From: Armatimonadota bacterium
GTDB taxonomy: Bacteria > Armatimonadota > HRBIN16
Direction of reading: 5' to 3'
Assembly: GCA_026003175.1 (NCBI GenBank)
Contig: BPGT01000003.1
Location: forward strand, 424,340-488,339
Length of the DNA: 64,000 nt
Shown here in pieces: positions 1 to 64,000 of the stretch. Below the pieces are notes generated by a model, which made no database searches, was not told the origin of the DNA, and saw only the letters and a program-made list of their open reading frames with translations. Position numbers and translations under genes: made by a program. Within the stretch, counting starts at the first letter, position 1. Each line of letters starts with the position of its first letter.

Positions 1-410
1 ATCAGGGCTTTGAGTCCGTAGTTCAGAAAGCCGATGGCTCCCGCTGGCAGAGGCGTGAGATAATTCGCAGCTGGCAGGGAGTATCTGTTCAGGAACGTCT
101 GCAGTAGCCGCAAGGGGTTGCCCGCGACAAACTGGCTCCCCTCATCGGACGAGTGCCACCAAGCCCCATCCTCCGTGCCTTCCAGAATACCGAACGGCTC
201 TTGTGCCACGATGCAGTAACGCGCCAAAGGGAATTTACCTGCGGGCGAAGGCTCCGTTGCGCTATCCAGCAACACGATGCCCGGCTGCTGCAGCGGCAGG
301 CGGGTATATATCTCCTGCAGGGACAGCCCATCTGGCAAGGGGATAGCTGCCCACTGCAGAAGATGTTCGCCACACGGCGCTACCACGTGTTCTGCAGGGT
401 ACAGGCGCAC
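1..410 (-). CDS. Aminodeoxychorismate/anthranilate synthase component I, N-terminal part (partial)
   Basis: An open frame runs from a GTG at 410 to the window edge on the minus strand, about 136 codons. It begins VRLYPAEHVV, then has GIVLLDSA and an AGKFPLARY stretch, and reaches PLPAGAIGFLNYGLKAL, matching the N-terminal half of the chorismate-binding PabB/TrpE family (tryptophan-pocket region and the G-[AG]-x-G-[FY]-L-x-Y signature). The family aminates chorismate for folate or tryptophan synthesis in the cytoplasm. The catalytic C-terminal domain lies outside, so PabB and TrpE cannot be told apart. It starts only 4 bases after the AMMECR1 stop, so it is likely co-transcribed with it. The GTG has a purine-rich GGGA directly in front; the start is not certain. 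Confidence 0.65.
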   Translation of the reverse strand, partial: MRLYPAEHVVAPCGEHLLQWAAIPLPDGLSLQEIYTRLPLQQPGIVLLDSATEPSPAGKFPLARYCIVAQEPFGILEGTEDGAWWHSSDEGSQFVAGNPLRLLQTFLNRYSLPAANYLTPLPAGAIGFLNYGLKAL

Positions 411-414
411 TCCC

Positions 415-942
415 TTACTCGAACTTATCCACCTTAAATCTCTCCACCGAGAACGGCTCATTGGGCGCGATGCCTGCCTTCATACGGGCGATGTGTAACT
501 GCTGTTCCACGGTGTTGACCTCCGGTAAATCGGGTAGTAGCAGACCGCGCCTGCCGTCCTCTGTGTGCACAATCACCCCGTACACGCGCGGGTCCAGCTC
601 CTCCATTGACTGTACCGGCTCAGGCGGATGTAGCACGTACACAGTATATTCAAGGTCGTGCAGTTCCGACACGTCCACCGGCGGGAAGCGCGGGTCCTTC
701 AGCGCGGCGTCCAGCGCGACCAGAATAATCTCCCTGCCGATGTCGGGATGCATGGGACGCAGCGTGCCGATGCAGCCGCGCAATTGCCCGTCGGAGGTGT
801 GTATCGAAACGAAAACACCCTGCCAATTCTCCACCGGGGGCGGAGGCAAATCGGATGGCGGTTCGATAATTTCGCGGTCTCGTAAGAAATGCTCTACAGC
901 CTCACGCGCCAGCTGAGCGTACGGATGACGTGTTGTTCCCAT
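415..942 (-). CDS. AMMECR1 domain protein
   Basis: A 175-residue protein starting MGTTRHPYAQLAREAVEHFL. The segment around GVFVSIHTSDGQLRGCIGTL, followed by PRFPPVDVSELHDLEYTVYVL, is the hallmark of the AMMECR1 family (LRGCIG motif). In the AmmeMemoRadiSam grouping this domain is found with Memo-like dioxygenases and a radical SAM protein; neither partner is in this window and the biochemical activity is not firmly known. The ATG overlaps the plsY stop as TGATG, indicating translational coupling. A longer frame upstream (from 1026) only reads antisense-like sequence inside plsY, so the ATG at 942 was chosen. Confidence 0.85.
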   Translation of the reverse strand: MGTTRHPYAQLAREAVEHFLRDREIIEPPSDLPPPPVENWQGVFVSIHTSDGQLRGCIGTLRPMHPDIGREIILVALDAALKDPRFPPVDVSELHDLEYTVYVLHPPEPVQSMEELDPRVYGVIVHTEDGRRGLLLPDLPEVNTVEQQLHIARMKAGIAPNEPFSVERFKVDKFE

Positions 943-1565
943 CAGCGCTTCCCCCACAGATTCACTCGCGGCTCTGTGCCCGCCCGCAGGCGCTGGAAGT
1001 TCGGGCGGTGCTTCCACGCAATCCACAGCGCAGCGAGCAGGGCTGCTCCATGCACAATATCATTTGTCTCAAATATCCACATCCACACCAGCGGCAAGGA
1101 CAGCGACCCCAACACCGAGGCGACAGACACATAGCGGGTGAGCAACACCAGCACGCCCCACGTGGCGAACGCACACAACGACGCCCACGGCGACAGCGCG
1201 AGAAATACCCCTAAACTGGTAGCAACTGCTCTGCCGCCCTGTCCACGCAGGTAGGGCGAGAAGCTGTGACCCACTATCGCGCCGATGCCCGCCGAGATGC
1301 CGTCCCAATTGAACACATTGCCTAGCAGAACAGGCGCACTACCCTTGGCGGTGTCCAGCAGAAAAACGATAACACCTGCTACCGGTCCCAGCACCCGATA
1401 GGCGTTGGTTGCCCCGATGTTACCGCTGCCTACCTCGCGCAGGTCTACCCCTTTCCATAGTTTAGCAATCAGCCAGCCGAAGGGAATGCCACCGATAAGG
1501 TAGCCGACCAGTAGTGCTAAACCATAGTCTCGTCCCAGCCATGCCAGCAGGTCCGTCATAGACAT
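942..1565 (-). CDS. plsY: Acyl phosphate:glycerol-3-phosphate acyltransferase PlsY
   Basis: A 207-residue multi-spanning inner membrane protein that acylates glycerol-3-phosphate from acyl phosphate, the first step of phospholipid synthesis. It has the family motifs GGIPFGWLIAKLWKGVDLR, GSGNIGATNAYRVLG (phosphate loop) and GHSFSPYLRGQGGRAVAT. In the last motif most PlsY proteins have GGKG(V/A), so the GGRAV here is a mild variant. Five or so hydrophobic segments are visible. The chosen ATG at 1565 has a GGAG nine bases upstream, inside the end of glnE, and follows the glnE stop by 4 bases; two other ATGs lie within a few codons. The order glnE-plsY-AMMECR1-pabB suggests one transcript. Confidence 0.93.
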   Translation of the reverse strand: MSMTDLLAWLGRDYGLALLVGYLIGGIPFGWLIAKLWKGVDLREVGSGNIGATNAYRVLGPVAGVIVFLLDTAKGSAPVLLGNVFNWDGISAGIGAIVGHSFSPYLRGQGGRAVATSLGVFLALSPWASLCAFATWGVLVLLTRYVSVASVLGSLSLPLVWMWIFETNDIVHGAALLAALWIAWKHRPNFQRLRAGTEPRVNLWGKR

Positions 1566-1569
1566 GGTG

Positions 1570-4500
1570 TCAGTCTCCAAACAGATCGCGCTCTACCCAC
1601 CCTCTTACTTCGCTCATCAGATGCTCGAACTCCTGCAGCATCTGCACCGGGTTTTCTCTGCCCAGCATCCGCGCCAGTATCTGCAGTTCCGCCTCGTCGT
1701 CGGGTATCACATCGCGCGGCATGCCGTGACGCAGGGTAAGCACGTTGCGCACGGTGTTCCACAGCGGGTATGCCTCTGCCACGTTGCGACTGTCCGCGGG
1801 AGAGACCATCGCAATCATGCGCAGGGCATGCAGTGCGGAAAGGGTGCTGGTGTGGCGCACGCTACGGTGTTGTTTGCCCACGCGCAGCTGCCACGTTTGC
1901 ACCGCGAATTCGATATCTAACATCCCGCCGTATCCCAGTTTCACATCGCGCCAGCGGTGCTCCGGCTTCAATCGTTCGTTCTCCACCCGGCGTTTGATGT
2001 GGCGGATGGACTCCAGCTCCTCGTCGCTCAGTCCGCGCGCATACACCACCTCTTCTTCCACCATCTGCCGCCACGCTTCGCCGACTACCGGATTGCCTGC
2101 GACGGGGCGGGCTTTAATCAACGCCTGCCGCTCCCACGTGTCACCGCGCGTGAGGTAGTACTGGCGGTAGTCGTCCACTGTACGCACAATGGCTCCAAAA
2201 CGTCCCTCCGGTCGCAGGCGGGCGTCCACCTCCAGCGGCGCGTGCTGCGAGCGCACCAGTCGGCAAAACTGCAAGCACTCCTCGCACATCTTTGCGGTGA
2301 CCGCATACGCCTCCGCGTGGGAAACAGATGCGGGATGCTCGAACACGAACAGGATGTCGGCATCGGAGGCGTAGCCCAGCTCCCATCCACCCAGCTTGCC
2401 CATACCGATTATCGCCACCGAGCGCAACACCTCTTCTCGGTCAGGATGCGCTTCTATTGCGTGCGCCTGAACTAGCTGTAGCACGCACTCCAGGACCGCC
2501 TCCATCAAGTGCGTCAGGTCTCGGGCGGTATCCACGCCGCGTGCCTCGCCCCACACGTCGCGAGCGATAATGCGCAACCTCTCCCGTCGGATGAAAGAGG
2601 CTATCGCCTGCGCCTGTCGTTCAGGGAAGCCTCGCGGGATGCCGGGGCGCAGTTCCTCTGGCAAGCCCAGCCGCTGGCGCAGTGCCTGAAGCATCTGCTC
2701 GCGCGTTTTGGGTTCGCTGGCGATAATCTCCTCACTGAAGAGCAGGTCCAACAGCTCCTGGTGATTGCTCAGCAGGCGCATGGTAGGCGGGCTTGCCCCA
2801 GCCAGCCCCACCAGTCGCCGAAGCACCTCTGGACTGTCTGCGAAGGCGGTATATAGCTGTGCACGGTTGGGCACTGCTAGCGCGAGAGTCTCGATGCCCA
2901 GCAGGGCGTCATCGGGAGAAGGGCTGCGCGCGGCGTAGGTAATGAGCGCGGGTGCGATACGCAAAAAGCTCTGGCGCATGGCGGGGCTCGCCGCGCCTCG
3001 AGTAACAGGTTGCACCCCATCTATCTCCTCGATACCTGCGTCCGTGCCCATCAACGGGATTTGTAACAAACGTAGAGCGCGTTCCGGTTCACGGAAACCG
3101 TTCTGCTCTAGATGCTGGTGCACCTTTTGCTGTGCTCTGGGGTCGTCGATGGCGTTCAACAGGTCGCGCAGGGTGCTCTCCTGCTGTTGCATCACACGGT
3201 CGCTTGCCTCGCCGTAAAACACGCGCAGGAATATCTCGCGCACCTGCGCCCGCACGCGATCGTAGGTCTCGCGGAAGTACTCGGCGTTTTCGAAACCCAT
3301 GCGCCTTGCCAACAAATCCAGCTGGCGCGGGTCGGTGGGCAGCTTCTGCGTCTGTTGTTCGTATAGTATCTGCAGGCGGTGCTCGATAGTGCGCAGGAAG
3401 CAATAGCTTTCGCGCAGGATAATGGCTTCTTCCGGGGTGAGAAACCCCTCACGGCGCAGCCGTTGCAATGCCTCCAGCGTGTTGCCCGTGCGCACCGAGG
3501 GGTGTTGACCACCCACCAGCAGCTGCAGCAGTTGCACGGTGAACTCGATATCGCGGATGCCACCCTCCCCAATCTTGACGTTGGTGTGGGTCTCATCGGC
3601 AAGATTGGCTTTCTGCTCTAAACGGCGTTTGTTGTGACGGATGTCCTCCACCCATTCGGCTGGCACGTAGCTCTGGTAGATATACTCCTGCGCCATACGA
3701 GTAAACGCCTCGCCCAGGCGCGGGTCGCCCGCCACGAAACGCGCCTTAATCAGCGCCTGTCGTTCCCACGTCTCCGCCCAATTCTCGTAGTAGTGTCGGT
3801 AACTGCTGAGCGAACGGCTGGGTGGACCGTACCTGCCTTCAGGGCGCAGGCGCAGGTCTACCCGAAACACAAACCCGCGCTCGGTGTTCCTCGCCAGCAC
3901 GTTCACTATCTCTTGCGCCAGCCGCTCGGCATACTGGGAGCCGCTCATCTTGCCTGTGACGCCCACATCGTCATCATGCACAAAGATGAGGTCGATGTCG
4001 GAGGAGTAGTTCAGCTCCCTTCCACCCAGCTTGCCCATACCGATTACAGCGAAAGCGGGCGTCCCGCTCATCTCGTAGCGTCGAGCTAGTTCCCCGTGCG
4101 CTATTTCGTAAGCCACCTGCACACAGGCATCGGCGAAGTCGCTAAACGCCTGTGCGACCTCGGGCAGGTCCAGAACTCCCAGAATGTCCATCACACCGAT
4201 GCGCAGTACCTCACGCTGTTTATAGCGGCGCAGAGCGTCTATCTTCATGCCGTAGCTGGTGCAGGTACGCATCAGGTTTTGCAGGTCGCGGTAATGCTGG
4301 GAAGCTGTTTTGGGACGCCGGCGCAGGCTGGGGTCGGAGAAGAACTCGAAGTACTCCGGGTTCTGTATCAGGATTTCAGAGAAGAACTGGCTAGTAGCGC
4401 ACACGGTGAAGAAAATCTCCAGCACCGTGGGGTTCTCGGCAAGGAAGCGGTAGTAGGGCAGTCGGTTCGCCAGGTTCGCCTGCCAGCGTTCGAAGTTGTT

Positions 4501-4701
4501 CAGCGCCATATCGGGGTCGGGCGACAGCTTCATCGCCTGCAGTAGGTGGGGTAGCATCTGGTCAAAGGCTTCGGCGTGCGGTCCCCAGCCGCGCAGGATT
4601 TCGAAAATGGTACGCGCGCGTTGCAGGTCACGAATGCCAAGATCCTGCAGCAGCGCGTCGGTCAGCGATGCTAACGGGTTAGGTGGTTTTTCCACTGGCA
4701 C
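1570..4701 (-). CDS. glnE: Bifunctional glutamine synthetase adenylyltransferase/adenylyl-removing enzyme
   Basis: A 1043-residue cytoplasmic enzyme with two nucleotidyltransferase domains. The first carries NYSSDIDLIFVHDD near residue 230, the second YASDADILFVFEH near residue 775; each is followed by the EGR(Y/F)G and D(T/A)WERQALIKAR blocks of GlnE. In the family, one domain adenylylates glutamine synthetase and the other removes AMP, under PII and glutamine control. Both acidic metal sites are present, so both activities look intact. The protein is slightly longer than the usual 940-1000 residues. It is the first gene of the glnE-plsY-AMMECR1-pabB group; no glnA or glnB is in the window. 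Confidence 0.95.
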   Translation of the reverse strand: MPVEKPPNPLASLTDALLQDLGIRDLQRARTIFEILRGWGPHAEAFDQMLPHLLQAMKLSPDPDMALNNFERWQANLANRLPYYRFLAENPTVLEIFFTVCATSQFFSEILIQNPEYFEFFSDPSLRRRPKTASQHYRDLQNLMRTCTSYGMKIDALRRYKQREVLRIGVMDILGVLDLPEVAQAFSDFADACVQVAYEIAHGELARRYEMSGTPAFAVIGMGKLGGRELNYSSDIDLIFVHDDDVGVTGKMSGSQYAERLAQEIVNVLARNTERGFVFRVDLRLRPEGRYGPPSRSLSSYRHYYENWAETWERQALIKARFVAGDPRLGEAFTRMAQEYIYQSYVPAEWVEDIRHNKRRLEQKANLADETHTNVKIGEGGIRDIEFTVQLLQLLVGGQHPSVRTGNTLEALQRLRREGFLTPEEAIILRESYCFLRTIEHRLQILYEQQTQKLPTDPRQLDLLARRMGFENAEYFRETYDRVRAQVREIFLRVFYGEASDRVMQQQESTLRDLLNAIDDPRAQQKVHQHLEQNGFREPERALRLLQIPLMGTDAGIEEIDGVQPVTRGAASPAMRQSFLRIAPALITYAARSPSPDDALLGIETLALAVPNRAQLYTAFADSPEVLRRLVGLAGASPPTMRLLSNHQELLDLLFSEEIIASEPKTREQMLQALRQRLGLPEELRPGIPRGFPERQAQAIASFIRRERLRIIARDVWGEARGVDTARDLTHLMEAVLECVLQLVQAHAIEAHPDREEVLRSVAIIGMGKLGGWELGYASDADILFVFEHPASVSHAEAYAVTAKMCEECLQFCRLVRSQHAPLEVDARLRPEGRFGAIVRTVDDYRQYYLTRGDTWERQALIKARPVAGNPVVGEAWRQMVEEEVVYARGLSDEELESIRHIKRRVENERLKPEHRWRDVKLGYGGMLDIEFAVQTWQLRVGKQHRSVRHTSTLSALHALRMIAMVSPADSRNVAEAYPLWNTVRNVLTLRHGMPRDVIPDDEAELQILARMLGRENPVQMLQEFEHLMSEVRGWVERDLFGD

Positions 4702-4746
4702 CCCTCGATGTGAACGATGATATGCGAAAGCCTGAGTGTAAGTAGA

Positions 4747-4914
4747 CCTAACCCCCCTGCCCCCTTCCCTGCGAGGGAAGGGGGAACTCCCCTCTCCTTG
4801 TAGGAGAGGGGACGGGGGTGAGGTTTTTCTGGCTCACCTAACCTTTCTGCCCCCTTCCCTGCGAGGGAAGGGGGAACTCCCCTCTCCTTGTAGGAGAGGG
4901 GACGGGGGTGAGGT
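4747..4914. repeat. Tandem pair of GC-rich double-hairpin repeats
   Basis: Two copies of a 78-bp unit (4747-4824 and 4837-4914, period 90) fill the glnE-der spacer. Each unit has two inverted repeats: a CCCCCTTCCCTGC/GAGGGAAGGGGG arm pair, then CCCCTCTCC/GGAGAGGGG, ending ACGGGGGTGAGG. The same core occurs inside the two MITE copies at 27716 and 43982. Units of this kind are known as dispersed intergenic repeats in many bacterial genomes and translate to a HPRPLSYKERG-like peptide in one frame. The hairpins could stop or stabilise transcripts between der and glnE. Confidence 0.85.
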
Positions 4915-4935
4915 TCCACCACAACGCCCAATCCC

Positions 4936-6342
4936 TCATGCATCGTCGCGATGTTTGCCTTTTGCCTCCCTGACCTCGATACGGATAGGTGTGCCTTCTA
5001 GTGGAAACTGCTGGCGGATGGCGTTTTCCAGATAGCGTAAGTACGAGAAATGCACGATGTCCGGGTCGTTCACAAACAGCACCACCGTCGGCGGTTTGGT
5101 AGAGGGCATGGTGGCGTAGTATACCTTCAGTATTTTGCCTTTGCGGCTATATGGACGAGCATCTACCGCATCGTGTATCAGGCGGTTGAGCACGCCGGTA
5201 GGGATGCGGTGTGCGTGTGCCTCCGCCGCCTCCAACGCGGTATCTACTACAGCGGGAATACCCATGCCCGTCAGCGCGCTGGCGAACACAAGAGGCGCGA
5301 AGTGCAGGAACGGACACTCCTTACGGAAGATACGCGTGAAATCCATCATCAGCGTTTTGCTGGTGGGATTCTTCATCTTATCCCACTTGTTCACCACCAC
5401 CACGCAAGCGCGTCCCTCTTCCACCGCGTAACCGCCCACGCGCTTGTCGCCGTCGGCAACGCCTTGCGGGCCGTCCAGCACCAGCAACGCCACATCGCAT
5501 CGCTGGATGGCTTTTTGCGCCCGCAGCACGCTGTAATACTCTATGGAACCCTGCACCTTGCCCGGACGGCGGATACCTGCAGTGTCAATCAGCACCATCT
5601 TCTGCCCATCGCGCTCAAAGGGGGTGTCTATCGCGTCGCGGGTGGTCCCGGGTATTTCGCTCACTATCACGCGCGGCGCGCCGAGGATGGCGTTCACCAG
5701 CGACGATTTGCCCACATTAGGTCTGCCCACAATGGCAAGTTTGATCGCGGTGTCTTCCTCTTCCGATGGTCGGGCTGGCGGAAGCAGATCTGTTACCCTG
5801 TCTAGCACTTCGGCAACGCCATGTCCGTGTATCGCCGAGATGGTGAACACCTCATCCCAGCCCAGCGCGTAGAACTCGGTGGCGTCCGCTTCGCGACGGG
5901 CATTGTCCACTTTGTTCACCACCAACAGCACCGGTTTGGTGGTGGTACGCAGCACATCTGCCAGTTCCTCATCGGCAGGGGTGATACCCTCTACCGCATC
6001 CACCAGAAACAGGATAGCGTCCGCTTCTTCAACCGCCGCTAAAGCCTGCACGCGCACCTGTGTGATGAGAGGGTCTTCATCTTCCAGCAACACCCCACCG
6101 GTATCCACCACCTGGAAAATGCGCCCACGCCACTCGGCTTCCCCGTACAGACGGTCGCGGGTAATACCGGGCGTATCTTCCACAATCGCCACGCGCCTGC
6201 CCACCAGCCGATTGAACAGGGTGGACTTACCCACATTCGGCCGCCCTACAATCGCCACTGTGGGCAACCGTAGCTGCTGGGATTCACTGACGGTCTGTAC
6301 AGAGGTCTTTTCCATAGTGGACACCGATAAAGAGGATACCAT
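4936..6342 (-). CDS. der: Ribosome biogenesis GTPase Der (EngA)
   Basis: A 468-residue protein with tandem GTPase domains. The first has VGRPNVGKSTLF, DTPGITRD, DTGG and NKVD; the second (from about residue 205) has VGRPNVGKSSLV, EIPGTTRD, DTAGI and NKWD. A C-terminal KH-like domain ends with the basic EVREAKGKHRDDA tail. Der acts in late assembly of the 50S subunit. Two starts are possible: ATG at 6342 (MVSSLSV) or ATG at 6315 (MEKTSVQ). Neither has a clear ribosome-binding site, and both leave a short N-terminal extension before the first G1 motif. Confidence 0.95.
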   Translation of the reverse strand: MVSSLSVSTMEKTSVQTVSESQQLRLPTVAIVGRPNVGKSTLFNRLVGRRVAIVEDTPGITRDRLYGEAEWRGRIFQVVDTGGVLLEDEDPLITQVRVQALAAVEEADAILFLVDAVEGITPADEELADVLRTTTKPVLLVVNKVDNARREADATEFYALGWDEVFTISAIHGHGVAEVLDRVTDLLPPARPSEEEDTAIKLAIVGRPNVGKSSLVNAILGAPRVIVSEIPGTTRDAIDTPFERDGQKMVLIDTAGIRRPGKVQGSIEYYSVLRAQKAIQRCDVALLVLDGPQGVADGDKRVGGYAVEEGRACVVVVNKWDKMKNPTSKTLMMDFTRIFRKECPFLHFAPLVFASALTGMGIPAVVDTALEAAEAHAHRIPTGVLNRLIHDAVDARPYSRKGKILKVYYATMPSTKPPTVVLFVNDPDIVHFSYLRYLENAIRQQFPLEGTPIRIEVREAKGKHRDDA

Positions 6343-6473
6343 AAAAGAGCACGTTTTGCCAAAGGGGACGAGAGAAAGGGTTTTGTGTCATTGCAAGACG
6401 CACACTGCCGAAACAATCTCCCACGTCAGCGGAGGGGATGGCTCCGCTATCGCTCGCCATGATACGGGCGCAA

Positions 6474-8501
6474 TCAGCCTCGCTGCATCTGCTCGTACTC
6501 CAGTGGATGCTCCTCTTGCAGATGACGCAGGGAGATGCGCCCGTCCAGCCACACGCGACTCATAGGGAACATGCCCGGCTTGAAGTGCACATGGTACATA
6601 TGCCAGATGATGATGGTCAGGAACGCCAGCAGTGCCTCATAGCCATGTATCAGGCGGGCGATGTGCCACATCCACAGCGGCAAGTAGCGGAAAGCCAGAT
6701 CCTCGCCCCACATGACCAGCCCGGTCAGTATCATCACTACTGTGCCCCACACCACGGCGAGGTATTCGAACTTCTCAATCCAGTTGAACCGTCCGAAGCG
6801 CGGTTTCTCCTGCGACAACCCCAGATAGCAGCGAATCATTTGCCAGATATCGGTGAAGTCCTTGCGCGTCCAGCGCAGGTGCTTCAGCTGCTCGCGCCCG
6901 CGCGGGGTTAACAGCCACAGGGGATGCCATATCGCCAGCGTGATGAGCATCACCGCGCCAATGCGGTGGATGATGCCGCGCAGTTCGACGCTGCCCGGGA
7001 AGCTGTAGAACACCCTCGCCCAGCCCGACTCGGCGTAGCTAACGGGCATGCCCGAAATCACCAGCAGGGTGAACGCCACCACCAGCACCAGATGCTGTAA
7101 CCGTTCGTTCAGGCTGAGGCGTTCTACAAACTGATGTGATAACGGGTCGTCGGGGCGGTGCGGCGAGACCGCGTGGCTTGGTCGTCCCCGCCGATAACTG
7201 AAGATGTCCAGTATCAGATAGATAGTAAAGAATCCGATGGTGGCGAAGATGGCTATCTGGTATGCTACCTTGATGTACCAGTACAGCGGGCTGGCGGTAC
7301 GAGTGCCCACGAAATGCACCTTGCCCATGGCTACCCCTCTGCCGATGCCCGGATGGCAGGAACCACAGGTTTTCTGCAGGTTTGCAGGGTAGATGGTAGA
7401 ACGTGGGTCAGTAGACGGCAGGATATTATGCGCTCCGTGGCAACTGGCACAATGCGCCACCGTACTTTGCCCATAGCGGTTCATGATACCATGATAGCTC
7501 TGGCGGTACGTGGACAGGCGCAGGGTGGGCAAGCCAATGGCGCGTTGCAGCTGCTGATTTTCGTGACACTTGCTGCAGGTGGCCACAATGTGCTGTGGGT
7601 ACACCGAAGATTCAGGGTCCTGCGGGCTGCGGATGGTGTGCTCACCATGGCAGTCGGTGCAGACAGGGGCTTGCTTCACGCCCTTCGCTACTGCCTGACC
7701 ATGGATGCTCTGCTGCCATTCCCGGAAGATACCCTCGTGGCATTTGCCGCAGGTTTCGGGCAAGTTGGCACGTGCGACGGTAGAGTTGGGGTCGGTAGCA
7801 CGACGGATACCATGCACGCCGTGGCAGTCGGTGCATACCGCTGGCGGCTTCCCCGGCGCGGAGGAGGAGCCGTTTCTGCCCTGCCTGAGCAGCTGACCGT
7901 GCACGCTGCGCTCGTAATAGAGCAGTACCTCTCCTTTGGGGATGCGGTTCCACTCTACCAGCTGGGCATCGCTATGGCAACGGGCGCAGGTTTGCGGAAT
8001 GTTTGCGTGGTAGACGTGCGAACCCGGATTACTGGCAGGCAGGATGTCATGGTGTCCATGACAGTCCGCGCAACGCGGAGCATCGGGGTTGCCTCGTGCC
8101 ACCGCCTCGCCGTGCACGCTGTCGGCGTAGGTCTTGAAAATCGCCTGCGCAAAGGTGGGCGCCTGCGCCACGCGCTTCTCCAGATGACAGCTACCGCATT
8201 CCACCTTCTGCACGTGCTTGGCGTGAGGCAGTTGGGTGGGGTTAATGTCTGTATGGCACTGCGTGCAGCGCAGGCTCTTGTGCACCGAGCGGTTGAACGC
8301 CACCAGGTCTACAAACACGCTCTTACGCCGCCCGTGCACGTCAAAGCCATACAGGTCGTCTTTGCCGTGACACCGCTGGCAGGCTTGGATCTCCTGCTGA
8401 GCGGTCATCGCAAGTCGGGCAGGTTGTTGTGCCCATACGACAGCTATCACCCACAACACCGTCAGGGTGCTTGCCAGTATCCACTTTAGACGAGTTTTCA
8501 T
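6474..8501 (-). CDS. 11-haem c-type cytochrome with C-terminal cytochrome b561-like membrane domain
   Basis: A 675-residue exported electron carrier. A signal anchor (MKTRLKWILASTLTVLWVIA) is followed by eleven CXXCH haem-c sites up to about residue 395, for example CQRCHG, CTQCH, CADCHG, CTDCHG and CGSCH. From about residue 405 a multi-spanning membrane part follows with histidines spaced for b haems (HLVLVV, HRIGAVML, HPLW, HIARLIHGYE, WHMYHVHF). This resembles b-type subunits that exchange electrons with the quinone pool. It lies 17 bases after the cytochrome b/c fusion gene, third in the Rieske operon. The ATG at 8501 follows AAGGGTGG; an earlier in-frame ATG at 8534 lies inside the preceding gene. 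Electron donor and acceptor cannot be read from sequence. Confidence 0.85.
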   Translation of the reverse strand: MKTRLKWILASTLTVLWVIAVVWAQQPARLAMTAQQEIQACQRCHGKDDLYGFDVHGRRKSVFVDLVAFNRSVHKSLRCTQCHTDINPTQLPHAKHVQKVECGSCHLEKRVAQAPTFAQAIFKTYADSVHGEAVARGNPDAPRCADCHGHHDILPASNPGSHVYHANIPQTCARCHSDAQLVEWNRIPKGEVLLYYERSVHGQLLRQGRNGSSSAPGKPPAVCTDCHGVHGIRRATDPNSTVARANLPETCGKCHEGIFREWQQSIHGQAVAKGVKQAPVCTDCHGEHTIRSPQDPESSVYPQHIVATCSKCHENQQLQRAIGLPTLRLSTYRQSYHGIMNRYGQSTVAHCASCHGAHNILPSTDPRSTIYPANLQKTCGSCHPGIGRGVAMGKVHFVGTRTASPLYWYIKVAYQIAIFATIGFFTIYLILDIFSYRRGRPSHAVSPHRPDDPLSHQFVERLSLNERLQHLVLVVAFTLLVISGMPVSYAESGWARVFYSFPGSVELRGIIHRIGAVMLITLAIWHPLWLLTPRGREQLKHLRWTRKDFTDIWQMIRCYLGLSQEKPRFGRFNWIEKFEYLAVVWGTVVMILTGLVMWGEDLAFRYLPLWMWHIARLIHGYEALLAFLTIIIWHMYHVHFKPGMFPMSRVWLDGRISLRHLQEEHPLEYEQMQRG

Positions 8502-8518
8502 GTTGTTCCACCCTTGCG

Positions 8519-10786
8519 CTACGGCTGATGGCACTGGTTACAGTATTTGATGTCATGGCATGTAGTGCACTGCGCTTTCTGCAGGTTCTTGACCCCGCTA
8601 TAGCCCTTCCAGCCTCGTTGCTGACCCAGCTTGCCGTGGGTCTCGCCCCAGTCCTTGGGATGTGGCATTGGCGTCTTATGGCAGTTCATACAGGCGTTGC
8701 GCCCGTGACACACCTGACAGCTGACTCCGCTGTCGGTGATGCGTCGCGGATGTTCCGTGCGGAAATCCTCCGTGTGCGACGAAGGCGGCGCCTGATGGCA
8801 GGTCTGGCAGGTCTCCTCCTGGAAGTTATGGCATCGCTGGCACAGTACGGGATTCTTGTGCCCGACCTGTGGGTGGTTCGAATCCCACCCTTCGGGATGC
8901 GGCATAGGCAAACCGTGACAGCTCTGGCAAAACTGAGGCTGGTGGCAGGAGTTACACGATGCCGCTCCCTGCTTTAGCGCCAGTTTGCCGTGTCCGACCT
9001 GCGGGTCGCGCAGGAAGTTTGCCACCTTGTGACTGGCTGGCAGTGCTCCGCTATGGCAGCCCTGGCAAGACTGAGGCGTATGGCACTGATAGCACATCTG
9101 GTGCATGGTTTGCCCTGCCCACTGTAGCTTCTCGCCGAACTGCGCCAATTTGGAGCCGTGTTGCTGGATCCACCGTGTATCGTGGCGCATCACCTTGTGG
9201 CAGCTCTCGCAGTAGTCTGGCGAGTGGCAGGCGGTGCACATCTCCGGTCGCTCCGCCGCGTTGCCGAAGTGGAACTTCAGCCACTGCGCATCGTGTGAGC
9301 TGGGGCGGCGGTTCTGGTGACATGCCTGACAGAAGAACGGCTTATGGCAGTCGCTGCAGCTGCCCGGGTCCTTGCGCACCTCGAACTTGTGGTTCACGAA
9401 CCAGTTCTCCTCGAAGTGCGAGGCGGGCTTCTCCGGCTCGGTGGGCGGGATAGGGGGCATCTTCGAGTTGGGTCCGATGCTTACGATGTACGCCACCAGT
9501 GCCGCTTCCTTGTCCGGCGGCAGTTGGTACGCGGGCATGATGGTGTGTGGGTTGTGTGCGGAGGGGTTGCGCAGCAAGTTGCGCACTACTTCAGGGTCAC
9601 GCTTGCCACCTAGTCCTAAATCGGGACCAACAGGACCTCCACCACCGTTGATGCCGTGACAGGAATAGCATTTCAGCTCCACGAACACCCGCTGTCCTTG
9701 TTTCTCCAGCGGTGACAGCCGCTCGGGTTCGGGCAGAGCTTCCATGCCTTTCACGTTGAGCCCCACAATGATAAGCAGCACCAGTGTGCCGGTGCTGAGC
9801 GCGAGCAAGCGCTTGCGTGGCTGGCGTTCGGGGTTGCGCTCGATAAATGGCACTATCAGCAGTAAGACCACCAGCAGAGTGGGTAACACAAACGAGCCGA
9901 CGAACTCGAGTTTTGGCGGGAAGAAGTTCATCAGTTCATGCATCCACAGCACGTAGAAATCGGGATGCGGCTTGTAAGCGGTGTCCATCGGGTTGGCGCG
10001 CGGCTCTAGAGGAGCTGGGGATACGAGAGACAGCCATATCAACAGGGCGGAGAGGATAACCGCTCCCACGGCGATACGAGCAGTATGTTCGGGGTAGAGG
10101 CGTTGTGTCTTTTCCGCGTTTGCCTCTTCGTTCACCCGCACCCCCGGTGGCGTGACTCCCATCCGGCGTACCTGCAGCACATGCCATGCTACCAGCAGGA
10201 ACACCAGCACCGAGAGCACAAACACGTGCAGCACAAAGAAACGCATCAACGTGACCGCGCCCACCGTATCGCCCCCGCGCAGGAAGGTAGCAGCTGCCTC
10301 ACCTACCAGCGGCACACCCTCTGCAATCTTCAAGCGCACCACCGTACCCCAGTATGCCTTCTGGTCCCACGGCAGCGCGTAACCGGTCAAACCATAGCCG
10401 ATGACGGTCAGCAGGAGCAGCACACCCGTTACCCATATCATCTGGCGCGGTCGCTTGTATGCTCCCCAGAAGAACACGCGCAGGATATGGATGATGATAA
10501 GGGGCACGATGAGCCGTGCCGCCCAGTAGTGCAGAGCGCGGATGAACTGCCCCGCAGGCAGATAATGTTCGATGTACTGCACCGAAGCATACGCCTGTTC
10601 CGGGGTGGGGCTGTAATAGAACATGAGCGCGCCGCCGGTGAGGAAAAGCACCACCAGCATCAACAGGGTCAACGCGCCGAAGATGTGTCCCCATCCTACA
10701 CCGGCAGGCAGGGGTTGCGTCCAGAACCGCCCCCATGCGCTGATGAGCCCCGTCTCACGCTCAAACCAGTCCAGCAGTTTTCGCAA
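8519..10786 (-). CDS. Cytochrome b6/subunit IV fused to monohaem and 14-haem cytochrome c modules
   Basis: A 755-residue fusion. Residues 1-210 match cytochrome b6, with paired haem-b histidines in RALHYWAARLIVPLIIIH and FFVLHVFVLSVLVFLLVAWH. Residues about 230-350 match subunit IV, with HPDFYVLW in place of the PEWY quinol-site motif. Near residue 372 is KCYSCHG of a class I cytochrome c domain. From about 476 to the end come fourteen further CXXCH sites, fifteen haem-c sites in total. The natural reading is a menaquinol:cytochrome c reductase core carrying its own haem wire on the positive side of the membrane. The start is TTG with GGGAGG seven bases upstream; it follows the Rieske gene by 26 bases. 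Confidence 0.88.
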   Translation of the reverse strand: MRKLLDWFERETGLISAWGRFWTQPLPAGVGWGHIFGALTLLMLVVLFLTGGALMFYYSPTPEQAYASVQYIEHYLPAGQFIRALHYWAARLIVPLIIIHILRVFFWGAYKRPRQMIWVTGVLLLLTVIGYGLTGYALPWDQKAYWGTVVRLKIAEGVPLVGEAAATFLRGGDTVGAVTLMRFFVLHVFVLSVLVFLLVAWHVLQVRRMGVTPPGVRVNEEANAEKTQRLYPEHTARIAVGAVILSALLIWLSLVSPAPLEPRANPMDTAYKPHPDFYVLWMHELMNFFPPKLEFVGSFVLPTLLVVLLLIVPFIERNPERQPRKRLLALSTGTLVLLIIVGLNVKGMEALPEPERLSPLEKQGQRVFVELKCYSCHGINGGGGPVGPDLGLGGKRDPEVVRNLLRNPSAHNPHTIMPAYQLPPDKEAALVAYIVSIGPNSKMPPIPPTEPEKPASHFEENWFVNHKFEVRKDPGSCSDCHKPFFCQACHQNRRPSSHDAQWLKFHFGNAAERPEMCTACHSPDYCESCHKVMRHDTRWIQQHGSKLAQFGEKLQWAGQTMHQMCYQCHTPQSCQGCHSGALPASHKVANFLRDPQVGHGKLALKQGAASCNSCHQPQFCQSCHGLPMPHPEGWDSNHPQVGHKNPVLCQRCHNFQEETCQTCHQAPPSSHTEDFRTEHPRRITDSGVSCQVCHGRNACMNCHKTPMPHPKDWGETHGKLGQQRGWKGYSGVKNLQKAQCTTCHDIKYCNQCHQP

Positions 10787-10812
10787 TGTGGTTCCTCCCT
10801 TCTCCTGACGCG

Positions 10813-11289
10813 CTATACGTTCTCCGGACGCACGTACAACAGACCACCTTCCACTTTGTGCGGGTACTCCGCTAGCGGGCGAGGAGGTGGTCCCTGTATG
10901 ACTCTGCCATCGGCATCAAAATATCCGGCATGACAGGGGCAGAAGAAAGCGTTTTTTGCTCGCTCCCATCGGACGGCACAGCTGGCATGTGTGCAGATAT
11001 TGGAAAGCACCTTTAGCGAGCCATCGGACCTGGCGACCACGTAAACTGTGCTGCGTACGGTGCGGATAACCCATCCGTCGCGACGCTGATAGCTCAACGT
11101 GACTGCTTTGGGCTCACCGGCGGAGAACTCGTTCACGTTGCCTACTTTGATCCAGGGGGGCTTTTGTCTGCGGAAAGCGGGCGCTACCAACATGACCAGC
11201 GCGGGTATGCTGTATACGACTGCCAGGAGAGTTGCTAACGCTTTAACCAGCGTAGCCAGCCATTCCCGACGTGTCAACCTTTCTTCCAT
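10813..11289 (-). CDS. Rieske iron-sulfur protein of a bc-type complex
   Basis: A 158-residue protein with a twin-arginine-like start (MEERLTRREWLATLV), one membrane anchor and a C-terminal Rieske domain. Both [2Fe-2S] motifs are intact: CTHASC and CPCHAGYF, with GPPPRPL closing the cluster-binding fold. The spacing (C-x-H-x2-C and C-x-C-H) includes the two disulfide cysteines usual for high-potential Rieske proteins. It is the promoter-proximal gene of the operon, followed by the cytochrome b/c fusion and the 11-haem cytochrome, so it is the partner that takes electrons from quinol. No separate c1 or f cytochrome gene is present. Confidence 0.92.
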   Translation of the reverse strand: MEERLTRREWLATLVKALATLLAVVYSIPALVMLVAPAFRRQKPPWIKVGNVNEFSAGEPKAVTLSYQRRDGWVIRTVRSTVYVVARSDGSLKVLSNICTHASCAVRWERAKNAFFCPCHAGYFDADGRVIQGPPPRPLAEYPHKVEGGLLYVRPENV

Positions 11290-11637
11290 GCTGCACGTGT
11301 CCTCACTCCTCTGTACAGGATGCCTTCAGAACTGCTGTTCGCCACGCTTTTTGCCCAAACCTTCTCAACGTGTGCGCATGCCACACGACAGATGATTGAA
11401 TTAGATAAAACATTTCTATTAATACCAGTGTATAGAGTTTGAATACACTAACATTTTATCCGAATAATGGGTGGATTGTCAAATGAAACATCCGGTAACG
11501 TAACCGGAAAGCAGCAAATCTGCGGACGAGATTCTCGCCGGACCCACATGCGGTATTCAGTATTGAGGCAATTTTTTGCGGCGTGCCAAGACTGATTGTT
11601 TGGGCGTTGTACTTTCCGCCAGAACGAGGTGTACGGA
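11290..11637. other. Intergenic region upstream of the Rieske operon
   Basis: No gene is seen here. The central part (about 11390-11500) is much richer in A+T than its surroundings and holds the promoter annotated separately. Promoter to start codon leaves a leader of roughly 160 bases. A short inverted repeat (CCGGTAACG.TAACCGG) lies near 11493-11506. The rest, to the stop of the Wzy-like gene at 11638, is unremarkable. Confidence 0.6.
11453..11482 (-). promoter_or_regulatory. Sigma-70-like promoter of the Rieske/cytochrome operon
   Basis: On the minus strand TTGACA (11482-11477) and TAAAAT (11458-11453) are separated by 18 bases, in an AT-rich stretch reading toward the Rieske gene. The -35 box is perfect and the -10 box has one mismatch. 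Confidence 0.6.
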
Positions 11638-13224
11638 CTACGGGCTTTCTGATAGATTATTGTTTGTCGTACGCATAGCGCCCAAGTAGAAAATCGTTTC
11701 CATCAGCGCCATTGCCAGTGCCGGCGCGATAATCCGGTTACGCATCCAGAACACAGGTTCGAACTGCGCGGCGATGATAAGCGCAACAAAGCTGACCCAC
11801 AACGCAAGCAGCCACGCTCGCGCCTGGGGATCTATCGCGCGTTTGAACAGTAAGTATCCGCGCACAATTCCCGTCAACCAGAGAATCAACAAGCCGAAGC
11901 TACCCACAATACCTCCCTTTGCCACAATCCACCAGAAGGCGTTATGGATGTAGGTTGTTTTGCTGAAGACTATGCTTCCCAGATATGGATTGCTATCCAG
12001 GCGCACGGGCAGCTCCGTGGACCAACCGAATCCGAACCACGGCGATTCGGGAAGCCTGCGCAGAATGTATGTCATCTCGTAGGTGCGCTGCCCTACCGAG
12101 GAGACATGTCCATGAACAAACTGTAGAGGGTCCTCGTGAAAGGTGCTTAAAAACCGTCTCTCTATCTTGGCGAAGAAGCTGTCTGATTGATACCCCGCCG
12201 TGGAACCTGAGATTGTCGCCAGCATCAGCACCACAGCTGCTACCAGCATCAATCCAATGATAGTGGTAACCTTGGTGCGCGTGTCACTGAACCACCAGAA
12301 GATAGCCACAGCAAACAGCGCGCCAAACCATGTGTGGCGTGTGAGGGTCATCAACAGCGCCATTCCATAGACAAACGCCAGCACCAGCCATCCCAGCCGT
12401 TTATTGCCGGAGGATGCTGCCGTCATCTGCATCGCAATCAGCAACGTTACCAGAATCAAATTCTCTCCGGGCGGTAGCACGCGCAACAACCCCTCTGTTT
12501 GCTCGAGGCGAATATCTTTCTGGGTCAACTTCAGGAAGAACAAAGCCTGCTCGCCCACGACCGCTTGCAAGATGGTAGGGATCGAGCCGATAAAAGCTAC
12601 CGCCAGGATGCCGATTTGCAGGAACCGCAGCTTGCGTTCGCTGGTGGCTACGCCTATAAACACAAAGTACAACAACCACATGATGTTGTGCTGGATGACC
12701 GAGAGCTCTTTGCGGTAGGATAGTCCTGTTACGAACACGTGATACAGAAAGGTAACGCCGATACTGACTACGAGAAACAGAGTGACGGCGATACTGGATG
12801 GAGTGAACCAGAGATCGCGGTTGACGTTGACCCCGGCAAACGCCCGTAGCACCACGATAAGCAAGCCATACATCACCAGAATGTTCGGCAGAGTAATTCC
12901 CTGCTCGCCCAGAGCCAGCGCGTCCCAGAACACTGTCGAAATCAGCGAGGCTACTGCGAAGGTTACCCCGATAACAGTCCATTCCGGGCGTATCGCAAAA
13001 TAGGGTAGCAACACAAAAGCGATGATAATCAGTCCCGCACCTATCCATGCCCCATTGATGACGGCAAGCGTTGTCAACCCTGCGCCCAGCAACGCCACCA
13101 CCAGCATGAGCAAACTGAGGCGGCGCGGCAGGCTGAAGAACTCCGCTGTTCGCTCAGCCAACCGGTAGTAAGCGATCAGTATCCGATGATAAAACTGTAT
13201 CAGAACGTGCGGAACACTCGCCAT
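11638..13224 (-). CDS. O-antigen ligase/polymerase-like membrane protein (Wzy/WaaL type)
   Basis: A 528-residue integral membrane protein with about twelve hydrophobic segments. A long loop between later helices holds RRFLSTF and RLPESPWFGFGWSTELP, followed by YIHNAFWWIVAKGGIVG. The 'SPWFGFG...HNAFL/W' pattern is typical of the O-antigen ligase (PF04932) superfamily, which polymerises or ligates polysaccharide on the outer face of the inner membrane. The flippase, glycosyltransferase and glycosidase nearby support a role in exopolysaccharide or surface polysaccharide. Polymerase and ligase cannot be told apart from sequence alone. Confidence 0.75.
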   Translation of the reverse strand: MASVPHVLIQFYHRILIAYYRLAERTAEFFSLPRRLSLLMLVVALLGAGLTTLAVINGAWIGAGLIIIAFVLLPYFAIRPEWTVIGVTFAVASLISTVFWDALALGEQGITLPNILVMYGLLIVVLRAFAGVNVNRDLWFTPSSIAVTLFLVVSIGVTFLYHVFVTGLSYRKELSVIQHNIMWLLYFVFIGVATSERKLRFLQIGILAVAFIGSIPTILQAVVGEQALFFLKLTQKDIRLEQTEGLLRVLPPGENLILVTLLIAMQMTAASSGNKRLGWLVLAFVYGMALLMTLTRHTWFGALFAVAIFWWFSDTRTKVTTIIGLMLVAAVVLMLATISGSTAGYQSDSFFAKIERRFLSTFHEDPLQFVHGHVSSVGQRTYEMTYILRRLPESPWFGFGWSTELPVRLDSNPYLGSIVFSKTTYIHNAFWWIVAKGGIVGSFGLLILWLTGIVRGYLLFKRAIDPQARAWLLALWVSFVALIIAAQFEPVFWMRNRIIAPALAMALMETIFYLGAMRTTNNNLSESP

Positions 13225-13356
13225 AACCGATACCTGCCTGCTCAGGAGTCTGCGCCGATGGGCAAAGTCCCAGCGCCACGAGATATCATGGTGCTCTTAT
13301 TATACGCGGTCGTGATGAATAATACCAGAGGTCTTCCGCAAAAACCGGCATAAATA

Positions 13357-15336
13357 CTATCGTACGCTCGCACGGAACGTGCGAGTCACGGTTTCAGAAG
13401 CGGAAAGAGCGGGGATGAACCATGTCACCGTGCGTGTGGTTTGGTCGTAGACGCCGCCGTCGCTGGCACTACCAACCACAAACTGCAGGGTGTTCGGTAC
13501 AGGCACACGCACGGCAAGCGTGTTCATGGGTGTAGAAGTAGCGTTCCGGATGCGCACCTCGAACTGCACGACTTCCCCGGGTTGGCGAGAACCACCTCCC
13601 ACAGGCGTTACGGTGATCTGCAACCCAACACTCGGTTTTACCAGAATCAAGGCGCTTTGAGGCAACAAGTTCACTGTGCCCTGTTGGTATAGTCTGCCGT
13701 TTACATCGGTGTAGTCGGTATCTATTGTCACCGAAAAGGCTTGCTCAGGATGCATATTTACCAGTACCAGTCCGTTGCTAAACCGTCTGCGAAAGACCCC
13801 TCCGCTGCTTCTGTCGCCGGCGATCAACGTATACGACTCGGCGGGCTGTCCGATAGGCAGTTCGTAGTCGAACAGGTAGTCAGGCGTCTGCTTGTAGCTC
13901 TGCGGCGAGATGTGGAAGCATGTGTACTGGTTCGCGTTTAACAGGGCGCATCCCAACAGGTAGCGGCGTGTTTGTTCCTCTGCAGCAGTCGCTCGCCCCT
14001 GTACCATATATCGAACGGGGCGCGGCACGTTCAGGCTGTCGATATGCTGCAACTGGGTGCTGGGATGCAGGAAGAAGAGCGTACCGCCGGACTTCACGCG
14101 AACCCAGTTCTCTGCCAGCACAGCATCCGCGTACTGCATCCAGGTTTGGTAAACGGGATCTCTGTTCCACACATATCCAAAGTTCTGGATGACCTTTAAC
14201 CCTGCTTGTCGAATAACAGGCACAACGGAGGAAATAAAGGCGGTCTGGGCAGTTCGAAAAGCAGCGTCGTTAGCATATTGCTGGCAGGTTAAACCAGCCA
14301 GAGACAGGTAGTTGTACGTCATACTATCGATAAACACGCCGTCGAAACCGCAGCGTTGTGCTATTTGCACAGCTCTACTTGCCCACCGCTGCTGCAAATC
14401 GGCTTTGCCCAGGTCCACCAGCAAGTTGTCGGGGTGCCCCAGTTCTGGTATAGGGTTCCCCTGCGAATCGGTCAGAAGCCAGTCACGATGCTGGGTGGTC
14501 ACATACTGGTAGTCCAAAGGGTCCATCCAGCCGGGGATGGAGCTGGAGGTAGCGACAGAACTGCAGTAAACATAAACCTCGATATTCGGGTTGTAGTACT
14601 TCAAGGGTCTGGCGTAAATCCAGTCCAGTGGGTGGAGCATGACGATATCGTAGCGACGCGCCGTTTCATAGATGTCGGGATGCACGGCGAACAGCGTGTA
14701 TGTGCGAATGTTGCGTTGCACCTTCACGGGCACTTCCAGCATCTCGCCGTTCGTCACAGTAAGGTTATCCACCCAGAAGGTAGCCGAGCCGGTTCCGCTG
14801 CTTCGGATGCTCAAGACGATTCCCGCGCTAACGCGGTCCGTGCCCTCAGGCACAGTGATACTCGTCTGGTATTGCTGCCAGCCGGCGTTGGATGCCTCAA
14901 TACGTTGTTCGTCCGCGATGATGGTGCTCCCGTCAGTTCGCACAGCGGCGATACCCACGCGCACCACTGCGTTCACCAGTGTACCTGTTTTTACCTGAGC
15001 ACGCAAAACCAGCCGGTCACCGATTTTCACTCCATTACGCCCCACCTTCACCGAGCACCGGAGGTTCCATGTACTGCCCGCTGGCGCGCTACTGGAGCTG
15101 AACTTCAGACTGCTGTTTCCCTGCGCGCGTATGGTGGTATCCAGACCAGCGGTGTAGTCGAAGGCGGTCTGATACACCACGTCCCACCCATCGGGGAGTT
15201 CACTCACGGAGGCGTGTTCCATCATGCCGAGCGTCATCAGAATATCGCGCTCCTGAAGCTCAGCATGACACAGCGGGGCTAGCACCAGTGTGACCCATAT
15301 CACAGAGAAAAAGCCCCATACACTGCGAAGAGCCAT
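13357..15336 (-). CDS. Secreted putative glycoside hydrolase (GHL-type TIM barrel) with carbohydrate-binding and DUF11-like domains
   Basis: A 659-residue exported protein (signal peptide ending LAPLCHA). Residues about 40-200 form a beta-sandwich with SSLKFSS and ATFWVDNLTV, like a carbohydrate-binding module. The middle (about 215-520) reads as a TIM-barrel hydrolase: NIEVYVYCSSVA, LLVDLGKADLQQRWASRAVQ and CGFDGVFIDSMTYNY, the last resembling the strand-end acidic residue of GHL/GH114-like families. The C-terminal 90 residues match a DUF11-type repeat (PGEVVQFEVRIRNATSTPMN). It sits inside the polysaccharide locus, so trimming or degrading the exported polymer is a reasonable inference. Substrate is unknown. 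Confidence 0.65.
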   Translation of the reverse strand: MALRSVWGFFSVIWVTLVLAPLCHAELQERDILMTLGMMEHASVSELPDGWDVVYQTAFDYTAGLDTTIRAQGNSSLKFSSSSAPAGSTWNLRCSVKVGRNGVKIGDRLVLRAQVKTGTLVNAVVRVGIAAVRTDGSTIIADEQRIEASNAGWQQYQTSITVPEGTDRVSAGIVLSIRSSGTGSATFWVDNLTVTNGEMLEVPVKVQRNIRTYTLFAVHPDIYETARRYDIVMLHPLDWIYARPLKYYNPNIEVYVYCSSVATSSSIPGWMDPLDYQYVTTQHRDWLLTDSQGNPIPELGHPDNLLVDLGKADLQQRWASRAVQIAQRCGFDGVFIDSMTYNYLSLAGLTCQQYANDAAFRTAQTAFISSVVPVIRQAGLKVIQNFGYVWNRDPVYQTWMQYADAVLAENWVRVKSGGTLFFLHPSTQLQHIDSLNVPRPVRYMVQGRATAAEEQTRRYLLGCALLNANQYTCFHISPQSYKQTPDYLFDYELPIGQPAESYTLIAGDRSSGGVFRRRFSNGLVLVNMHPEQAFSVTIDTDYTDVNGRLYQQGTVNLLPQSALILVKPSVGLQITVTPVGGGSRQPGEVVQFEVRIRNATSTPMNTLAVRVPVPNTLQFVVGSASDGGVYDQTTRTVTWFIPALSASETVTRTFRASVR

Positions 15337-15397
15337 CCTTTTCTGCCTCCGTTCCCTCAGGACCTGAGCAGGCGTTTTCGGGCTAACCGCAACATGT

Positions 15398-15403
15398 TAT
15401 AAT
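15398..15403 (+). promoter_or_regulatory. Possible -10 box before the flippase gene
   Basis: A TATAAT reading rightward lies about 55 bases before the likely flippase start, in the short divergent spacer between the glycosidase and flippase genes. No convincing -35 box is seen, so the call rests on one hexamer. Confidence 0.3.
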
Positions 15404-15456
15404 GGAATGGAATTGCCCTGCCTTTATTATATTCCACACTGGGGGCACGTTGGAGA

Positions 15457-16938
15457 TTGCAAAAAGAGGGAGCCGAGCGGTCTTTCAGTCGGGGAGTGGT
15501 ATGGGTCAGCGCGGGGGCGATGAGCGCGCGTGCTATCACACTCATTAGCAGTGTGATTCTGGCGCGCCTCCTCTTGCCTGAGCATTTCGGCTTGTTTAAC
15601 ATGGCGATTATCGTCGTCAACGCTATCCAGATGCTGCCGGATTTAGGGCTCGGGCAGGCGCTCATTGCGCATCGTGGCGATAGCCGTAATGCAGCCAATG
15701 TTATCTTCTTGCCGGTCCTGTTCACCGCCGCGCTAGCGGCGGCGGTGGTATGCATCTTTGCCGATGCCGTCGCGCTATTGCTGAAGCAGCCTGCTGTCGT
15801 TCCCCTGCTGCGAGCGCTGTCGTTGAACATTGTCGTGATGGCGGCGGCTTCTATTCCCATTGCGCTCTTGCAGAAGGCGCAGCGATGGCGGGCGCAGGCA
15901 TTAACCGAGTTCCTTCCCCCGCTGGCTTCGGCAGCGGTGATGGTTGTTCTGGCGTCGTTGGGCTATGGGGCGTGGAGCATCGTTTGGGGCAATGTTACTC
16001 GAGCGGTTACGCTGGCAATCACTGTGTGGTGGCTCAGCGCGTGGCGTCCTCAGCTGGTGATCAACTGGAGTGCGTTCACAGAGATGTTCCGCTTTGGCAG
16101 GTGGATTATCCTCGACCGCTTGAGTGCGTTTGCCGTTTTGAACGCGGACACCGCTTACCTGGCGCGCTGGCAGGGAGCGCAGGTGCTGGGTTACTATGCC
16201 CTACCATACAACTGGATTACCCTGCCCATTGCCCAGCTGGTGTCGCAGGCAAACCGGGTACTGTTCCCTGTGTTATCTCAGGTGGAAGACGCCTCCGTAC
16301 AGCGGAACACGCTGCTACGAGCTTGCCGACTGCTCTCGTTCTTGCTGTCGCCCGTATACTTCTTCTGGATATTTAACGCTCAGGTTTTCGTGCTGGCGCT
16401 GTTCACCCGCAAGTGGCTTCCGTGTGTACCAGTGTTACAATGGCTTTCGGTGTATGCACTGGCTCACGGTATCGCCGGGGGGATACTGGTGAGTTTCTAC
16501 TGGGCAACGAGGCGTCCCCAGGTTGCCGTGTACGCCTACTGGCTCTCGCTACTGGTTGCGCTGGCTGGTCTAGCATACGGAAGAGGCGAATGGGGAGCGG
16601 TGTTGGTTGCGCAGGTGTTTACCGCAGCAATGTTTGTGCGCTCTGCGTTTATGATTGGCGGACTAGTGCGCTTGTATGCGATACAGCTGGGTCAGATTAT
16701 GGCGGCGGTGACCGATGGCTGGGTCCCTGCGGCAGCGGCATCAGCGCTTGCGTGGGGAGTAACGCGCGTGCTTTCGCTCCCTGCGACCACCGAGCTGGTT
16801 ATCGCGGTGCTGGTTCACGCAAACCTGTATCTGTTCGCCTACGGCTGGCAACACCATCGCAACCCGTTCGCATATTATGCGCGACGCCGGTGGAAAGCAC
16901 TGCTTTCCGGCTATGCGGAAGAGCAACCTCTGCGGTAG
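15457..16938 (+). CDS. Polysaccharide flippase, Wzx/WzxC type (MATE-like)
   Basis: A 493-residue membrane protein with about twelve to fourteen hydrophobic helices. The N-terminus (SFSRGVVWVSAGAMSARAITLISSVILARLLLPEHFGLFNMA) and the following DLGLGQALI are characteristic of the oligosaccharide flippase family, which moves lipid-linked sugar repeats across the inner membrane. It pairs functionally with the Wzy-like protein to its left. The start is uncertain: TTG at 15457 has GGAG too close, and GTG at 15496 would remove a few residues. Its 3' end overlaps the convergent glycosyltransferase gene by 28 bases. Confidence 0.85.
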   Translation: MQKEGAERSFSRGVVWVSAGAMSARAITLISSVILARLLLPEHFGLFNMAIIVVNAIQMLPDLGLGQALIAHRGDSRNAANVIFLPVLFTAALAAAVVCIFADAVALLLKQPAVVPLLRALSLNIVVMAAASIPIALLQKAQRWRAQALTEFLPPLASAAVMVVLASLGYGAWSIVWGNVTRAVTLAITVWWLSAWRPQLVINWSAFTEMFRFGRWIILDRLSAFAVLNADTAYLARWQGAQVLGYYALPYNWITLPIAQLVSQANRVLFPVLSQVEDASVQRNTLLRACRLLSFLLSPVYFFWIFNAQVFVLALFTRKWLPCVPVLQWLSVYALAHGIAGGILVSFYWATRRPQVAVYAYWLSLLVALAGLAYGRGEWGAVLVAQVFTAAMFVRSAFMIGGLVRLYAIQLGQIMAAVTDGWVPAAAASALAWGVTRVLSLPATTELVIAVLVHANLYLFAYGWQHHRNPFAYYARRRWKALLSGYAEEQPLR

Positions 16939-18041
16939 TCTATCGCAAGGCGATACACTTCCTCCGTCTGCTGTGCCAGCGCCTCGTGGCTCAACCGACC
17001 GCGCACCACCTGTTTGACCCCCTCGCCCAGCTGACGACGCAGGGCATCATCCCGAAGTAATCGGAGGAGGGCTTCAGCCAGAGCATCGGGGTCACGTGGC
17101 GGTACGACTAGCCCGTTTACTCCATCCTCTACCATCTCGGGCAGACTGCCAACGCTGGTAACCACAGCGGGTTTGCCGAAAGCGAAAGCAACCGATAGTA
17201 CTCCGCTCTGGGTGGCTTCCACGTACGGCAGTACCACCACGCTTGCCTCGGTGAACAGCTGCGCTACCTCCTGTGAGGAGACAAAACGGTCTATCAACAC
17301 ACATCGCGGGTCGCGCAGGATACGTTCGCGATAGACAGGCAGGTCGTAACCCTGCCCGGCGATAACCAGCCTGGCTGTGGGACACTCGGTCACTACTCGC
17401 TCCCAGGCTTCCAGCAGCACCCCCAACCCCTTATAGGCATTGATTCTGCCGAAGAAGAGCAGGGTGCCAGGCTGTTCTGAGTAGTCGGGACGCTGCCAGC
17501 GCAGGAAGTAGTCGTACACACCCAGAGGAATCACCCGAACCCTCTGCTCGGTCATTTCCGGGTGCAGGTCCAGCAACTGCCTGCGCGTGTCGCCGCCGGG
17601 TACGATAATCCAGTCTGCCCTTCGACGCACTGCCTCCACCAGTGGGCGTCGCCGATGGTAGTATTTCATAAAGCCCACTTCGCCCAGATGTGGGGTGGGG
17701 TCGTGCACCGTCAACACGAGTGGCACCCGCTTGAGGCGGACGAACAACCAGTTCAGGAACGGGTCGGCAACCTCTTGTAAGTGTATCACGTCAGCACGGA
17801 AATGCCTTATTCCTCGCCAAACCCCCACCGCTCGCTGCCACCAGTAAAGCGGATTTCTCAGTTTGATGGGCGTTTCACAGCGCACAGGAATGCGTCGATC
17901 AAGAAGGTCGTCCCATGCGTCGTCCACTTTCTGCATGGCTCCCCGCGTCGTGACCACGAACAGGCTGTGCCGCTTTGCCAGCTGGTTAATGAGCGGGATA
18001 GAGGCATCTAGAAACCAGTAAGCGCCGAAGTAAATGCGCAT
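16911..18041 (-). CDS. Glycosyltransferase family 4
   Basis: A 376-residue GT-B glycosyltransferase. The C-terminal half shows LLFFGRINAYKGLGVLLEAW, RLVIAGQG, ASVVVLPYVEATQSGVLSVAFAFGKPAVVTSVGSLPEMVEDGVNGLVVPPRDPDALAEAL in order, the usual GT4 donor-sugar site. In the family such enzymes add a sugar from NDP-sugar to lipid-linked oligosaccharide at the inner face of the membrane. The ATG at 18041 (MRIYFGAYWF) lies within a few bases of the stop of the epimerase-like gene (18050), so the two are probably co-transcribed. An upstream in-frame start at 18071 overlaps that gene and is less likely. Confidence 0.88.
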   Translation of the reverse strand: MRIYFGAYWFLDASIPLINQLAKRHSLFVVTTRGAMQKVDDAWDDLLDRRIPVRCETPIKLRNPLYWWQRAVGVWRGIRHFRADVIHLQEVADPFLNWLFVRLKRVPLVLTVHDPTPHLGEVGFMKYYHRRRPLVEAVRRRADWIIVPGGDTRRQLLDLHPEMTEQRVRVIPLGVYDYFLRWQRPDYSEQPGTLLFFGRINAYKGLGVLLEAWERVVTECPTARLVIAGQGYDLPVYRERILRDPRCVLIDRFVSSQEVAQLFTEASVVVLPYVEATQSGVLSVAFAFGKPAVVTSVGSLPEMVEDGVNGLVVPPRDPDALAEALLRLLRDDALRRQLGEGVKQVVRGRLSHEALAQQTEEVYRLAIDYRRGCSSA

Positions 18042-18049
18042 AGTGGAAG

Positions 18050-18703
18050 TCACCTGTCCTTCACTGCCCACGAATAAGGTATCCCGCCGGAATGAGGGTC
18101 GCGACGGTATTCGTCGGGGTCGGCGTAGTCATACATTCGGGTGGGGAAGTTGAGGATTCCTGCCCCCTCCAGCGAGAGCGCCATGAAGCCATGCCACACC
18201 CTCTCCGGTATCTGCACCAGAAGCGGGCGTTCGGGCGTGAGGATGATTTCATTAATCAAACCGCGCGTGGGGGATTCTTCACGGTCGTCGTACAGTACTA
18301 CCTTCGCTCTGCCGTATACGCCGAAGAAGTGGTCTTTTTGCTTCAGATGCTGATGCCAGCCCTTCACCACATGGTAGTCCACATGGGTGATGTACGCCTG
18401 TGCGAAGCCTTCAGGGAAGCATTCGCGGTAGATGGGGTCATCGCAGCGTAGAATCTCGCACAGGTTGCCCCGCTCGTCGTACAGGCGGTTGAGGCGCTTC
18501 ACACGCAGGTCGTGGATGTATCGGGTAGTCATGCTGGCGATATGCCCTAGACTCATCTCTCCCGACAGGTGCTGGGCACGATGTTTAACGCACAGGTAGA
18601 GCCTCCCCTCCCCCTCGGGCAGAGGCATCGGCTCGGTAGCAGGCTCGAAACAGCCTACCATCTGGCAGATGTAGGGGTTCGTTCCCTCCGCCGAACGGCT
18701 CAT
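18050..18703 (-). CDS. RmlC-like sugar epimerase with N-terminal Cys/His extension
   Basis: A 217-residue protein. Residues about 85-210 match the cupin fold of dTDP-4-dehydrorhamnose 3,5-epimerase: VKGWHQHLKQKDHFFGVYGR, KVVLYDDR, IPERVWHGFMALS and the C-terminal DPDEYRRDPHSGGIPYSW. Residues 1-60 are extra for the family and carry C13, C18, C38 and H41 (CQMVGC and LCVKH), which could bind one zinc ion. Family members isomerise NDP-4-keto sugars in nucleotide-sugar pathways, fitting the polysaccharide locus. No rmlA, rmlB or rmlD is in the window, so the exact substrate is open. Confidence 0.75.
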   Translation of the reverse strand: MSRSAEGTNPYICQMVGCFEPATEPMPLPEGEGRLYLCVKHRAQHLSGEMSLGHIASMTTRYIHDLRVKRLNRLYDERGNLCEILRCDDPIYRECFPEGFAQAYITHVDYHVVKGWHQHLKQKDHFFGVYGRAKVVLYDDREESPTRGLINEIILTPERPLLVQIPERVWHGFMALSLEGAGILNFPTRMYDYADPDEYRRDPHSGGIPYSWAVKDR

Positions 18704-18715
18704 CGCTGCTCGCCT

Positions 18716-19066
18716 CTATCCGGGTGGCCAGGTCATCTGCCGACCGCCCAGCAGATGGATATGCAGGTGGAATACGCTTTGCCCCGCGTGCGGTCCCACG
18801 TTCGCCACCAGCCGGTAGCCGGTCTTATCGACCTTCATCTCACGCGCGATATGTGCTCCTACCCGAAGCAGTTTGCCCGCCAGCGCATCGTGCTTCTCCT
18901 CCAACGCTGCTGCATCGGTGATGTGTTGCTTGGGGATAATGAGCACATGCACCGGCGCCTGCGGATTCAGGTCCTTGAAAGCATATACGTCATCATCCTC
19001 GTACACGCAGGTAGATGGGACCTGCTTCTGCGCGATTCGGCAAAAAATGCAATCGTCCATCCTCAT
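18716..19066 (-). CDS. HIT family nucleotide-binding hydrolase (HINT-like)
   Basis: A 116-residue protein with the complete fold: DDCIFCRI near the start, YAFKDLNPQAPVHVLIIPK, then the histidine triad HLHIHLLGGRQM at the C-terminus. HINT proteins hydrolyse AMP or GMP linked to amines or lysine. Cysteines 6 and 9 (CIFC) may hold zinc with two histidines, as in some bacterial HITs. The first 74 bases overlap the 3' end of mtaB in another frame; the conserved MDDCIFC start leaves no doubt about the HIT start. Confidence 0.92.
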   Translation of the reverse strand: MRMDDCIFCRIAQKQVPSTCVYEDDDVYAFKDLNPQAPVHVLIIPKQHITDAAALEEKHDALAGKLLRVGAHIAREMKVDKTGYRLVANVGPHAGQSVFHLHIHLLGGRQMTWPPG

Positions 19067-20366
19067 GCCCTCCTGAAGAAGTGGTTACCAGTTCACCCAG
19101 TGCGCCCTCGTCGCCCAGCTCCAGCAGGCGCACCCACACCAGCTGCCCGGAGAGATGGGCTCCACCAGCAAATTCGACAGGAATGTAGTTATCGGTCAAT
19201 CCCTTCATCAAGCCGCCTTTGTCCTGTTTGCCTTCCACCAGCACGCGCAGTGTCCTGCCCAGCCGTGCTGTGATAAACCGCTCGCGGTACTTCCGGCATA
19301 GTTCCGCCAGCTCATGGCTGCGCCGCTCTTTCTCGGCTTCGGGTACTTGTCCTTCCATCTGCGCAGCAGGCGTACCCGGACGCTGGCTGAAGCGGAAGAT
19401 ATGCGCCCGTGCATACTGCACCCTTTCTACTACATTGCAGGTTTCGCGGAAAGCGGCTTCATCCTCGCCCGGAAAGCCCACCATGATGTCGGTAGTGATG
19501 GCGAGGTCGGGTATCCGCGAGTATAGTTTTTCCGCCAGGGTCAGCACGTCCTGCTGGCGGTAGGGACGATTCATCGCCTGCAGGATGCGGTCGTCTCCGC
19601 TTTGCAGAGGGATGTGCAGGTGCGGGCAAACCTTCGGCTCGCTGGCGCACACTTCGATCAACCTGTCGGTGACCTGCGTGAGCTCGATGGAGCTGATACG
19701 GATTCTCTCCAGCCCGTCGATTCGCGCCATATGCTGTAGCAAACTCGCCAGGTCGGGACCGCCGCTGCCTGTATCCTCACCATATGAGCCAATCAGCACG
19801 CCAGTCAATACCACCTCTTTAAAGCCCTCGTCCACCAGTCGGCGTATCTCCTCCAGCACCTCGGTGTAGGGACGGCTGAACATGCGTGGACGAGTGTATG
19901 GGATGGAACAGAAGGAACAGCAAACGTTACAACCGTCCTGAATCTTTACCACCGCGCGCGTGCGTTCGTACGGGTTGCGCAGAGCAGGAGGAGCAGGTTC
20001 ACGAGACACACGCTCGCGGATGTCGGGGAAGGTTTCCAGCACATAACGCACCGTGTGCATCTTCTCGGTGTTGGGAACCAGCAAAGCGGCTTCGGCGACG
20101 CTCTCTCCGCGCAGGATGGTGAACTGGGCAAAACAGCCGGTCAGCACAACGCGCGCCTCGGGGTTCTGCCGAGCCACACGGCGCACAATTTGCAGCGACT
20201 TCTTCTCCGCCAGCTGGGTAACCGAGCAAGAGTTGACCACATACAGCTCCGCCGGCTCATCAAAACCTACCACTGCGAAGCCCTGTTCTTCGAAGGTGTC
20301 GATAATGCGCTGGGTCTCGTACTGATTGACCTTGCAACCTAAGGTGGCAAAAGCAACACGAACCAT
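18993..20366 (-). CDS. mtaB: tRNA (N6-threonylcarbamoyladenosine) methylthiotransferase MtaB
   Basis: A 457-residue radical SAM enzyme that adds a methylthio group to t6A37 of tRNAs reading ANN codons. The UPF0004 N-terminal domain (FATLGCKVNQYET, VNSCSVT, VLTGCFAQ) supplies three cysteines for one [4Fe-4S] cluster. The radical SAM CX3CX2C (CNVCCSFC) is near residue 147, followed by GGPD and QSGDD blocks. A TRAM domain closes the protein. KVNQYET marks the MtaB rather than MiaB/RimO subgroup. The C-terminus runs about 25 residues past the usual TRAM end, into the HIT gene. Confidence 0.93.
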   Translation of the reverse strand: MVRVAFATLGCKVNQYETQRIIDTFEEQGFAVVGFDEPAELYVVNSCSVTQLAEKKSLQIVRRVARQNPEARVVLTGCFAQFTILRGESVAEAALLVPNTEKMHTVRYVLETFPDIRERVSREPAPPALRNPYERTRAVVKIQDGCNVCCSFCSIPYTRPRMFSRPYTEVLEEIRRLVDEGFKEVVLTGVLIGSYGEDTGSGGPDLASLLQHMARIDGLERIRISSIELTQVTDRLIEVCASEPKVCPHLHIPLQSGDDRILQAMNRPYRQQDVLTLAEKLYSRIPDLAITTDIMVGFPGEDEAAFRETCNVVERVQYARAHIFRFSQRPGTPAAQMEGQVPEAEKERRSHELAELCRKYRERFITARLGRTLRVLVEGKQDKGGLMKGLTDNYIPVEFAGGAHLSGQLVWVRLLELGDEGALGELVTTSSGGHEDGRLHFLPNRAEAGPIYLRVRG

Positions 20367-20443
20367 CCCTCTTGATACCCTGCAACGTATTCCGCCTTAG
20401 TTTACCCGAAGTAGCAGGGATTGCGCAAACACACAGTGCCGTG

Positions 20444-20830
20444 CTATCGCGGACGCACCATGATTCGTGCCGGCGGGGTCATTGTTCTGTTCGTGCCCAG
20501 AATGCCTCCCGGCTGAAGAACTGGCATATCCGCCCGGAACGATGCAGATGGGCGTGCACAGGGGATATACCCTTGCCAGCCGGGAGGTGGCTCAATGATT
20601 TGAAGATGATACTGATTGATGACAGGTAGCGCAGAAATGTGTTGCAAGACAACGGATTTCTGCGACAGGGTGTCGGATGGTATTGCCTTCGCCGTTTGTG
20701 CGGAAACAACAGGAGAGACGCGCTTCTCATTCGGCGTGGACGTATTGGGAGAGGTGACGTGTGGCAGAGCTCCCAAAACCATCACTGTCGCGAGACCGCC
20801 AAGCAGTATGCCCTGGACCAGAGGTGGCAT
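20444..20830 (-). CDS. Small exported or membrane-anchored protein of unknown function
   Basis: A 128-residue protein. The chosen ATG (20830) has AAGGAGG eight bases upstream, better than the longer start at 20935. The N-terminus MPPLVQGILLGGLATVMVLGA is a signal peptide or anchor, followed by a Ser/Thr/Pro-rich stretch and a tail with EPPPGWQGYIP and several MPVLQPGG-like turns. No family is recognised. It is flanked by mtaB (same strand) and by the glycosidase relic on the other strand. Confidence 0.5.
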   Translation of the reverse strand: MPPLVQGILLGGLATVMVLGALPHVTSPNTSTPNEKRVSPVVSAQTAKAIPSDTLSQKSVVLQHISALPVINQYHLQIIEPPPGWQGYIPCARPSASFRADMPVLQPGGILGTNRTMTPPARIMVRPR

Positions 20831-21029
20831 GGTGAAAACCTCCTTACCTGGCTCCTTCATCACAGGCAGTGTGTTTTCTATTCTACTCATACGCATTTTC
20901 TGTGAAAAGAGTTGCGGGGCTGGCAGGCGAAGCAAATCAGCGACGCCTCATCCGCTCTCCATGCGAAGCCGGTGGTTACTACAGACACAAAGCAGGCAAC
21001 GTCCTGCTCCGTCGCTAATCAGGTGCGTT

Positions 21030-21247
21030 GGGGTACACTATTTCACGTTACACGACCAGTCCCTGCTGAGGCGGTTTGACGGCGAGAACTACAACATCGG
21101 CTTTCTAGACTAGATATATGCAACAAGCCCTGCGAACCACTGGCACAGGCGGCGCGGCGGAGCCATGAGAGCATGTATGCTGTTGCAGCTGGGGTGGAGC
21201 CGCCGTTCGATGAGCCGGTGGAATACCTGCCTAAACTGTTTGTGTGA
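21030..21247 (+). pseudogene. C-terminal relic of a glycoside hydrolase gene
   Basis: Two consecutive frames read as one protein end. The first gives VGVHYFTLHDQSLLRRFDG then ENYNIGFLD; the second continues ICNKPCEPLAQAARRSHESM and FDEPVEYLPKLFV before a stop. The 'H-x-F/Y-x-x-x-D-Q-x-L-x-R-F-D-G-E-N-Y-N-I-G' ending is what I recognise from agarase/beta-galactosidase-like TIM-barrel glycosidases, where it closes the catalytic domain. The frame changes at a direct 5-bp duplication, CTAGA at 21105-21109 and again at 21110-21114; removing one copy restores the frame exactly. Nothing of the rest of the gene is seen upstream. Confidence 0.6.
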
Positions 21248-21258
21248 AGGAGAAGAGC

Positions 21259-22290
21259 ATGTTAGCAGCCGTATTGACGGACTTCAACCAGCTGGAGCTG
21301 CGCGAGGTACCCACCCCGGAGCCGGGCCCGGGCGAGGTACTGGTGCGCATACAGGCGTGTGGTTTCTGCGCCACCGACTACAAAGCCATCAAGGGCATTC
21401 GGCGCAATGTGCGCTTCCCGTTGATCCCGGGACACGAACCGGCAGGCATCGTAGCGGCGGTCGGTGCCGGAGTCAAGCATGTGAAAGAGGGCGACGAGGT
21501 GATTGTGCAGCCGAGCGGTTTCTGCGGAACCTGCCAGTACTGCCGCGTCGGGCTACACCACTACTGTCCTCAATCTTTCGTCACCGGCGGCGACGGACCG
21601 GAAGACGTGCGTCCCGGCAGCTTTGCGGAATACACCGTAACCGCCGCGACATCGGTCTATCCCAAGCCCAAGCACATCAGCTTCGACGCCGCCTGTCAGA
21701 CTGAGCCGGTGAGCGGAGCATGGAAGGGTGTTATCCACACCTCGCAGATGCAACTGGGTGATGACGTGGTGGTGATTGGTACGGGCGGTATCGGTATGTA
21801 CTGCTTGATGGTAGCGAAGGCGGCGGGCGCAGGTCGCCTGATAGCCATTGACATCAGCGACTACGCACTGGAGACCGCCCGTCGGCTGGGCGCGACGCAC
21901 ACCATTAACCCCCTGCGCGAGGACGCTCGAGCCGCCGTCTACGATATTCTGCCCGACGGTCCCGACGTGGTTATCGAGGCGGCGGGTCCCATTGAGGCGG
22001 TGAAGCTGATGGTCAGCCTGCTGAGGAGAGGTACGCGCTGGAACGTCTTCGGCATCACCACGCACGAGACCTTCGAACTGGACGGCGGTCTGATGCACTT
22101 TTTAGAGGCACGGATGGACGCCAGTTTCGGCACTCACCCGCTGGCGATGCAGAAAGCCATCCGGCTGATTGAACGTGGGCTGGTAGACCCGGAAAAGGTC
22201 ATCTCGCACCGCTTCCCACTGACCGACATCCATCAGGCGGTGGAAGTGATGGCAAGCCCAGAGCGCAACAAGGTCATTATTCATCCCTGA
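21259..22290 (+). CDS. Zinc-dependent medium-chain alcohol/sorbitol dehydrogenase
   Basis: A 343-residue MDR-family oxidoreductase. Catalytic zinc ligands are in CGFCATDYK and GHEPAG; the structural zinc loop is CGTCQYCRVGLHHYC; the NAD(P)-binding motif is VIGTGGIGMYCLMVAKAAGAG. Such enzymes interconvert alcohols or polyols and ketones or aldehydes. GAAGGAG lies seven bases before the ATG at 21259, which is preferred to the in-frame GTG at 21244. The glycosidase relic just upstream suggests the gene once belonged to a sugar-degradation cluster. Substrate is not predictable. Confidence 0.88.
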   Translation: MLAAVLTDFNQLELREVPTPEPGPGEVLVRIQACGFCATDYKAIKGIRRNVRFPLIPGHEPAGIVAAVGAGVKHVKEGDEVIVQPSGFCGTCQYCRVGLHHYCPQSFVTGGDGPEDVRPGSFAEYTVTAATSVYPKPKHISFDAACQTEPVSGAWKGVIHTSQMQLGDDVVVIGTGGIGMYCLMVAKAAGAGRLIAIDISDYALETARRLGATHTINPLREDARAAVYDILPDGPDVVIEAAGPIEAVKLMVSLLRRGTRWNVFGITTHETFELDGGLMHFLEARMDASFGTHPLAMQKAIRLIERGLVDPEKVISHRFPLTDIHQAVEVMASPERNKVIIHP

Positions 22291-22594
22291 ATGGCGTCGG
22301 CGATGCTCGTTTTCGCCTTCCATGAGCGTTTGCCGCTACGGGCGCGGTCGGTCACGATGGGCAGGGTGGCGTCGGTATTTCGCGGCGACCACAACCAGCC
22401 TGCAGGCGCGCCACCGGCGCCGACCGCTTCAAAGTTTGTTCCATCTCCGCTTTCTGAACATCCTGGTATTGCCCCAGCGATTGAAAATCGCGGGCAACGG
22501 AGAACGAAACCTGCTAGCGCAGGTTACCAACCCCCGAAGGGGGGCATCGTTGCCCGCGACTTCCAGTTGCAGGGTGATTCGCCCACCACACTGA
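22291..22594. other. Intergenic region between convergent genes
   Basis: No gene is supported. The left 170 bases are GC-rich without recognisable structure. The right part is a 119-bp palindromic repeat element (annotated separately) ending 13 bases before the stop of the minus-strand lipoprotein gene. Confidence 0.6.
22463..22581. repeat. 119-bp palindromic repeat element, copy 1
   Basis: This block is identical over all 119 bases to 27950-28068. Outer arms (ATCGCGGGCAACG and CGTTGCCCGCGA) enclose two inner hairpins, one with the arms CCTGC/GCAGG around TAGC and one CCCCC GAAGGGGG, so the whole can fold as a three-way or cruciform structure. It lies 13 bases 3' of the lipoprotein stop codon, where it could act as a transcription terminator or RNA stabiliser. 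Confidence 0.85.
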
Positions 22595-22987
22595 CTAGAA
22601 CGGCGGCGAGGGAGGTGGCACGCGAACCTCGGCGGAAACCGATTCGTTGCCGCTCCTGTCCACCACTTTCACCTGCAGGCGAACGGTGCTGGCAGGCAGG
22701 GTCGCCTGATACTGCTCGGTGCCGGGAACCTGCTGCATGGCGACCGCGGTCGGCGTGGAATCTACCCCAACCGCTAGAACGGTCACCGATGCCACACCGG
22801 TACCCACGTCGAACGCCTGTACCTGCACCAGCACATGGTTGGTGTTTGCTTCGCGGGTGACCGCAGGCGTGCCGATGACGGGCGGCGTGGGGTCAAAGGG
22901 CAAACCTTTCTCCGCGCCGCCACAGCCCGCCAGCAACGCCGCCGTTAGCCCCCCCAGCGCAGTCAGTGCGGTTATTGTTCTTTTCAT
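22595..22987 (-). CDS. Lipoprotein of unknown function
   Basis: A 130-residue secreted protein. The start MKRTITALTALGGLTAALLAGCGG is a lipoprotein signal with the lipobox LAGC. The mature part has one beta-sandwich-like stretch (VLVQVQAFDVGTGVASVTV, then VRLQVKVVDRSGNESVSAEV), similar to Ig-like or fibronectin-type repeats of cell-surface proteins. GGAGG lies seven bases before the ATG. It follows the subtilase gene by about 14 bases, so the two are probably one transcript and may act together at the cell envelope. Confidence 0.7.
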   Translation of the reverse strand: MKRTITALTALGGLTAALLAGCGGAEKGLPFDPTPPVIGTPAVTREANTNHVLVQVQAFDVGTGVASVTVLAVGVDSTPTAVAMQQVPGTEQYQATLPASTVRLQVKVVDRSGNESVSAEVRVPPPSPPF

Positions 22988-23001
22988 CGCGCCACCTCCT
23001 C

Positions 23002-26000
23002 TCACCGTGTCAGCGTGACGGGTACCGTACTGCGAACCACCTGCCCGTCCGCGCTGACCGCCTTGATTTCTACCATGTAGCTGCCAGCAGGCAGGGCGAT
23101 ACCGTTCGCGTCACGCCCATCCCATGTGATTTGCTGGATACCCGCCGAACGTGAAGCACCGCTCGTCAGCCTTCGCACCAGCTTGCCTGCGGAGAGCACG
23201 TTTGCCTCCACCTGTGCGCTGGCGCTGAGGTTGAACGAGATGGTGTAGCGCCCATTGGTGCTCCGTCCACCGCTTACCCGCACCTGAGACAGCCGCAGCA
23301 GACTGCTTTGCGGAGCCATCTCGATGCGGAAGCGGTACACGCCACCCTGTCGGCTGACCGCGAAGGTGTGCGAGCTGGTGGTTCGCAGGAACCGACGCTC
23401 GCCGGTTTGCAGGTCTACCAGCAGCGGGTTCACCATGCGAGGTGCCTGATGCACGCCCTGCCAGTAGAGTGTAGCGGTGCCATCGTTGCCTGCGGGTATT
23501 TGCACCTGTATCTCCCAGGGCGCGTTCGCTCGGCTTCCTGCGCGCACATCCACCGCCAGCGGCTGACCGTTCTGCACCAGAACCACCTTCGGTGCAGACG
23601 AAGCAGATGGTGGATCAGGAGGCAGACCGATGGCGATGTTTTCAGGGGCGTTTGCACCGAATACCGCCTCTGCGCTGCCGGAAGCGGACTGAACCAGCAG
23701 ACGCACCGACCAGGCTCCGGTGCTCCCCGACACAGCGCGCGTGCCGTTCGGGATAACGCCATCCGAGGAGTTCAGCAGCAGCTCACACTCCTCGTGGGCG
23801 TATACCCAGTAGCCTCGCCACGGCTCGATGGTGTTCACCGCGCCGGGTATCCGCAACGGGTCGTACACCAGCACGTAACGTCCGGTTGTCGGGTTGGCGC
23901 CATCCTGTAGCCAGCCCCACGCGTGGTCTTCTATCCATCCCGATTGTCGTGCCTGTCGCAGGGTGACCTCTTCGCCCTGCCGACGCACCTTTATAGCATT
24001 CACGTCCCATACAACCGGGTCAGCAGAGGTGCTGGCGATGAAGTTCCAGCCACGTTTCAGCGCAATCGGGAAGGAAATGGGCAGTTCGTTGCCCGCAATG
24101 CTGAGAGGGGCAGGTTGTGCCGCGCTGTACCAGTAGCCTACGCCGATAAGCAGATTGTTCCCCGCATCCACATACGACTGTGTGCTGGCGTCCCATACCT
24201 TCATCGGCACGCTTGCGACGCCGATTGCGCTCTTGCTGGCGTCCGGCAGAGCAAGGTTCACTGCAAAGGTACCCACGCCCACCAGCTTTGCGGGCACTCT
24301 GGCGGATACCTTGAAGGAACGACTACCCGCATTGCTCCACTGCTGACCGTCGCTGGCGTAAGCCTCCAGCTGGTAGGTGCTCGCGCTGAGTGCGTTGCTT
24401 GCAGGCAAGCGGAACACCGCCTCCTCACCGCTAGAGTAGCTGGGCTTGCTCCAGCCAGTGGCATCCACGCTCTGGTCGTACACCGCTACTTGCTGTCCAC
24501 CTCTGAAGAGCACCAGCTTGTAGCGCAGACCGTCAGACAGGTCGGCGTCGGTAGAACGCAGACGAATCTCCGGCGTGGGTGATGTGACCGCTCCGGCAGC
24601 AGGGACGAGAATCTCCGGCGCTTCAGGAGCCTGGTCTACGGTGAAGCTGCGCTCCCAGCTGCCGTTGCCCCATTGCCTGCCGTCGGTAGCGAACGCCTGC
24701 CACTGGTACGCGCCCGTTGCCAGCGATGCGCTTGCTGGTACAGTAAACATCGCCTCCTCACCGCTGGCGTAGCTGGATTTGCTCCAGCCGGTGGTGTCCA
24801 CGCTCTGGTCAAAGGTAGCCACCACCTGTCCTGCCTGCTTCACCACGATTTTGTACTGCAGGCTGTCGCTGTTGGCGTCGGTGGCACGCAGGCGGAAGGT
24901 AGGTGTGTGCGACACGAAGCTGCCGCCCGCAGGTTCTATCAGGTCAGGAGCAGATGGCGCGGAGTTCACGACGAGCGTTCGGCTCTCGCTACCATCGCTC
25001 CATTGCTTGCCATCGTACACAAACGCCTGCCACTGGTAGGTGCCAGGGTTCAGCGCACGATGAGATGGCACATTCAGCACAGCTTCTTCGTCGCTGGTGT
25101 AGCCGGGCTTGCTCCAGCCGGTCGTGTCCACCGTCTGGTCGAAGGTGGCGACGGTTGTGCCGTTGCGTGTGAAGACGATTTTGTATTTCAGTGTGTCGGC
25201 AGCGTCAGCATCGGTAGCGCGTACTGTCAACGTCGGCGTGCTCAGCACAATAGCGTTCGCTGCCGGACTGACCAGCACCGGCGCATTGGGCATTCGGTTG
25301 ACCACCATCCTGCGCTTCTCGCTGCCCTCGCTCCACTTAATGCCGTCGTAAGCGAACGCCTGCCAATATAGCACACCCGTCGGTAACGCTTGCGAAGCGG
25401 GAACGGTCAACACTGCCTCCTCGCCGCTGGCGTAGTCGGGCTTGCTCCAGCCGGTGGTGTCGGTGGTCTGGTCAAAAAACTCTATCTGCTGGTCGCCCTG
25501 ATAGATGACCACTTTGTACTTCATCCTCGCACCGGGCGAAGAGGTTGCCTTCATGCGGAAGGTAGGCGTTGGCGAGACAACGGCGTTCGCCGTCGGCTGC
25601 AACAACACCGGAACAGGCGAGATGAACTCGTAAACCGCCAGCAGGTTGTAGTCTGCATCCATCGTCAGGGTGATGGTGCGGTTCGTGGAGAAGTCCGCGC
25701 CGTTGCGCACCCACTTGATGAACACGTTATCGTTGGGTGCGGTAGCTGGGGCGGTCAACGTCACCTGTACACCGCCATCGTACACACGGGTGAACGGCGT
25801 GGAGCCATCGCCCTGTCCGTTGATGTCGTTCGGTGATACGGTAATAGCCACGCCGCTGTTCGGGTCGCTGGAGTTCACTTGCAGGGTGTGTGTTACCGCG
25901 CCGGTGACAATCATCGAGTACGCCTGCCTGCCTGCTGGCCGCAGGATACCTTTGTGGGTGACAGTGATGGTGTACACGCCCGCCTGCGGATTAGGCACAA

Positions 26001-27591
26001 CTACCTGCTCGACGTTATCCACCACGTTATCGCCTGTGGTAGCGGGAGCAGCAGGGTTCGCCGGGTTCAGCACCCAGGGCATATAGGTGGTGGTACCGTT
26101 GGTCACGCGCAGGTCCAGGTCGTTCACCAGCATGCGGTCGGGCGGGTCCAACGAGACGGGCGGCGGCGTGCCCGGCGGGTCTGTCCAGACGATGGTGACC
26201 TTCAGGGGCTGCGTGCCGTCGGAGACCACGCGGATGGTATGCGTTTCGCCGTTACGCAGGGTACGCTCCTGAATCGCGTACGGGTTTTTCACGCTCTCCG
26301 AGATGACCTGCGCGGCGGTTCTGGCGTTCAGGATACCCCAGCCGAACATGTAATCGGGTCCGGGGGCAGGTCCGCACTCGTCGGCGGTGTGAATAGCCAG
26401 CGCCTTGAGGGTAGCGGAACGCATATTCGCACCGCCGTGAGTCTGCCGGTAGTGCTGGATCAGCAGCCCCAGTGCACCCGCAACGCTGGGGGAAGCTGCC
26501 GAGGTGCCGGCGCCCATGCCATACCCCCCGATAAAGGTTGTGTATACGTCCATGCCAATGCCCACGATATCCGGCTTAATGCGCCCGTCATCGGTAGGTC
26601 CCCAGCTGCTGAAGCTGGTCATGCGCACACTGTCGGGTCCTGCGTATCCTCCGGGTATGGGGTAAACACCCCCGACCACGAGGGTATTCTTCGCAGTGGT
26701 CGAGTAGGGGATACAATCAAAGCCGGATGCTCCTCCATCCAGGTCGTGGCTATCGGAATACGTTTGGCCATCGAGATGATAGTGCTGCACGGGTTGCGAC
26801 GAGGGACCTTCTCCGCGATCGTTACCCGCTCCCTGCACAATCAGGTAGTAGGGAGCATTGTAAGCTATCTGATCCCACTCCTGCGACCAGTCGCCGTAGA
26901 AACCAAACTTCCAGTCCTCTCGCTGATTGATAGTGGTATCGCCTGTCCAGAGAAAATCACCAAGCCACCCCGAAACAATGACGTAGGAGTGGTTGGATAC
27001 CAGTAGCCCAGCACGGGCTGCATCCGCCATTTCGGAGGTGTCGCTGTCCCAATCATAGCTGTCCAGACTGGCAGCGAAGGACATTCCTCTGGCACGTGGG
27101 TCTACTCCAGCTGCAGCCAGGATACCTCCTACCATCGTTGCATGGTCGTTCGGTTCGGCGCCATCGCGAATACGGAGCCGTCCCTGAAACTCCGGGTGCG
27201 AGGGGTCTACTGCACCAGCGTCCCACATCCCAAGCACGACCCCCGCACCGGTAAGATTCAGTCCGGTGGAGCCACCTGGCCATAGCTCATCTGCGCTGAG
27301 GGAATCGGCGGTTTCCACTCCGTTTGTAGCATAGTAGACAGGCACCCCGTTGCGTACCGCCATGATTTCCATCATCGCGCCGTTGGGGAGCTTGCGGCGC
27401 ACCGGCAGACCACGTTGCCTTGCCCATTCTTCCGCCTGTCGTTTTTCAACGGCAGCTCGTAGGGAGGCACGTGCCGCCAGCGAAGTGAGTGCAGGTACGT
27501 TGGTCTCTTCTTGCGCCCGGGAGAACGGCGCGAGGAGCAACGTTACCCACAACAACCAGAGAACACGTGCGAACCATCTGCTCGGTGTCAT
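23002..27591 (-). CDS. Secreted subtilisin-like serine protease with repeated Ig-like modules and FlgD-type C-terminus
   Basis: A 1529-residue exported protease (signal peptide ending SRA). The S8 catalytic triad is visible: Asp near residue 122 (GMWDAGAVD), His near 149 (NDHATMVGGI) and Ser near 364 (GTSAASPSVAG). A P/homo-B-like beta domain follows. Then come at least four copies of a 110-residue module ending (T/S)VD(T/A)TGWSKP.Y(S/T)S(G/D)EEA, a domain with a WRGYWVYA motif, and a FlgD Ig-like end (ITWDGRDANGIALPAGSYMVEI). The last unit is used in several phyla as an outer-surface or type IX-like anchoring/ stabilising domain. Probable role: extracellular proteolysis; target unknown. Confidence 0.88.
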   Translation of the reverse strand: MTPSRWFARVLWLLWVTLLLAPFSRAQEETNVPALTSLAARASLRAAVEKRQAEEWARQRGLPVRRKLPNGAMMEIMAVRNGVPVYYATNGVETADSLSADELWPGGSTGLNLTGAGVVLGMWDAGAVDPSHPEFQGRLRIRDGAEPNDHATMVGGILAAAGVDPRARGMSFAASLDSYDWDSDTSEMADAARAGLLVSNHSYVIVSGWLGDFLWTGDTTINQREDWKFGFYGDWSQEWDQIAYNAPYYLIVQGAGNDRGEGPSSQPVQHYHLDGQTYSDSHDLDGGASGFDCIPYSTTAKNTLVVGGVYPIPGGYAGPDSVRMTSFSSWGPTDDGRIKPDIVGIGMDVYTTFIGGYGMGAGTSAASPSVAGALGLLIQHYRQTHGGANMRSATLKALAIHTADECGPAPGPDYMFGWGILNARTAAQVISESVKNPYAIQERTLRNGETHTIRVVSDGTQPLKVTIVWTDPPGTPPPVSLDPPDRMLVNDLDLRVTNGTTTYMPWVLNPANPAAPATTGDNVVDNVEQVVVPNPQAGVYTITVTHKGILRPAGRQAYSMIVTGAVTHTLQVNSSDPNSGVAITVSPNDINGQGDGSTPFTRVYDGGVQVTLTAPATAPNDNVFIKWVRNGADFSTNRTITLTMDADYNLLAVYEFISPVPVLLQPTANAVVSPTPTFRMKATSSPGARMKYKVVIYQGDQQIEFFDQTTDTTGWSKPDYASGEEAVLTVPASQALPTGVLYWQAFAYDGIKWSEGSEKRRMVVNRMPNAPVLVSPAANAIVLSTPTLTVRATDADAADTLKYKIVFTRNGTTVATFDQTVDTTGWSKPGYTSDEEAVLNVPSHRALNPGTYQWQAFVYDGKQWSDGSESRTLVVNSAPSAPDLIEPAGGSFVSHTPTFRLRATDANSDSLQYKIVVKQAGQVVATFDQSVDTTGWSKSSYASGEEAMFTVPASASLATGAYQWQAFATDGRQWGNGSWERSFTVDQAPEAPEILVPAAGAVTSPTPEIRLRSTDADLSDGLRYKLVLFRGGQQVAVYDQSVDATGWSKPSYSSGEEAVFRLPASNALSASTYQLEAYASDGQQWSNAGSRSFKVSARVPAKLVGVGTFAVNLALPDASKSAIGVASVPMKVWDASTQSYVDAGNNLLIGVGYWYSAAQPAPLSIAGNELPISFPIALKRGWNFIASTSADPVVWDVNAIKVRRQGEEVTLRQARQSGWIEDHAWGWLQDGANPTTGRYVLVYDPLRIPGAVNTIEPWRGYWVYAHEECELLLNSSDGVIPNGTRAVSGSTGAWSVRLLVQSASGSAEAVFGANAPENIAIGLPPDPPSASSAPKVVLVQNGQPLAVDVRAGSRANAPWEIQVQIPAGNDGTATLYWQGVHQAPRMVNPLLVDLQTGERRFLRTTSSHTFAVSRQGGVYRFRIEMAPQSSLLRLSQVRVSGGRSTNGRYTISFNLSASAQVEANVLSAGKLVRRLTSGASRSAGIQQITWDGRDANGIALPAGSYMVEIKAVSADGQVVRSTVPVTLTR
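24445..25460. repeat. Internal tandem modules of the subtilase gene
   Basis: The motif encoding TGWSKP recurs at about 24445, 24778, 25108 and 25441, giving a period of 330-333 bases (110-111 codons). Flanking sequence of each unit is similar but not identical, so the modules arose by duplication and have since diverged. Confidence 0.8.
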
Positions 27592-27715
27592 TTGTGAGCA
27601 CTCTCCTCCCTTCTAAGCCTTATTGTGTGGACAAACAGCGAACGGTTACGTCACGTTAACCTTTAACACGCCCACGCAAATATAGCAGGTTTGAGAAGAG
27701 TTGTCAATATGGCGG

Positions 27716-27902
27716 GAGGGTGTTCGAAATTGCTGGTTGAATGGATAGATAACCTAACCCCCTTGCCCCCTTCCCTGCAAGGGAAGGGGGAACGCCCCTC
27801 TCCTCGTAGGAGAGGGGACGGGGGTGAGGTAAGGCAGGGATAGCAAGAACGCCCTCTCTCCTTGCGCTACAACCAACTTCTCAACAATTCTCGAACACCC
27901 TC
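27716..27902. mobile_element. MITE, copy A (187 bp, 9-bp target duplication)
   Basis: Terminal inverted repeats GAGGGTGTTCGA.AATTG and CAATT.TCGAACACCCTC bound a non-coding 187-bp element. It is flanked by a perfect 9-bp direct repeat ATATGGCGG (27707-27715 and 27903-27911), the footprint of transposition. The inside contains the GC-rich double-hairpin unit also found at 4747-4914. It has no open frame, so it must be moved by a transposase encoded elsewhere. Almost identical to 43982-44167. Confidence 0.92.
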
Positions 27903-27949
27903 ATATGGCGGAGCTGCCAAACAGCCTGTGTTAAACGTTTCTTCACTTT

Positions 27950-28068
27950 CTGGTATTGCCCCAGCGATTGAAAATCGCGGGCAACGGAGAACGAAACCTG
28001 CTAGCGCAGGTTACCAACCCCCGAAGGGGGGCATCGTTGCCCGCGACTTCCAGTTGCAGGGTGATTCG
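27950..28068. repeat. 119-bp palindromic repeat element, copy 2
   Basis: Identical to 22463-22581. As with copy 1 it lies just downstream of a minus-strand stop codon, here 33 bases after radA, and in the same orientation relative to that gene. Confidence 0.85.
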
Positions 28069-28101
28069 ATGATGGCATTGACATTTGGCGGATTACCAGT
28101 G

Positions 28102-29475
28102 CTACCCTCCTTCCGTCACCACGCCCACCGCGTCGCGGATGGTATACGTCCCATCGAGACTGATCTCCAGACCGCGCGCTTTCAACGCCCTGGCGTCGCG
28201 ACGGGGCAGCATGACACGCGAAAAGCCCAGTCGCTGCGCCTCACGCACGCGCTGTTCGGTGTGGGTGACCGAACGCACCTCGCCCGCAAGACCCAGCTCG
28301 CCGAAAACCACCATATCGGGCGGAAGCGGTCGGTCCTTCAGGCTGCTGGCCACTGCCAGCGCAATGGCTAAATCGGCGGAGGGCTCTCGGATAAAGATAC
28401 CTCCTGCGGCGTTCACGAACACGTCCTTGTCGCTGAGGCGTATGCCAGCGCGCTTCTCCAGCACCGCCAGCACCATGTTCACGCGGTTATAGTCCAAACC
28501 GGTTACTTGCCGGCGCGGCTGGCTGAGATAGGAGTGCGTCACCAGTGCCTGCACCTCTACCAGCAACGGGCGCGTGCCCTCCATGATGGCGGTGACTACC
28601 GAGCCGGGGCTGTGTGAAGCGCGTTCCGACAACAACCACTCGGAGGGGTTCTGCACTGCTACCAGTCCCTGCTCGCGCATTTCAAACAGCGCTACCTCGT
28701 CGGTGCTGCCGAAGCGGTTTTTGGTCGCTCGCAGGATGCGGTAGTTCAGGTGGGGGTCGCCCTCAAAGGTGAGTACGGTATCCACCAGATGCTCCAGCGC
28801 CTTCGGTCCCGCCAGTGCGCCCTCTTTGGTCACGTGCCCCACCAGAAAGACGGCGATGCCCTGTTCCTTCGCCACTCGCTGTAACGCCACGCCGCAGGCT
28901 CGCACCTGCGCCACTGTGCCCGGTGCGCTCTCCAGCTCGCCGGTTTGGGTGGTTTGTATCGAATCCACGATGACCAGTGTGGGTTGCAAGCTGTGGATGT
29001 GCGCCAGTATCGCTTCCATATTGGTCTCCGCCAACACGTACAAGTTCGCCCCCGTCACTCCCAGCCGTTTGGCGCGCAGTTTTATCTGGTGTGCGCTCTC
29101 CTCACCGGAAACATACAGCACCGGCTGCTCGTGACTGAGGATATCTGCAACCTGGGTGAGCAGGGTGGATTTGCCTACGCCCGGGTCGCCTCCCAGCAGC
29201 ACCAGCGAACCCGGCACGATGCCTCCTCCCAGCACACGGTCCAGCTCCGCCATACCGGTAGAGCGGCGCGGCAACGCCTCTATGGACACATCCGACAGGC
29301 GCACAGGTTGCGTGCCTCCCACCGAAGCTTGCCGGGCGGATGGACGCTTGGAGACGGGGGCAACCACCTCCTCGACCAGGCTGTTCCACTCGCCGCACTC
29401 GGGACACCGCCCCATCCAGCGAGGAGATTCGTGCCCGCACTGCTGGCAGACAAATCGGGATGTTGCTCTGGGCAT
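28102..29475 (-). CDS. radA: DNA repair protein RadA
   Basis: A 457-residue RecA-related protein acting on recombination intermediates. An N-terminal C4 zinc finger (CQQCG...CPECGEW) is followed by a Walker A motif GGDPGVGKSTLL near residue 94, Walker B in LVIVDSIQT, the RadA-specific KNRFG motif near residue 250, and a C-terminal Lon-protease-like domain (AAGGIFIREPSADLAIALAVASS, VFGELGLAGEVR). Length is normal. The ATG has AAGGAGG seven to ten bases upstream. It is separated from the next gene upstream by 137 bases. Confidence 0.95.
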   Translation of the reverse strand: MPRATSRFVCQQCGHESPRWMGRCPECGEWNSLVEEVVAPVSKRPSARQASVGGTQPVRLSDVSIEALPRRSTGMAELDRVLGGGIVPGSLVLLGGDPGVGKSTLLTQVADILSHEQPVLYVSGEESAHQIKLRAKRLGVTGANLYVLAETNMEAILAHIHSLQPTLVIVDSIQTTQTGELESAPGTVAQVRACGVALQRVAKEQGIAVFLVGHVTKEGALAGPKALEHLVDTVLTFEGDPHLNYRILRATKNRFGSTDEVALFEMREQGLVAVQNPSEWLLSERASHSPGSVVTAIMEGTRPLLVEVQALVTHSYLSQPRRQVTGLDYNRVNMVLAVLEKRAGIRLSDKDVFVNAAGGIFIREPSADLAIALAVASSLKDRPLPPDMVVFGELGLAGEVRSVTHTEQRVREAQRLGFSRVMLPRRDARALKARGLEISLDGTYTIRDAVGVVTEGG

Positions 29476-29612
29476 AGCGTTCGCCTCCTTCGTTCCGTTG
29501 AGGACGTCACCAGGTAACCCAACGAACGGCTCGACAGGAGCCTCGCCTTCCTCACCGTGACGCGACGGAACGCGCTCCCGTGTTGGCTGGAGACCCTGCC
29601 TTACCCTTCCGG

Positions 29613-30827
29613 TTATCCTTCGTGATTTGCCACCTTCTCAATAGCCGCGCGGAGCCGGCGCAGACCCTCGTCCGCTTCTTCGCGCTTCAGGTTCAACGGG
29701 GGAAGCAGGCGGATAGTGTTTTCACCGGTAGCGTTTACCACCACACCTTCCTGTAGTGCGGCACGCACCACCTCCCGCGCGATGGGTTTTGCGATGTCAA
29801 AGCCTATCATCAGCCCTGCGCCGCGTATTTCGGTGACAGGAAGCGTCTCGCGCCACGAGGCAATCTCATCGCGCAGGTACTCGCCCATCGTGCGCGCATT
29901 GTCCAGCATCCCTTCCTCTTCGATCGCCTCTATAGCCGCCAGTGCAGCAGAGGTGATAAGCGGTCCCCCCGCAAAGGTAGAGCCGTGGTCGCCTTTCTCC
30001 AGCACGTGCGCCGCTTTCCCGCAAGCCATACATGCGCCGATAGGCAGCCCGCCGCCCAGCGCTTTGGCAGAGGCCAGGATGTCCGGCTTGACACCCAGCT
30101 GCTGCCAGAAAAACCAGCTGCCAGTGCGCCCCATACCGGTTTGCACCTCGTCGAAAATGAGGAACGCCTCCACCGCGTCGCAGCGTTCACGGGCGGTTTG
30201 GAGGAACTCCGCGCTGAGCGGATACACCCCACTTTCACCCTGAATCGGTTCCAGAATGACCGCGCAGGTCTTGTCGGTCACCGCGTCGTGCAGAGCGGAA
30301 ACGTCGTTGCGCGGCACGATGCGCACACCTGGCACCAGAGGCTCGTAGGGTTGCTGGTACTTTGCCTGTGCCGTCACCGACAGCGTGCCGAACAGCCTGC
30401 CGTGAAACGCGCCTTCTACCGCCACAATCTCGATGGCGTGCGGCTCCTTACGCTTGCCCCATTTGCGAGCGATTTTGAGAGCGCACTCATTCGCCTCCGC
30501 CCCACTGTTGCAGAAGAAGAGCTTCTCCATACCTGCGATGGCGGTGAGCTTTCTCGCCAGACGGAATTGCGGCTCTGTATAGAACAGGTTACTGACATGA
30601 AGCAGCTTCTCCGCCTGCTCCTGAATGGCATGCACCACACGGGGATGGCAGTGCCCTACGGCATCTACCGCGATGCCGCCCAGGAAATCGATATACTCCT
30701 TGCCCTCTGCGTCCCATAGCCTTGCTCCACAGCCCTTCACGAACACCACCGGCTGGCGAGCGTAGGTGGACATGATACACTGCTCGTCGATCGCTTGCAG
30801 TTCCTGTAGAAGATTTTTCCCCTCCAT
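29613..30827 (-). CDS. Class III aminotransferase, acetylornithine aminotransferase-like
   Basis: A 404-residue PLP enzyme. It shows FCNSGAEANECALKIARKWG (PLP phosphate site), VEGAFHGR, EPIQGESG, FDEVQTGMGRTG and the lysine in ILASAKALGGGLPIGA near residue 251. The overall pattern is closest to ArgD (N-acetylornithine to glutamate semialdehyde in arginine synthesis), though 4-aminobutyrate and related omega-transaminases are similar. No other arg gene is adjacent. The frame stays open far upstream (to 31376), but that part is antisense to the divergent gene; the ATG at 30827 with GAGG in front begins the conserved MEGKNLLQELQAIDEQCIM. Confidence 0.85.
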   Translation of the reverse strand: MEGKNLLQELQAIDEQCIMSTYARQPVVFVKGCGARLWDAEGKEYIDFLGGIAVDAVGHCHPRVVHAIQEQAEKLLHVSNLFYTEPQFRLARKLTAIAGMEKLFFCNSGAEANECALKIARKWGKRKEPHAIEIVAVEGAFHGRLFGTLSVTAQAKYQQPYEPLVPGVRIVPRNDVSALHDAVTDKTCAVILEPIQGESGVYPLSAEFLQTARERCDAVEAFLIFDEVQTGMGRTGSWFFWQQLGVKPDILASAKALGGGLPIGACMACGKAAHVLEKGDHGSTFAGGPLITSAALAAIEAIEEEGMLDNARTMGEYLRDEIASWRETLPVTEIRGAGLMIGFDIAKPIAREVVRAALQEGVVVNATGENTIRLLPPLNLKREEADEGLRRLRAAIEKVANHEG

Positions 30828-30916
30828 CTCTTGCCTCGCTTCCTTGATGACATTAGTGTATCGTATTCGTGCCCGTTCGGGCAAGGAGAAGAGCTTGCAC
30901 GGCTCGAAACTGTGGT

Positions 30917-33416
30917 ATGCACATGGCAACGCTCTCTGGCTACAAGTCGCTCTGGACGCCTGGTGAGGGGTGTACGTGGGAAGCAGACCTGCCCACCTGG
31001 AATCTGCTGCAAATGAACGCGCATTACCTCGCCCCACCAGAAAACCCCGACCAGTGGGAACAGTGGCTACAGCAAGCGAGACAGTACCGCCGCTGGGTGC
31101 GCGAGCACCTGCACGATGCGCGCAAATGGCAGATACGCTTGCAGTTTGACGGAGTGCGCGCCTGGGTGAGGTTATCCCGCGAGGAGGCTTTCGCCATAGA
31201 CCTCCAGCCGGGGGGAAACGGTCGTCGTTCGCGGCGAGGCGAAACACCTGTCGGGGAACGCCACATTGTGGCTTGCCTTCGACTGGTGCGACAGAGCGCA
31301 GGGCAGCACAGGAGCATGGAGAGGCTGGTCCACCACCCTGGCCAGCGTGCCCATCCCGACCGACGGACACTGGCATCGCTTCCAGGCAGAGGTGAAGGTG
31401 CCCTCTTTCGATACCGCGCGCTTCTGGGCACGTCCCATTATTGGACAGGACGCGACCGCAGACCCGCAGACAGGTAGCCTGCTACTACGTGCGCTAGAGA
31501 TGCAGTTCCCTGACAGCGCAGAGAGGAGTCGACGTTTGTTTGCGTTCAAACGCCGCATCCGCCTCTCGTTGGATGATACGTTGTATACTCGTCGTGACCT
31601 GCAGTGGGTGCAACGATGTTTTGTGTGCGGTTTTATCTTTGTTTACGACCGTATCTTCTGGCACCCCGAGCGGATGCGCTATCGTGTAGGGGAGATGCTG
31701 GAGGAGGCAGAGAGAGAGTTCGGCGGCTTCGATGCGGTGGTGCTCTGGCACGCCTACCCGCGTATCGGCGCGGACGAACGCAATCAGTTCGACTTCTGGC
31801 GCGATATGCCTGGCGGTATCCGGGGCGTTCGGCAGGTAGTGGAACAGTTCCACCGGCATGGCGTTAAGGTGTTCATTCCCTATCTGCCCTGGGATACCGG
31901 CACGCGCCGGGAGCCACAGCCCGACACCGACGTGCTTGCAGAGATGGTAGCGCAGCTCGATGTGGATGGTATCTTTCTGGATACGATGGTAGAGGCTCCC
32001 GTCCACCTACGCGAAGCGGTGGATAGCAGGCGTCGTGGCGTCGCCTTCGAACCGGAAGGGCATCCTACCATCGAGGAGATGGAGCGCTGCAACGCTTCAT
32101 GGGCACAGTGGTTGCAGGCGTTCGACGGGATAGGCGTACTGCACCTCAAATGGATAGAGCGGCGGCACATCCAGCACCAGATACGTCGCTGGGACGCCGA
32201 CCACACGCAGGAGCTGGCAGCGGCGTGGCTGAACGGTAGCGGGGTGCTGGTCTGGGAGAACATCTTCGGCTCGTGGAACCCGTGGCGCTGGGAGGACCGT
32301 GCCGCGCTACGTCGTATGGCTTCCGTATGGCGTGCGACCGCTGACCTGCTGCACGGCGGCGAATGGCTGCCCTGTTATCCTGCCGCGACGAGGGGCGTGC
32401 TGGCTTCCTGCTGGAAGCAGCAGAACCGGTGGCTGTGGACGTTTTATCGGCAAGCGGGTGAGCAAGTAACAACACTTCCAGTACCTCCCGCCTTGCGGTC
32501 GCAAACATGGCACTGGTACGACCTCTGGCGCGGGGAACCCCTGCGACCAGTTCGCCACGGTAGGGGACAGTGGGCGGTAGAGTTTCCCCTGGAGCGATTT
32601 GGAGCGGTGCTGGCACTTTCCGGTGAAGCCGATAGAAATATCCGTTCGCTACTGGAAAACCAGCGTCGCCTTCATGCCGGGGATCGCCAGCCGCCCGCTC
32701 AGGATGCGCATGAGTCTTCTTCACCGGTGGTGCAACCCCAGCCGTCGCCGCTCACATCATCTCCGAGACGGATTCCCGAACATGCGGAGTTTGTCACGGG
32801 AGGGATCATTCGGTTCGTCGTGCGGCACGTTCGACGCGAATGCGGCTGCTATCCTGACCAGGAGGTGCCCCCCGATGAATGGGGGCGTTTCCTGACCGGT
32901 AACCCGTTTCACGAAGAGATGGAACATCATCTCACGCAAAGGCTGGATGACTTTCACATCATGCCTGCACCGGTGACCAACGCGCAGTATCAGGCATTTC
33001 TGGATGCGACCAGCTATGCTCCCGCCGATCCGACCAACTTCCTCAAGCACTGGGGCGGAAAACGTTGTCCGTCAAGCCTGATGGATGAGCCGGTAGTGTA
33101 CGTGGACATCCACGACGCCCGCGCTTATGCGGCATGGGCAGGGGCGCGCCTGCCCACCGAGTGGGAATGGCAACGTGCAGCAGAGGAGCTGGGGGAGCGG
33201 TTCTCGTACGGCACGGTCTGGGAGTGGACGGAGAGCCTGCGTGATGATGGGCACACGCGCTTTGTGATGTTGCGAGGAGGAAGCCGCTATCAGGCAACAG
33301 GTTCCATCTGGTACTTCCCCGGCGGACAACAACCTGTCACCACTCATGCGAAGTTCATTCTGCTGTATTCCGGTCTGGACAGATGCGCTACTATCGGCTT
33401 TCGTTGTGTGTGGTGA
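30917..33416 (+). pseudogene. Frameshifted glycosidase-like gene with C-terminal FGE/sulfatase-modifying domain
   Basis: Two overlapping frames make one protein of about 830 residues. The first frame gives HMATLSGYKSLWTPGEGC to FAIDLQPG; the second picks up ETVVVRGEAKHLSG and NATLWLAFDWC and runs on to 33416. The join is a run of six G (31210-31215); five G would restore the frame. The middle (FDAVVLWHAYPRIGADERNQFDF, VDGIFLDTM) reads as a GHL-like TIM barrel. The last 150 residues (APVTNAQYQAFLDATSYAP, ARAYAAWAGARLPTEWEWQ, MLRGGSRY, IGFRCVW) match the formylglycine-generating-enzyme fold. Either the gene is broken or the sequence has a homopolymer error. Start codon unclear (ATG at 30917 or 30923). 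Confidence 0.7.
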
Positions 33417-33736
33417 ACTGGGCGAAGGGTACACCTGCCTCTCGCGACGGATTTGCATGAAGGGCGATCAGGTAGTCTGCCTGCCGAAGCCAGAGAAGCA
33501 GGCCCCCATCGTCTTGCGCGCTACGTCCCGAGCGATTTCCTTTTTGCCAGAATGCGCCTTTGTGCTGCCGGACCTTGAATATCCGTGCTGGTTGTGAGAT
33601 ACACGCCCTCTTCCGGCGGCTTGTCGTGAAGATAAATAGGCACTAGGCGTGGGATAAGACCTTTCCCTTGAAGCCTCCTATCCCGGAATGTTATAATGCC
33701 CTCAGGGAACCTGTGCATTCAACGAGGAAGGTTTGC
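33417..33736. other. Intergenic region upstream of purL
   Basis: No gene is supported in these 320 bases. The right end carries the purL promoter (annotated separately) and the AGGAAGG ribosome-binding site. No known riboswitch fold is recognised. Confidence 0.6.
33668..33697 (+). promoter_or_regulatory. Promoter of the purL operon
   Basis: TTGAAG (33668-33673), an 18-base spacer and a perfect TATAAT (33692-33697) lie 40 bases before the purL start. One long run of close or overlapping genes follows, so this promoter probably serves all of them. Confidence 0.65.
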
Positions 33737-35974
33737 ATGATTGACTCCAAAGTGTACCGCGAAATGGGCTTGAACGACCAGGAGTACGAACGCATCCTGC
33801 AGCTACTTGGTCGGGAGCCGACATATACGGAACTGGGCATGTTCGCCGTGATGTGGTCGGAGCATTGCGGCTACAAATACTCGCGCCCCATCCTGCGACG
33901 GTTTCGCGAGTACCGCAAAGCGGTGGAGAGCGGGGGACTGGAGAACGCAGGAGTAGTGGACATCGGCGACGGATGGGGCATCGTGATGAAGGTGGAGAGC
34001 CACAACCACCCCTCTGCGGTGGAGCCGTTTCAGGGCGCAGCAACAGGCGTGGGCGGTATCCTGCGCGACATCTTCACCATGGGCGCGCGCCCCATCGCCA
34101 TTCTGGATAGCCTGCGCTTTGGTCCGCTGGACGACGCCCGCAATCGCTACCTGTTTACCCATGTAGTGGGCGGAATCTCGTGGTACGGCAACTGCGTGGG
34201 GGTGCCGACGGTTGCAGGGGAGGTGTACTTCAACCGTTGCTACTCGGGTAACCCGCTGGTGAATGCTATGGCGGTGGGCATCGTGCGCCTCGATAAGATT
34301 GCCCGTGCGCGCGCGGAAGGCGTAGGCAACCCGGTGCTGTATGTGGGCTCCAGCACGGGGCGCGATGGCATCCATGGCGCCACCTTTGCCAGCGAGGAGT
34401 TGAGCGAGGACTCGGAAGCCAAACGCCCCAACGTGCAGATGGGCGACCCCTTCGCCGAGAAGCTGCTTATCGAAGCCACCCTTGAAGCGCTCGCTACGGG
34501 CGACATCGTGGGCATTCAGGACATGGGCGCGGCAGGGCTTACCTGCTCCACCAGCGAGACCGCTTTCAAGGGAGGCACGGGCATGGAGATAGACGTGCTG
34601 AAAGTGCCTCGCCGTGAGGAGGGCATGACACCTTACGAGGTGATGCTCTCCGAATCGCAGGAGCGGATGCTGTGTATCGTCAAGAAGGGGCGCGAGGAAG
34701 CGGTCGCCAGCATCTTCCGCAAGTGGGGCTTGAACGCGGTGGTTATTGGACACGTGACGGACGACGGCATCCTGCGTGTAAAAGAAGGCGAGCAGATAGC
34801 CGCCGAATTTCCTGCCGCCTTCCTGACTGACGCCTGCCCGACCTACACGCTGAAAGCAGAGGAACCCGCCACCATCGCCCGCCTGCGTGAGTTTGACCCA
34901 CTGCAGATTCCCGAACCCGATGACTATAACCGCGTGCTGTTAGGGCTGCTTGCTTCGCCCTCCATTGCCAGCAAGCGGTGGGTGTACGAGCAGTACGACC
35001 ACATGGTGCAGACTCAAACCGTTTACCTGCCCGGCGGCGACGCGGCGGTGCTGCGCCTGCGAGGCACAGGGAGTAAGGGGATTGCCCTCAAGATCGACGG
35101 AAACGGTCGATACTGCTACCTGGACCCCTTCGTAGGGGGAATGCATACCGTTGCCGAGTGCGCACGCAATATCTCCTGCACGGGCGCGAAACCGCTGGCG
35201 GTCACCGACTGCCTGAACTTCGCCAACCCGGAACGCCCCGAAATCTTCTGGCAGTTCGAACGGGCAGTGGACGGTATCGCTACCGCCTGTGAGGTGCTGG
35301 AGACGCCCGTCATCTCGGGCAACGTGTCGTTTTACAACGAGACGCCCGACGGCGCGGTGTTTCCTACCCCCACTATCGGCATGGTGGGTCTGCTGGAGGA
35401 TGTAAGCCTGCACTGTAAGGCGGGCTTCCAGCAGGCAGGGGATAGGGTAGTGCTATTAATACCCGACGGCTGGCGCGATCCGTTGCAGGGGCTAGGCGGT
35501 AGCGAGTATCTGGCGGTTGTTCATGATATCGAAGCGGGCGCGCCTCCTGCGCTGGACATCGAGGCGGAGAAACGTCTGCAGGCATGTGTACGCGAGGCAG
35601 TTGCGCAAAGATTGCTACATAGCGCACACGATTGCTCCGACGGCGGTCTGGCAGTAGCAGTTGCGGAATGCTGTATGATGGGCGAACTAGGCGCACAGAT
35701 TGCGCTGGATACCGATGAGCGTACCGATGCCGCGCTGTTTGGCGAAACCGCCTCACGCATTGTAGTCTCCCTGCCCGCTGCGAACCTTGCGCGTTTGCAG
35801 GAAGTGGCGAAGGCGTATCGTATTTCGGCTGTCGAGCTGGGCGTGGTCACATCCGAGAGGGCGCTGCGCATCGACGTTCATGGGAGCACGCGCATCGACT
35901 TGCCTCTGGACGCGCTGGTAGACGCCTACGAGGGGGCTATCCCGCGGCTGCTGCGAGCGGAGGGAGGAGCTTAA
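33737..35974 (+). CDS. purL: Phosphoribosylformylglycinamidine synthase subunit PurL
   Basis: A 745-residue enzyme of purine synthesis that converts FGAR and ammonia to FGAM with ATP, in the cytoplasm. It is the small PurL form that needs PurQ and PurS partners, neither seen here. Typical blocks are [60 protein letters not shown] and [11 protein letters not shown]. The ATG at 33737 ([12 protein letters not shown]) has AGGAAGG eight bases upstream; a longer frame from 33668 runs through the promoter and was not used. Its stop is directly followed by the MntA start. Confidence 0.95.
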
Positions 35975-36361
35975 GTGGCTATCAGCCTTGCAGCCTTGCC
36001 CGATGTCGTCCAGCGCATCGTTGCGGAGATACGGGAACATCCGAAGGTGATTGCCATCTTCCTCTTCGGCTCGTGGGCGCGAGGCGAGCAGATGCCTATC
36101 TCCGATGTGGACATCGCCGTGCTGCTGGATAACCCCGATAAGAGCGATGAGGCGGATATCGGCAGCATGTATTCGCCGACGGTGGATGTGGTGCTGTTTC
36201 ATCGCCTGCCTGTGCGTATCCAGTTCCGGGTGCTGAAGGAGGGGAAGCCTCTTTTCGTGCGTGATGAGCAGAAGGTGAAAGAGGTGACCTTCCGGGTAAT
36301 GCGGCAGTACCATGAAATGGAGTGGCTCTATCGCAGGTATTTTGAGGAGGTTCTGCGGTGA
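35975..36361 (+). CDS. MntA-type antitoxin nucleotidyltransferase
   Basis: A 128-residue minimal nucleotidyltransferase. The signature FGSWARGEQMPISDVDIAVL is exactly GSX10DXD near residue 33, the active site of MNT antitoxins. In the type VII family the enzyme AMPylates a tyrosine of the HEPN toxin next door and so silences it. It starts with GTG directly after the purL TAA and its stop overlaps the HepT start (GTGA). Size and arrangement are those of a typical pair. Confidence 0.85.
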   Translation: MAISLAALPDVVQRIVAEIREHPKVIAIFLFGSWARGEQMPISDVDIAVLLDNPDKSDEADIGSMYSPTVDVVLFHRLPVRIQFRVLKEGKPLFVRDEQKVKEVTFRVMRQYHEMEWLYRRYFEEVLR

Positions 36362-36759
36362 GGCTTGCCGAGAGTATTGCCCGCTTTGAGAGCCATCGAC
36401 GCAAAGCGCGCGAACTCAAAGAGCATGGCATCTCGGACTACCTGACGTTCACTGCGCTGGCGATGGAATGCTTTCAGGCGGTGAATTCGCTCATCGAGAT
36501 AGGGCAATCGCTGATTACCATTCGCAGGATGCCTCTACCCGACACCTACAGGCAGGTGTTTGATGTGCTGTACCGGCAGGGAGTAATTCCCTTCGAAGCG
36601 GCGGAAGCAGGCAAGAGGCTGGTCTACCTGCGCAACCTAATCGCTCACGAATATCACATGATTTCCGAACAGGAGCTGCTGGAAACGGTAGACCTGTTCA
36701 GCAAAGTGGAGGAAGTGTTGACTGCTGCAAAGAGGGAGGTAACGCACCAGGATGGATGA
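36358..36759 (+). CDS. HepT-type HEPN toxin (DUF86)
   Basis: A 133-residue helical protein with the HEPN RNase motif RX4HXY as RNLIAHEY near residue 92, and the DUF86 pattern (TFTALAMECFQAVNSLIEIGQSLI) before it. Family members cut RNA or tRNA ends until modified by MntA; the tyrosine of the motif is the usual AMPylation site and is present. It starts with GTG overlapping the mntA stop and overlaps the uxaE-like gene by 8 bases, so it is translationally coupled on both sides. Confidence 0.85.
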   Translation: MRLAESIARFESHRRKARELKEHGISDYLTFTALAMECFQAVNSLIEIGQSLITIRRMPLPDTYRQVFDVLYRQGVIPFEAAEAGKRLVYLRNLIAHEYHMISEQELLETVDLFSKVEEVLTAAKREVTHQDG

Positions 36760-38194
36760 GACAGGTTTTTCACCAGAATGGCAACAGGCGGCGCAGTTTC
36801 TGCAGCAATATGGCTTGCGCTTTTATCCCCGGTCGATTCGTCGGGTAGGGGAGACACTGGTTGGCTTCGCAAAGTATGAGGAACAGGGGTTCGTGGTATG
36901 CCAGCAGCCACTACTTGCGGATGGACCCTGTGCTGTGTTGAAGATAGAGAACCTCCATCTGTATCCTGTGGACTGGCAGAACTACCTCGCTCTGCGCGAA
37001 ACGCTTTCGTTATCTCCCTCGCCCTGCGACAAGCCAACTTCCTTCGGCACGGGCGACAGGCTTGGTATGGTCACTGCCGCGCACCTGCAGGCATTCTCTG
37101 GTCACGATGTCTTCCCCGTGATCGCCCAGCAGTCACCTCGTGAACTGGTACGAACGGGGCGCGATTTCCGCGAGGTGCTACTCAGCGCGGTGTGTGGTGT
37201 GCTGGAAACGGGCTACACTGGCAAATTCGGCGCAGACGCCGACCACATCAAACACGAACAGCAACTGTTGCAGGCGATAGAAGCACGCTACAGCATGTAC
37301 ACTATAGACCTCAGCGACCACCTGCGCGATGTGACCCGCCTCACCCAACCCGAGATTGTGGACAAGACGCGCGCTTTGTCACCGCTGAGCCAGACCATCA
37401 TCCGCGATCATGCCAATATGCGCCTTCAACCGGAGGACGGCGAGCGTTACACACTGGAGCCGGAGAGGCTGGTACAGTCCGCCATCACCTTCGAAGAGGC
37501 GGCGCAACGGGCAGTGCGCTTCTACGAAGTACTGAAGGAGCATCTCGCAGAGTTCGACCTCGAGGTCTCCATCGACGAGAGCACGCGGGTGACCACACCA
37601 GAAGACCACCTGTACATGGTGGAATATCTGCGACGCAGTGGCGCGCAGTTGTGGAGCCTTGCCCCACGCTTCCCGGGCGAGTTTCAAAAAGGGGTGGACT
37701 ATGTGGGCGATGTGACGGAGCTGGAGAGGTCTTTCCGCCTGCACGCGGCGCTGTGTCAGGAACTACAGGGGTATCGCCTCAGCCTGCACTCCGGTAGTGA
37801 CAAGTTCAGCGTCTACCACCTCTTTCGCGAGGCAACAGGAGGCAACTTCCACGTGAAGACCTCCGGTACCAGCTGGCTGCAAGCAGTACAGTTGATTGCC
37901 CAGACCGATCCTGCTCTCTTTACCGAGCTATATCGGCTTTGTCTGTTACATCTGGAAGAAAGTAGGCAGGCGTATTCTGTGACCATCTCTGCCGGGCAAC
38001 TGCCACCGATGCCCCCTGCCGACCTGAACACCTTCCTCACACAGCCTGTCGTGCGTCAGTTGTTCCATATCTCCTACGGTGTGTTACTGGAGGAAGCAGG
38101 CAGCGCAATACGCGACCTGCTTTACAAGCATGAGCAGGAACATTACCGCCTCGTCACGGAACATATAGAGCGACATCTGCATGCACTGTTATGA
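36752..38194 (+). CDS. Tagaturonate epimerase (UxaE-like)
   Basis: A 480-residue protein that I recognise as the tagaturonate/fructuronate epimerase family, which links galacturonate and glucuronate breakdown by interconverting D-tagaturonate and D-fructuronate. Conserved stretches include SFGTGDRLGMVTAAHLQAF, GKFGADADHIKHEQQLLQA, FEVSIDESTRVTTPEDH-like VSIDESTRVTTPEDHLYMV, and LSLHSGSDKFSVYHLF. The D/H residues in GADADH and SLHSGSDK are plausible metal or substrate ligands. Pectin-type sugar use would fit the glycosidase genes nearby. No uxaC or uxuA is in the window. Confidence 0.75.
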   Translation: MDETGFSPEWQQAAQFLQQYGLRFYPRSIRRVGETLVGFAKYEEQGFVVCQQPLLADGPCAVLKIENLHLYPVDWQNYLALRETLSLSPSPCDKPTSFGTGDRLGMVTAAHLQAFSGHDVFPVIAQQSPRELVRTGRDFREVLLSAVCGVLETGYTGKFGADADHIKHEQQLLQAIEARYSMYTIDLSDHLRDVTRLTQPEIVDKTRALSPLSQTIIRDHANMRLQPEDGERYTLEPERLVQSAITFEEAAQRAVRFYEVLKEHLAEFDLEVSIDESTRVTTPEDHLYMVEYLRRSGAQLWSLAPRFPGEFQKGVDYVGDVTELERSFRLHAALCQELQGYRLSLHSGSDKFSVYHLFREATGGNFHVKTSGTSWLQAVQLIAQTDPALFTELYRLCLLHLEESRQAYSVTISAGQLPPMPPADLNTFLTQPVVRQLFHISYGVLLEEAGSAIRDLLYKHEQEHYRLVTEHIERHLHALL

Positions 38195-38209
38195 GGTAAG
38201 GGGGAAACA

Positions 38210-38848
38210 ATGTCAGGGCTTTTGGGAAACGACTCTCTGGTGCTGTTTCAAGGCGATAGCATCACCGATGCCGGGCGCGACAAAAGCGATCCTGCCAGCC
38301 TGGGCTCGGGCTACGCCATGATGGTGGCGAGTTTGTTCGCTGCCATGCATCCACATCGTCCGGTGCGATTTGTGAATCGCGGTATCAGCGGCAACCGCGT
38401 GCGCGATCTGCTGGCGCGATGGGAACAGGATTGTATCGCCCTCAAACCCGATTGGGTATCCATCCTGATAGGCATCAACGACATGTGGCGTCGTTATGAT
38501 AGCAATGACCCTACGCCGGTAGACCGGTTCGAGCGCGAATATCGTGAGCTGTTGCGCATCACCCGGGAGCGCACCCGCGCGCGACTTATTCTGCTGGAGC
38601 CGTTCCTGGTCCACGTGCGTAGAGAGATGGAGGGCTGGCGCGAGGACTTGGATCCCAAGATTCAGGCAGTGCGTCGGCTGGCGCGGGAGTTCAATGCACT
38701 GTACATTCCACTGGACGGCATCTTCGCTAGAGTATGCGCCCTGCGAGAACCCGCTTTCTGGGCGGGTGACGGTGTGCATCCGTCCGTAGCAGGACATGCG
38801 CTCATCGCGCGACACTGGCTACAAACAGCAGGTGAATGGATAGGATGA
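38210..38848 (+). CDS. SGNH/GDSL-family hydrolase
   Basis: A 212-residue esterase-like protein without a signal peptide. Block I is LFQGDSITDAG (nucleophile Ser), block II has the Gly of NRGISGNRV, block III is IGINDMW (Asn) and block V is GDGVHPSVAGH (Asp and His). All four catalytic residues are present. Family members remove acetyl or other acyl groups from sugars; position between uxaE and a 2-hydroxyacid dehydrogenase suggests de-esterification of an intracellular sugar derivative. The gap to uxaE is 15 bases, with GGGG in front of the ATG. Confidence 0.85.
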   Translation: MSGLLGNDSLVLFQGDSITDAGRDKSDPASLGSGYAMMVASLFAAMHPHRPVRFVNRGISGNRVRDLLARWEQDCIALKPDWVSILIGINDMWRRYDSNDPTPVDRFEREYRELLRITRERTRARLILLEPFLVHVRREMEGWREDLDPKIQAVRRLAREFNALYIPLDGIFARVCALREPAFWAGDGVHPSVAGHALIARHWLQTAGEWIG

Positions 38849-38861
38849 GGGAGAAGCGTCG

Positions 38862-39851
38862 ATGTTGCGCATCGCTATCGTCAACTCCAGCAGCTTCGGG
38901 AAGTACTTTCCGGAGCATATCGAGCGGCTGAAAGCGCTGGGCGAGGTGGCGCGTTTCGACTTTCCGGTTAACATCGAAGGCAAATCGCTGGCGGAGGCTT
39001 TACAGGGATACAACGTCATTATCGCCAGCGTCAAGCCCTACTACACCCATGAGTTCTTCGAGCACAAAGACCAAACACTGCTCATCGCCCGTCATGGCAT
39101 TGGGGTAGACAACGTACACTTGCCCAGCGCAGCGAAGAGGGGCGTCATCGTCACGAAGGTGACCCCCTGGGTGGAACGAGAGGCGGTAGCGGAGCTGGCG
39201 GTGGCGTTACTGCTGGACATCCTGCGCCTCACGCACGAGGCAAGGCGAGCGGTGTATAAAAGTCGCTGGGCAGAGCGGGCGCGGTTCGTGGGCTTCGAAA
39301 TCAAGCATAAAACGGTGGGCATTATCGGTATCGGCAACATCGGCAGCCGCGTGGCGGAGATACTGCGCCACGGATTCGGCGCGAACACCATCGCTTACGA
39401 CCCCTACCTCGCGCCCGATACCATCCGCAGCCGCGCTGCCGAGCCGGTGGATCTGGACGACTTGCTACAGCAATCCGATATCATCTCTCTCAACGCCTCG
39501 TTGAACGAGGGCAACTACCACATGCTATCGTATCGCGAGTTCGCTCTGATGAAGCAAGGCGTGTTTCTCGTGAACACCGCACGCGGCGAGCTGATAGACG
39601 AAGACGCGCTGGTTGCCGCTATCGAATCGGGCAGGGTGGCGGCAATCGGCATGGACGTGGTGGAGGGCGAGCCGATAGACGGTAGCCACCGCCTGCTGAA
39701 GTATCCGAATGTGCTTATCGTGCCCCATATCGCCGCCTACACGCGCGAGTCGCTGCGTCTGATGGGCGAGAAAGTGGTGCAAGATGTGGAGCGCATCGCA
39801 CGCGGCGAAATGCCGGAGGATGTGGTAACACCACAAGAGGTACAATCATAA
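38862..39851 (+). CDS. D-isomer-specific 2-hydroxyacid dehydrogenase
   Basis: A 329-residue NAD-dependent dehydrogenase. The Rossmann motif is GIIGIGNIGSRVAEIL, and the catalytic residues appear as Arg in NTARGELID, Glu in DVVEGEP and His in VPHIAAYT. Such enzymes reduce 2-keto acids or oxidise D-2-hydroxyacids (for example glyoxylate, hydroxypyruvate, 2-keto-gluconate). Thirteen bases follow the SGNH gene, and GAGGGAGAAG precedes the ATG. In this run it may handle a keto-acid from uronate breakdown, which is inference. Confidence 0.88.
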   Translation: MLRIAIVNSSSFGKYFPEHIERLKALGEVARFDFPVNIEGKSLAEALQGYNVIIASVKPYYTHEFFEHKDQTLLIARHGIGVDNVHLPSAAKRGVIVTKVTPWVEREAVAELAVALLLDILRLTHEARRAVYKSRWAERARFVGFEIKHKTVGIIGIGNIGSRVAEILRHGFGANTIAYDPYLAPDTIRSRAAEPVDLDDLLQQSDIISLNASLNEGNYHMLSYREFALMKQGVFLVNTARGELIDEDALVAAIESGRVAAIGMDVVEGEPIDGSHRLLKYPNVLIVPHIAAYTRESLRLMGEKVVQDVERIARGEMPEDVVTPQEVQS

Positions 39852-39865
39852 ACGAGGTGATTTGG

Positions 39866-40339
39866 ATGGCCATGACCCGGGCACGAGGCTTTGTACACTA
39901 TCCTCATTCGGACGGGAAACCGATGGTGGAGAGCCCCCAACATCTGGAAGCAATGATTTACCTCATTGATATCGCCCGTGAGTACCTCAGTGAGCCGGTT
40001 ATCCTGCACCGGCTGGTTGGTCGCGAGTATCAGCAAGTTCCCAACGAACGACCCAATGACCGCGAGTGGTGGGTTACCAGCGATCAGCTGGGATTGCGCA
40101 TCATGGTGCGGGCAGAGGAGCATGGGTATCTGGTGCGTCTGTGGGACCCTGTGAGGCAGGTATTCCTGCCATCGATACGCGAGGTGATGCAGGAGGTACT
40201 GCGGTTATATGCGCAATTAGAAGAGGCGCGCTAGCGCGAGGTAGATGCCGCTCGGCGGGCAGAAGAGGAAGCGCGTCTGCGTGCGGTGGAGGAGGAGCTG
40301 CGCAGGTTGAAGGGTAATAGTAGCGATGCTTCTGCCTGA
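39866..40339 (+). pseudogene. Degenerate Uma2-family gene (core deleted, internal amber stop)
   Basis: The N-terminus (RGFVHYPHSDGKPMVESPQHLEAMIYLIDIAREYL) and the C-terminal part (HRLVGREYQQVP, LGLRIMV, VRLWDP) match the two ends of Uma2/DUF820 proteins, a family abundant in Cyanobacteria, Chloroflexota and Armatimonadota. The nuclease-like core of about 90 residues between them, which holds the acidic catalytic residues, is missing. A TAG at 40232-40234 cuts off a coiled coil (EVDAARRAEEEARLRAVEEE) that continues in frame to a TGA at 40337. One CAG-to-TAG change would explain the stop. Confidence 0.65.
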
Positions 40340-40456
40340 CCAGGGCTTCACTTCAGTACTGCATTGGAGAAAGGACAGGTGAATCTACCCCTCGGCAGGT
40401 CACACCCTTCGTTGTGCCGAATTAGACGGCAAAGTTTGAAGATGTGGAGCGGATTC

Positions 40457-43400
40457 ATGCATCGGTGCTTGTTTGTCTGCTGGATACTGGCTTTCTCGCT
40501 GAACGTTGTCGCTGATGAAGTGGCAGTGCATCGTGGTGATTACGAGGCACGGCTTGGTACGAACGGGTTGGAAGTGCGCTATCGAGGCATACCCATTGTC
40601 ACCGGTAGTCGGTTCACGTTGTTCAGACCGAACTACGCCGGTGCATATTTCTCGCAGGCAGATTTCACCAATCTGAGCACCCAAGTGGAAGGCAACCGCA
40701 TCATCGTCACCGGGCGTATATCGGATCTCGACGCTGAGTTCACTCATCAAACGATTGTGGATAGGGAAGGCGTGCAGAGTTGGTTTACCCTGCGCTTGCG
40801 CGGGCAGATAGAGCCAAGCCCTGTAGAGCTTGCCCTGTTAATGTTCCCGCCGGAGGAGTTTGCAGGGGGCAGCTACCGTTTAGATAGCCTCTTTGGTCAG
40901 GCGCGCCCACAAAATCTACCCATCGAAAAGCCTCAGACCTCTGCATCGGGTACACAATTGATTGCTAGTGGCGTGCGAGGATTAATGCTTGCCGGGCACA
41001 GGGTGGAAATCACCATAGAGAATCTCGGTGAGGTAGCGCCCAGCTTTTTCGACATGCGCTCACGCGATTTCCCACAGCCGGAGCGGGTATACTGGCTACT
41101 TTATCAATGGGCGGCCACGCGCGGCGAGACTACCTGTGGCGTGAGGCTGCGAGCGCGACCTGCGACGCAACCTGCCTATCGACCGGGCAAGGCTGGCAAG
41201 ATTGTGCTGGTAGAAGGAGGCAGGCGAATGGAGGTTCGGCAGATTTTCGTGCATCAGCAGGCGCATACCATCGAGAAGGCGGCCGCCGGCGAACTGCAGC
41301 GCATCCTGCGTGAGATGACCGGCAGGGAGATACCCGTTGTCGAAGGAGATGGTCATGGACTGCCTGTGCAGGGCGTGCTCTATATTGGCAGAAGCGAACC
41401 CGCCGGCGCACGCGCCCTGTACACCGATACGGAATACGAACCTCTCGGTACCGACGGCTTCATCCTGCGCCTGAAGGCTGGCAATCTCCTGGCGGCCGGA
41501 GGTGGGTATCGGGGCACGGTGTACGCCGTCTACCGCCTGTTAGAGCGACTAGGTTGTCGGTTCTACTCTACCGAGCAGGAGGTAATCCCTCGCAAAGCCA
41601 CGCTGGAGATACGCTCTCCGCTGAATGTGGTGGATAAACCCGCTTTTGAGTGGCGAGCGATGTGGGGCAGGATTTATCCGATGACCGCTGGTCTGTCACC
41701 AGGCGAATGGGAAGCAAAGGTAGGGAACGTAGACCTACCCAAGATGATGGGCATCCCCCCGCGCGGCTTCTGGCACCATACCATGGGCTTCCTGTTGCCC
41801 GCCCAGAGCGTACCCAAAGAGTACCTCGCCGAAATCAACGGAGAGAGGCGCGTTACTGAGCCGGCGGTGCAACAGTACTGTCTGTCTAACCCGGACCTGC
41901 AGAAAGCGATGACCGAAGCGGTACTGCGCTGGATTGAAAACGACCCCGACCCACTATACTATCCGGTGCATTATGGCGACACCGCGCAGTTCTGCCAGTG
42001 CGAACGGTGCAGGGCATGGTACGAAGAACACGGCAGCCTCACCGACGCGGTGATATGGTTCAACAACCAGATAGCGCAGGAGGTGGCAAAGCGGTTCCCA
42101 GGCAAGTACATCACCACACTGGCTTACTGGGCGACACGCAAACCACCGGTAAAAGAACGTCCCTTGCCTAACCACCTTATTGTCTTCTGTGCGATTGCGG
42201 AGTGTCAGGCGCGCCCCTGGTCGCATCCGGTGAACCTGAAGCGAAACGTGGTCTCGGACCTGGAGCGGTGGATTGCCATTCATCCGCAGGGCGCGCAGGG
42301 AATCCTCACTTTTGAGTATCCTACCACCTACTACTACATCGGCTATCCTTACCCTGCCCTTTATGCTTTCGCGGAGAACCTGAAATACTACAAGCGACTG
42401 GGTATACGGGGCGTGTATATCTGCGGATTGACCGATGGGCATTTGGTGCATCTGTACTCGTATGTGATGCCGCGCCTGATGTGGAACCCCGACGCTGACC
42501 TGCGCCTGCTGATAAACGAGTTCTGCAAGGCGTGGTACGGCAGGGCATGGCAGCCGATGCGCGATTATGTGCATCGCCTGCACCAGAGCGCGTTCGAGTC
42601 ACCAAGTGAGGGAGTGATGGACTGCCACGCTGGTCCCGGTCAACGCTTCTTCCGCGAACTGTTCACCCGCGAATGGCTGGACAGGCAGGTATACCCCCTG
42701 TTCGAGCGTGCTGAGCGGCTGGCGGAGAGCGAGCTTATCAAACGACGCATCTGGCGCGAGAAGTGGGGGGTTCTGTTTACCGACCTGTTCCTGAACGTGC
42801 AGAGAGGCAGGGACATCGTACCCGATGCCAGCGAGCGCGGCTATACTCGACAGATGCCCTCGCGAGAGGCATACTACCGTATCGCCGAGTTGCTACGCCT
42901 CACCCGTGTGCTTGGGCGCAACTGGATGGTAGAACCGCGACACCGTTACACCCTGTCCGCTATTATCGGCTTTGAGCCCACACGGGCTCCCTGGTGGGAG
43001 TGCCCGCAGGTGCAGAAGCTGATGGAAGACCCTCAACATGCCTACGAGGAGGAGTTGAGCACCATCAGCGAGGAAGAGGTCGCACGGCGTATCATTCGGC
43101 TGGAAAGCCCACATTTGATAGCAGACATCGTGCCTGTACTCGGAGGACGAATCTGGCGTTTATACTCTAAAGAGATGAAGGAAGACCTGTTCTGGCGAGG
43201 CACGCTCGAATGGCGCCTGCTGCAAAGCGGATACAGAGCGGACTACTATTCCAACCTCGGCGGATACGAGGAGTACGCCGGCGAACGGTTCGCCTCGCCC
43301 GGCTGGTCGGAAAGGTACGAGTGCACCGTATCACCGGATAGACGTAGCGCTACGCTATCCACCACCTTGCCCAACGGCTTACAGCTAACACGCGTGGTGA

Positions 43401-43807
43401 CCCTCGCGCCCGATGAGGCAGCGATAGAGATCGAGTCGCGTTTGACCAATCGCTCGACGCAGGCGGTTTCCGACGTCGTGTTGCGCACACACCCGCAGTT
43501 TCGGCTATCGGGCAACAGCGAGGGGCTGCGGCTGCTGGTGAAACAGGCGGACGGCAGCTGGGCAGAGATGCCAGCGCGGTCGGAGACTTTCCTGAGCGGT
43601 TCCAACCTGCCTGCAGGCGCATGGGCTCTCGCCGATCGAGCGCGCGGTATCACTATCCTGAACGAATTTGACCTCTCGCAGGTGCGCCAGTGCTACCTGT
43701 ATACCTCCGCTGAGTTCAGCAATCTGGAGCTCTTCTCATACGCAAAGACCCTCGCACCGGGTGAGAGCCTTGTGCTGGAGCATCGGTACGTAGTTCGCCT
43801 GCAGTAG
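40457..43807 (+). CDS. Secreted DUF4838-type glycoside hydrolase
   Basis: An 1116-residue exported protein; the ATG at 40457 has GGAGCGG eight bases upstream and begins the signal peptide MHRCLFVCWILAFSLNVVA. After an N-terminal beta domain comes a GH67/GH20-like N-domain (AAGELQRILREMTGREIPVVEG, VLYIGRS, RGTVYAVYRLLERLGCRFY), then the DUF4838 barrel with YPVHYGDTAQFCQCERC, FNNQIAQEVAKRFP and EYPTTYYYIGYPYPALYAFAENLKYYKRLGIRGVY. The C-terminal 300 residues form another beta-rich domain. Family members are presumed glycosidases of complex plant or microbial glycans; the substrate is not known. Confidence 0.75.
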   Translation: MHRCLFVCWILAFSLNVVADEVAVHRGDYEARLGTNGLEVRYRGIPIVTGSRFTLFRPNYAGAYFSQADFTNLSTQVEGNRIIVTGRISDLDAEFTHQTIVDREGVQSWFTLRLRGQIEPSPVELALLMFPPEEFAGGSYRLDSLFGQARPQNLPIEKPQTSASGTQLIASGVRGLMLAGHRVEITIENLGEVAPSFFDMRSRDFPQPERVYWLLYQWAATRGETTCGVRLRARPATQPAYRPGKAGKIVLVEGGRRMEVRQIFVHQQAHTIEKAAAGELQRILREMTGREIPVVEGDGHGLPVQGVLYIGRSEPAGARALYTDTEYEPLGTDGFILRLKAGNLLAAGGGYRGTVYAVYRLLERLGCRFYSTEQEVIPRKATLEIRSPLNVVDKPAFEWRAMWGRIYPMTAGLSPGEWEAKVGNVDLPKMMGIPPRGFWHHTMGFLLPAQSVPKEYLAEINGERRVTEPAVQQYCLSNPDLQKAMTEAVLRWIENDPDPLYYPVHYGDTAQFCQCERCRAWYEEHGSLTDAVIWFNNQIAQEVAKRFPGKYITTLAYWATRKPPVKERPLPNHLIVFCAIAECQARPWSHPVNLKRNVVSDLERWIAIHPQGAQGILTFEYPTTYYYIGYPYPALYAFAENLKYYKRLGIRGVYICGLTDGHLVHLYSYVMPRLMWNPDADLRLLINEFCKAWYGRAWQPMRDYVHRLHQSAFESPSEGVMDCHAGPGQRFFRELFTREWLDRQVYPLFERAERLAESELIKRRIWREKWGVLFTDLFLNVQRGRDIVPDASERGYTRQMPSREAYYRIAELLRLTRVLGRNWMVEPRHRYTLSAIIGFEPTRAPWWECPQVQKLMEDPQHAYEEELSTISEEEVARRIIRLESPHLIADIVPVLGGRIWRLYSKEMKEDLFWRGTLEWRLLQSGYRADYYSNLGGYEEYAGERFASPGWSERYECTVSPDRRSATLSTTLPNGLQLTRVVTLAPDEAAIEIESRLTNRSTQAVSDVVLRTHPQFRLSGNSEGLRLLVKQADGSWAEMPARSETFLSGSNLPAGAWALADRARGITILNEFDLSQVRQCYLYTSAEFSNLELFSYAKTLAPGESLVLEHRYVVRLQ

Positions 43808-43981
43808 CCTGACAAAAAGGTAAGACCTCACGATATCCGCGCCGCACAGTAAGACGCAGCACCAACCTTACTACTCATGCCAATCTGCCTCTCTCCGCGC
43901 ATTCACACCTACTCACAGCCATTTCCTTGTGGGAGCGTATCCGTCCAGAGGTTTTATGCGTTATCGCGAGCCTCGAGCTCT

Positions 43982-44167
43982 GAGGGTGTTCGAAATTGCT
44001 GGTTGAATGGATAGATAACCTAACCCCCTTGCCCCCTTCCCTGCAAGGGAAGGGGGAACGCCCCTCTCCTCGTAGGAGAGGGGACGGGGGTGAGGTAAGG
44101 CAGGGATAGCAAGAACGCCTCTCTCCTCGCGCTACAACCAACTTCTCAACAATTCTCGAACACCCTC
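43982..44167. mobile_element. MITE, copy B (186 bp, 9-bp target duplication)
   Basis: Same element as 27716-27902, differing by a few bases. It is flanked by a perfect 9-bp direct repeat TCGAGCTCT (43973-43981 and 44168-44176). The last T of the right repeat is the first base of the sat -35 box, so the insertion split the region exactly at the promoter edge. Confidence 0.92.
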
Positions 44168-44175
44168 TCGAGCTC

Positions 44176-44205
44176 TTGACAAAAGGTCTGCATGGATGGT
44201 ATATT
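44176..44205 (+). promoter_or_regulatory. Promoter of the sulfate assimilation operon
   Basis: TTGACA (44176-44181), an 18-base spacer and TATATT (44200-44205) lie 50 bases before the sat start. An overlapping TATTAT at 44202 is an alternative -10. The -35 box abuts the MITE target duplication. Confidence 0.65.
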
Positions 44206-44254
44206 ATGCATAAAGATACTTTGTTGATTTATTTAGTCAAGAATTGGTGAAATC

Positions 44255-45400
44255 ATGAAACTACGACCTTTACTATGCACAGAAGCGCAGAGGCAGCACT
44301 GGCTGGAGCGGTTTGCGTCGCTACCCACTGTTCGGCTGACGCGACGTCAGGTATCGGATGTGGAACTGCTAGGCAACGGTGGTTACACGCCGCTCAGAGG
44401 TTATCTGAGCAAGCGCGATTACCGGAGCGTGCTCGTCGATATGCGCTTATCGGACGGGACGCCATGGAGCATCCCCATTACTCTGGCGGTGTCGCGGGAG
44501 GTAGCGCAGTCTATCAAGGGAGACACGACGGTGGGGCTAACGGACCCTGAGGGTACGCCTCTGGCGGTATTGCACGTGCACGAACGCTTCCATTACGACA
44601 AGCAGAGTGAAGCGAGACAGGTGTATGGTACCACCGACGAAGCGCATCCGGGGGTCGCGGCGCTCTACGCGCAGGGAGAGGTGTACCTGGCGGGCGAAGT
44701 AGAGGTATTGCAGCTACCCTGCCACAAAGATTTTCTTTCCTATCGCCTCACCCCCCAGCAGACGCGCGAAGTGTTCGCCAGGCGCGGATGGCGTACGGTT
44801 GTAGCGTTCCAGACGCGCAATCCTATCCATCGGGCGCACGAATACATCATCAAATGCGCTCTAGAGACAGTGGACGGGTTATTGTTGCATCCCATTGTGG
44901 GCGAAACCAAGTCGGACGATATCCCCGCCGATGTGCGCATCGCGTGCTACGAGGCACTGCTGGCGCATTACTTTCCTGCCGACCGCGTGCTGCTGGCGTT
45001 GAACCCGGCGGCGATGCGCTATGCCGGACCGCGCGAGGCTATCTTCCATGCTATTGTGCGGCGTAATTACGGCTGCACGCACTTCATCGTGGGCAGGGAC
45101 CATGCAGGCGTAGGGAACTATTACGGCACATATGATGCACACTACATCTTCCAGCACTTTGCGCCTGGCGAGTTGGGCATCACGCCACTCTTTTTTGACC
45201 ACACCTTCTACTGCCGGCGTTGCGAGGGGATGGCTTCTATCAAAACCTGTCCGCACGATGCTAGCGAGCGGGTGAACCTTAGCGGCACGCAGGTGCGCAA
45301 GATGCTCACAGAAGGAAAGCCGTTGCCTCCCGAGTTCACCCGCCCAGAGGTGGCACGGATACTGATGCGTGTGATGACAGCGAGCAGCGGAGGAGCGTAG
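44255..45400 (+). CDS. sat: Sulfate adenylyltransferase (ATP sulfurylase)
   Basis: A 381-residue single-chain ATP sulfurylase making APS from sulfate and ATP. Active-site motifs are FQTRNPIHRAHEY, HPIVGETKSDDIP, and VGRDHAGVGNYYG. A C-terminal zinc-type cluster (FYCRRCEGMASIKTCPH) is typical of Sat from bacteria and archaea. First gene of an assimilation operon: sat, PQ-loop, APS reductase, sulfite reductase, met8-type, SUMT. The ribosome-binding site is weak (GGTGA). Confidence 0.95.
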   Translation: MKLRPLLCTEAQRQHWLERFASLPTVRLTRRQVSDVELLGNGGYTPLRGYLSKRDYRSVLVDMRLSDGTPWSIPITLAVSREVAQSIKGDTTVGLTDPEGTPLAVLHVHERFHYDKQSEARQVYGTTDEAHPGVAALYAQGEVYLAGEVEVLQLPCHKDFLSYRLTPQQTREVFARRGWRTVVAFQTRNPIHRAHEYIIKCALETVDGLLLHPIVGETKSDDIPADVRIACYEALLAHYFPADRVLLALNPAAMRYAGPREAIFHAIVRRNYGCTHFIVGRDHAGVGNYYGTYDAHYIFQHFAPGELGITPLFFDHTFYCRRCEGMASIKTCPHDASERVNLSGTQVRKMLTEGKPLPPEFTRPEVARILMRVMTASSGGA

Positions 45401-45401
45401 C

Positions 45402-45698
45402 GTGTGGCAATGGGTGGCGACAATCGCGATGTGGCTGATGGAAACCTCCTACCTGCCTCAGGTTGTTCGGCTCTACCGCCTGAAGGAGGCGCAGGAGTTC
45501 AGCCTGCTGTTTCCTCTGATGAACCTGAGCGGGCGACTATTGCTGATGCTCTACACATACTCTCGCGGCGAGTACGTGCTCGCGTGGGGGTTTCTGGGTG
45601 GGTTAACTCTGCGAGGCACATTGCTGTTACAGGTGCTGTATTACCGATGGCGACGCAGGTATTATGACCGCCTGCGCAACACCACTTTGGGACTCTAA
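45402..45698 (+). CDS. Small PQ-loop (SemiSWEET-like) membrane protein
   Basis: A 98-residue protein with three hydrophobic helices. The first loop carries ETSYLPQVVRLYRLKEAQEFS, a PQ-loop motif like that of SemiSWEET and related half-transporters, which work as dimers. It starts with GTG one base after the sat stop and ends 18 bases before the APS reductase gene, so it is made with the sulfate reduction enzymes. Carrying sulfate, a sulfur compound or a sugar are all possible; the PQ-loop family is best known for sugars. Confidence 0.7.
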   Translation: MWQWVATIAMWLMETSYLPQVVRLYRLKEAQEFSLLFPLMNLSGRLLLMLYTYSRGEYVLAWGFLGGLTLRGTLLLQVLYYRWRRRYYDRLRNTTLGL

Positions 45699-45716
45699 TC
45701 AGGAGGGGGAACACGA

Positions 45717-46439
45717 ATGGTTTCTGCACAGACACTGGACGTTCAGCAATTGAACGCACAGTATGAGATCTTGCCACCGCAAGCGCTGTTACAGTGGGCG
45801 GTGGAACAGTTCGGTAACCGTGTGGCGCTGGCGTGCAGCTTCGGCGCGGAGGATGTGGTGCTGGTGGACATGCTGGTCAAAATCACTCCGCAGCCACGCA
45901 TCTTCGTGCTAGACACCGGCAGGCTCCATCAGGAGACGTACGACGTGATGGAACGGTGCCGACAGCGCTATCGCATCGAGTTCGAGGTGTACTTCCCACA
46001 GACCGCACTGGTGGAGCAGCTGCTGCGCACCAAAGGCGCGAACTCGTTTTACCTGTCGGTGGAGAACCGCAAGGAGTGCTGCCATATTCGTAAGGTGGAA
46101 CCTCTGGGGCGCGCGTTGCAGGGACTGCAAGCGTGGATTACGGGCTTGCGTCGTCAGCAGGCGGTCACGCGAGCAGGCTTGCCCAAAATAGAGGTAGACG
46201 ACGCGCACGGCGGGATACTGAAACTCAACCCGCTGGTAGACTGGAGCGAACAACAGGTTTGGGATTACATTCACACCCACAACGTACCCTACAATGTTCT
46301 GCACGACAGGGGGTTCCCAAGCATCGGTTGTGCACCCTGCACCCGCGCTATCCAGCCGGGCGAAGACATTCGCGCTGGTCGCTGGTGGTGGGAGACACCG
46401 GAACAGAAGGAGTGCGGGTTACACGTGAAGCCCAAATAG
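45717..46439 (+). CDS. cysH: Assimilatory adenylyl-sulfate (APS) reductase, [4Fe-4S] type
   Basis: A 240-residue PAPS-reductase-fold enzyme. CSFGAEDVVLVDM is the nucleotide loop, and the two cysteine pairs KECCHIRK (near 120) and GCAPCTR (near 205) bind the [4Fe-4S] cluster that marks APS rather than PAPS reductases. The catalytic cysteine is in KECGLHVK at the end. It reduces APS to sulfite with thioredoxin. No APS kinase gene is present, which agrees with the APS route. AGGAGGGGG precedes the ATG. Confidence 0.93.
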   Translation: MVSAQTLDVQQLNAQYEILPPQALLQWAVEQFGNRVALACSFGAEDVVLVDMLVKITPQPRIFVLDTGRLHQETYDVMERCRQRYRIEFEVYFPQTALVEQLLRTKGANSFYLSVENRKECCHIRKVEPLGRALQGLQAWITGLRRQQAVTRAGLPKIEVDDAHGGILKLNPLVDWSEQQVWDYIHTHNVPYNVLHDRGFPSIGCAPCTRAIQPGEDIRAGRWWWETPEQKECGLHVKPK

Positions 46440-46451
46440 GAGGGCAAGACC

Positions 46452-48080
46452 ATGAACGAGCCTGAACGCATCAAGAAAGAGAAAGACGGGCTGGATGTTT
46501 ATGAAGACATCCTGCGCTATGCGCGCACCGGCTATCACTCCATCCATCCCGACGACATGTACCGGTTCCGCTGGTACGGTCTGTACGAGCAGAAGCCAAA
46601 GAACGGGCACTTCATGCTGCGGGTAAAGATACCCGGCGGAGAGCTTACCTCTGCGCAGATGCGCACGCTGGGCGAAATCGCCGAGCGGTACGCACGCGGC
46701 TTCGCCGACATCACCACCCGTCAGAACTTCCAGTTCCACTGGATAACCATCGAGGACGTACCCGACATCTTCGACAGGCTACATCGGGTGGGACTGACCA
46801 CCTCCGGCGCGTGTGGGGACATCACGCGCAATGTGGTCGGCTGCCCCGTGGCAGGCATCGACCCCAGCGAGATCCTGGACGGACGCCCCTACGTGCTGGC
46901 GGTCACCAACTATTTTCTCAACAACCGCGAGTTCTCCGACCTGCCGCGCAAGTACAAGATGTCGGTGGCGGGATGCGCGGTGCATTGCGCTCAGCCCGAA
47001 ATCAACGACGTGGGCGCAACTGCGGTACGTCGCAAGAGGCTGAACGGAGAGTGGGAGTACGGCTTCCATATGCGCGTGGGTGGCGGGCTAAGCAGTCGTC
47101 CTTACTTTGCGCAAAAGCTGAATATGTTCGTGCCGCCGGAGAAGCTGGTGGATGTTATCCGCGCCATCACCGAAATCTTCCGTGACTTCGGCTATCGTGA
47201 GAACCGCAAACGCGCCCGGTTGAAGTTCCTCGTGGCGGACTGGGGTATCGAGCGGTTCGAACAGGAGGTACGCGCCCGCCTGGACTGGACGCCGGAACCG
47301 GCAATCGAATGGGAAGAGCCTTTCCGCGTCTATCGCGACCACATCGGGGTTCATCCGCAGAAACAGGAGGGCATGTACTGGGTGGGCGTCGCGGTGCTGG
47401 GCGGGCGGATTCGCGCCGAGCAGATGCTGGCGTCCGCTGCGCTGGCAGAGCAGTTCGGGCGGGGCATCCTGCGCACCACCAACCAGCAGAACCTGTTGAT
47501 ACCGTACGTATCCCAGCAGCATGTGGACGTTCTGGTGCGCGAGATGGAGAAGGTCAGCCTGCCGCATATAGCCTCTCCCTTCCGACGCGCTGCGGTAGCG
47601 TGCACCGGCAACGAGTTCTGCAACCTCGCTATCACCGAAACCAAACGGCTTATTGTGGAGATTGTGGAACATCTGGAGCGCACCGTACCGCTGGACGAGC
47701 CTATCCGCATCAACCTCAACGGCTGTCCCAACGACTGCGGTCAGCACCATATCGGTGATATCGGTTTGCAAGGATGCCTGGTCAATGTGGGTGGACAGAA
47801 GGTGGAAGGGTACGACATCGCGCTAGGAGGGCGTTTAGGGCGCGACGCTCGCTTCGTCCGTCCGATATGGCGCAAAGTACCTGCCACGCAGGTGAAGTTC
47901 GCTCTGGAACGTCTGCTGAACAACTACCTTGCTCTGCGCGATCCGGAAGAAGACTTCAGCGACTTCGTAGACCGTCACACCGACGAGGAGCTGGCTTCCA
48001 TGATGCGGGTGGAGTTTGCGGAAGGAGTGGACGACCCTCTGCTACCGATGCCGCCGCCCGCAGAACTGGTGGAGGGGTAG
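46452..48080 (+). CDS. Ferredoxin-type sulfite (or nitrite) reductase, sirohaem
   Basis: A 542-residue enzyme with two ferrodoxin-like domains. The sirohaem/[4Fe-4S] cysteines are in CTGNEFC (near 382) and NGCPNDCGQHHIGDIG (near 420), and the substrate-site TTRQNFQFHWI is present. Nitrite and sulfite reductases of this type are hard to separate by motif; the operon with sat and APS reductase makes six-electron reduction of sulfite to sulfide the likely job. It starts 12 bases after the APS reductase stop. Confidence 0.9.
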   Translation: MNEPERIKKEKDGLDVYEDILRYARTGYHSIHPDDMYRFRWYGLYEQKPKNGHFMLRVKIPGGELTSAQMRTLGEIAERYARGFADITTRQNFQFHWITIEDVPDIFDRLHRVGLTTSGACGDITRNVVGCPVAGIDPSEILDGRPYVLAVTNYFLNNREFSDLPRKYKMSVAGCAVHCAQPEINDVGATAVRRKRLNGEWEYGFHMRVGGGLSSRPYFAQKLNMFVPPEKLVDVIRAITEIFRDFGYRENRKRARLKFLVADWGIERFEQEVRARLDWTPEPAIEWEEPFRVYRDHIGVHPQKQEGMYWVGVAVLGGRIRAEQMLASAALAEQFGRGILRTTNQQNLLIPYVSQQHVDVLVREMEKVSLPHIASPFRRAAVACTGNEFCNLAITETKRLIVEIVEHLERTVPLDEPIRINLNGCPNDCGQHHIGDIGLQGCLVNVGGQKVEGYDIALGGRLGRDARFVRPIWRKVPATQVKFALERLLNNYLALRDPEEDFSDFVDRHTDEELASMMRVEFAEGVDDPLLPMPPPAELVEG

Positions 48081-48082
48081 GG

Positions 48083-48754
48083 ATGGGCTACTACCCTGTG
48101 TTTCTGGACTTGCGGGGGCGTGATTGTTTGGTTGTGGGCGGCGGTGCAGTGGCGTGTGAAAAGATAGCTGCGCTGCTGGACGCAGAGGCGTGCGTAACGG
48201 TCGTCGCCCCCGAAGCGGTAGAGCAGGTAGCGGAGTGGGATGAGCAGGGCAGGGTTCGCTGGATTCGCCGCGCGTGGAGACCTGAAGACGTTCGCGGGCG
48301 GTTCCTCGTTATCGCCGCCACAGACGACCCCACACTGCACCGCGAGATATACCGCGTCGTCAGTGCCCAGAACCGTTTGGTTAACACCGTAGACGACCTA
48401 GCCTCCTGCAACTTTATCTGCCCGGCGGTAGCGCAGGCAGGTGTTGTGAAGGTAGCGGTCTCTACGGCGGGTTGTAGCCCCGCACTGGCGCAACGCTTGC
48501 GTGACCGGATTCGGGAAGAGATTCTTGGCGAAGACACAGGCAAGTTGGCGCAATATTTGGGGGAGAAGCGTTCTCTGGTCAAAGCGCGGCTTGTTGGTTA
48601 TGAGCACAGACAGGCGTTCTGGCAGCGTGTACTGGATTCGCCAGTTCCCGCGTTGCTGTCACTGGGGCTTGTCAGGGAGGCTGACCTTCTGTTCGAGGAG
48701 ATGCTGGCGGAGGCGGCAGAGGTCCTTGTCCCAGCAGGCGGCGTAGCGATATGA
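48083..48754 (+). CDS. Precorrin-2 dehydrogenase/sirohydrochlorin ferrochelatase (Met8/CysG-N type)
   Basis: A 223-residue protein. YYPVFLDLRGRDCLVVGGGAVACEKIAALL is the NAD-binding start, then FLVIAATDD, NTVDDLASCNFICPA, VAVSTAGCSPALAQRLRDRI, as in the N-terminal half of CysG. It oxidises precorrin-2 and inserts iron to finish sirohaem, the cofactor of the reductase encoded just upstream. The ATG at 48083 lies 2 bases after that stop, with GGAGGGG in front. The frame is open further upstream (to 47774) inside the reductase gene, but that part is a shadow. Confidence 0.9.
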   Translation: MGYYPVFLDLRGRDCLVVGGGAVACEKIAALLDAEACVTVVAPEAVEQVAEWDEQGRVRWIRRAWRPEDVRGRFLVIAATDDPTLHREIYRVVSAQNRLVNTVDDLASCNFICPAVAQAGVVKVAVSTAGCSPALAQRLRDRIREEILGEDTGKLAQYLGEKRSLVKARLVGYEHRQAFWQRVLDSPVPALLSLGLVREADLLFEEMLAEAAEVLVPAGGVAI

Positions 48755-48767
48755 GGGGGAAAGCATA

Positions 48768-49571
48768 GTGAGACACGGCAGAGTATATCTGGTAGGTGCA
48801 GGACCCGGTGACCCCGATCTGATCACGCTCAAGGCAGTACGCTGCCTGCAACGGGCGGACGTTGTGCTATACGACCGCCTGGTATCTCCCTTGCTGCTCA
48901 CATATGCGCCGCCTGAGGCGGTGTGTGAATATGTTGGCAAAGAGTACGGTGAAGACAGCTGCGCCCGCCAGAGTGCGATTATCGATCGCATGATTGCCGA
49001 GGCGCGACTGGGCAAAACGGTGGTTCGGCTGAAAGGTGGCGACCCCTTCGTGTTCGGTAGAGGCGGAGAGGAGCTGCTCGCACTGGCACAAGCCGGAATA
49101 AGCGTGGAGGTCGTACCAGGGGTGAGCGCGGCTATCGCTGCACCTGCCAGTGCAGGGATACCGGTCACCTTCCGGGGTGTAGCGAGAGCGTTCGGCGTTT
49201 TTACCGGATATGCCGAATCCGGCGAGGAGGCGACCGACTGGCAGCTCGCCGCGAGAATGCCGACAGCGGTGTTTCTAATGTCCGTGCAGAGGTTAAGTTG
49301 TATCGCTCAGTCTCTGGTGCAAAACGGTCGTCATCCTGAAACGCCGGTTGCAGTGGTACAGAACGGCACCCTGCCGGAGCAGCAGGTATATTGGGGTACT
49401 CTCCGCGATTTGATAGAAGACGAACACTCTTTTGCACCGCCCGCTACGCTGGTGGTAGGCGAGGTAGTTCGTATCGGACAGCACGCCGCGTCCCTGTCGC
49501 GCATAGTGGTTGCCGTTCAGGAAATGCTCACCACAGCGGTATCAATGCCTGCGCGTGATGGTTCAGGTTAA
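48768..49571 (+). CDS. cobA: Uroporphyrinogen-III C-methyltransferase
   Basis: A 267-residue SUMT that puts two methyl groups on uroporphyrinogen III to make precorrin-2. Conserved parts are VYLVGAGPGDPDLITLKAVRCLQRADVVLYDRLVS, RLKGGDPFVFGRGGEE, VVPGVSAAIAAPASAGIPVTF and TAVFLMSV. Start GTG at 48768 with AGGGGGA nine bases upstream. With the preceding gene it gives a complete sirohaem branch inside the sulfate operon. The HemD activity that makes the substrate is not encoded here. Confidence 0.93.
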   Translation: MRHGRVYLVGAGPGDPDLITLKAVRCLQRADVVLYDRLVSPLLLTYAPPEAVCEYVGKEYGEDSCARQSAIIDRMIAEARLGKTVVRLKGGDPFVFGRGGEELLALAQAGISVEVVPGVSAAIAAPASAGIPVTFRGVARAFGVFTGYAESGEEATDWQLAARMPTAVFLMSVQRLSCIAQSLVQNGRHPETPVAVVQNGTLPEQQVYWGTLRDLIEDEHSFAPPATLVVGEVVRIGQHAASLSRIVVAVQEMLTTAVSMPARDGSG

Positions 49572-49630
49572 TCAATCCCTGCCCTTGCCTGCGAGAAATG
49601 TCCCATTTACCGACGGAGCCGAGCCACGAA

Positions 49631-49656
49631 AGCAGCGGGTAACGACCCCCGCTGCT
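49631..49656 (+). terminator. Hairpin after the sulfate operon
   Basis: AGCAGCGGG and CCCGCTGCT form a 9-bp GC-rich stem around a short loop, about 60 bases after the cobA stop. No long T run follows, so it may end transcription only in part. Confidence 0.5.
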
Positions 49657-49793
49657 ACCTTGAGCACACTGTACCCCCCATTCTATCATTCCTTATTGCG
49701 GGCAACACTTTCCTGCCCAACAGGATAGCACCCATTCAAAGGGGAAATATTAGCACGCGAACAACCATCACGTTCAGACAGGAGAGAGGGGTT

Positions 49794-50624
49794 ATGCCTG
49801 ACCAACTGATAGCCGGTAACTGGAAAATGCACGGCACGGTGGCGTGGTCACTCGCGCTGGTGGAGGATCTCAAACATCGCAACCTCGACGCGCTGAACGC
49901 GGAGGTATGCATTTGCCCACCCTTTACCGCGCTGTACGCCGTGCATCAGGCGTTACGCGGCACCGACATCAAACTGGGGGCGCAGGACGTGTTCTGGAAG
50001 GACCAGGGCGCTTATACCAGCCAGATATCCCCACCGATGCTGACCGAACTGGGGGTGAGTTACGTGATTATCGGTCACTCCGAGACACGCGGACGCTTCG
50101 GCGTGCCGGAACCCGACCTCACCGAAGACATCCTGCGCCACTTTGGCGAGAACGACGCCACGGTGAACCTGAAGGTGAAAGCGGCTTTGTTGCACGGGCT
50201 GACGCCTATCGTGTGTGTGGGCGAGACCCTCGCCGAGCGGCAGGCTGGGCAGACCGATGCGGTGATTACCGCACAGGTGACGCGCGACATCGACGGTCTG
50301 GACCCGGCAGAGGTCGGCTGTCTGGTCTTCGCTTACGAGCCTGTGTGGGCAATTGGTACAGGTGAGGTGTGCGACGCCCCAGAGGCGAACCGCGTGTGCG
50401 CCTTGATTCGGCGCATTGTCACGGACATCTGCGGCAAGGAGGCAGCACAAAGCTTGCGCGTGCTGTACGGTGGCTCCGTGAAGCCCGACAATGCGCACGA
50501 CCTGCTGGCACAGCCTCATGTCGACGGTGCGCTGGTGGGTGGAGCCAGCCTGAACGCCAGCTCCTTTGCGGAGATTGTATCGCACGCGCACAAGATTGCG
50601 GAGCGTCGCAACAACGGCGGTTAA
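49794..50624 (+). CDS. tpiA: Triosephosphate isomerase
   Basis: A 276-residue glycolytic enzyme interconverting DHAP and glyceraldehyde-3-phosphate. Catalytic Lys is in AGNWKMHGT, His in VIIGHSETR, Glu in AYEPVWAIGTG, and the phosphate loop is in LYGGSVKPDN. Length is slightly above the usual 250 residues. GGAGAGAGGGG lies just before the ATG. The gene is the last chromosomal one before the tRNA attachment site. Confidence 0.95.
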   Translation: MPDQLIAGNWKMHGTVAWSLALVEDLKHRNLDALNAEVCICPPFTALYAVHQALRGTDIKLGAQDVFWKDQGAYTSQISPPMLTELGVSYVIIGHSETRGRFGVPEPDLTEDILRHFGENDATVNLKVKAALLHGLTPIVCVGETLAERQAGQTDAVITAQVTRDIDGLDPAEVGCLVFAYEPVWAIGTGEVCDAPEANRVCALIRRIVTDICGKEAAQSLRVLYGGSVKPDNAHDLLAQPHVDGALVGGASLNASSFAEIVSHAHKIAERRNNGG

Positions 50625-50627
50625 ACC

Positions 50628-50656
50628 TTGCGCGCGGGGGCAATTTGCGGTATAAT
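50628..50656 (+). promoter_or_regulatory. Promoter of the tRNA-Arg gene
   Basis: TTGCGC (50628-50633), a 17-base spacer and perfect TATAAT (50651-50656) lie 24 bases before the tRNA 5' end. Confidence 0.6.
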
Positions 50657-50680
50657 GGCTTTGTAGGAAGAGCCTGCCCT

Positions 50681-50720
50681 GCCCCCGTAGCTCAGCAGGA
50701 CAGAGCAACTGCCTTCTAAT
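50681..50720 (+). pseudogene. 5' half of tRNA-Arg(TCT), attachment site of the integrated element
   Basis: GCCCCCG acceptor strand, TA, GCTC..GAGC D-arm and the anticodon arm ACTGC CTTCTAA give the first half of a tRNA-Arg with anticodon TCT. The expected 3' strand (GCAGT, variable loop, T-arm, acceptor) is absent: after the loop the sequence goes on TCACTCC. A tyrosine integrase follows at 50828. Breaking a tRNA at the anticodon loop is a known integrase target class. The missing half should lie at the other end of the element, beyond the window. Confidence 0.8.
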
Positions 50721-50740
50721 CACTCCAAAGTGACAGTAAA

Positions 50741-50778
50741 GGCGTGTCTGCACCAGATATGGTATGGACACGCCCTTT
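50741..50778 (+). terminator. Hairpin terminator between tRNA half and integrase
   Basis: GGCGTGTC and GACACGCC (50741-50748, 50767-50774) form an 8-bp stem, extendable by flanking A and T bases, followed by CTTTT. It would stop transcripts from the tRNA promoter before they enter the integrase gene. A 15-base direct repeat GTCTGCACCAGATAT (50746-50760 and 50787-50801) overlaps the loop. Confidence 0.6.
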
Positions 50779-50827
50779 TGTCCTCCGTCTGCACCAGATA
50801 TTGTGTTTGACAGGAGGATGGCTTACC

Positions 50828-51736
50828 ATGAACAGCAACTGCGCACAGGAATTACAACGCCTCAAGGACATCTGGTTGGACTACAAACGCAGCCAGAACC
50901 TCTCGCCCCGCTCCATTGAAGCCTACGACAAACGGGTGTCCTGGTTCATAAAGTACATGGACGGGTTCAACCTGCAAAGCGCAGAGGACATCAAACCAGC
51001 GCATATCGTGGTATACATGCAATACCTGCGTGAACTGGGATGGTCATCGGAATCGGTCTTTGATTACTGCAAAGACGTGCGCATCTGGTGGAGATGGTTG
51101 CATAAGATGGAACTGGTCAACCAGGACATCATGCGCAAAGTGGAGCTGCCTAAACGTGTGGACGTGGCTAAAACGGCACTCAACGATGAGCAACTGCACA
51201 AACTGCTGGATGCATGTGACGGTAAAGACTGGTTGTCCAGACGAGACCGCGCAATCATCGCTACCCTGGTAGACACAGGACTGCGCGCCTCGGAGTTCCT
51301 CACTATGACGGTAGCGGACGGTAAGAACGGCAGATTCATTGTGACCGGTAAAGGCGCACGACAGAGAATGGTGGTGCTATCCCGTGATGCACAACTGGAG
51401 ATCCTCCGATACCTCAAAAGCGTGCCGTTCCCACTGGAGGACGGGGATAAACTGTGGCAGGGCACAAAGGGACCACTCACACTGTACGGACTGTATCAGG
51501 TGGTACGTGCAGCAGGGGAACGCGCAGGCGTGGAAGTGACACCTCATGCATTGAGACGTACCTGCGCTACCTCTATGCTGCGGGCAGGAGCATCTCTGGA
51601 AGTGGTGCGCGTGACACTTGGACATAGCGGATACAGTATCCTGCAGAAGTATATCCGACTCTCAGAGGAGGATATCGCCGAACAACACGAACGATATTCA
51701 CCACTGCAACGCCTCAGAAGGAAGCGCAGGAGATAA
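50828..51736 (+). CDS. Tyrosine recombinase (XerC/D-like integrase)
   Basis: A 302-residue integrase. The N-terminal SAM-like DNA-binding domain (YKRSQNLSPRSIEAYDKRVSWF) is followed by a catalytic domain with Arg in TGLRASEF near residue 150, HALRRT near 240, LGHSGY near 264 and the nucleophile Tyr in LQKYIRL near 273. It inserts or excises DNA at short core sites. The ATG at 50828 has AGGAGG ten bases upstream; a longer frame from 50744 reads through the terminator and was not used. Its place next to a broken tRNA makes it the enzyme of this element. Confidence 0.92.
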   Translation: MNSNCAQELQRLKDIWLDYKRSQNLSPRSIEAYDKRVSWFIKYMDGFNLQSAEDIKPAHIVVYMQYLRELGWSSESVFDYCKDVRIWWRWLHKMELVNQDIMRKVELPKRVDVAKTALNDEQLHKLLDACDGKDWLSRRDRAIIATLVDTGLRASEFLTMTVADGKNGRFIVTGKGARQRMVVLSRDAQLEILRYLKSVPFPLEDGDKLWQGTKGPLTLYGLYQVVRAAGERAGVEVTPHALRRTCATSMLRAGASLEVVRVTLGHSGYSILQKYIRLSEEDIAEQHERYSPLQRLRRKRRR

Positions 51737-51743
51737 ACAGAAT

Positions 51744-51763
51744 GGGCTGGTTTACACCAGCCC
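51744..51763. terminator. Hairpin between integrase and small minus-strand frame
   Basis: GGGCTGG and CCAGCCC form a perfect 7-bp stem with a 6-base loop, 7 bases after the integrase stop. There is no strong T run on either side; it may serve both converging frames. Confidence 0.5.
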
Positions 51764-51770
51764 CAGACAC

Positions 51771-51887
51771 TTACTCTATACTCCCTTCACCGGACGCCGC
51801 ATACAACCATCCGGCAACGAAGCCGAGTAACCAGCCGCCGATGAAGGAGAGAACCATCTTGATGGTAATGGCTAACTGGAGGTCCAA
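51771..51887 (-). CDS. Possible 38-residue membrane peptide
   Basis: A TTG-initiated frame with AGG nearby encodes a short peptide with one hydrophobic helix rich in glycine and aromatic residues (FIGGWLLGFVAGWLYAA). It is too short to identify. Such peptides on elements can be holin-, toxin- or bacteriocin-like, but nothing beyond the helix supports this. It converges on the integrase gene with a hairpin in between. Confidence 0.3.
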   Translation of the reverse strand: MDLQLAITIKMVLSFIGGWLLGFVAGWLYAASGEGSIE

Positions 51888-52100
51888 CCTGCATCACCTG
51901 CCTCTGCGATATGGAGAGACACCAGTACCGCGAGGCGGTCTACTCTCAGGAGGAGAGGTCAACGCTTCATATACCTCGCTGCTGGATAACTCTACCGGAC
52001 CGCAGCAGAGGAGAGCGTTGTTACTGCGCCAGTAGTGATAGGTGACCCCAACACTTCCAACCTTTTTATGATATTTTAATAGTGTTGCCCACAAAATCAC

Positions 52101-52129
52101 TTGACACGTTACAATTCCTGCATTATAAT
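52101..52129 (+). promoter_or_regulatory. Consensus sigma-70 promoter of the TPR-RHS operon
   Basis: TTGACA (52101-52106), 17-base spacer, TATAAT (52124-52129): a perfect match, 32 bases before the TPR start. This is the strongest promoter in the window. Confidence 0.75.
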
Positions 52130-52161
52130 AATGGTACAGGCTTTTATCTGGAGGGATGGCG

Positions 52162-53223
52162 ATGAGAGCCTTACTGGTCAGCACAGTGCTCCTGATGTGT
52201 GTGGGCAATGCGCCCGTCACGGGGGGGGGTACAGCGCCTCCTCTGCTGGTTCATGTAGTCCTTCAGCAAGATACCTCTCTTGACGCAGACAGCCTGCTCA
52301 AACAGGCATACGACCTCAAGGGGCAAGGCAAGCGCGACGAAGCCCGTACCCTCTTTGAGAAACTGATGCGAGATTACCCCAATACCTCCGCCGGAGTGGA
52401 AGCGCGCTGGATGGTCGCCTATTACCTGCTTAATGACAAGCAGTTTGATGAGGCACAGCGGCTGTTTCAGCAGGTGGCAGACGATGCCCGTGCCAAGCCC
52501 GACATCGCAGCGGAGGCGTTGCTGCAGACGGGGTTCGTGTATCTCTCCCGCTACTGGGCGGAGGGAGATGCGCCGGGCGAGCAGAGATACAAACTACTGG
52601 AGCAGGCAAAGACGCGCCTGTCACAGATAGCCAGAAGCCTCTCCAATCGCAGAGACGACATTGGTCGCACCGCTGTGGCTTATGCGTTGTTAGGCGTGGG
52701 TGAGGCATGGCTGTATCAGGGCATGGCTGAGCAGGCGGAACCTCACTATCGGGCGATACTGGCGATGAAGGGAGGAGTGTCTGAGATAGTTCTGGCTCAG
52801 GCATGGTATTGTCTTGGGGTGAGCCTGTATCGGCAGCGCAGGTATGCGGAGGCGCTGGAGGCATTCGATGCGGTGAAGCAGATAGGCGAAGCGGGCGAAG
52901 GCATCGTATTGCGTTCGCTGGCGTTAGGCAACGCCCTGCCGGAGCGGGCGTGGTTGTGGCAGGCAGCCATCTGGGCGCAGTTAGGCTACGCGGAGCGTTC
53001 GGTGGCTGCGCTGGAGGAAGGGCTGCGCCGTCCTGAGCGTTTGGCAGGGGCAAAAAACGCTGCCCTGCTGGCACAAGCTCAGAAGTCTCTGGAAGGGATG
53101 CGCCGGGTGGTAGAGAGGCAGAAAGAGCGTGAGAAGCGTCTGGCAGAAGTGAAACGATTAGCACAGCAGTTAGAGCAGAATACATCGTCCACCGTGTTAC
53201 CGGTCTCTCAGACAGGTCATTGA
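52162..53223 (+). CDS. Exported TPR protein
   Basis: A 353-residue protein with a signal peptide (MRALLVSTVLLMCVGNA) and TPR-type helices, for example LLKQAYDLKGQGKRDEARTLFEKLM, DKQFDEAQRLFQQVADDA, and the YRQRRYAEALEAFDAVK segment. The C-terminus is charged and coiled-coil like. The ATG at 52162 has GGAGG seven bases upstream; an ATG two codons earlier is too near it. A run of eight G at 52220-52227 lies in the signal region. It is 16 bases upstream of the RHS gene and probably helps export or assemble the RHS protein, which is inference. Confidence 0.75.
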   Translation: MRALLVSTVLLMCVGNAPVTGGGTAPPLLVHVVLQQDTSLDADSLLKQAYDLKGQGKRDEARTLFEKLMRDYPNTSAGVEARWMVAYYLLNDKQFDEAQRLFQQVADDARAKPDIAAEALLQTGFVYLSRYWAEGDAPGEQRYKLLEQAKTRLSQIARSLSNRRDDIGRTAVAYALLGVGEAWLYQGMAEQAEPHYRAILAMKGGVSEIVLAQAWYCLGVSLYRQRRYAEALEAFDAVKQIGEAGEGIVLRSLALGNALPERAWLWQAAIWAQLGYAERSVAALEEGLRRPERLAGAKNAALLAQAQKSLEGMRRVVERQKEREKRLAEVKRLAQQLEQNTSSTVLPVSQTGH

Positions 53224-53239
53224 AGGAGGGTGTAGAGGG

Positions 53240-56200
53240 ATGCGCCGTTTCACATCGGTACTCTTTGTCACAGCACTGGTGTTACTGGCAGCCTCTGTGG
53301 GCTGGAGCAAATCTAATAAGGCAGGCGACCCGCCTCCCAGCACGGATCCTCCGCCTCCTCCGTGGTCAGGTACTTGTCCCTTCGACCCGTCGGGTTGTCC
53401 GGTTCCTGATCCTGGTGATGGTGGCGAGCCACCGGGCGGAGGTGGTTCGTGCGGACCGGTGGGAGCGTATCCGCTGTATGCCGCGAGTGCAGGCGATCCG
53501 GTGAACCTTGCCGCAGGCGTGGAGGCGTATCGCCCTGCAGACGACCTGGTGGTATATAACCCGTATGGTCCGCGCGTGGTGTGGCGACGGCATTACTACG
53601 GGGGGTTGGCTATTCAGGAACTATCCTCTGGTGGCTTATCCATGGGGTGGGTACACTCGTACGACGTCACCCTGCAGAGAGTTGGTGCCAACACGTGGGA
53701 CGTCACGTTGAGGTATCCCTACGGAGCATCGGAACCGTTGGTAGCGGAATTAGATGTTCAGGGACGACCGACAGGGGTGCTGAAGTCGCCTGACCGCCAG
53801 CCGAGCGGTGCGCCCTATATTGTGCGCGGTGTCCCCTCCGGCACACCGTATGTGTGGCAGTCGGTAACTGTGACCTGGCGTGACCAGACACAGTGGACTT
53901 TTGTGCCCTTTGACGGTAGTAAGTATGTGCTCAGTCGGATAACCAACCGGGTAGGTCGCTCCATTGGCTTGACATGGGATAGTGGTCAGCGGCTGTTGCA
54001 GATCACCGAAACGGGCACCGGTCTGGTGTTGCTGAGTCTGGCGTACGGTGCCAACGGTTTGCTCTCCTCGGTGACCGATGCGTATGGGCGTCAGGTGTCC
54101 TACGGCTACTCGCAACCTGCCAACCTGTCGGTGCTGTGTTTAACGTGGGTATCGCAGATAGTGCCAGCGGGCACGCCCAACCCGCCGATGCGCTACGCTT
54201 ATAACTACATCTCGTTCGGCTCAACCAAACCGTTGCTCTCCAGCATCAGCGTGCCCAGTCCCACCGGTTCAGGGGTCGCCACCTCTACCCTGCAATACAG
54301 CAACGGACGGGTGGTAGCGCGGATAGACGCCAACGGCAACCGCACCGAATACAGTTACGACGTGGCAAATCACCTGACCACGGTGACGGTGAAGAACCCA
54401 CAGGGCAATGTGGTATACACATGGACGCAAAAGTATAACGATTCCCGCGCCAACACGGGCACGATTGACGCGCAGGGCAACCAGGTGATGATAGAGTATA
54501 ACGACCCGGTGAACCCGTACCGTCCCACGCGCATCGTGGACAGGGACGGCAAGGCAACCACCTACACTTACGATGAGTTTGGCAACGTGTTGACGGTGAC
54601 CAATCCAAGAGGTGTCACCACCACCTACACCTACGATAAATCTATCTTCCCGCTGGGCAGGCTGGTGAGCGTGCAGGAGGGAACCAAGCCGCCCACCACG
54701 TATACCTACTATGAGCCTTCCGGGCTGGTGCAGAGCGTCACCTCCCCCAAGCCGGGCTCCTTAAGCGGGGAGACGGTGACCACCACCTACACGTATGACA
54801 GTCTGGGCAACGTGCTGACAGTCACCTCGCCGGGCAACAACGCCACGCAGCAGATGGTGACAGTGTATAACTACACTCAGGATGGCAGTTATACACAGCC
54901 GGCGAAGGTAGGTCAGCCCTTGACGGTGACGGACAACATGGGCAACGTGACGCGCTATCGGTATGATGCGCGGGGTAATCGCACGGTGGTGATAGACGCC
55001 AACGGCAACCGTACGGACTTTGCCTACAACATCGCCGACCAGCTGGTGGAGGTGCAGTATCCGGCAACGGGTCAGCAGGGAAGCGGGCGGGCGCGTACGG
55101 TGAGCGTGTATCAGTATCCGGGCGGAGCGTTGAGCCAGGTAGTAGAGTATGACGAGAGTGGCACGCAGATACGTGGGGTGACGTATGCGTATGGTGCGGA
55201 GGGAGAGTTGTTGTCGCGCACGGGCAGCACGGAGGCAGTGCAATACATCTACGACGCGGCGTATCGGGTGGTTGGAGTGCGCGACGGCAACGGCAACCTC
55301 ACCTCGTTCACTTACAACACACGCGGTGACCTGACGCGGATTACCTATCCGGGCGGCGATACCTTGCAATTCGATGCCTATGACAGTGCGGGCAGGCTGT
55401 TGCGTCGCATAGACGGACGCAACATCATCACCAACTACACCTACAACGACCCGGAGGGGTTGTTAACGGAAATACAGTATGTGCAGAACGGTCAGGTCAT
55501 CGGCACGGTGAGTTTCACGTATGATTCGGACGGTCGTCGGGCAAGCATGACGGACGGCACGGGGGTAACCACTTACAGTTACGACCACATGGGCAACCCG
55601 CTGAGCGTGAGCGTGACCTACACGGGCTTGCCCACGCGCACCATTACCTACAGTTACTATCCCGACGGCAGCCGGGCGAGCATGGGCACTCCCGCTGGCA
55701 CATACAGTTACACCTACGACGCAGCAGGCAGGCTGGTGGGACTGAGCGCGGTGGGCTTCATTGCCAGCTGGACATACGCGCCCAACGGGTGGTTGCTGAC
55801 ACAGACGGTGAACGGAGCAACGACGAGTTACGAATACAACGTGCGGGGCTTCCTGACCCGCTTGACCAACCGCGATGCGGGTGGCAATGTGCTGTCGGAC
55901 TTCCAGAACTTGCAGTATGACGGCGTGGGCAACCGTGTGGGGATGACGGTGAGTTTCCCTGCCCAGCCCAGTCTGGCGGGTGCGACCAACTACGCCTACG
56001 ACCTCAAGAACCAGTTGCTCTCCGAGCAGTCCACGCGGGCGGGAGGATACAGTTTCAGTTTTGGCTATGACGCGGCGCAGAACCCCACCACCTTCAAGGG
56101 GCAATCGCGCACCTACAACGCCAACAACCAGCTCACCGGCACCGGCTTTGCATATGACGGCAACGGCAACCCGGTCATCTACAAGGGGGTGAACCTGTCG

Positions 56201-57223
56201 TTTGACCCCGAGAACCGGATGACGGCGTATGGCAGCATATTGACCGCCGGCTACAACGGGGACGGCTTGCGGGCGTGGAAGCAGACGGCGTCTGGCAGGC
56301 GGTATTACCTGTATGACGGGGAGGAGCTGGTGTGCGAACTGGACGCATCGGGCAATGCGGTGGCTCCGGTGGTGTTCGGTGCAAACGGGTTGATAGCGTA
56401 TGGCAGTTTCATCTACCAGTTTGACCCTCAAGGCAACGCCGTTCACATCATAGATAACAGTCGTAACGTGCTGGCGCACTTCGCCTATGATGCGTGGGGT
56501 CAATTGATGTCCGGCTCCAACCCTACGCCCTACGGTTACAAAGCGCAGTGGGGCTACTACACGGATGTAGAAACTGGTATACTGTTACTGACTCACCGTT
56601 ACCTTGACCCCGCGACGGGCAGGTTTCTGACGAGGGACCCGGCGGGGTGTGAGGCGAGTGTGAATTTATATTTCTACGTGGAGAATTCTGTAGTCAATGC
56701 AAGCGATCCGTCCGGAGAATTTATCAATCCGACCCCCCCACACCGGAGGCCTCCTGTACGTCCCTGGCCTCCTGGCAGCCCGAGAAAGCCTTGTGCTCGC
56801 CCTCATGTGGGAGGTTTCCTTCCTCTGCCAGGCAATCCCAGGACATGTGCTCCTTATCTACATGCCTGTAACATGGGGTTCATAGTTGCGTGCAACATGT
56901 ATTATGTATGTATGGGGGCTGGACCAGGACCTGGTGGTGGAGGACTGCTGCCACCTATCGGGGGTGGCGGAGCCAACTGTGTGCGAGGCTGTTTACTGAG
57001 CGTCTTTGGCTCACCTAGTTTATTGTCCTGTTGGTGTGCTTATGCTCAGCATCGCGAATGCATGGCTTTGTGCGGCTATAGCCCGCCCTGGCCGTTCGAC
57101 TGGAACACTTGGGGAATAGTATGCCGAATACGACTACCCGGCGCTCCGCCTCCGGGACGAGCGCCGATACCAACCCCACCTGGTGCCGGAGCGCCAAGTT
57201 GGCCCTGCTTGGCACCACCTTGA
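53240..57223 (+). CDS. Secreted RHS-repeat protein with cysteine-rich C-terminal tip
   Basis: A 1327-residue RHS/YD-repeat protein with a Sec signal peptide (MRRFTSVLFVTALVLLAASVGWS) and a Pro-rich linker (residues 28-75). The N-terminal DUF6531-type part (DPVNLAAGVEAYRPADDLVV) is followed by some twenty YD repeats (for example NRTEYSYD, ATTYTYDEFGN) forming the hollow shell. The core ends YLDPATGRFLTRDPAGCEASVNLYFY, then DPSG. The last 169 residues (from 56717) are a variable tip rich in Pro, Gly and Cys (13 Cys, with CVRGC and CMALC). No PAAR domain or known toxin motif is seen. GAGGG lies seven bases before the ATG. Confidence 0.88.
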   Translation: MRRFTSVLFVTALVLLAASVGWSKSNKAGDPPPSTDPPPPPWSGTCPFDPSGCPVPDPGDGGEPPGGGGSCGPVGAYPLYAASAGDPVNLAAGVEAYRPADDLVVYNPYGPRVVWRRHYYGGLAIQELSSGGLSMGWVHSYDVTLQRVGANTWDVTLRYPYGASEPLVAELDVQGRPTGVLKSPDRQPSGAPYIVRGVPSGTPYVWQSVTVTWRDQTQWTFVPFDGSKYVLSRITNRVGRSIGLTWDSGQRLLQITETGTGLVLLSLAYGANGLLSSVTDAYGRQVSYGYSQPANLSVLCLTWVSQIVPAGTPNPPMRYAYNYISFGSTKPLLSSISVPSPTGSGVATSTLQYSNGRVVARIDANGNRTEYSYDVANHLTTVTVKNPQGNVVYTWTQKYNDSRANTGTIDAQGNQVMIEYNDPVNPYRPTRIVDRDGKATTYTYDEFGNVLTVTNPRGVTTTYTYDKSIFPLGRLVSVQEGTKPPTTYTYYEPSGLVQSVTSPKPGSLSGETVTTTYTYDSLGNVLTVTSPGNNATQQMVTVYNYTQDGSYTQPAKVGQPLTVTDNMGNVTRYRYDARGNRTVVIDANGNRTDFAYNIADQLVEVQYPATGQQGSGRARTVSVYQYPGGALSQVVEYDESGTQIRGVTYAYGAEGELLSRTGSTEAVQYIYDAAYRVVGVRDGNGNLTSFTYNTRGDLTRITYPGGDTLQFDAYDSAGRLLRRIDGRNIITNYTYNDPEGLLTEIQYVQNGQVIGTVSFTYDSDGRRASMTDGTGVTTYSYDHMGNPLSVSVTYTGLPTRTITYSYYPDGSRASMGTPAGTYSYTYDAAGRLVGLSAVGFIASWTYAPNGWLLTQTVNGATTSYEYNVRGFLTRLTNRDAGGNVLSDFQNLQYDGVGNRVGMTVSFPAQPSLAGATNYAYDLKNQLLSEQSTRAGGYSFSFGYDAAQNPTTFKGQSRTYNANNQLTGTGFAYDGNGNPVIYKGVNLSFDPENRMTAYGSILTAGYNGDGLRAWKQTASGRRYYLYDGEELVCELDASGNAVAPVVFGANGLIAYGSFIYQFDPQGNAVHIIDNSRNVLAHFAYDAWGQLMSGSNPTPYGYKAQWGYYTDVETGILLLTHRYLDPATGRFLTRDPAGCEASVNLYFYVENSVVNASDPSGEFINPTPPHRRPPVRPWPPGSPRKPCARPHVGGFLPLPGNPRTCAPYLHACNMGFIVACNMYYVCMGAGPGPGGGGLLPPIGGGGANCVRGCLLSVFGSPSLLSCWCAYAQHRECMALCGYSPPWPFDWNTWGIVCRIRLPGAPPPGRAPIPTPPGAGAPSWPCLAPP

Positions 57224-57330
57224 GAAGTTGCTCGTTGAGCACAGGAGAACCTGAGTTGTACCAGCTATCAGGGATAGTGCGGGTTATTCACCGCTACGTA
57301 AGGAAGGTGTCCGAACGTCGTCATGGTGTA

Positions 57331-58644
57331 ATGAGATGTTCCGTCGGTACCTTCCTCGCCATGGCACTCTGGAGCACCCTGCTTTTCAGCTCGTGTGCTG
57401 TCGACAGGGAAAGAACTCCTAACTTACAAAAGACTGGGATGAGTAGTGAAGGTCTGAAGCAGGTTTGGGATATGATTGACAGGGGACACTATCGGATGGT
57501 AGTTGCTGCAGAGGAGGGAAGTTCTGTTCGGGTGATTCGGCGGGTAGAGGCATGGTGGGACACGCATGCCGATCTGCTGCGGGTGGAGGAACGTGACGGA
57601 CAAGATACCCTCATCTGGTTGCTGCTCAAAGAAGGTCTTACCGTGTGGAGCATAGATGTTCCTCGACGGCAAGCCCAGCGACTGACCTTGAAGCAAACAG
57701 GCATCTCCTCGCCTGTGCTACTGCTGCACCCTTATTCTGCGCTTTGGCGGAAGGCATCCCTGACGAGCGTGCAAGCCTTATGCGGGGACCCTTTGCGCAC
57801 CTCTGTGTGGAACGCTGTCCGAGAGCACGAGCACACGCAATTAGCAGGCGACAAAGTGCTCTATACCTGGCAATACGATAACGGCTTTGCACAGGTCTCT
57901 GCAGAACTGCAAGCGAATAGCCTGCTGCCCCTCCAGTGCAAAGTCACTTACCCTGATGGAAAGCGGCTGATATACACGTATGCGATTCTCGCCCGAAGTG
58001 ACGTTCCTGAGAATGTGCGCCGCCTGCCTGGCTTCGACTCGATAGAGGCTCAGATCGTCGATAATCCGCTGGATTTGGGAGAGAAGGTGACTTTGTTACG
58101 TCCCTCCGTTCCCGACGGTGCGCAGGAGGGTGCAGGTGAACCCGACAAGTTTGCCGGAGGTTATACTGACTGGTACTCGGCAAATCCCAACGCTCGCCGA
58201 TTCGCATCTCTGCGCGAGTTGTTCCTCCAGACGGGCATTCGCATAACACCCCTTCCTGCACGCTGGGGCGAGCCTCATGAAATCATCTACGTCAGGGAAG
58301 CGTATCAGCCTGGTGTGCCTCCACTGGAGGTTGTTCGTCTCACGTATCGGAAGGGTTCTGCAAGAGAGTTTCGTCTGGAAATACAACAGCTGCCTGCAGG
58401 ATACCAGGCAGTAGCAGATAGCATTCTCGCACACAGTGACAGGTTTATTGCAGTGGGAAAGCAGAGAGTGGGGATAATTAGTCCCTTGGCGCCATATAGA
58501 CCTGCATGGATAGCTACATGGTATGATACGCAGAGACATCAAATCATCTCATTAGATTACATTGGCAGCGAAGGCTCATTTTTGAACATGGTTAAAGAGA
58601 TACTCCACGAATATACTGTAACAAAAAGAACGGATAGAAGATAG
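57331..58644 (+). CDS. Lipoprotein, candidate cognate partner of the RHS tip
   Basis: A 437-residue protein. MRCSVGTFLAMALWSTLLFSSCAV is a lipoprotein signal with the cysteine at residue 23. The mature part resembles MucB/LolA-like outer-membrane lipoprotein-sorting folds: GLKQVWDMIDRGHYRMVV near the start, then RRVEAWWDTHADLLRVEERDGQDTLIWL and a later KRLIYTY. No close family is recognised. It comes 108 bases after the RHS stop, the place of an immunity gene in RHS loci. An immunity protein anchored at the envelope would fit a toxin acting outside the cytoplasm. The frame is open back to 57109, over the RHS end; that part is a shadow. Confidence 0.6.
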   Translation: MRCSVGTFLAMALWSTLLFSSCAVDRERTPNLQKTGMSSEGLKQVWDMIDRGHYRMVVAAEEGSSVRVIRRVEAWWDTHADLLRVEERDGQDTLIWLLLKEGLTVWSIDVPRRQAQRLTLKQTGISSPVLLLHPYSALWRKASLTSVQALCGDPLRTSVWNAVREHEHTQLAGDKVLYTWQYDNGFAQVSAELQANSLLPLQCKVTYPDGKRLIYTYAILARSDVPENVRRLPGFDSIEAQIVDNPLDLGEKVTLLRPSVPDGAQEGAGEPDKFAGGYTDWYSANPNARRFASLRELFLQTGIRITPLPARWGEPHEIIYVREAYQPGVPPLEVVRLTYRKGSAREFRLEIQQLPAGYQAVADSILAHSDRFIAVGKQRVGIISPLAPYRPAWIATWYDTQRHQIISLDYIGSEGSFLNMVKEILHEYTVTKRTDRR

Positions 58645-59048
58645 TACTCTGTCAAGGCTCAATCTTCTGGAGGGCGAGGCTCCTGCCGAGCCGATGTTGT
58701 TGGCATTCACGGCTAAAGCCGTTCCCTTACAAACAAAGCCAGCCTGCGCTGGCTGCTAAACCTTCTGGAGGGCGAGGCTCCTGCAGAGCCGTTAGCCCCC
58801 CTGTAGTCCCCCCGCAGGCAGGGGGACACTTTCTCTCCCCGCGTGCGGGGAGAGCCAGAGAGGGGCTACCTCCTCCCCGCCTGAGGGGAGGCGGGGTGGG
58901 GCTACCTGTTTCGGCTCACCAGGAGGTTCGCCCTCCAGAGCAGCAAGCGGAGATTCATGCTTGACAAAGTAATAGTTTGCCCAGATGCCTCTGTTCTTTC
59001 CGATGGTGCGTTGGCACACGCAATTACACTGAATACTGGGAGTAGTTG
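58645..59048. repeat. Mosaic of dispersed repeats before the first displaced RHS tip
   Basis: A 30-base motif CTTCTGGAGGGCGAGGCTCC... occurs twice directly (58664-58693, 58762-58791) and once inverted (58912-58938). Between them are hairpins such as AGCCAGC.TGCGCTGGCT and CTCTCCCCGC.GCGGGGAGAG. No gene is supported. The mosaic directly precedes the point where RHS core homology restarts (about 59046). Confidence 0.7.
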
Positions 59049-59705
59049 ATGTCCGGTTACAACCCTACGCCCTACGGCTACAAAGCGCAATGGGGCTATT
59101 ACACCGACGTGGAAACTGGTATACTGTTACTGACGCATCGCTACCTTGACCCCGCGACAGGCAGGTTTCTGACGAGGGACCCTGCGGGGTGTGAGGCAAG
59201 TGTGAACCTATACGCATACGTAGGAAACCGAGCGGTGAACCGGATAGACCCTTCAGGACTATGCACCAAGATTGGGAACCAGTGCTATGGGTGGGATTGC
59301 CATGGCGACCCTGACTGCCCACCTGCGAAGCCAAAACCTAAACCCAAACCAAAACCATCGCCTGCACCCTCCCCACCTCCTGGGTGGTGTCGTCCAGATC
59401 CCGGCGCTCCCTGCCCTCCGGGACAAACTTGCATATCCCGACATCCTTGTCCGCCCGGTACAGCTTACGCTTGGTATTGTGGTGTTGGCTGGTGTATAGG
59501 CTCGGAGGCGGGATGCCTCGCGAAGTGTACATGGCCCGGCTTAGGCGAGTTTGGTGAGGATCTCTGCCAGCGGTGCTGCGAGGACCTAGGCGATGAGCTG
59601 GGGTGGTCTAATTGGAAGATCAACCACTGCATGGTTGATTGTATACATTACTCAAATTTCCCAGACACATGGGAGCAGCTCCCTGTTATCCCTGTAGCCT
59701 ATTAA
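59049..59705 (+). CDS. Displaced RHS C-terminal tip 1 (orphan)
   Basis: A 218-residue protein beginning in the conserved RHS core end (SGYNPTPYGYKAQWGYYTD to DPATGRFLTRDPAGCEASVN, then DPSG), with about 70 residues nearly identical to the full-length RHS protein. After DPSG the tip (from 59259) is unrelated to the full-length one: 17 cysteines, a (KP)n linker (PKPKPKPKPSPAPS), CLAKC, and the end NHCMVDCIHY. There is no signal peptide. GGGAG lies six bases before the ATG, so it may be translated on its own; it may also be a store for recombination into the RHS core. Confidence 0.7.
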   Translation: MSGYNPTPYGYKAQWGYYTDVETGILLLTHRYLDPATGRFLTRDPAGCEASVNLYAYVGNRAVNRIDPSGLCTKIGNQCYGWDCHGDPDCPPAKPKPKPKPKPSPAPSPPPGWCRPDPGAPCPPGQTCISRHPCPPGTAYAWYCGVGWCIGSEAGCLAKCTWPGLGEFGEDLCQRCCEDLGDELGWSNWKINHCMVDCIHYSNFPDTWEQLPVIPVAY

Positions 59706-59727
59706 CATTTTGGCGGGAGGTAAGACC

Positions 59728-60801
59728 ATGCACAAGCTGGTTGCCGTATTGGTATTTGTACAGGTAGTGGGATATGGCGCTACCACTTGGGCGCAAGATA
59801 TTTTCCAGGCGACAATTCGTGGAGACGATGCTGCAGTAACAAAGTTACTCGCTCGCAATCCTCGCCTGGTTCATTCTCGCGAGAGGTCCAGAGGTCTTAC
59901 CCCGTTACATGTTGCAGCGGCTTACGGTCATTTGCGGATAGTACAGATACTTCTGAAGCACGGAGCGGACGCCAACGCGAAAGATAATATGGGTTCTACC
60001 CCGTTGTTCTACGCAGTGGGGAGGAACCAGACAGCCGTCGCACAATATTTGCTGACCCACGGTGCCAAAGCGGATGTTGCGGTGGAACAGCGTGTCGACG
60101 GGGTCTCAACAGGTAAAATCATTACCCCATTGCTGCTCGCTGTTCGGCAGGCAAATCCGCAGATGGTTCACCTTCTGCTGCAACATGGTGCCTCCGTGCG
60201 GGGCGCAAGTGGCAGTGCTGCGCTGCACAGTGCCGTCAGTGCGGGCAATGTGGGCATCGTGAAGGTTCTATTACAGGCAGGGGCAGACCCCGTTTCCCGA
60301 GACAACCCACAGAGTGCTACCCCTCTACATGTTGCTGCAGGCAACGGACACCTGCCCGTGATGGAGGTGCTGAAGGGTTACTACAAATCAGTGGACACGC
60401 GCGATAACTCTGGACGCACTCCTTTGCATTTTGCAGCTCTGGGAGGAAAGGCGCAGGCGATCAGATGGCTTCTCCAGCATGGCGCCGATGTCAACGCTGT
60501 AGACCAAGCTGGGAGGACGGCTCTCATGTATGGCTCAGGCATGGGGCACACGGATGTAGTAAAGGTGTTGTTGCAGCAAGGGGCAGATGTGCGGGCAAGA
60601 GACAGGATAGGCAACACAGCGTTGCACTACGCTTGCCAGGCTCGTAAGGACACGGGTTATCCGGTAGTGCAGATTCTGCTTCAGCACGGCGCTGACAGGG
60701 ACGCACGAAACGAGGGCGGGATGTCGCCGCTGCAAGTGGCGTTGAGTCGCGGAAACTTGAAGTGTGCGGGGTTACTACGTGAGCATGGGGCGAGAGAATA
60801 A
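59728..60801 (+). CDS. Exported ankyrin-repeat protein, candidate immunity protein
   Basis: A 357-residue protein with a signal peptide (MHKLVAVLVFVQVVGYGATTWA) followed by about nine ankyrin repeats, for example GLTPLHVAAAYGHLRIVQILLKHGADAN and the TPLHFAALGGKAQAIRWLLQHGADVN unit. Ankyrin stacks bind other proteins. It follows orphan tip 1 by 22 bases with GGGAGGT seven bases before the ATG. Ankyrin proteins are frequent immunity candidates in polymorphic toxin loci. Export to the periplasm would match a tip acting there. Confidence 0.75.
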   Translation: MHKLVAVLVFVQVVGYGATTWAQDIFQATIRGDDAAVTKLLARNPRLVHSRERSRGLTPLHVAAAYGHLRIVQILLKHGADANAKDNMGSTPLFYAVGRNQTAVAQYLLTHGAKADVAVEQRVDGVSTGKIITPLLLAVRQANPQMVHLLLQHGASVRGASGSAALHSAVSAGNVGIVKVLLQAGADPVSRDNPQSATPLHVAAGNGHLPVMEVLKGYYKSVDTRDNSGRTPLHFAALGGKAQAIRWLLQHGADVNAVDQAGRTALMYGSGMGHTDVVKVLLQQGADVRARDRIGNTALHYACQARKDTGYPVVQILLQHGADRDARNEGGMSPLQVALSRGNLKCAGLLREHGARE

Positions 60802-60832
60802 AGTGTGAGGCGGTACGCAACGTGCATAACGC

Positions 60833-61450
60833 ATGGCAGGCATACTCTTACTGACACACCGTTACCTTGACCCCACGACGGGCAGGTTTTTGACGAGGGA
60901 CCCGATAGGGATTGAGGGAGGTATCAACCTGTATGCCTACTGCCGCAACCGCGTGGTCATGCTCAATGACCGTTCCGGCACGATAGGTTTCTTCCCCGTC
61001 GTCTGCTCGGCTTGCGCGGTGTGTCTGGCAGGGTTTGCATTATCCTGCTACGACTGCGGTCTGGACGCCTCCTGCTGGATGAACTGTGTGAGCAACATCT
61101 GGCAAAACCTGCCCACATGGGTTAAAATACTGTGTGGAGGAGCATGCATTGGGTGCGGGGTACACATAATCCTGCCAGGGCCGAAGCCAGATCCACATCC
61201 TGTGCCTCTGCCCAATCCTCGCGAACCTGTGAAACCTGAGCCCGATTGCCCTGATGGGGATGGGCACCGCCCTGTGCTCAATCGTTATCTGTGTACCAAG
61301 TATTGCAGAAATCAGTGCGCTTATTGGAGAGATATTGAGTGGGAGACGTACAAGCGCTGTTTTGAGCAATGCATGATGGACTGTCTTATCAAAGGTATCC
61401 TGCCCGATGCATGCCCTCCCGTTGCACCAGTCCCGTTGTACCAGAAATGA
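60833..61450 (+). CDS. Displaced RHS C-terminal tip 2 (orphan)
   Basis: A 205-residue protein. Its first 45 residues are the RHS core end (LLTHRYLDPTTGRFLTRDP, INLYAYCRNRVVM), shorter than in tip 1. From 60980 a tip of about 157 residues with 18 cysteines follows: an N-terminal hydrophobic Cys cluster (CSACAVC, CWMNC, CGGACIGC), a Pro-rich linker, then CTKYCRNQC and KRCFEQCMMDCL. No ribosome-binding site is near the ATG and no signal peptide is seen, so it may not be expressed on its own. Confidence 0.65.
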   Translation: MAGILLLTHRYLDPTTGRFLTRDPIGIEGGINLYAYCRNRVVMLNDRSGTIGFFPVVCSACAVCLAGFALSCYDCGLDASCWMNCVSNIWQNLPTWVKILCGGACIGCGVHIILPGPKPDPHPVPLPNPREPVKPEPDCPDGDGHRPVLNRYLCTKYCRNQCAYWRDIEWETYKRCFEQCMMDCLIKGILPDACPPVAPVPLYQK

Positions 61451-61460
61451 GGTAACGCCC

Positions 61461-62258
61461 ATGAAAGAAAACAAACGCGCAGAGGATCAACCCGAACTGA
61501 TGCCGTTAGAAAGAGGCGAGCACGTGATGCTTCTGGAGGTGGAAGGCAGATACCACGAGGCTCTGGAACTATGCCGGAGATATCTGTCGGAGCCGGAACG
61601 TCTCACCGAACAGGAACGACAAATTTTGGAGGACCGGTACGCTGTGTTAAGCCGGTTTACAGACCCCAACTACTCACCCCCTGCTCACCTTCCATCGGAG
61701 GAGTACGAACCGTTACATCTGCTCATGTGGGACGCTCTGCGGCGCGGCGATTACGAGCAGGCTTTGCTGAAAGCATGGGACTATATGCAGTATCTCTCCG
61801 CAGGCTCATATCCCTTGCAACTTGCGCTCGGCGAACTGGCAGACTGCGCCCTGAAGGCAGGCGAGGAGCAGTTGGCGAAGGCAGCTGCCCACCTCTTTGT
61901 GGCTCATCTGAGGTTCCTGGAAGTCGCTTCCCGCAACCCCAAGACGCCGATTAGCCCTCGCATCCCGCGCGAGAAGTGGAAGCCAGTGGAGAAGCCGATT
62001 GCCGAGATAGTATTTGCTATTCCCGAGGAGACAGCCTTTCGGTTCATTCTGGAGGAGGACCACCCCGACTGGGCGACGATACTGGAGATGAGAGCGGACA
62101 TTGACGCGGATTTCCCCTTCCATCCTTCGCCTCGTTTCCTGCGTGTTGTGGAGGCACTGGTGCGACACTATCAGAAGTTCGGCAAGCGGGAGGCGTTGCA
62201 GGCACTGCTGCAGAGGCATCCCGAAGCGCGTCGGTTCGTGCAGGGAGAACAGGAGTAA
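61461..62258 (+). CDS. Helical repeat protein, third candidate partner
   Basis: A 265-residue cytoplasmic protein; no signal. Short TPR-like helices are visible (EGRYHEALELCRRYL, GDYEQALLKAWDYM, FGKREALQALLQRHPEARR). No family is recognised. The ATG has GAGGTAA about six bases upstream and follows orphan tip 2 by 10 bases, the position of an immunity gene. Unlike the other two candidates it is not exported. It could equally be an accessory like the TPR protein at the head of the locus. Confidence 0.6.
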   Translation: MKENKRAEDQPELMPLERGEHVMLLEVEGRYHEALELCRRYLSEPERLTEQERQILEDRYAVLSRFTDPNYSPPAHLPSEEYEPLHLLMWDALRRGDYEQALLKAWDYMQYLSAGSYPLQLALGELADCALKAGEEQLAKAAAHLFVAHLRFLEVASRNPKTPISPRIPREKWKPVEKPIAEIVFAIPEETAFRFILEEDHPDWATILEMRADIDADFPFHPSPRFLRVVEALVRHYQKFGKREALQALLQRHPEARRFVQGEQE

Positions 62259-62822
62259 TAGCATCCGCTGTCAGCGCAGGACGTAGTGTTGCTTTGGGGG
62301 ACGGGCGAACCTGAACCGCTTGAGGTACTAGGCTCACTTGGTGCTCATTTACACGGCAAGAGGCATCAGGTAAGTGCAGGACGCGACGGCGGCTCGGAGG
62401 CATGGAGCCATCCTGCGCGCCATCCATTGCTACATTCAACTGCTGGGACAGCCGCCACCGCGAACAGGCTACCCGCTACCGGCGCTACCCTAAAAATCCA
62501 TATTCTACCCTATGAAATTCTCCAGACAAAGTTTTTATGAATTTCCGGGTAGCTCGGTAGCTCGATAATTAAGCCGATTGTTTAATCGTTGAATAATCCA
62601 CTAATGTACTACCTAAGTCCCATAAAATCGTCATTATACAGAGATAAAATCATCAAAATCAGCCCAAAGGGGGCAAAATCGGTACGCTACCCGTCCGCTA
62701 CCCTGACGCTACCTGTCAGTTTCCGGGTAGCGCAGCGTAGCTGGATTACAATTCTGTATGAGTTTGTTACTGTCAAGGTGCTGTGGGCAGGGCGTCAAGA
62801 AGCCCCGCCCGTAGTTTGCGGA
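62259..62822. other. Intergenic region with iteron clusters, possible replication origin
   Basis: No gene is supported over 564 bases. The first 200 are GC-rich without pattern. From 62468 to 62741 two clusters of 7-bp iterons flank an AT-rich stretch (listed separately). The VapE-like gene begins to the right, reading toward this region. Confidence 0.6.
62468..62741. repeat. Duplicated iteron array (GCTACCC family)
   Basis: Cluster 1: GCTACCC 62468, GCTACCG 62475, GCTACCC 62484, then inverted GGGTAGC 62547 and CGGTAGC 62555. Cluster 2: GCTACCC 62686, GCTACCC 62697, GCTACCT 62708 (11-bp steps), then inverted GGGTAGC 62725 and GCGTAGC 62735. Both have three direct and two inverted units, the inverted pair opening TTTCCGGGTAGC. 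About 120 AT-rich bases lie between. This is the form of an iteron-type replication origin or a multi-site protein-binding region. Confidence 0.65.
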
Positions 62823-63999
62823 TCAAGACTCTGGTGAACCGCCGGCGATGTATTGGACGAGTTCTTTCACCTGGTCCAGTGACAGGGAGAATGCTTTGAA
62901 TTGGACGCCTTCTGCCCTGTGGGGTTTAGTGTCCGGGCTGGCGAACCGGCCGATGAGGCGTCGCACCTGCGATGCCACCGCTTCCGGCTTCTCCCGTACA
63001 CAGTCGGCTATGTAGTCGTAGAGGTGTCGTGCGTGCCAGAGGATCATGCCGTCTCGTATCACCGCTTTGAGAGGTCCGAGTTGGCTGGACTGTTTGTCGG
63101 ATGGGTATGGGCTCCAGTCCTGTTCCTTAGTGGGATAGTAGAGTGTGCTGTATCCGCCCCCGACCAGCCCCTCCTTCTCGATTGTATACATCACCTCCTC
63201 CATCACCTCCAACAGCACGTCCGCTACCACCGAGTTCCGCACCGACTCCACACGGGCGTTCGCCGTGTCCCGCCAGGCAGCTTCTTCATGGCTCAGCGTG
63301 TGGTCGAATCCACTCTTGTACAGGCTCACCGCTTGTGACCAGAGCTGAAGGACGTCCAGTTCCCTGTACGACCAATCTATGCCTTCCAGGTGCAGCGTCA
63401 CGAACCGTCGGTTACCGGTACTATCCCGTAGCAGGTCGGCGGCGTCGTTTGCGGTTGCGACGAAGGATGCCCTGTGCCGGAAGGAGGTCATCTCTCGTGC
63501 GTACGGAAGCCTGATGGACGTCTCTGGTGCGCTCAGGAATCGCTTCAGGGCGTCGAGGGTCCCGCCGTCGGGTGGTGGATCCTAACTCGTTAAGCTCCCA
63601 GACCAGGCATCTGGCAGCCTGCACCACGCTCTCTCTTGCATCGGGGTCAAGCGGCGAGTCTGTGAACAGTTCAGGAGCAGGAGACAACCATCTGGCGAGG
63701 CTGGACTTCCCGATTCCCTGCCGCCCGATGAGGACCAGCGTGAAGTTCTGCTCAAAACGCAATGCCTTCGCTACGGCTCCAACCAGCCACTTCCGCAGGA
63801 AGAGCTCAACGGGGTTGTTACCGTCCGGTAGGGGCGGCATTCGATGGGCGATATGGTTAGCAAACAATCTTATCCAATCCTGTCCGTCCCATTCCGGCAG
63901 GTTCTCCAGCAGGTTGGCGATGGGGTCGAATGCGTTGTAGCGGGCGTATCCTACCAGGGCGTCGCGCACTCGTTCCTTCGGTATCGGCACCCGTGTCAC
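62823..63999 (-). pseudogene. VapE-like P-loop replication ATPase, frameshifted, partial at window edge
   Basis: Two adjacent minus-strand frames form one protein. The first gives FDPIANLLENLPEWDGQDW, Walker A in LIGRQGIGKSSLARWL and Walker B in CLVWELNEL; the second continues DALKRFLSAPETSIRLPYA, MTSFRHRASFVATAN and GNRRF. This is the virulence-associated E (PF05272) helicase/primase-associated fold of phages and integrative elements. The frames join at 63581-63582 on the plus strand, where one extra base (TTAGGATCC instead of TTAGATCC in gene sense) breaks the gene. The 5' part continues beyond 64000. A mutation or an assembly error is possible. Confidence 0.75.
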
Positions 64000-64000
64000 C

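What the first reader, a model, noticed from the sequence alone, without database searches (positions are those of the whole stretch)
52101..62258. Secreted RHS locus with two displaced tips, each followed by a candidate immunity gene, on an integrated element
Seen: a full RHS gene with a Sec signal, followed by a lipoprotein gene; then two short genes that repeat the RHS core end and switch after DPSG to new tips, each followed within 10-22 bases by another gene (exported ankyrin protein, helical protein). Known: RHS/CDI loci store orphan tip-immunity pairs that recombine into the core. Inference: this is such a store, but with Sec export, no PAAR or secretion apparatus nearby, and two of three partners exported, so the tips would act outside the cytoplasm. 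I know of no described system with this combination.
Basis: partly seen in the sequence, partly recalled or inferred. Interest (0 to 1): 0.82.

Follow-up and report, generated by a model that had tools for sequence, protein, structure and literature searches.

The report
Secreted Rhs toxin with swappable tips
A hot-spring bacterium carries an exported RHS protein whose C-terminal tip appears to be exchanged for spare tips stored, each with its likely antidote gene, next to the gene and elsewhere in the genome; this is a known kind of bacterial weapon, here with unusually cysteine-rich tips and mostly envelope-bound antidotes.

Summary
Window 52156-62258 holds an exported TPR gene, a 1327-residue Sec-signal RHS gene followed by a putative lipoprotein gene, and two displaced core-end/tip genes, each followed within 22 or 10 bases by a partner gene. 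Relatives show it is a displaced-tip store. In six genomes of the genus about 60 orphan copies carry about 200 bp of core DNA whose similarity falls to chance at the tip junction. Partner family follows tip family (51 of 88 same-tip pairs; shuffle maximum 12). Orphan tips in one species sit on full-length cores in another. Bacterium HR16 has the same site with a different current tip before the same old displaced pair.

The kind is known: rhs C-terminal displacement, Sec-exported RHS toxins and ankyrin immunity proteins are described. 'No described system' is too strong; 'integrated element' is not supported.

What looks new: tips average 7.6% cysteine (core 0.6%; other RHS tips of the phylum 1.7%); 14 of 21 partner families look membrane-bound or exported; all nine full cores are preceded by the same exported TPR gene; the genome lacks T6SS sheath, PAAR and phage-sheath families but has five secretins. 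Toxicity and immunity are inferred, not shown.

The parts
52156..53223 (+). Exported TPR protein (355 aa), 16 bases before the RHS gene; probable dedicated accessory of the core
   Evidence: Pfam TPR_2 6e-12; homologues occur nine times in the genus, each directly before one of the nine full-length cores and nowhere else
53240..56716 (+). RHS core: Sec signal, proline-rich linker, DUF6531, RHS/YD repeats, core-end motif DPAG-19-DPSG
   Evidence: PDB Rhs and Tse5 chains to 6e-25; dN/dS 0.12-0.29 between genus cores
56717..57223 (+). Current tip of the full-length RHS (168 aa, 13 Cys); distant relative is an orphan tip in G002
   Evidence: no Pfam family beyond the core
57331..58644 (+). Putative lipoprotein, candidate immunity protein of the current tip
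   Evidence: MRCSVGTFLAMALWSTLLFSSC; no Pfam match; found only in copies of this locus, so linkage is untested
59037..59258 (+). Displaced core end of orphan 1 (74 residues, 88% to the core)
   Evidence: one in-frame TAG upstream
59259..59705 (+). Orphan tip 1 (148 aa, 17 Cys); relatives in G001 and G004 with the same type of partner
59728..60801 (+). Exported ankyrin-repeat protein, candidate immunity protein of orphan tip 1 (alternative TTG start 59710)
   Evidence: Pfam Ank 3e-68; exported or lipoprotein-like ankyrin partner follows this tip family in 3 of 3 copies
60839..60979 (+). Displaced core end of orphan 2 (47 residues, 70% to the core)
60980..61450 (+). Orphan tip 2 (156 aa, 18 Cys, hydrophobic N-terminal part); homologous tip sits on a full-length core in G002 and as a displaced remnant at the same site in HR16
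61461..62258 (+). All-helical, TPR-like protein without signal, candidate immunity protein of orphan tip 2
   Evidence: AlphaFold pLDDT 71.6, all helices; best Foldseek hits TPR repeats, E 3e-3, weak; all six genus matches at RHS loci

Best explanation
This is a Sec-exported RHS polymorphic toxin locus of the genus of bacterium HR16 (HRbin16) with a store of displaced tip-immunity cassettes. The full gene is exported with its TPR partner; the RHS repeats form a shell around the C-terminal tip, which is cut free at the DPxG-DPxG core end and poisons competing cells, many of the tips probably in the envelope, where disulfides are stable. Each tip's neighbour protects the producer. New tips enter by homologous recombination in the roughly 200 bp of core end that every cassette carries, pushing the old tip and its immunity gene downstream. 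Shown by sequence: anatomy, shared core ends, tip-partner linkage, tip replacement at one site, cassette transfer between species, purifying selection. Inferred: shell, cleavage, toxicity, immunity, outer-membrane exit (a secretin is plausible), targets.
For: RHS core and core-end families; solved Rhs and Tse5 structures as relatives. 69 core-end copies at 60% identity or more in genus loci; DNA similarity about 80% before the junction and 25% (random) after it between different tips. 51 of 88 same-tip pairs share a partner family against mean 3.4, maximum 12 in 2000 shuffles. Five tip families occur both as orphan and on a full core. HR16 has the same site: 94.5% identity over window 49711-56654, a different tip and partner, then the displaced tip 3 and helical partner found in the window. 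Cassette dS between G000 or G004 and G002 is 0.12-0.17 where core dS is 1.2-1.4: horizontal exchange. Most tip dN/dS values are below 0.4. Tips 7.6% Cys against cores 0.6%. No VipB, PAAR or Phage_sheath_1, five secretins. Signal peptides on all seven cores read.
Against: No tip has a confident match to a known toxin: only sub-threshold Peptidase_C97 for tip family 8 and weak or chance PDB matches; the tip fold attempted failed (pLDDT 47). A third of partner families look soluble, which does not fit a purely envelope-directed arsenal. The current tip's lipoprotein partner occurs only at this locus and the related tip in G002 has a different neighbour. How the protein crosses the outer membrane is unknown.
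Confidence: 0.85

Rival explanations
1. The RHS protein is a surface adhesin or glycan-binding protein whose variable tips change binding specificity (antigenic variation), and the neighbours are chaperones or anchors rather than immunity proteins.
For: No tip matches a known toxin family confidently; the tips are cysteine-rich like extracellular binding modules; partners include repeat proteins.
Against: Partners follow their tip nearly one-to-one and include small multi-membrane-span proteins next to hydrophobic tips, as for membrane-active toxins; related arrays in the phylum and in the own genome carry DUF4329 and DUF4258 tips, which I recall as polymorphic-toxin-associated domains; the core is related to toxin shells.
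Confidence: 0.1
2. Decaying debris: the orphan tips are remnants of partial duplications with no function.
For: 15 of 69 genus copies are fragments; orphan prefixes contain stops and lack the export signal.
Against: Most tip pairs show dN/dS well below 1, e.g. 0.04 at dS 0.77 and 0.14 at dS 1.09; cassettes 93-99.7% identical move whole, tip plus partner, between species; orphans reappear on full cores.
Confidence: 0.05

Closest known systems
Enterobacterial rhs C-terminal displacement arrays (PMC2935791; orphan activation in Salmonella, PMC3967940)
   Same: Core end with two DPXG motifs, non-homologous tips, downstream arrays of displaced tips with immunity genes, shared ancestral tip displaced independently in different strains
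   Different: Here no PAAR or T6SS; Sec signal; the store is spread over six chromosomal sites in one genome; tips cysteine-rich; motif spacing 19, not 18
Bacillus WapA (described in PMC3967940 as likely exported by the general secretory pathway)
   Same: Sec-exported RHS/YD protein with variable C-terminal toxin and immunity gene
   Different: Genome has secretins (double-membraned envelope); no N-terminal wall-binding family found by Pfam; TPR partner gene
Bacterial teneurin-like proteins (PMC13018210)
   Same: Sec-exported RHS-like shell with polymorphic C-terminal domain, no obvious delivery machinery; a C-terminal domain that inhibits E. coli only with a signal peptide
   Different: Those proteins carry added adhesion domains and often a TIP domain; here only RHS_repeat and DUF6531 are found, with tip arrays
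Myxobacterial SitBAI (PMC5562445)
   Same: Sec-exported polymorphic toxin, cognate immunity gene, exported accessory gene directly upstream, no dedicated apparatus
   Different: SitA is a lipoprotein, delivered by outer membrane exchange; SitB is predicted a beta barrel, not TPR

Membership tests
Rhs polymorphic toxin with displaced tips | RHS/YD repeats ending in the conserved core-end motif DPXG-(18)-DPXG | tested here: met
   RHS_repeat 5e-65, Rhs_assc_core 1e-16; spacing is 19 residues
Rhs polymorphic toxin with displaced tips | Non-homologous tips on near-identical cores, with displaced tips downstream | tested here: met
Rhs polymorphic toxin with displaced tips | Cognate downstream immunity gene | tested here: inconclusive
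   Genetic linkage met; neutralisation not testable here
Rhs polymorphic toxin with displaced tips | Tip is a toxin | not testable with these tools
   No confident family match; fold failed
T6SS Rhs effector | PAAR domain or T6SS in the genome | tested here: not met
   No PAAR or VipB match in the genome, controls positive
WapA | Sec signal plus YD repeats | tested here: met
WapA | N-terminal wall-binding domains in a Gram-positive host | tested here: not met
   Pfam finds only RHS_repeat and DUF6531; genome has secretins
Bacterial teneurin-like protein | Full teneurin superfold with extra adhesion domains and TIP domain | not tested
   No fold of the core was run; Pfam shows only RHS_repeat and DUF6531; two teneurin-like PDB chains match over parts of the core
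eCIS / PVC toxin | Contractile sheath genes in the genome | tested here: not met
   No Phage_sheath_1 match

The most novel reading that the evidence does not exclude
A lineage-specific RHS weapon specialised for the cell envelope: disulfide-rich tips in many unknown families, mostly membrane or periplasmic immunity proteins, exported by Sec with a dedicated TPR partner and released through a secretin, with its cassette store spread over the chromosome and traded between species.
Probability: 0.35. Interest if true: 0.7.

Novelty: new variant of a known kind. Interest (0 to 1): 0.52.

Why it matters
It gives a natural series of about 15 multi-member tip-partner families without known toxin domains, in a lineage not covered by the papers I could search (no relevant hit for Armatimonad + Rhs). 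If true, it is a test case for how Sec-exported RHS toxins leave a double-membraned cell without T6SS, and the cysteine-rich tips would be a set of possibly new envelope-active antibacterial proteins, with the TPR gene as the obvious candidate for the missing delivery step.

Tried and rejected
Folding the HR16 tip (family 10), which by eye resembles a 3D/double-psi-barrel muralytic domain: AlphaFold alone gave pLDDT 47 and neither Pfam nor PDB profiles support it, so I do not claim it. Papain-like identity of tip families 0, 8 and 13: families 8 and 13 are probably related (hhalign 93%), 0 and 8 not shown, and the only family hit is sub-threshold Peptidase_C97 (0.013); a lead only. Relatives of tip 0 in viral contigs: none. 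The core end in viral contigs gave one contig with no clear cassette. The integrase as part of the element: rejected. An excess of odd cysteine counts (43 of 53 tips) is not independent across relatives and was dropped. The first clustering had a frame error on the minus strand and was redone.

Full report
What is there. The unit on the + strand is: exported TPR gene 52156-53223; RHS gene 53240-57223 with a Sec signal (core to 56716, tip 56717-57220); putative lipoprotein gene 57331-58644; orphan 1 (core end 59037-59258, tip to 59705); exported ankyrin gene 59728-60801; orphan 2 (core end 60839-60979, tip to 61450); helical gene 61461-62258. Orphan 2 reads DRSG at the junction, not DPSG. The core matches RHS_repeat, DUF6531 and Rhs_assc_core, the last ending exactly at the junction, and solved Rhs effectors and Tse5. 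The three tips have no family match.

Where it comes from. The window is the end of contig C3 of a 4.1 Mb genome. The closest named relative is bacterium HR16 (NCBI lists it as unclassified Bacteria; placement in Armatimonadota and the hot-spring origin are from my own knowledge). The genome has no T6SS sheath, PAAR or phage-type sheath family, with positive controls, and has five secretins.

It is a tip store. The own genome has one full core of this clade, 15 orphans with tips of 90 residues or more and three fragments, at six places; G004, G001, G002 and G009 also have arrays. Orphans carry a median of 208 bp of core DNA; between different tips, similarity is about 80% from 120 to 30 bp before the junction, 53% in the last 30 bp and 25-26% after it. 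This is the footprint expected of recombination in the core end.

Partners belong to tips. Clustering tips and following genes independently, 51 of 88 same-tip pairs have the same partner family; 2000 shuffles gave a mean of 3.4 and a maximum of 12. For the window: the ankyrin partner follows orphan tip 1's family in three genomes; the helical partner follows orphan tip 2's family in G000 and G002, and all six genus matches to it lie at RHS loci. The lipoprotein is found only in copies of this locus, so its pairing is untested. G004 carries the window locus twice, at 99.99% and 99.3%, so it is not independent evidence there.

Tips are exchanged. Five tip families occur both as orphans and on full cores in different species. 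The clearest case is one site in two species: HR16 matches the window at 88% over 45190-49574 and 94.5% over 49711-56654, then has tip 10 with its own partner instead of the window's tip, then a remnant of tip 3 and the helical gene, which the window also has at the far end. The same old pair has been displaced by different newcomers, as described for E. coli in PMC2935791. Whole cassettes also move between species: dS of 0.12-0.17 between cassettes of G002 and G000 or G004 against 1.2-1.4 for their cores, and 93-99.7% identity across tip plus partner. Most tip pairs have dN/dS well under 1, so stored tips are not plain debris.

What is unusual. Tips of this clade average 7.6% cysteine (53 distinct tips), cores 0.5-0.7%, window genes 1.6%, and 40 RHS tips from elsewhere in the phylum 1.7%. 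Of 21 partner families attached to real tips, 14 have predicted membrane spans or signals and 7 do not (a simple hydropathy scan, sorted by me). Hydrophobic tips of families 2 and 15 sit next to small multi-span membrane proteins. The TPR gene precedes each of the nine full cores and was found nowhere else in ten genomes: a fixed partner of the core, comparable in position to SitB in PMC5562445.

How it most likely works. Inferred steps: Sec export of core and TPR protein, shell formation around the tip, cleavage at the core end, exit by an unknown route, possibly a secretin, killing or inhibition of neighbours, often in the envelope, and protection by the partner. None of these was shown here. 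Soluble partners for a third of families mean that some tips may act in the cytoplasm.

Known or new. Tip arrays and their recombination (PMC2935791; PMC3967940), Sec-dependent RHS toxins and ankyrin or LRR immunity proteins (PMC3482391), and Sec-exported RHS-like toxins without machinery, one inhibitory only with a signal peptide (PMC13018210), are described. The locus is therefore a new variant of a known kind. The cysteine-rich tips and the fixed TPR partner are, as far as my searches show, not described; those searches cover open-licence papers only.

Noticed in passing
window 62823-64000; L069:1259-3676: A primase-polymerase plus VapE-like helicase gene (Prim-Pol 4e-28, VapE 8e-39) follows the locus on the other strand, a typical mobile-element gene.
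   Followed up: partly
L068, L069 (G004 C1 and C9): Another species of the genus carries the window locus twice, 99.99% and 99.3% identical over 12-14 kb; recent transfer, duplication or mixed assembly.
   Followed up: partly
window 61461-62258 and L061:13280-14050: The helical gene is nearly identical in its C-terminal two thirds and strongly diverged in the N-terminal third between window and HR16, suggesting a recombination junction inside the gene.
   Followed up: no
L105, L084: Tips resembling family 0 (H..I.F...GFW) occur in distant families of the phylum with few cysteines; L084 also holds a DUF4329 tip.
   Followed up: no
L021, L022, L023, L025: The same genome has further RHS arrays with a divergent core end and cysteine-poor tips, one with DUF4258.
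   Followed up: no
L078:7658-8020: HR16's current tip reads PPGTEIEVPGYGRCKVEDCGA..LDVW, by eye like a 3D muralytic domain; not confirmed by any search.
   Followed up: partly
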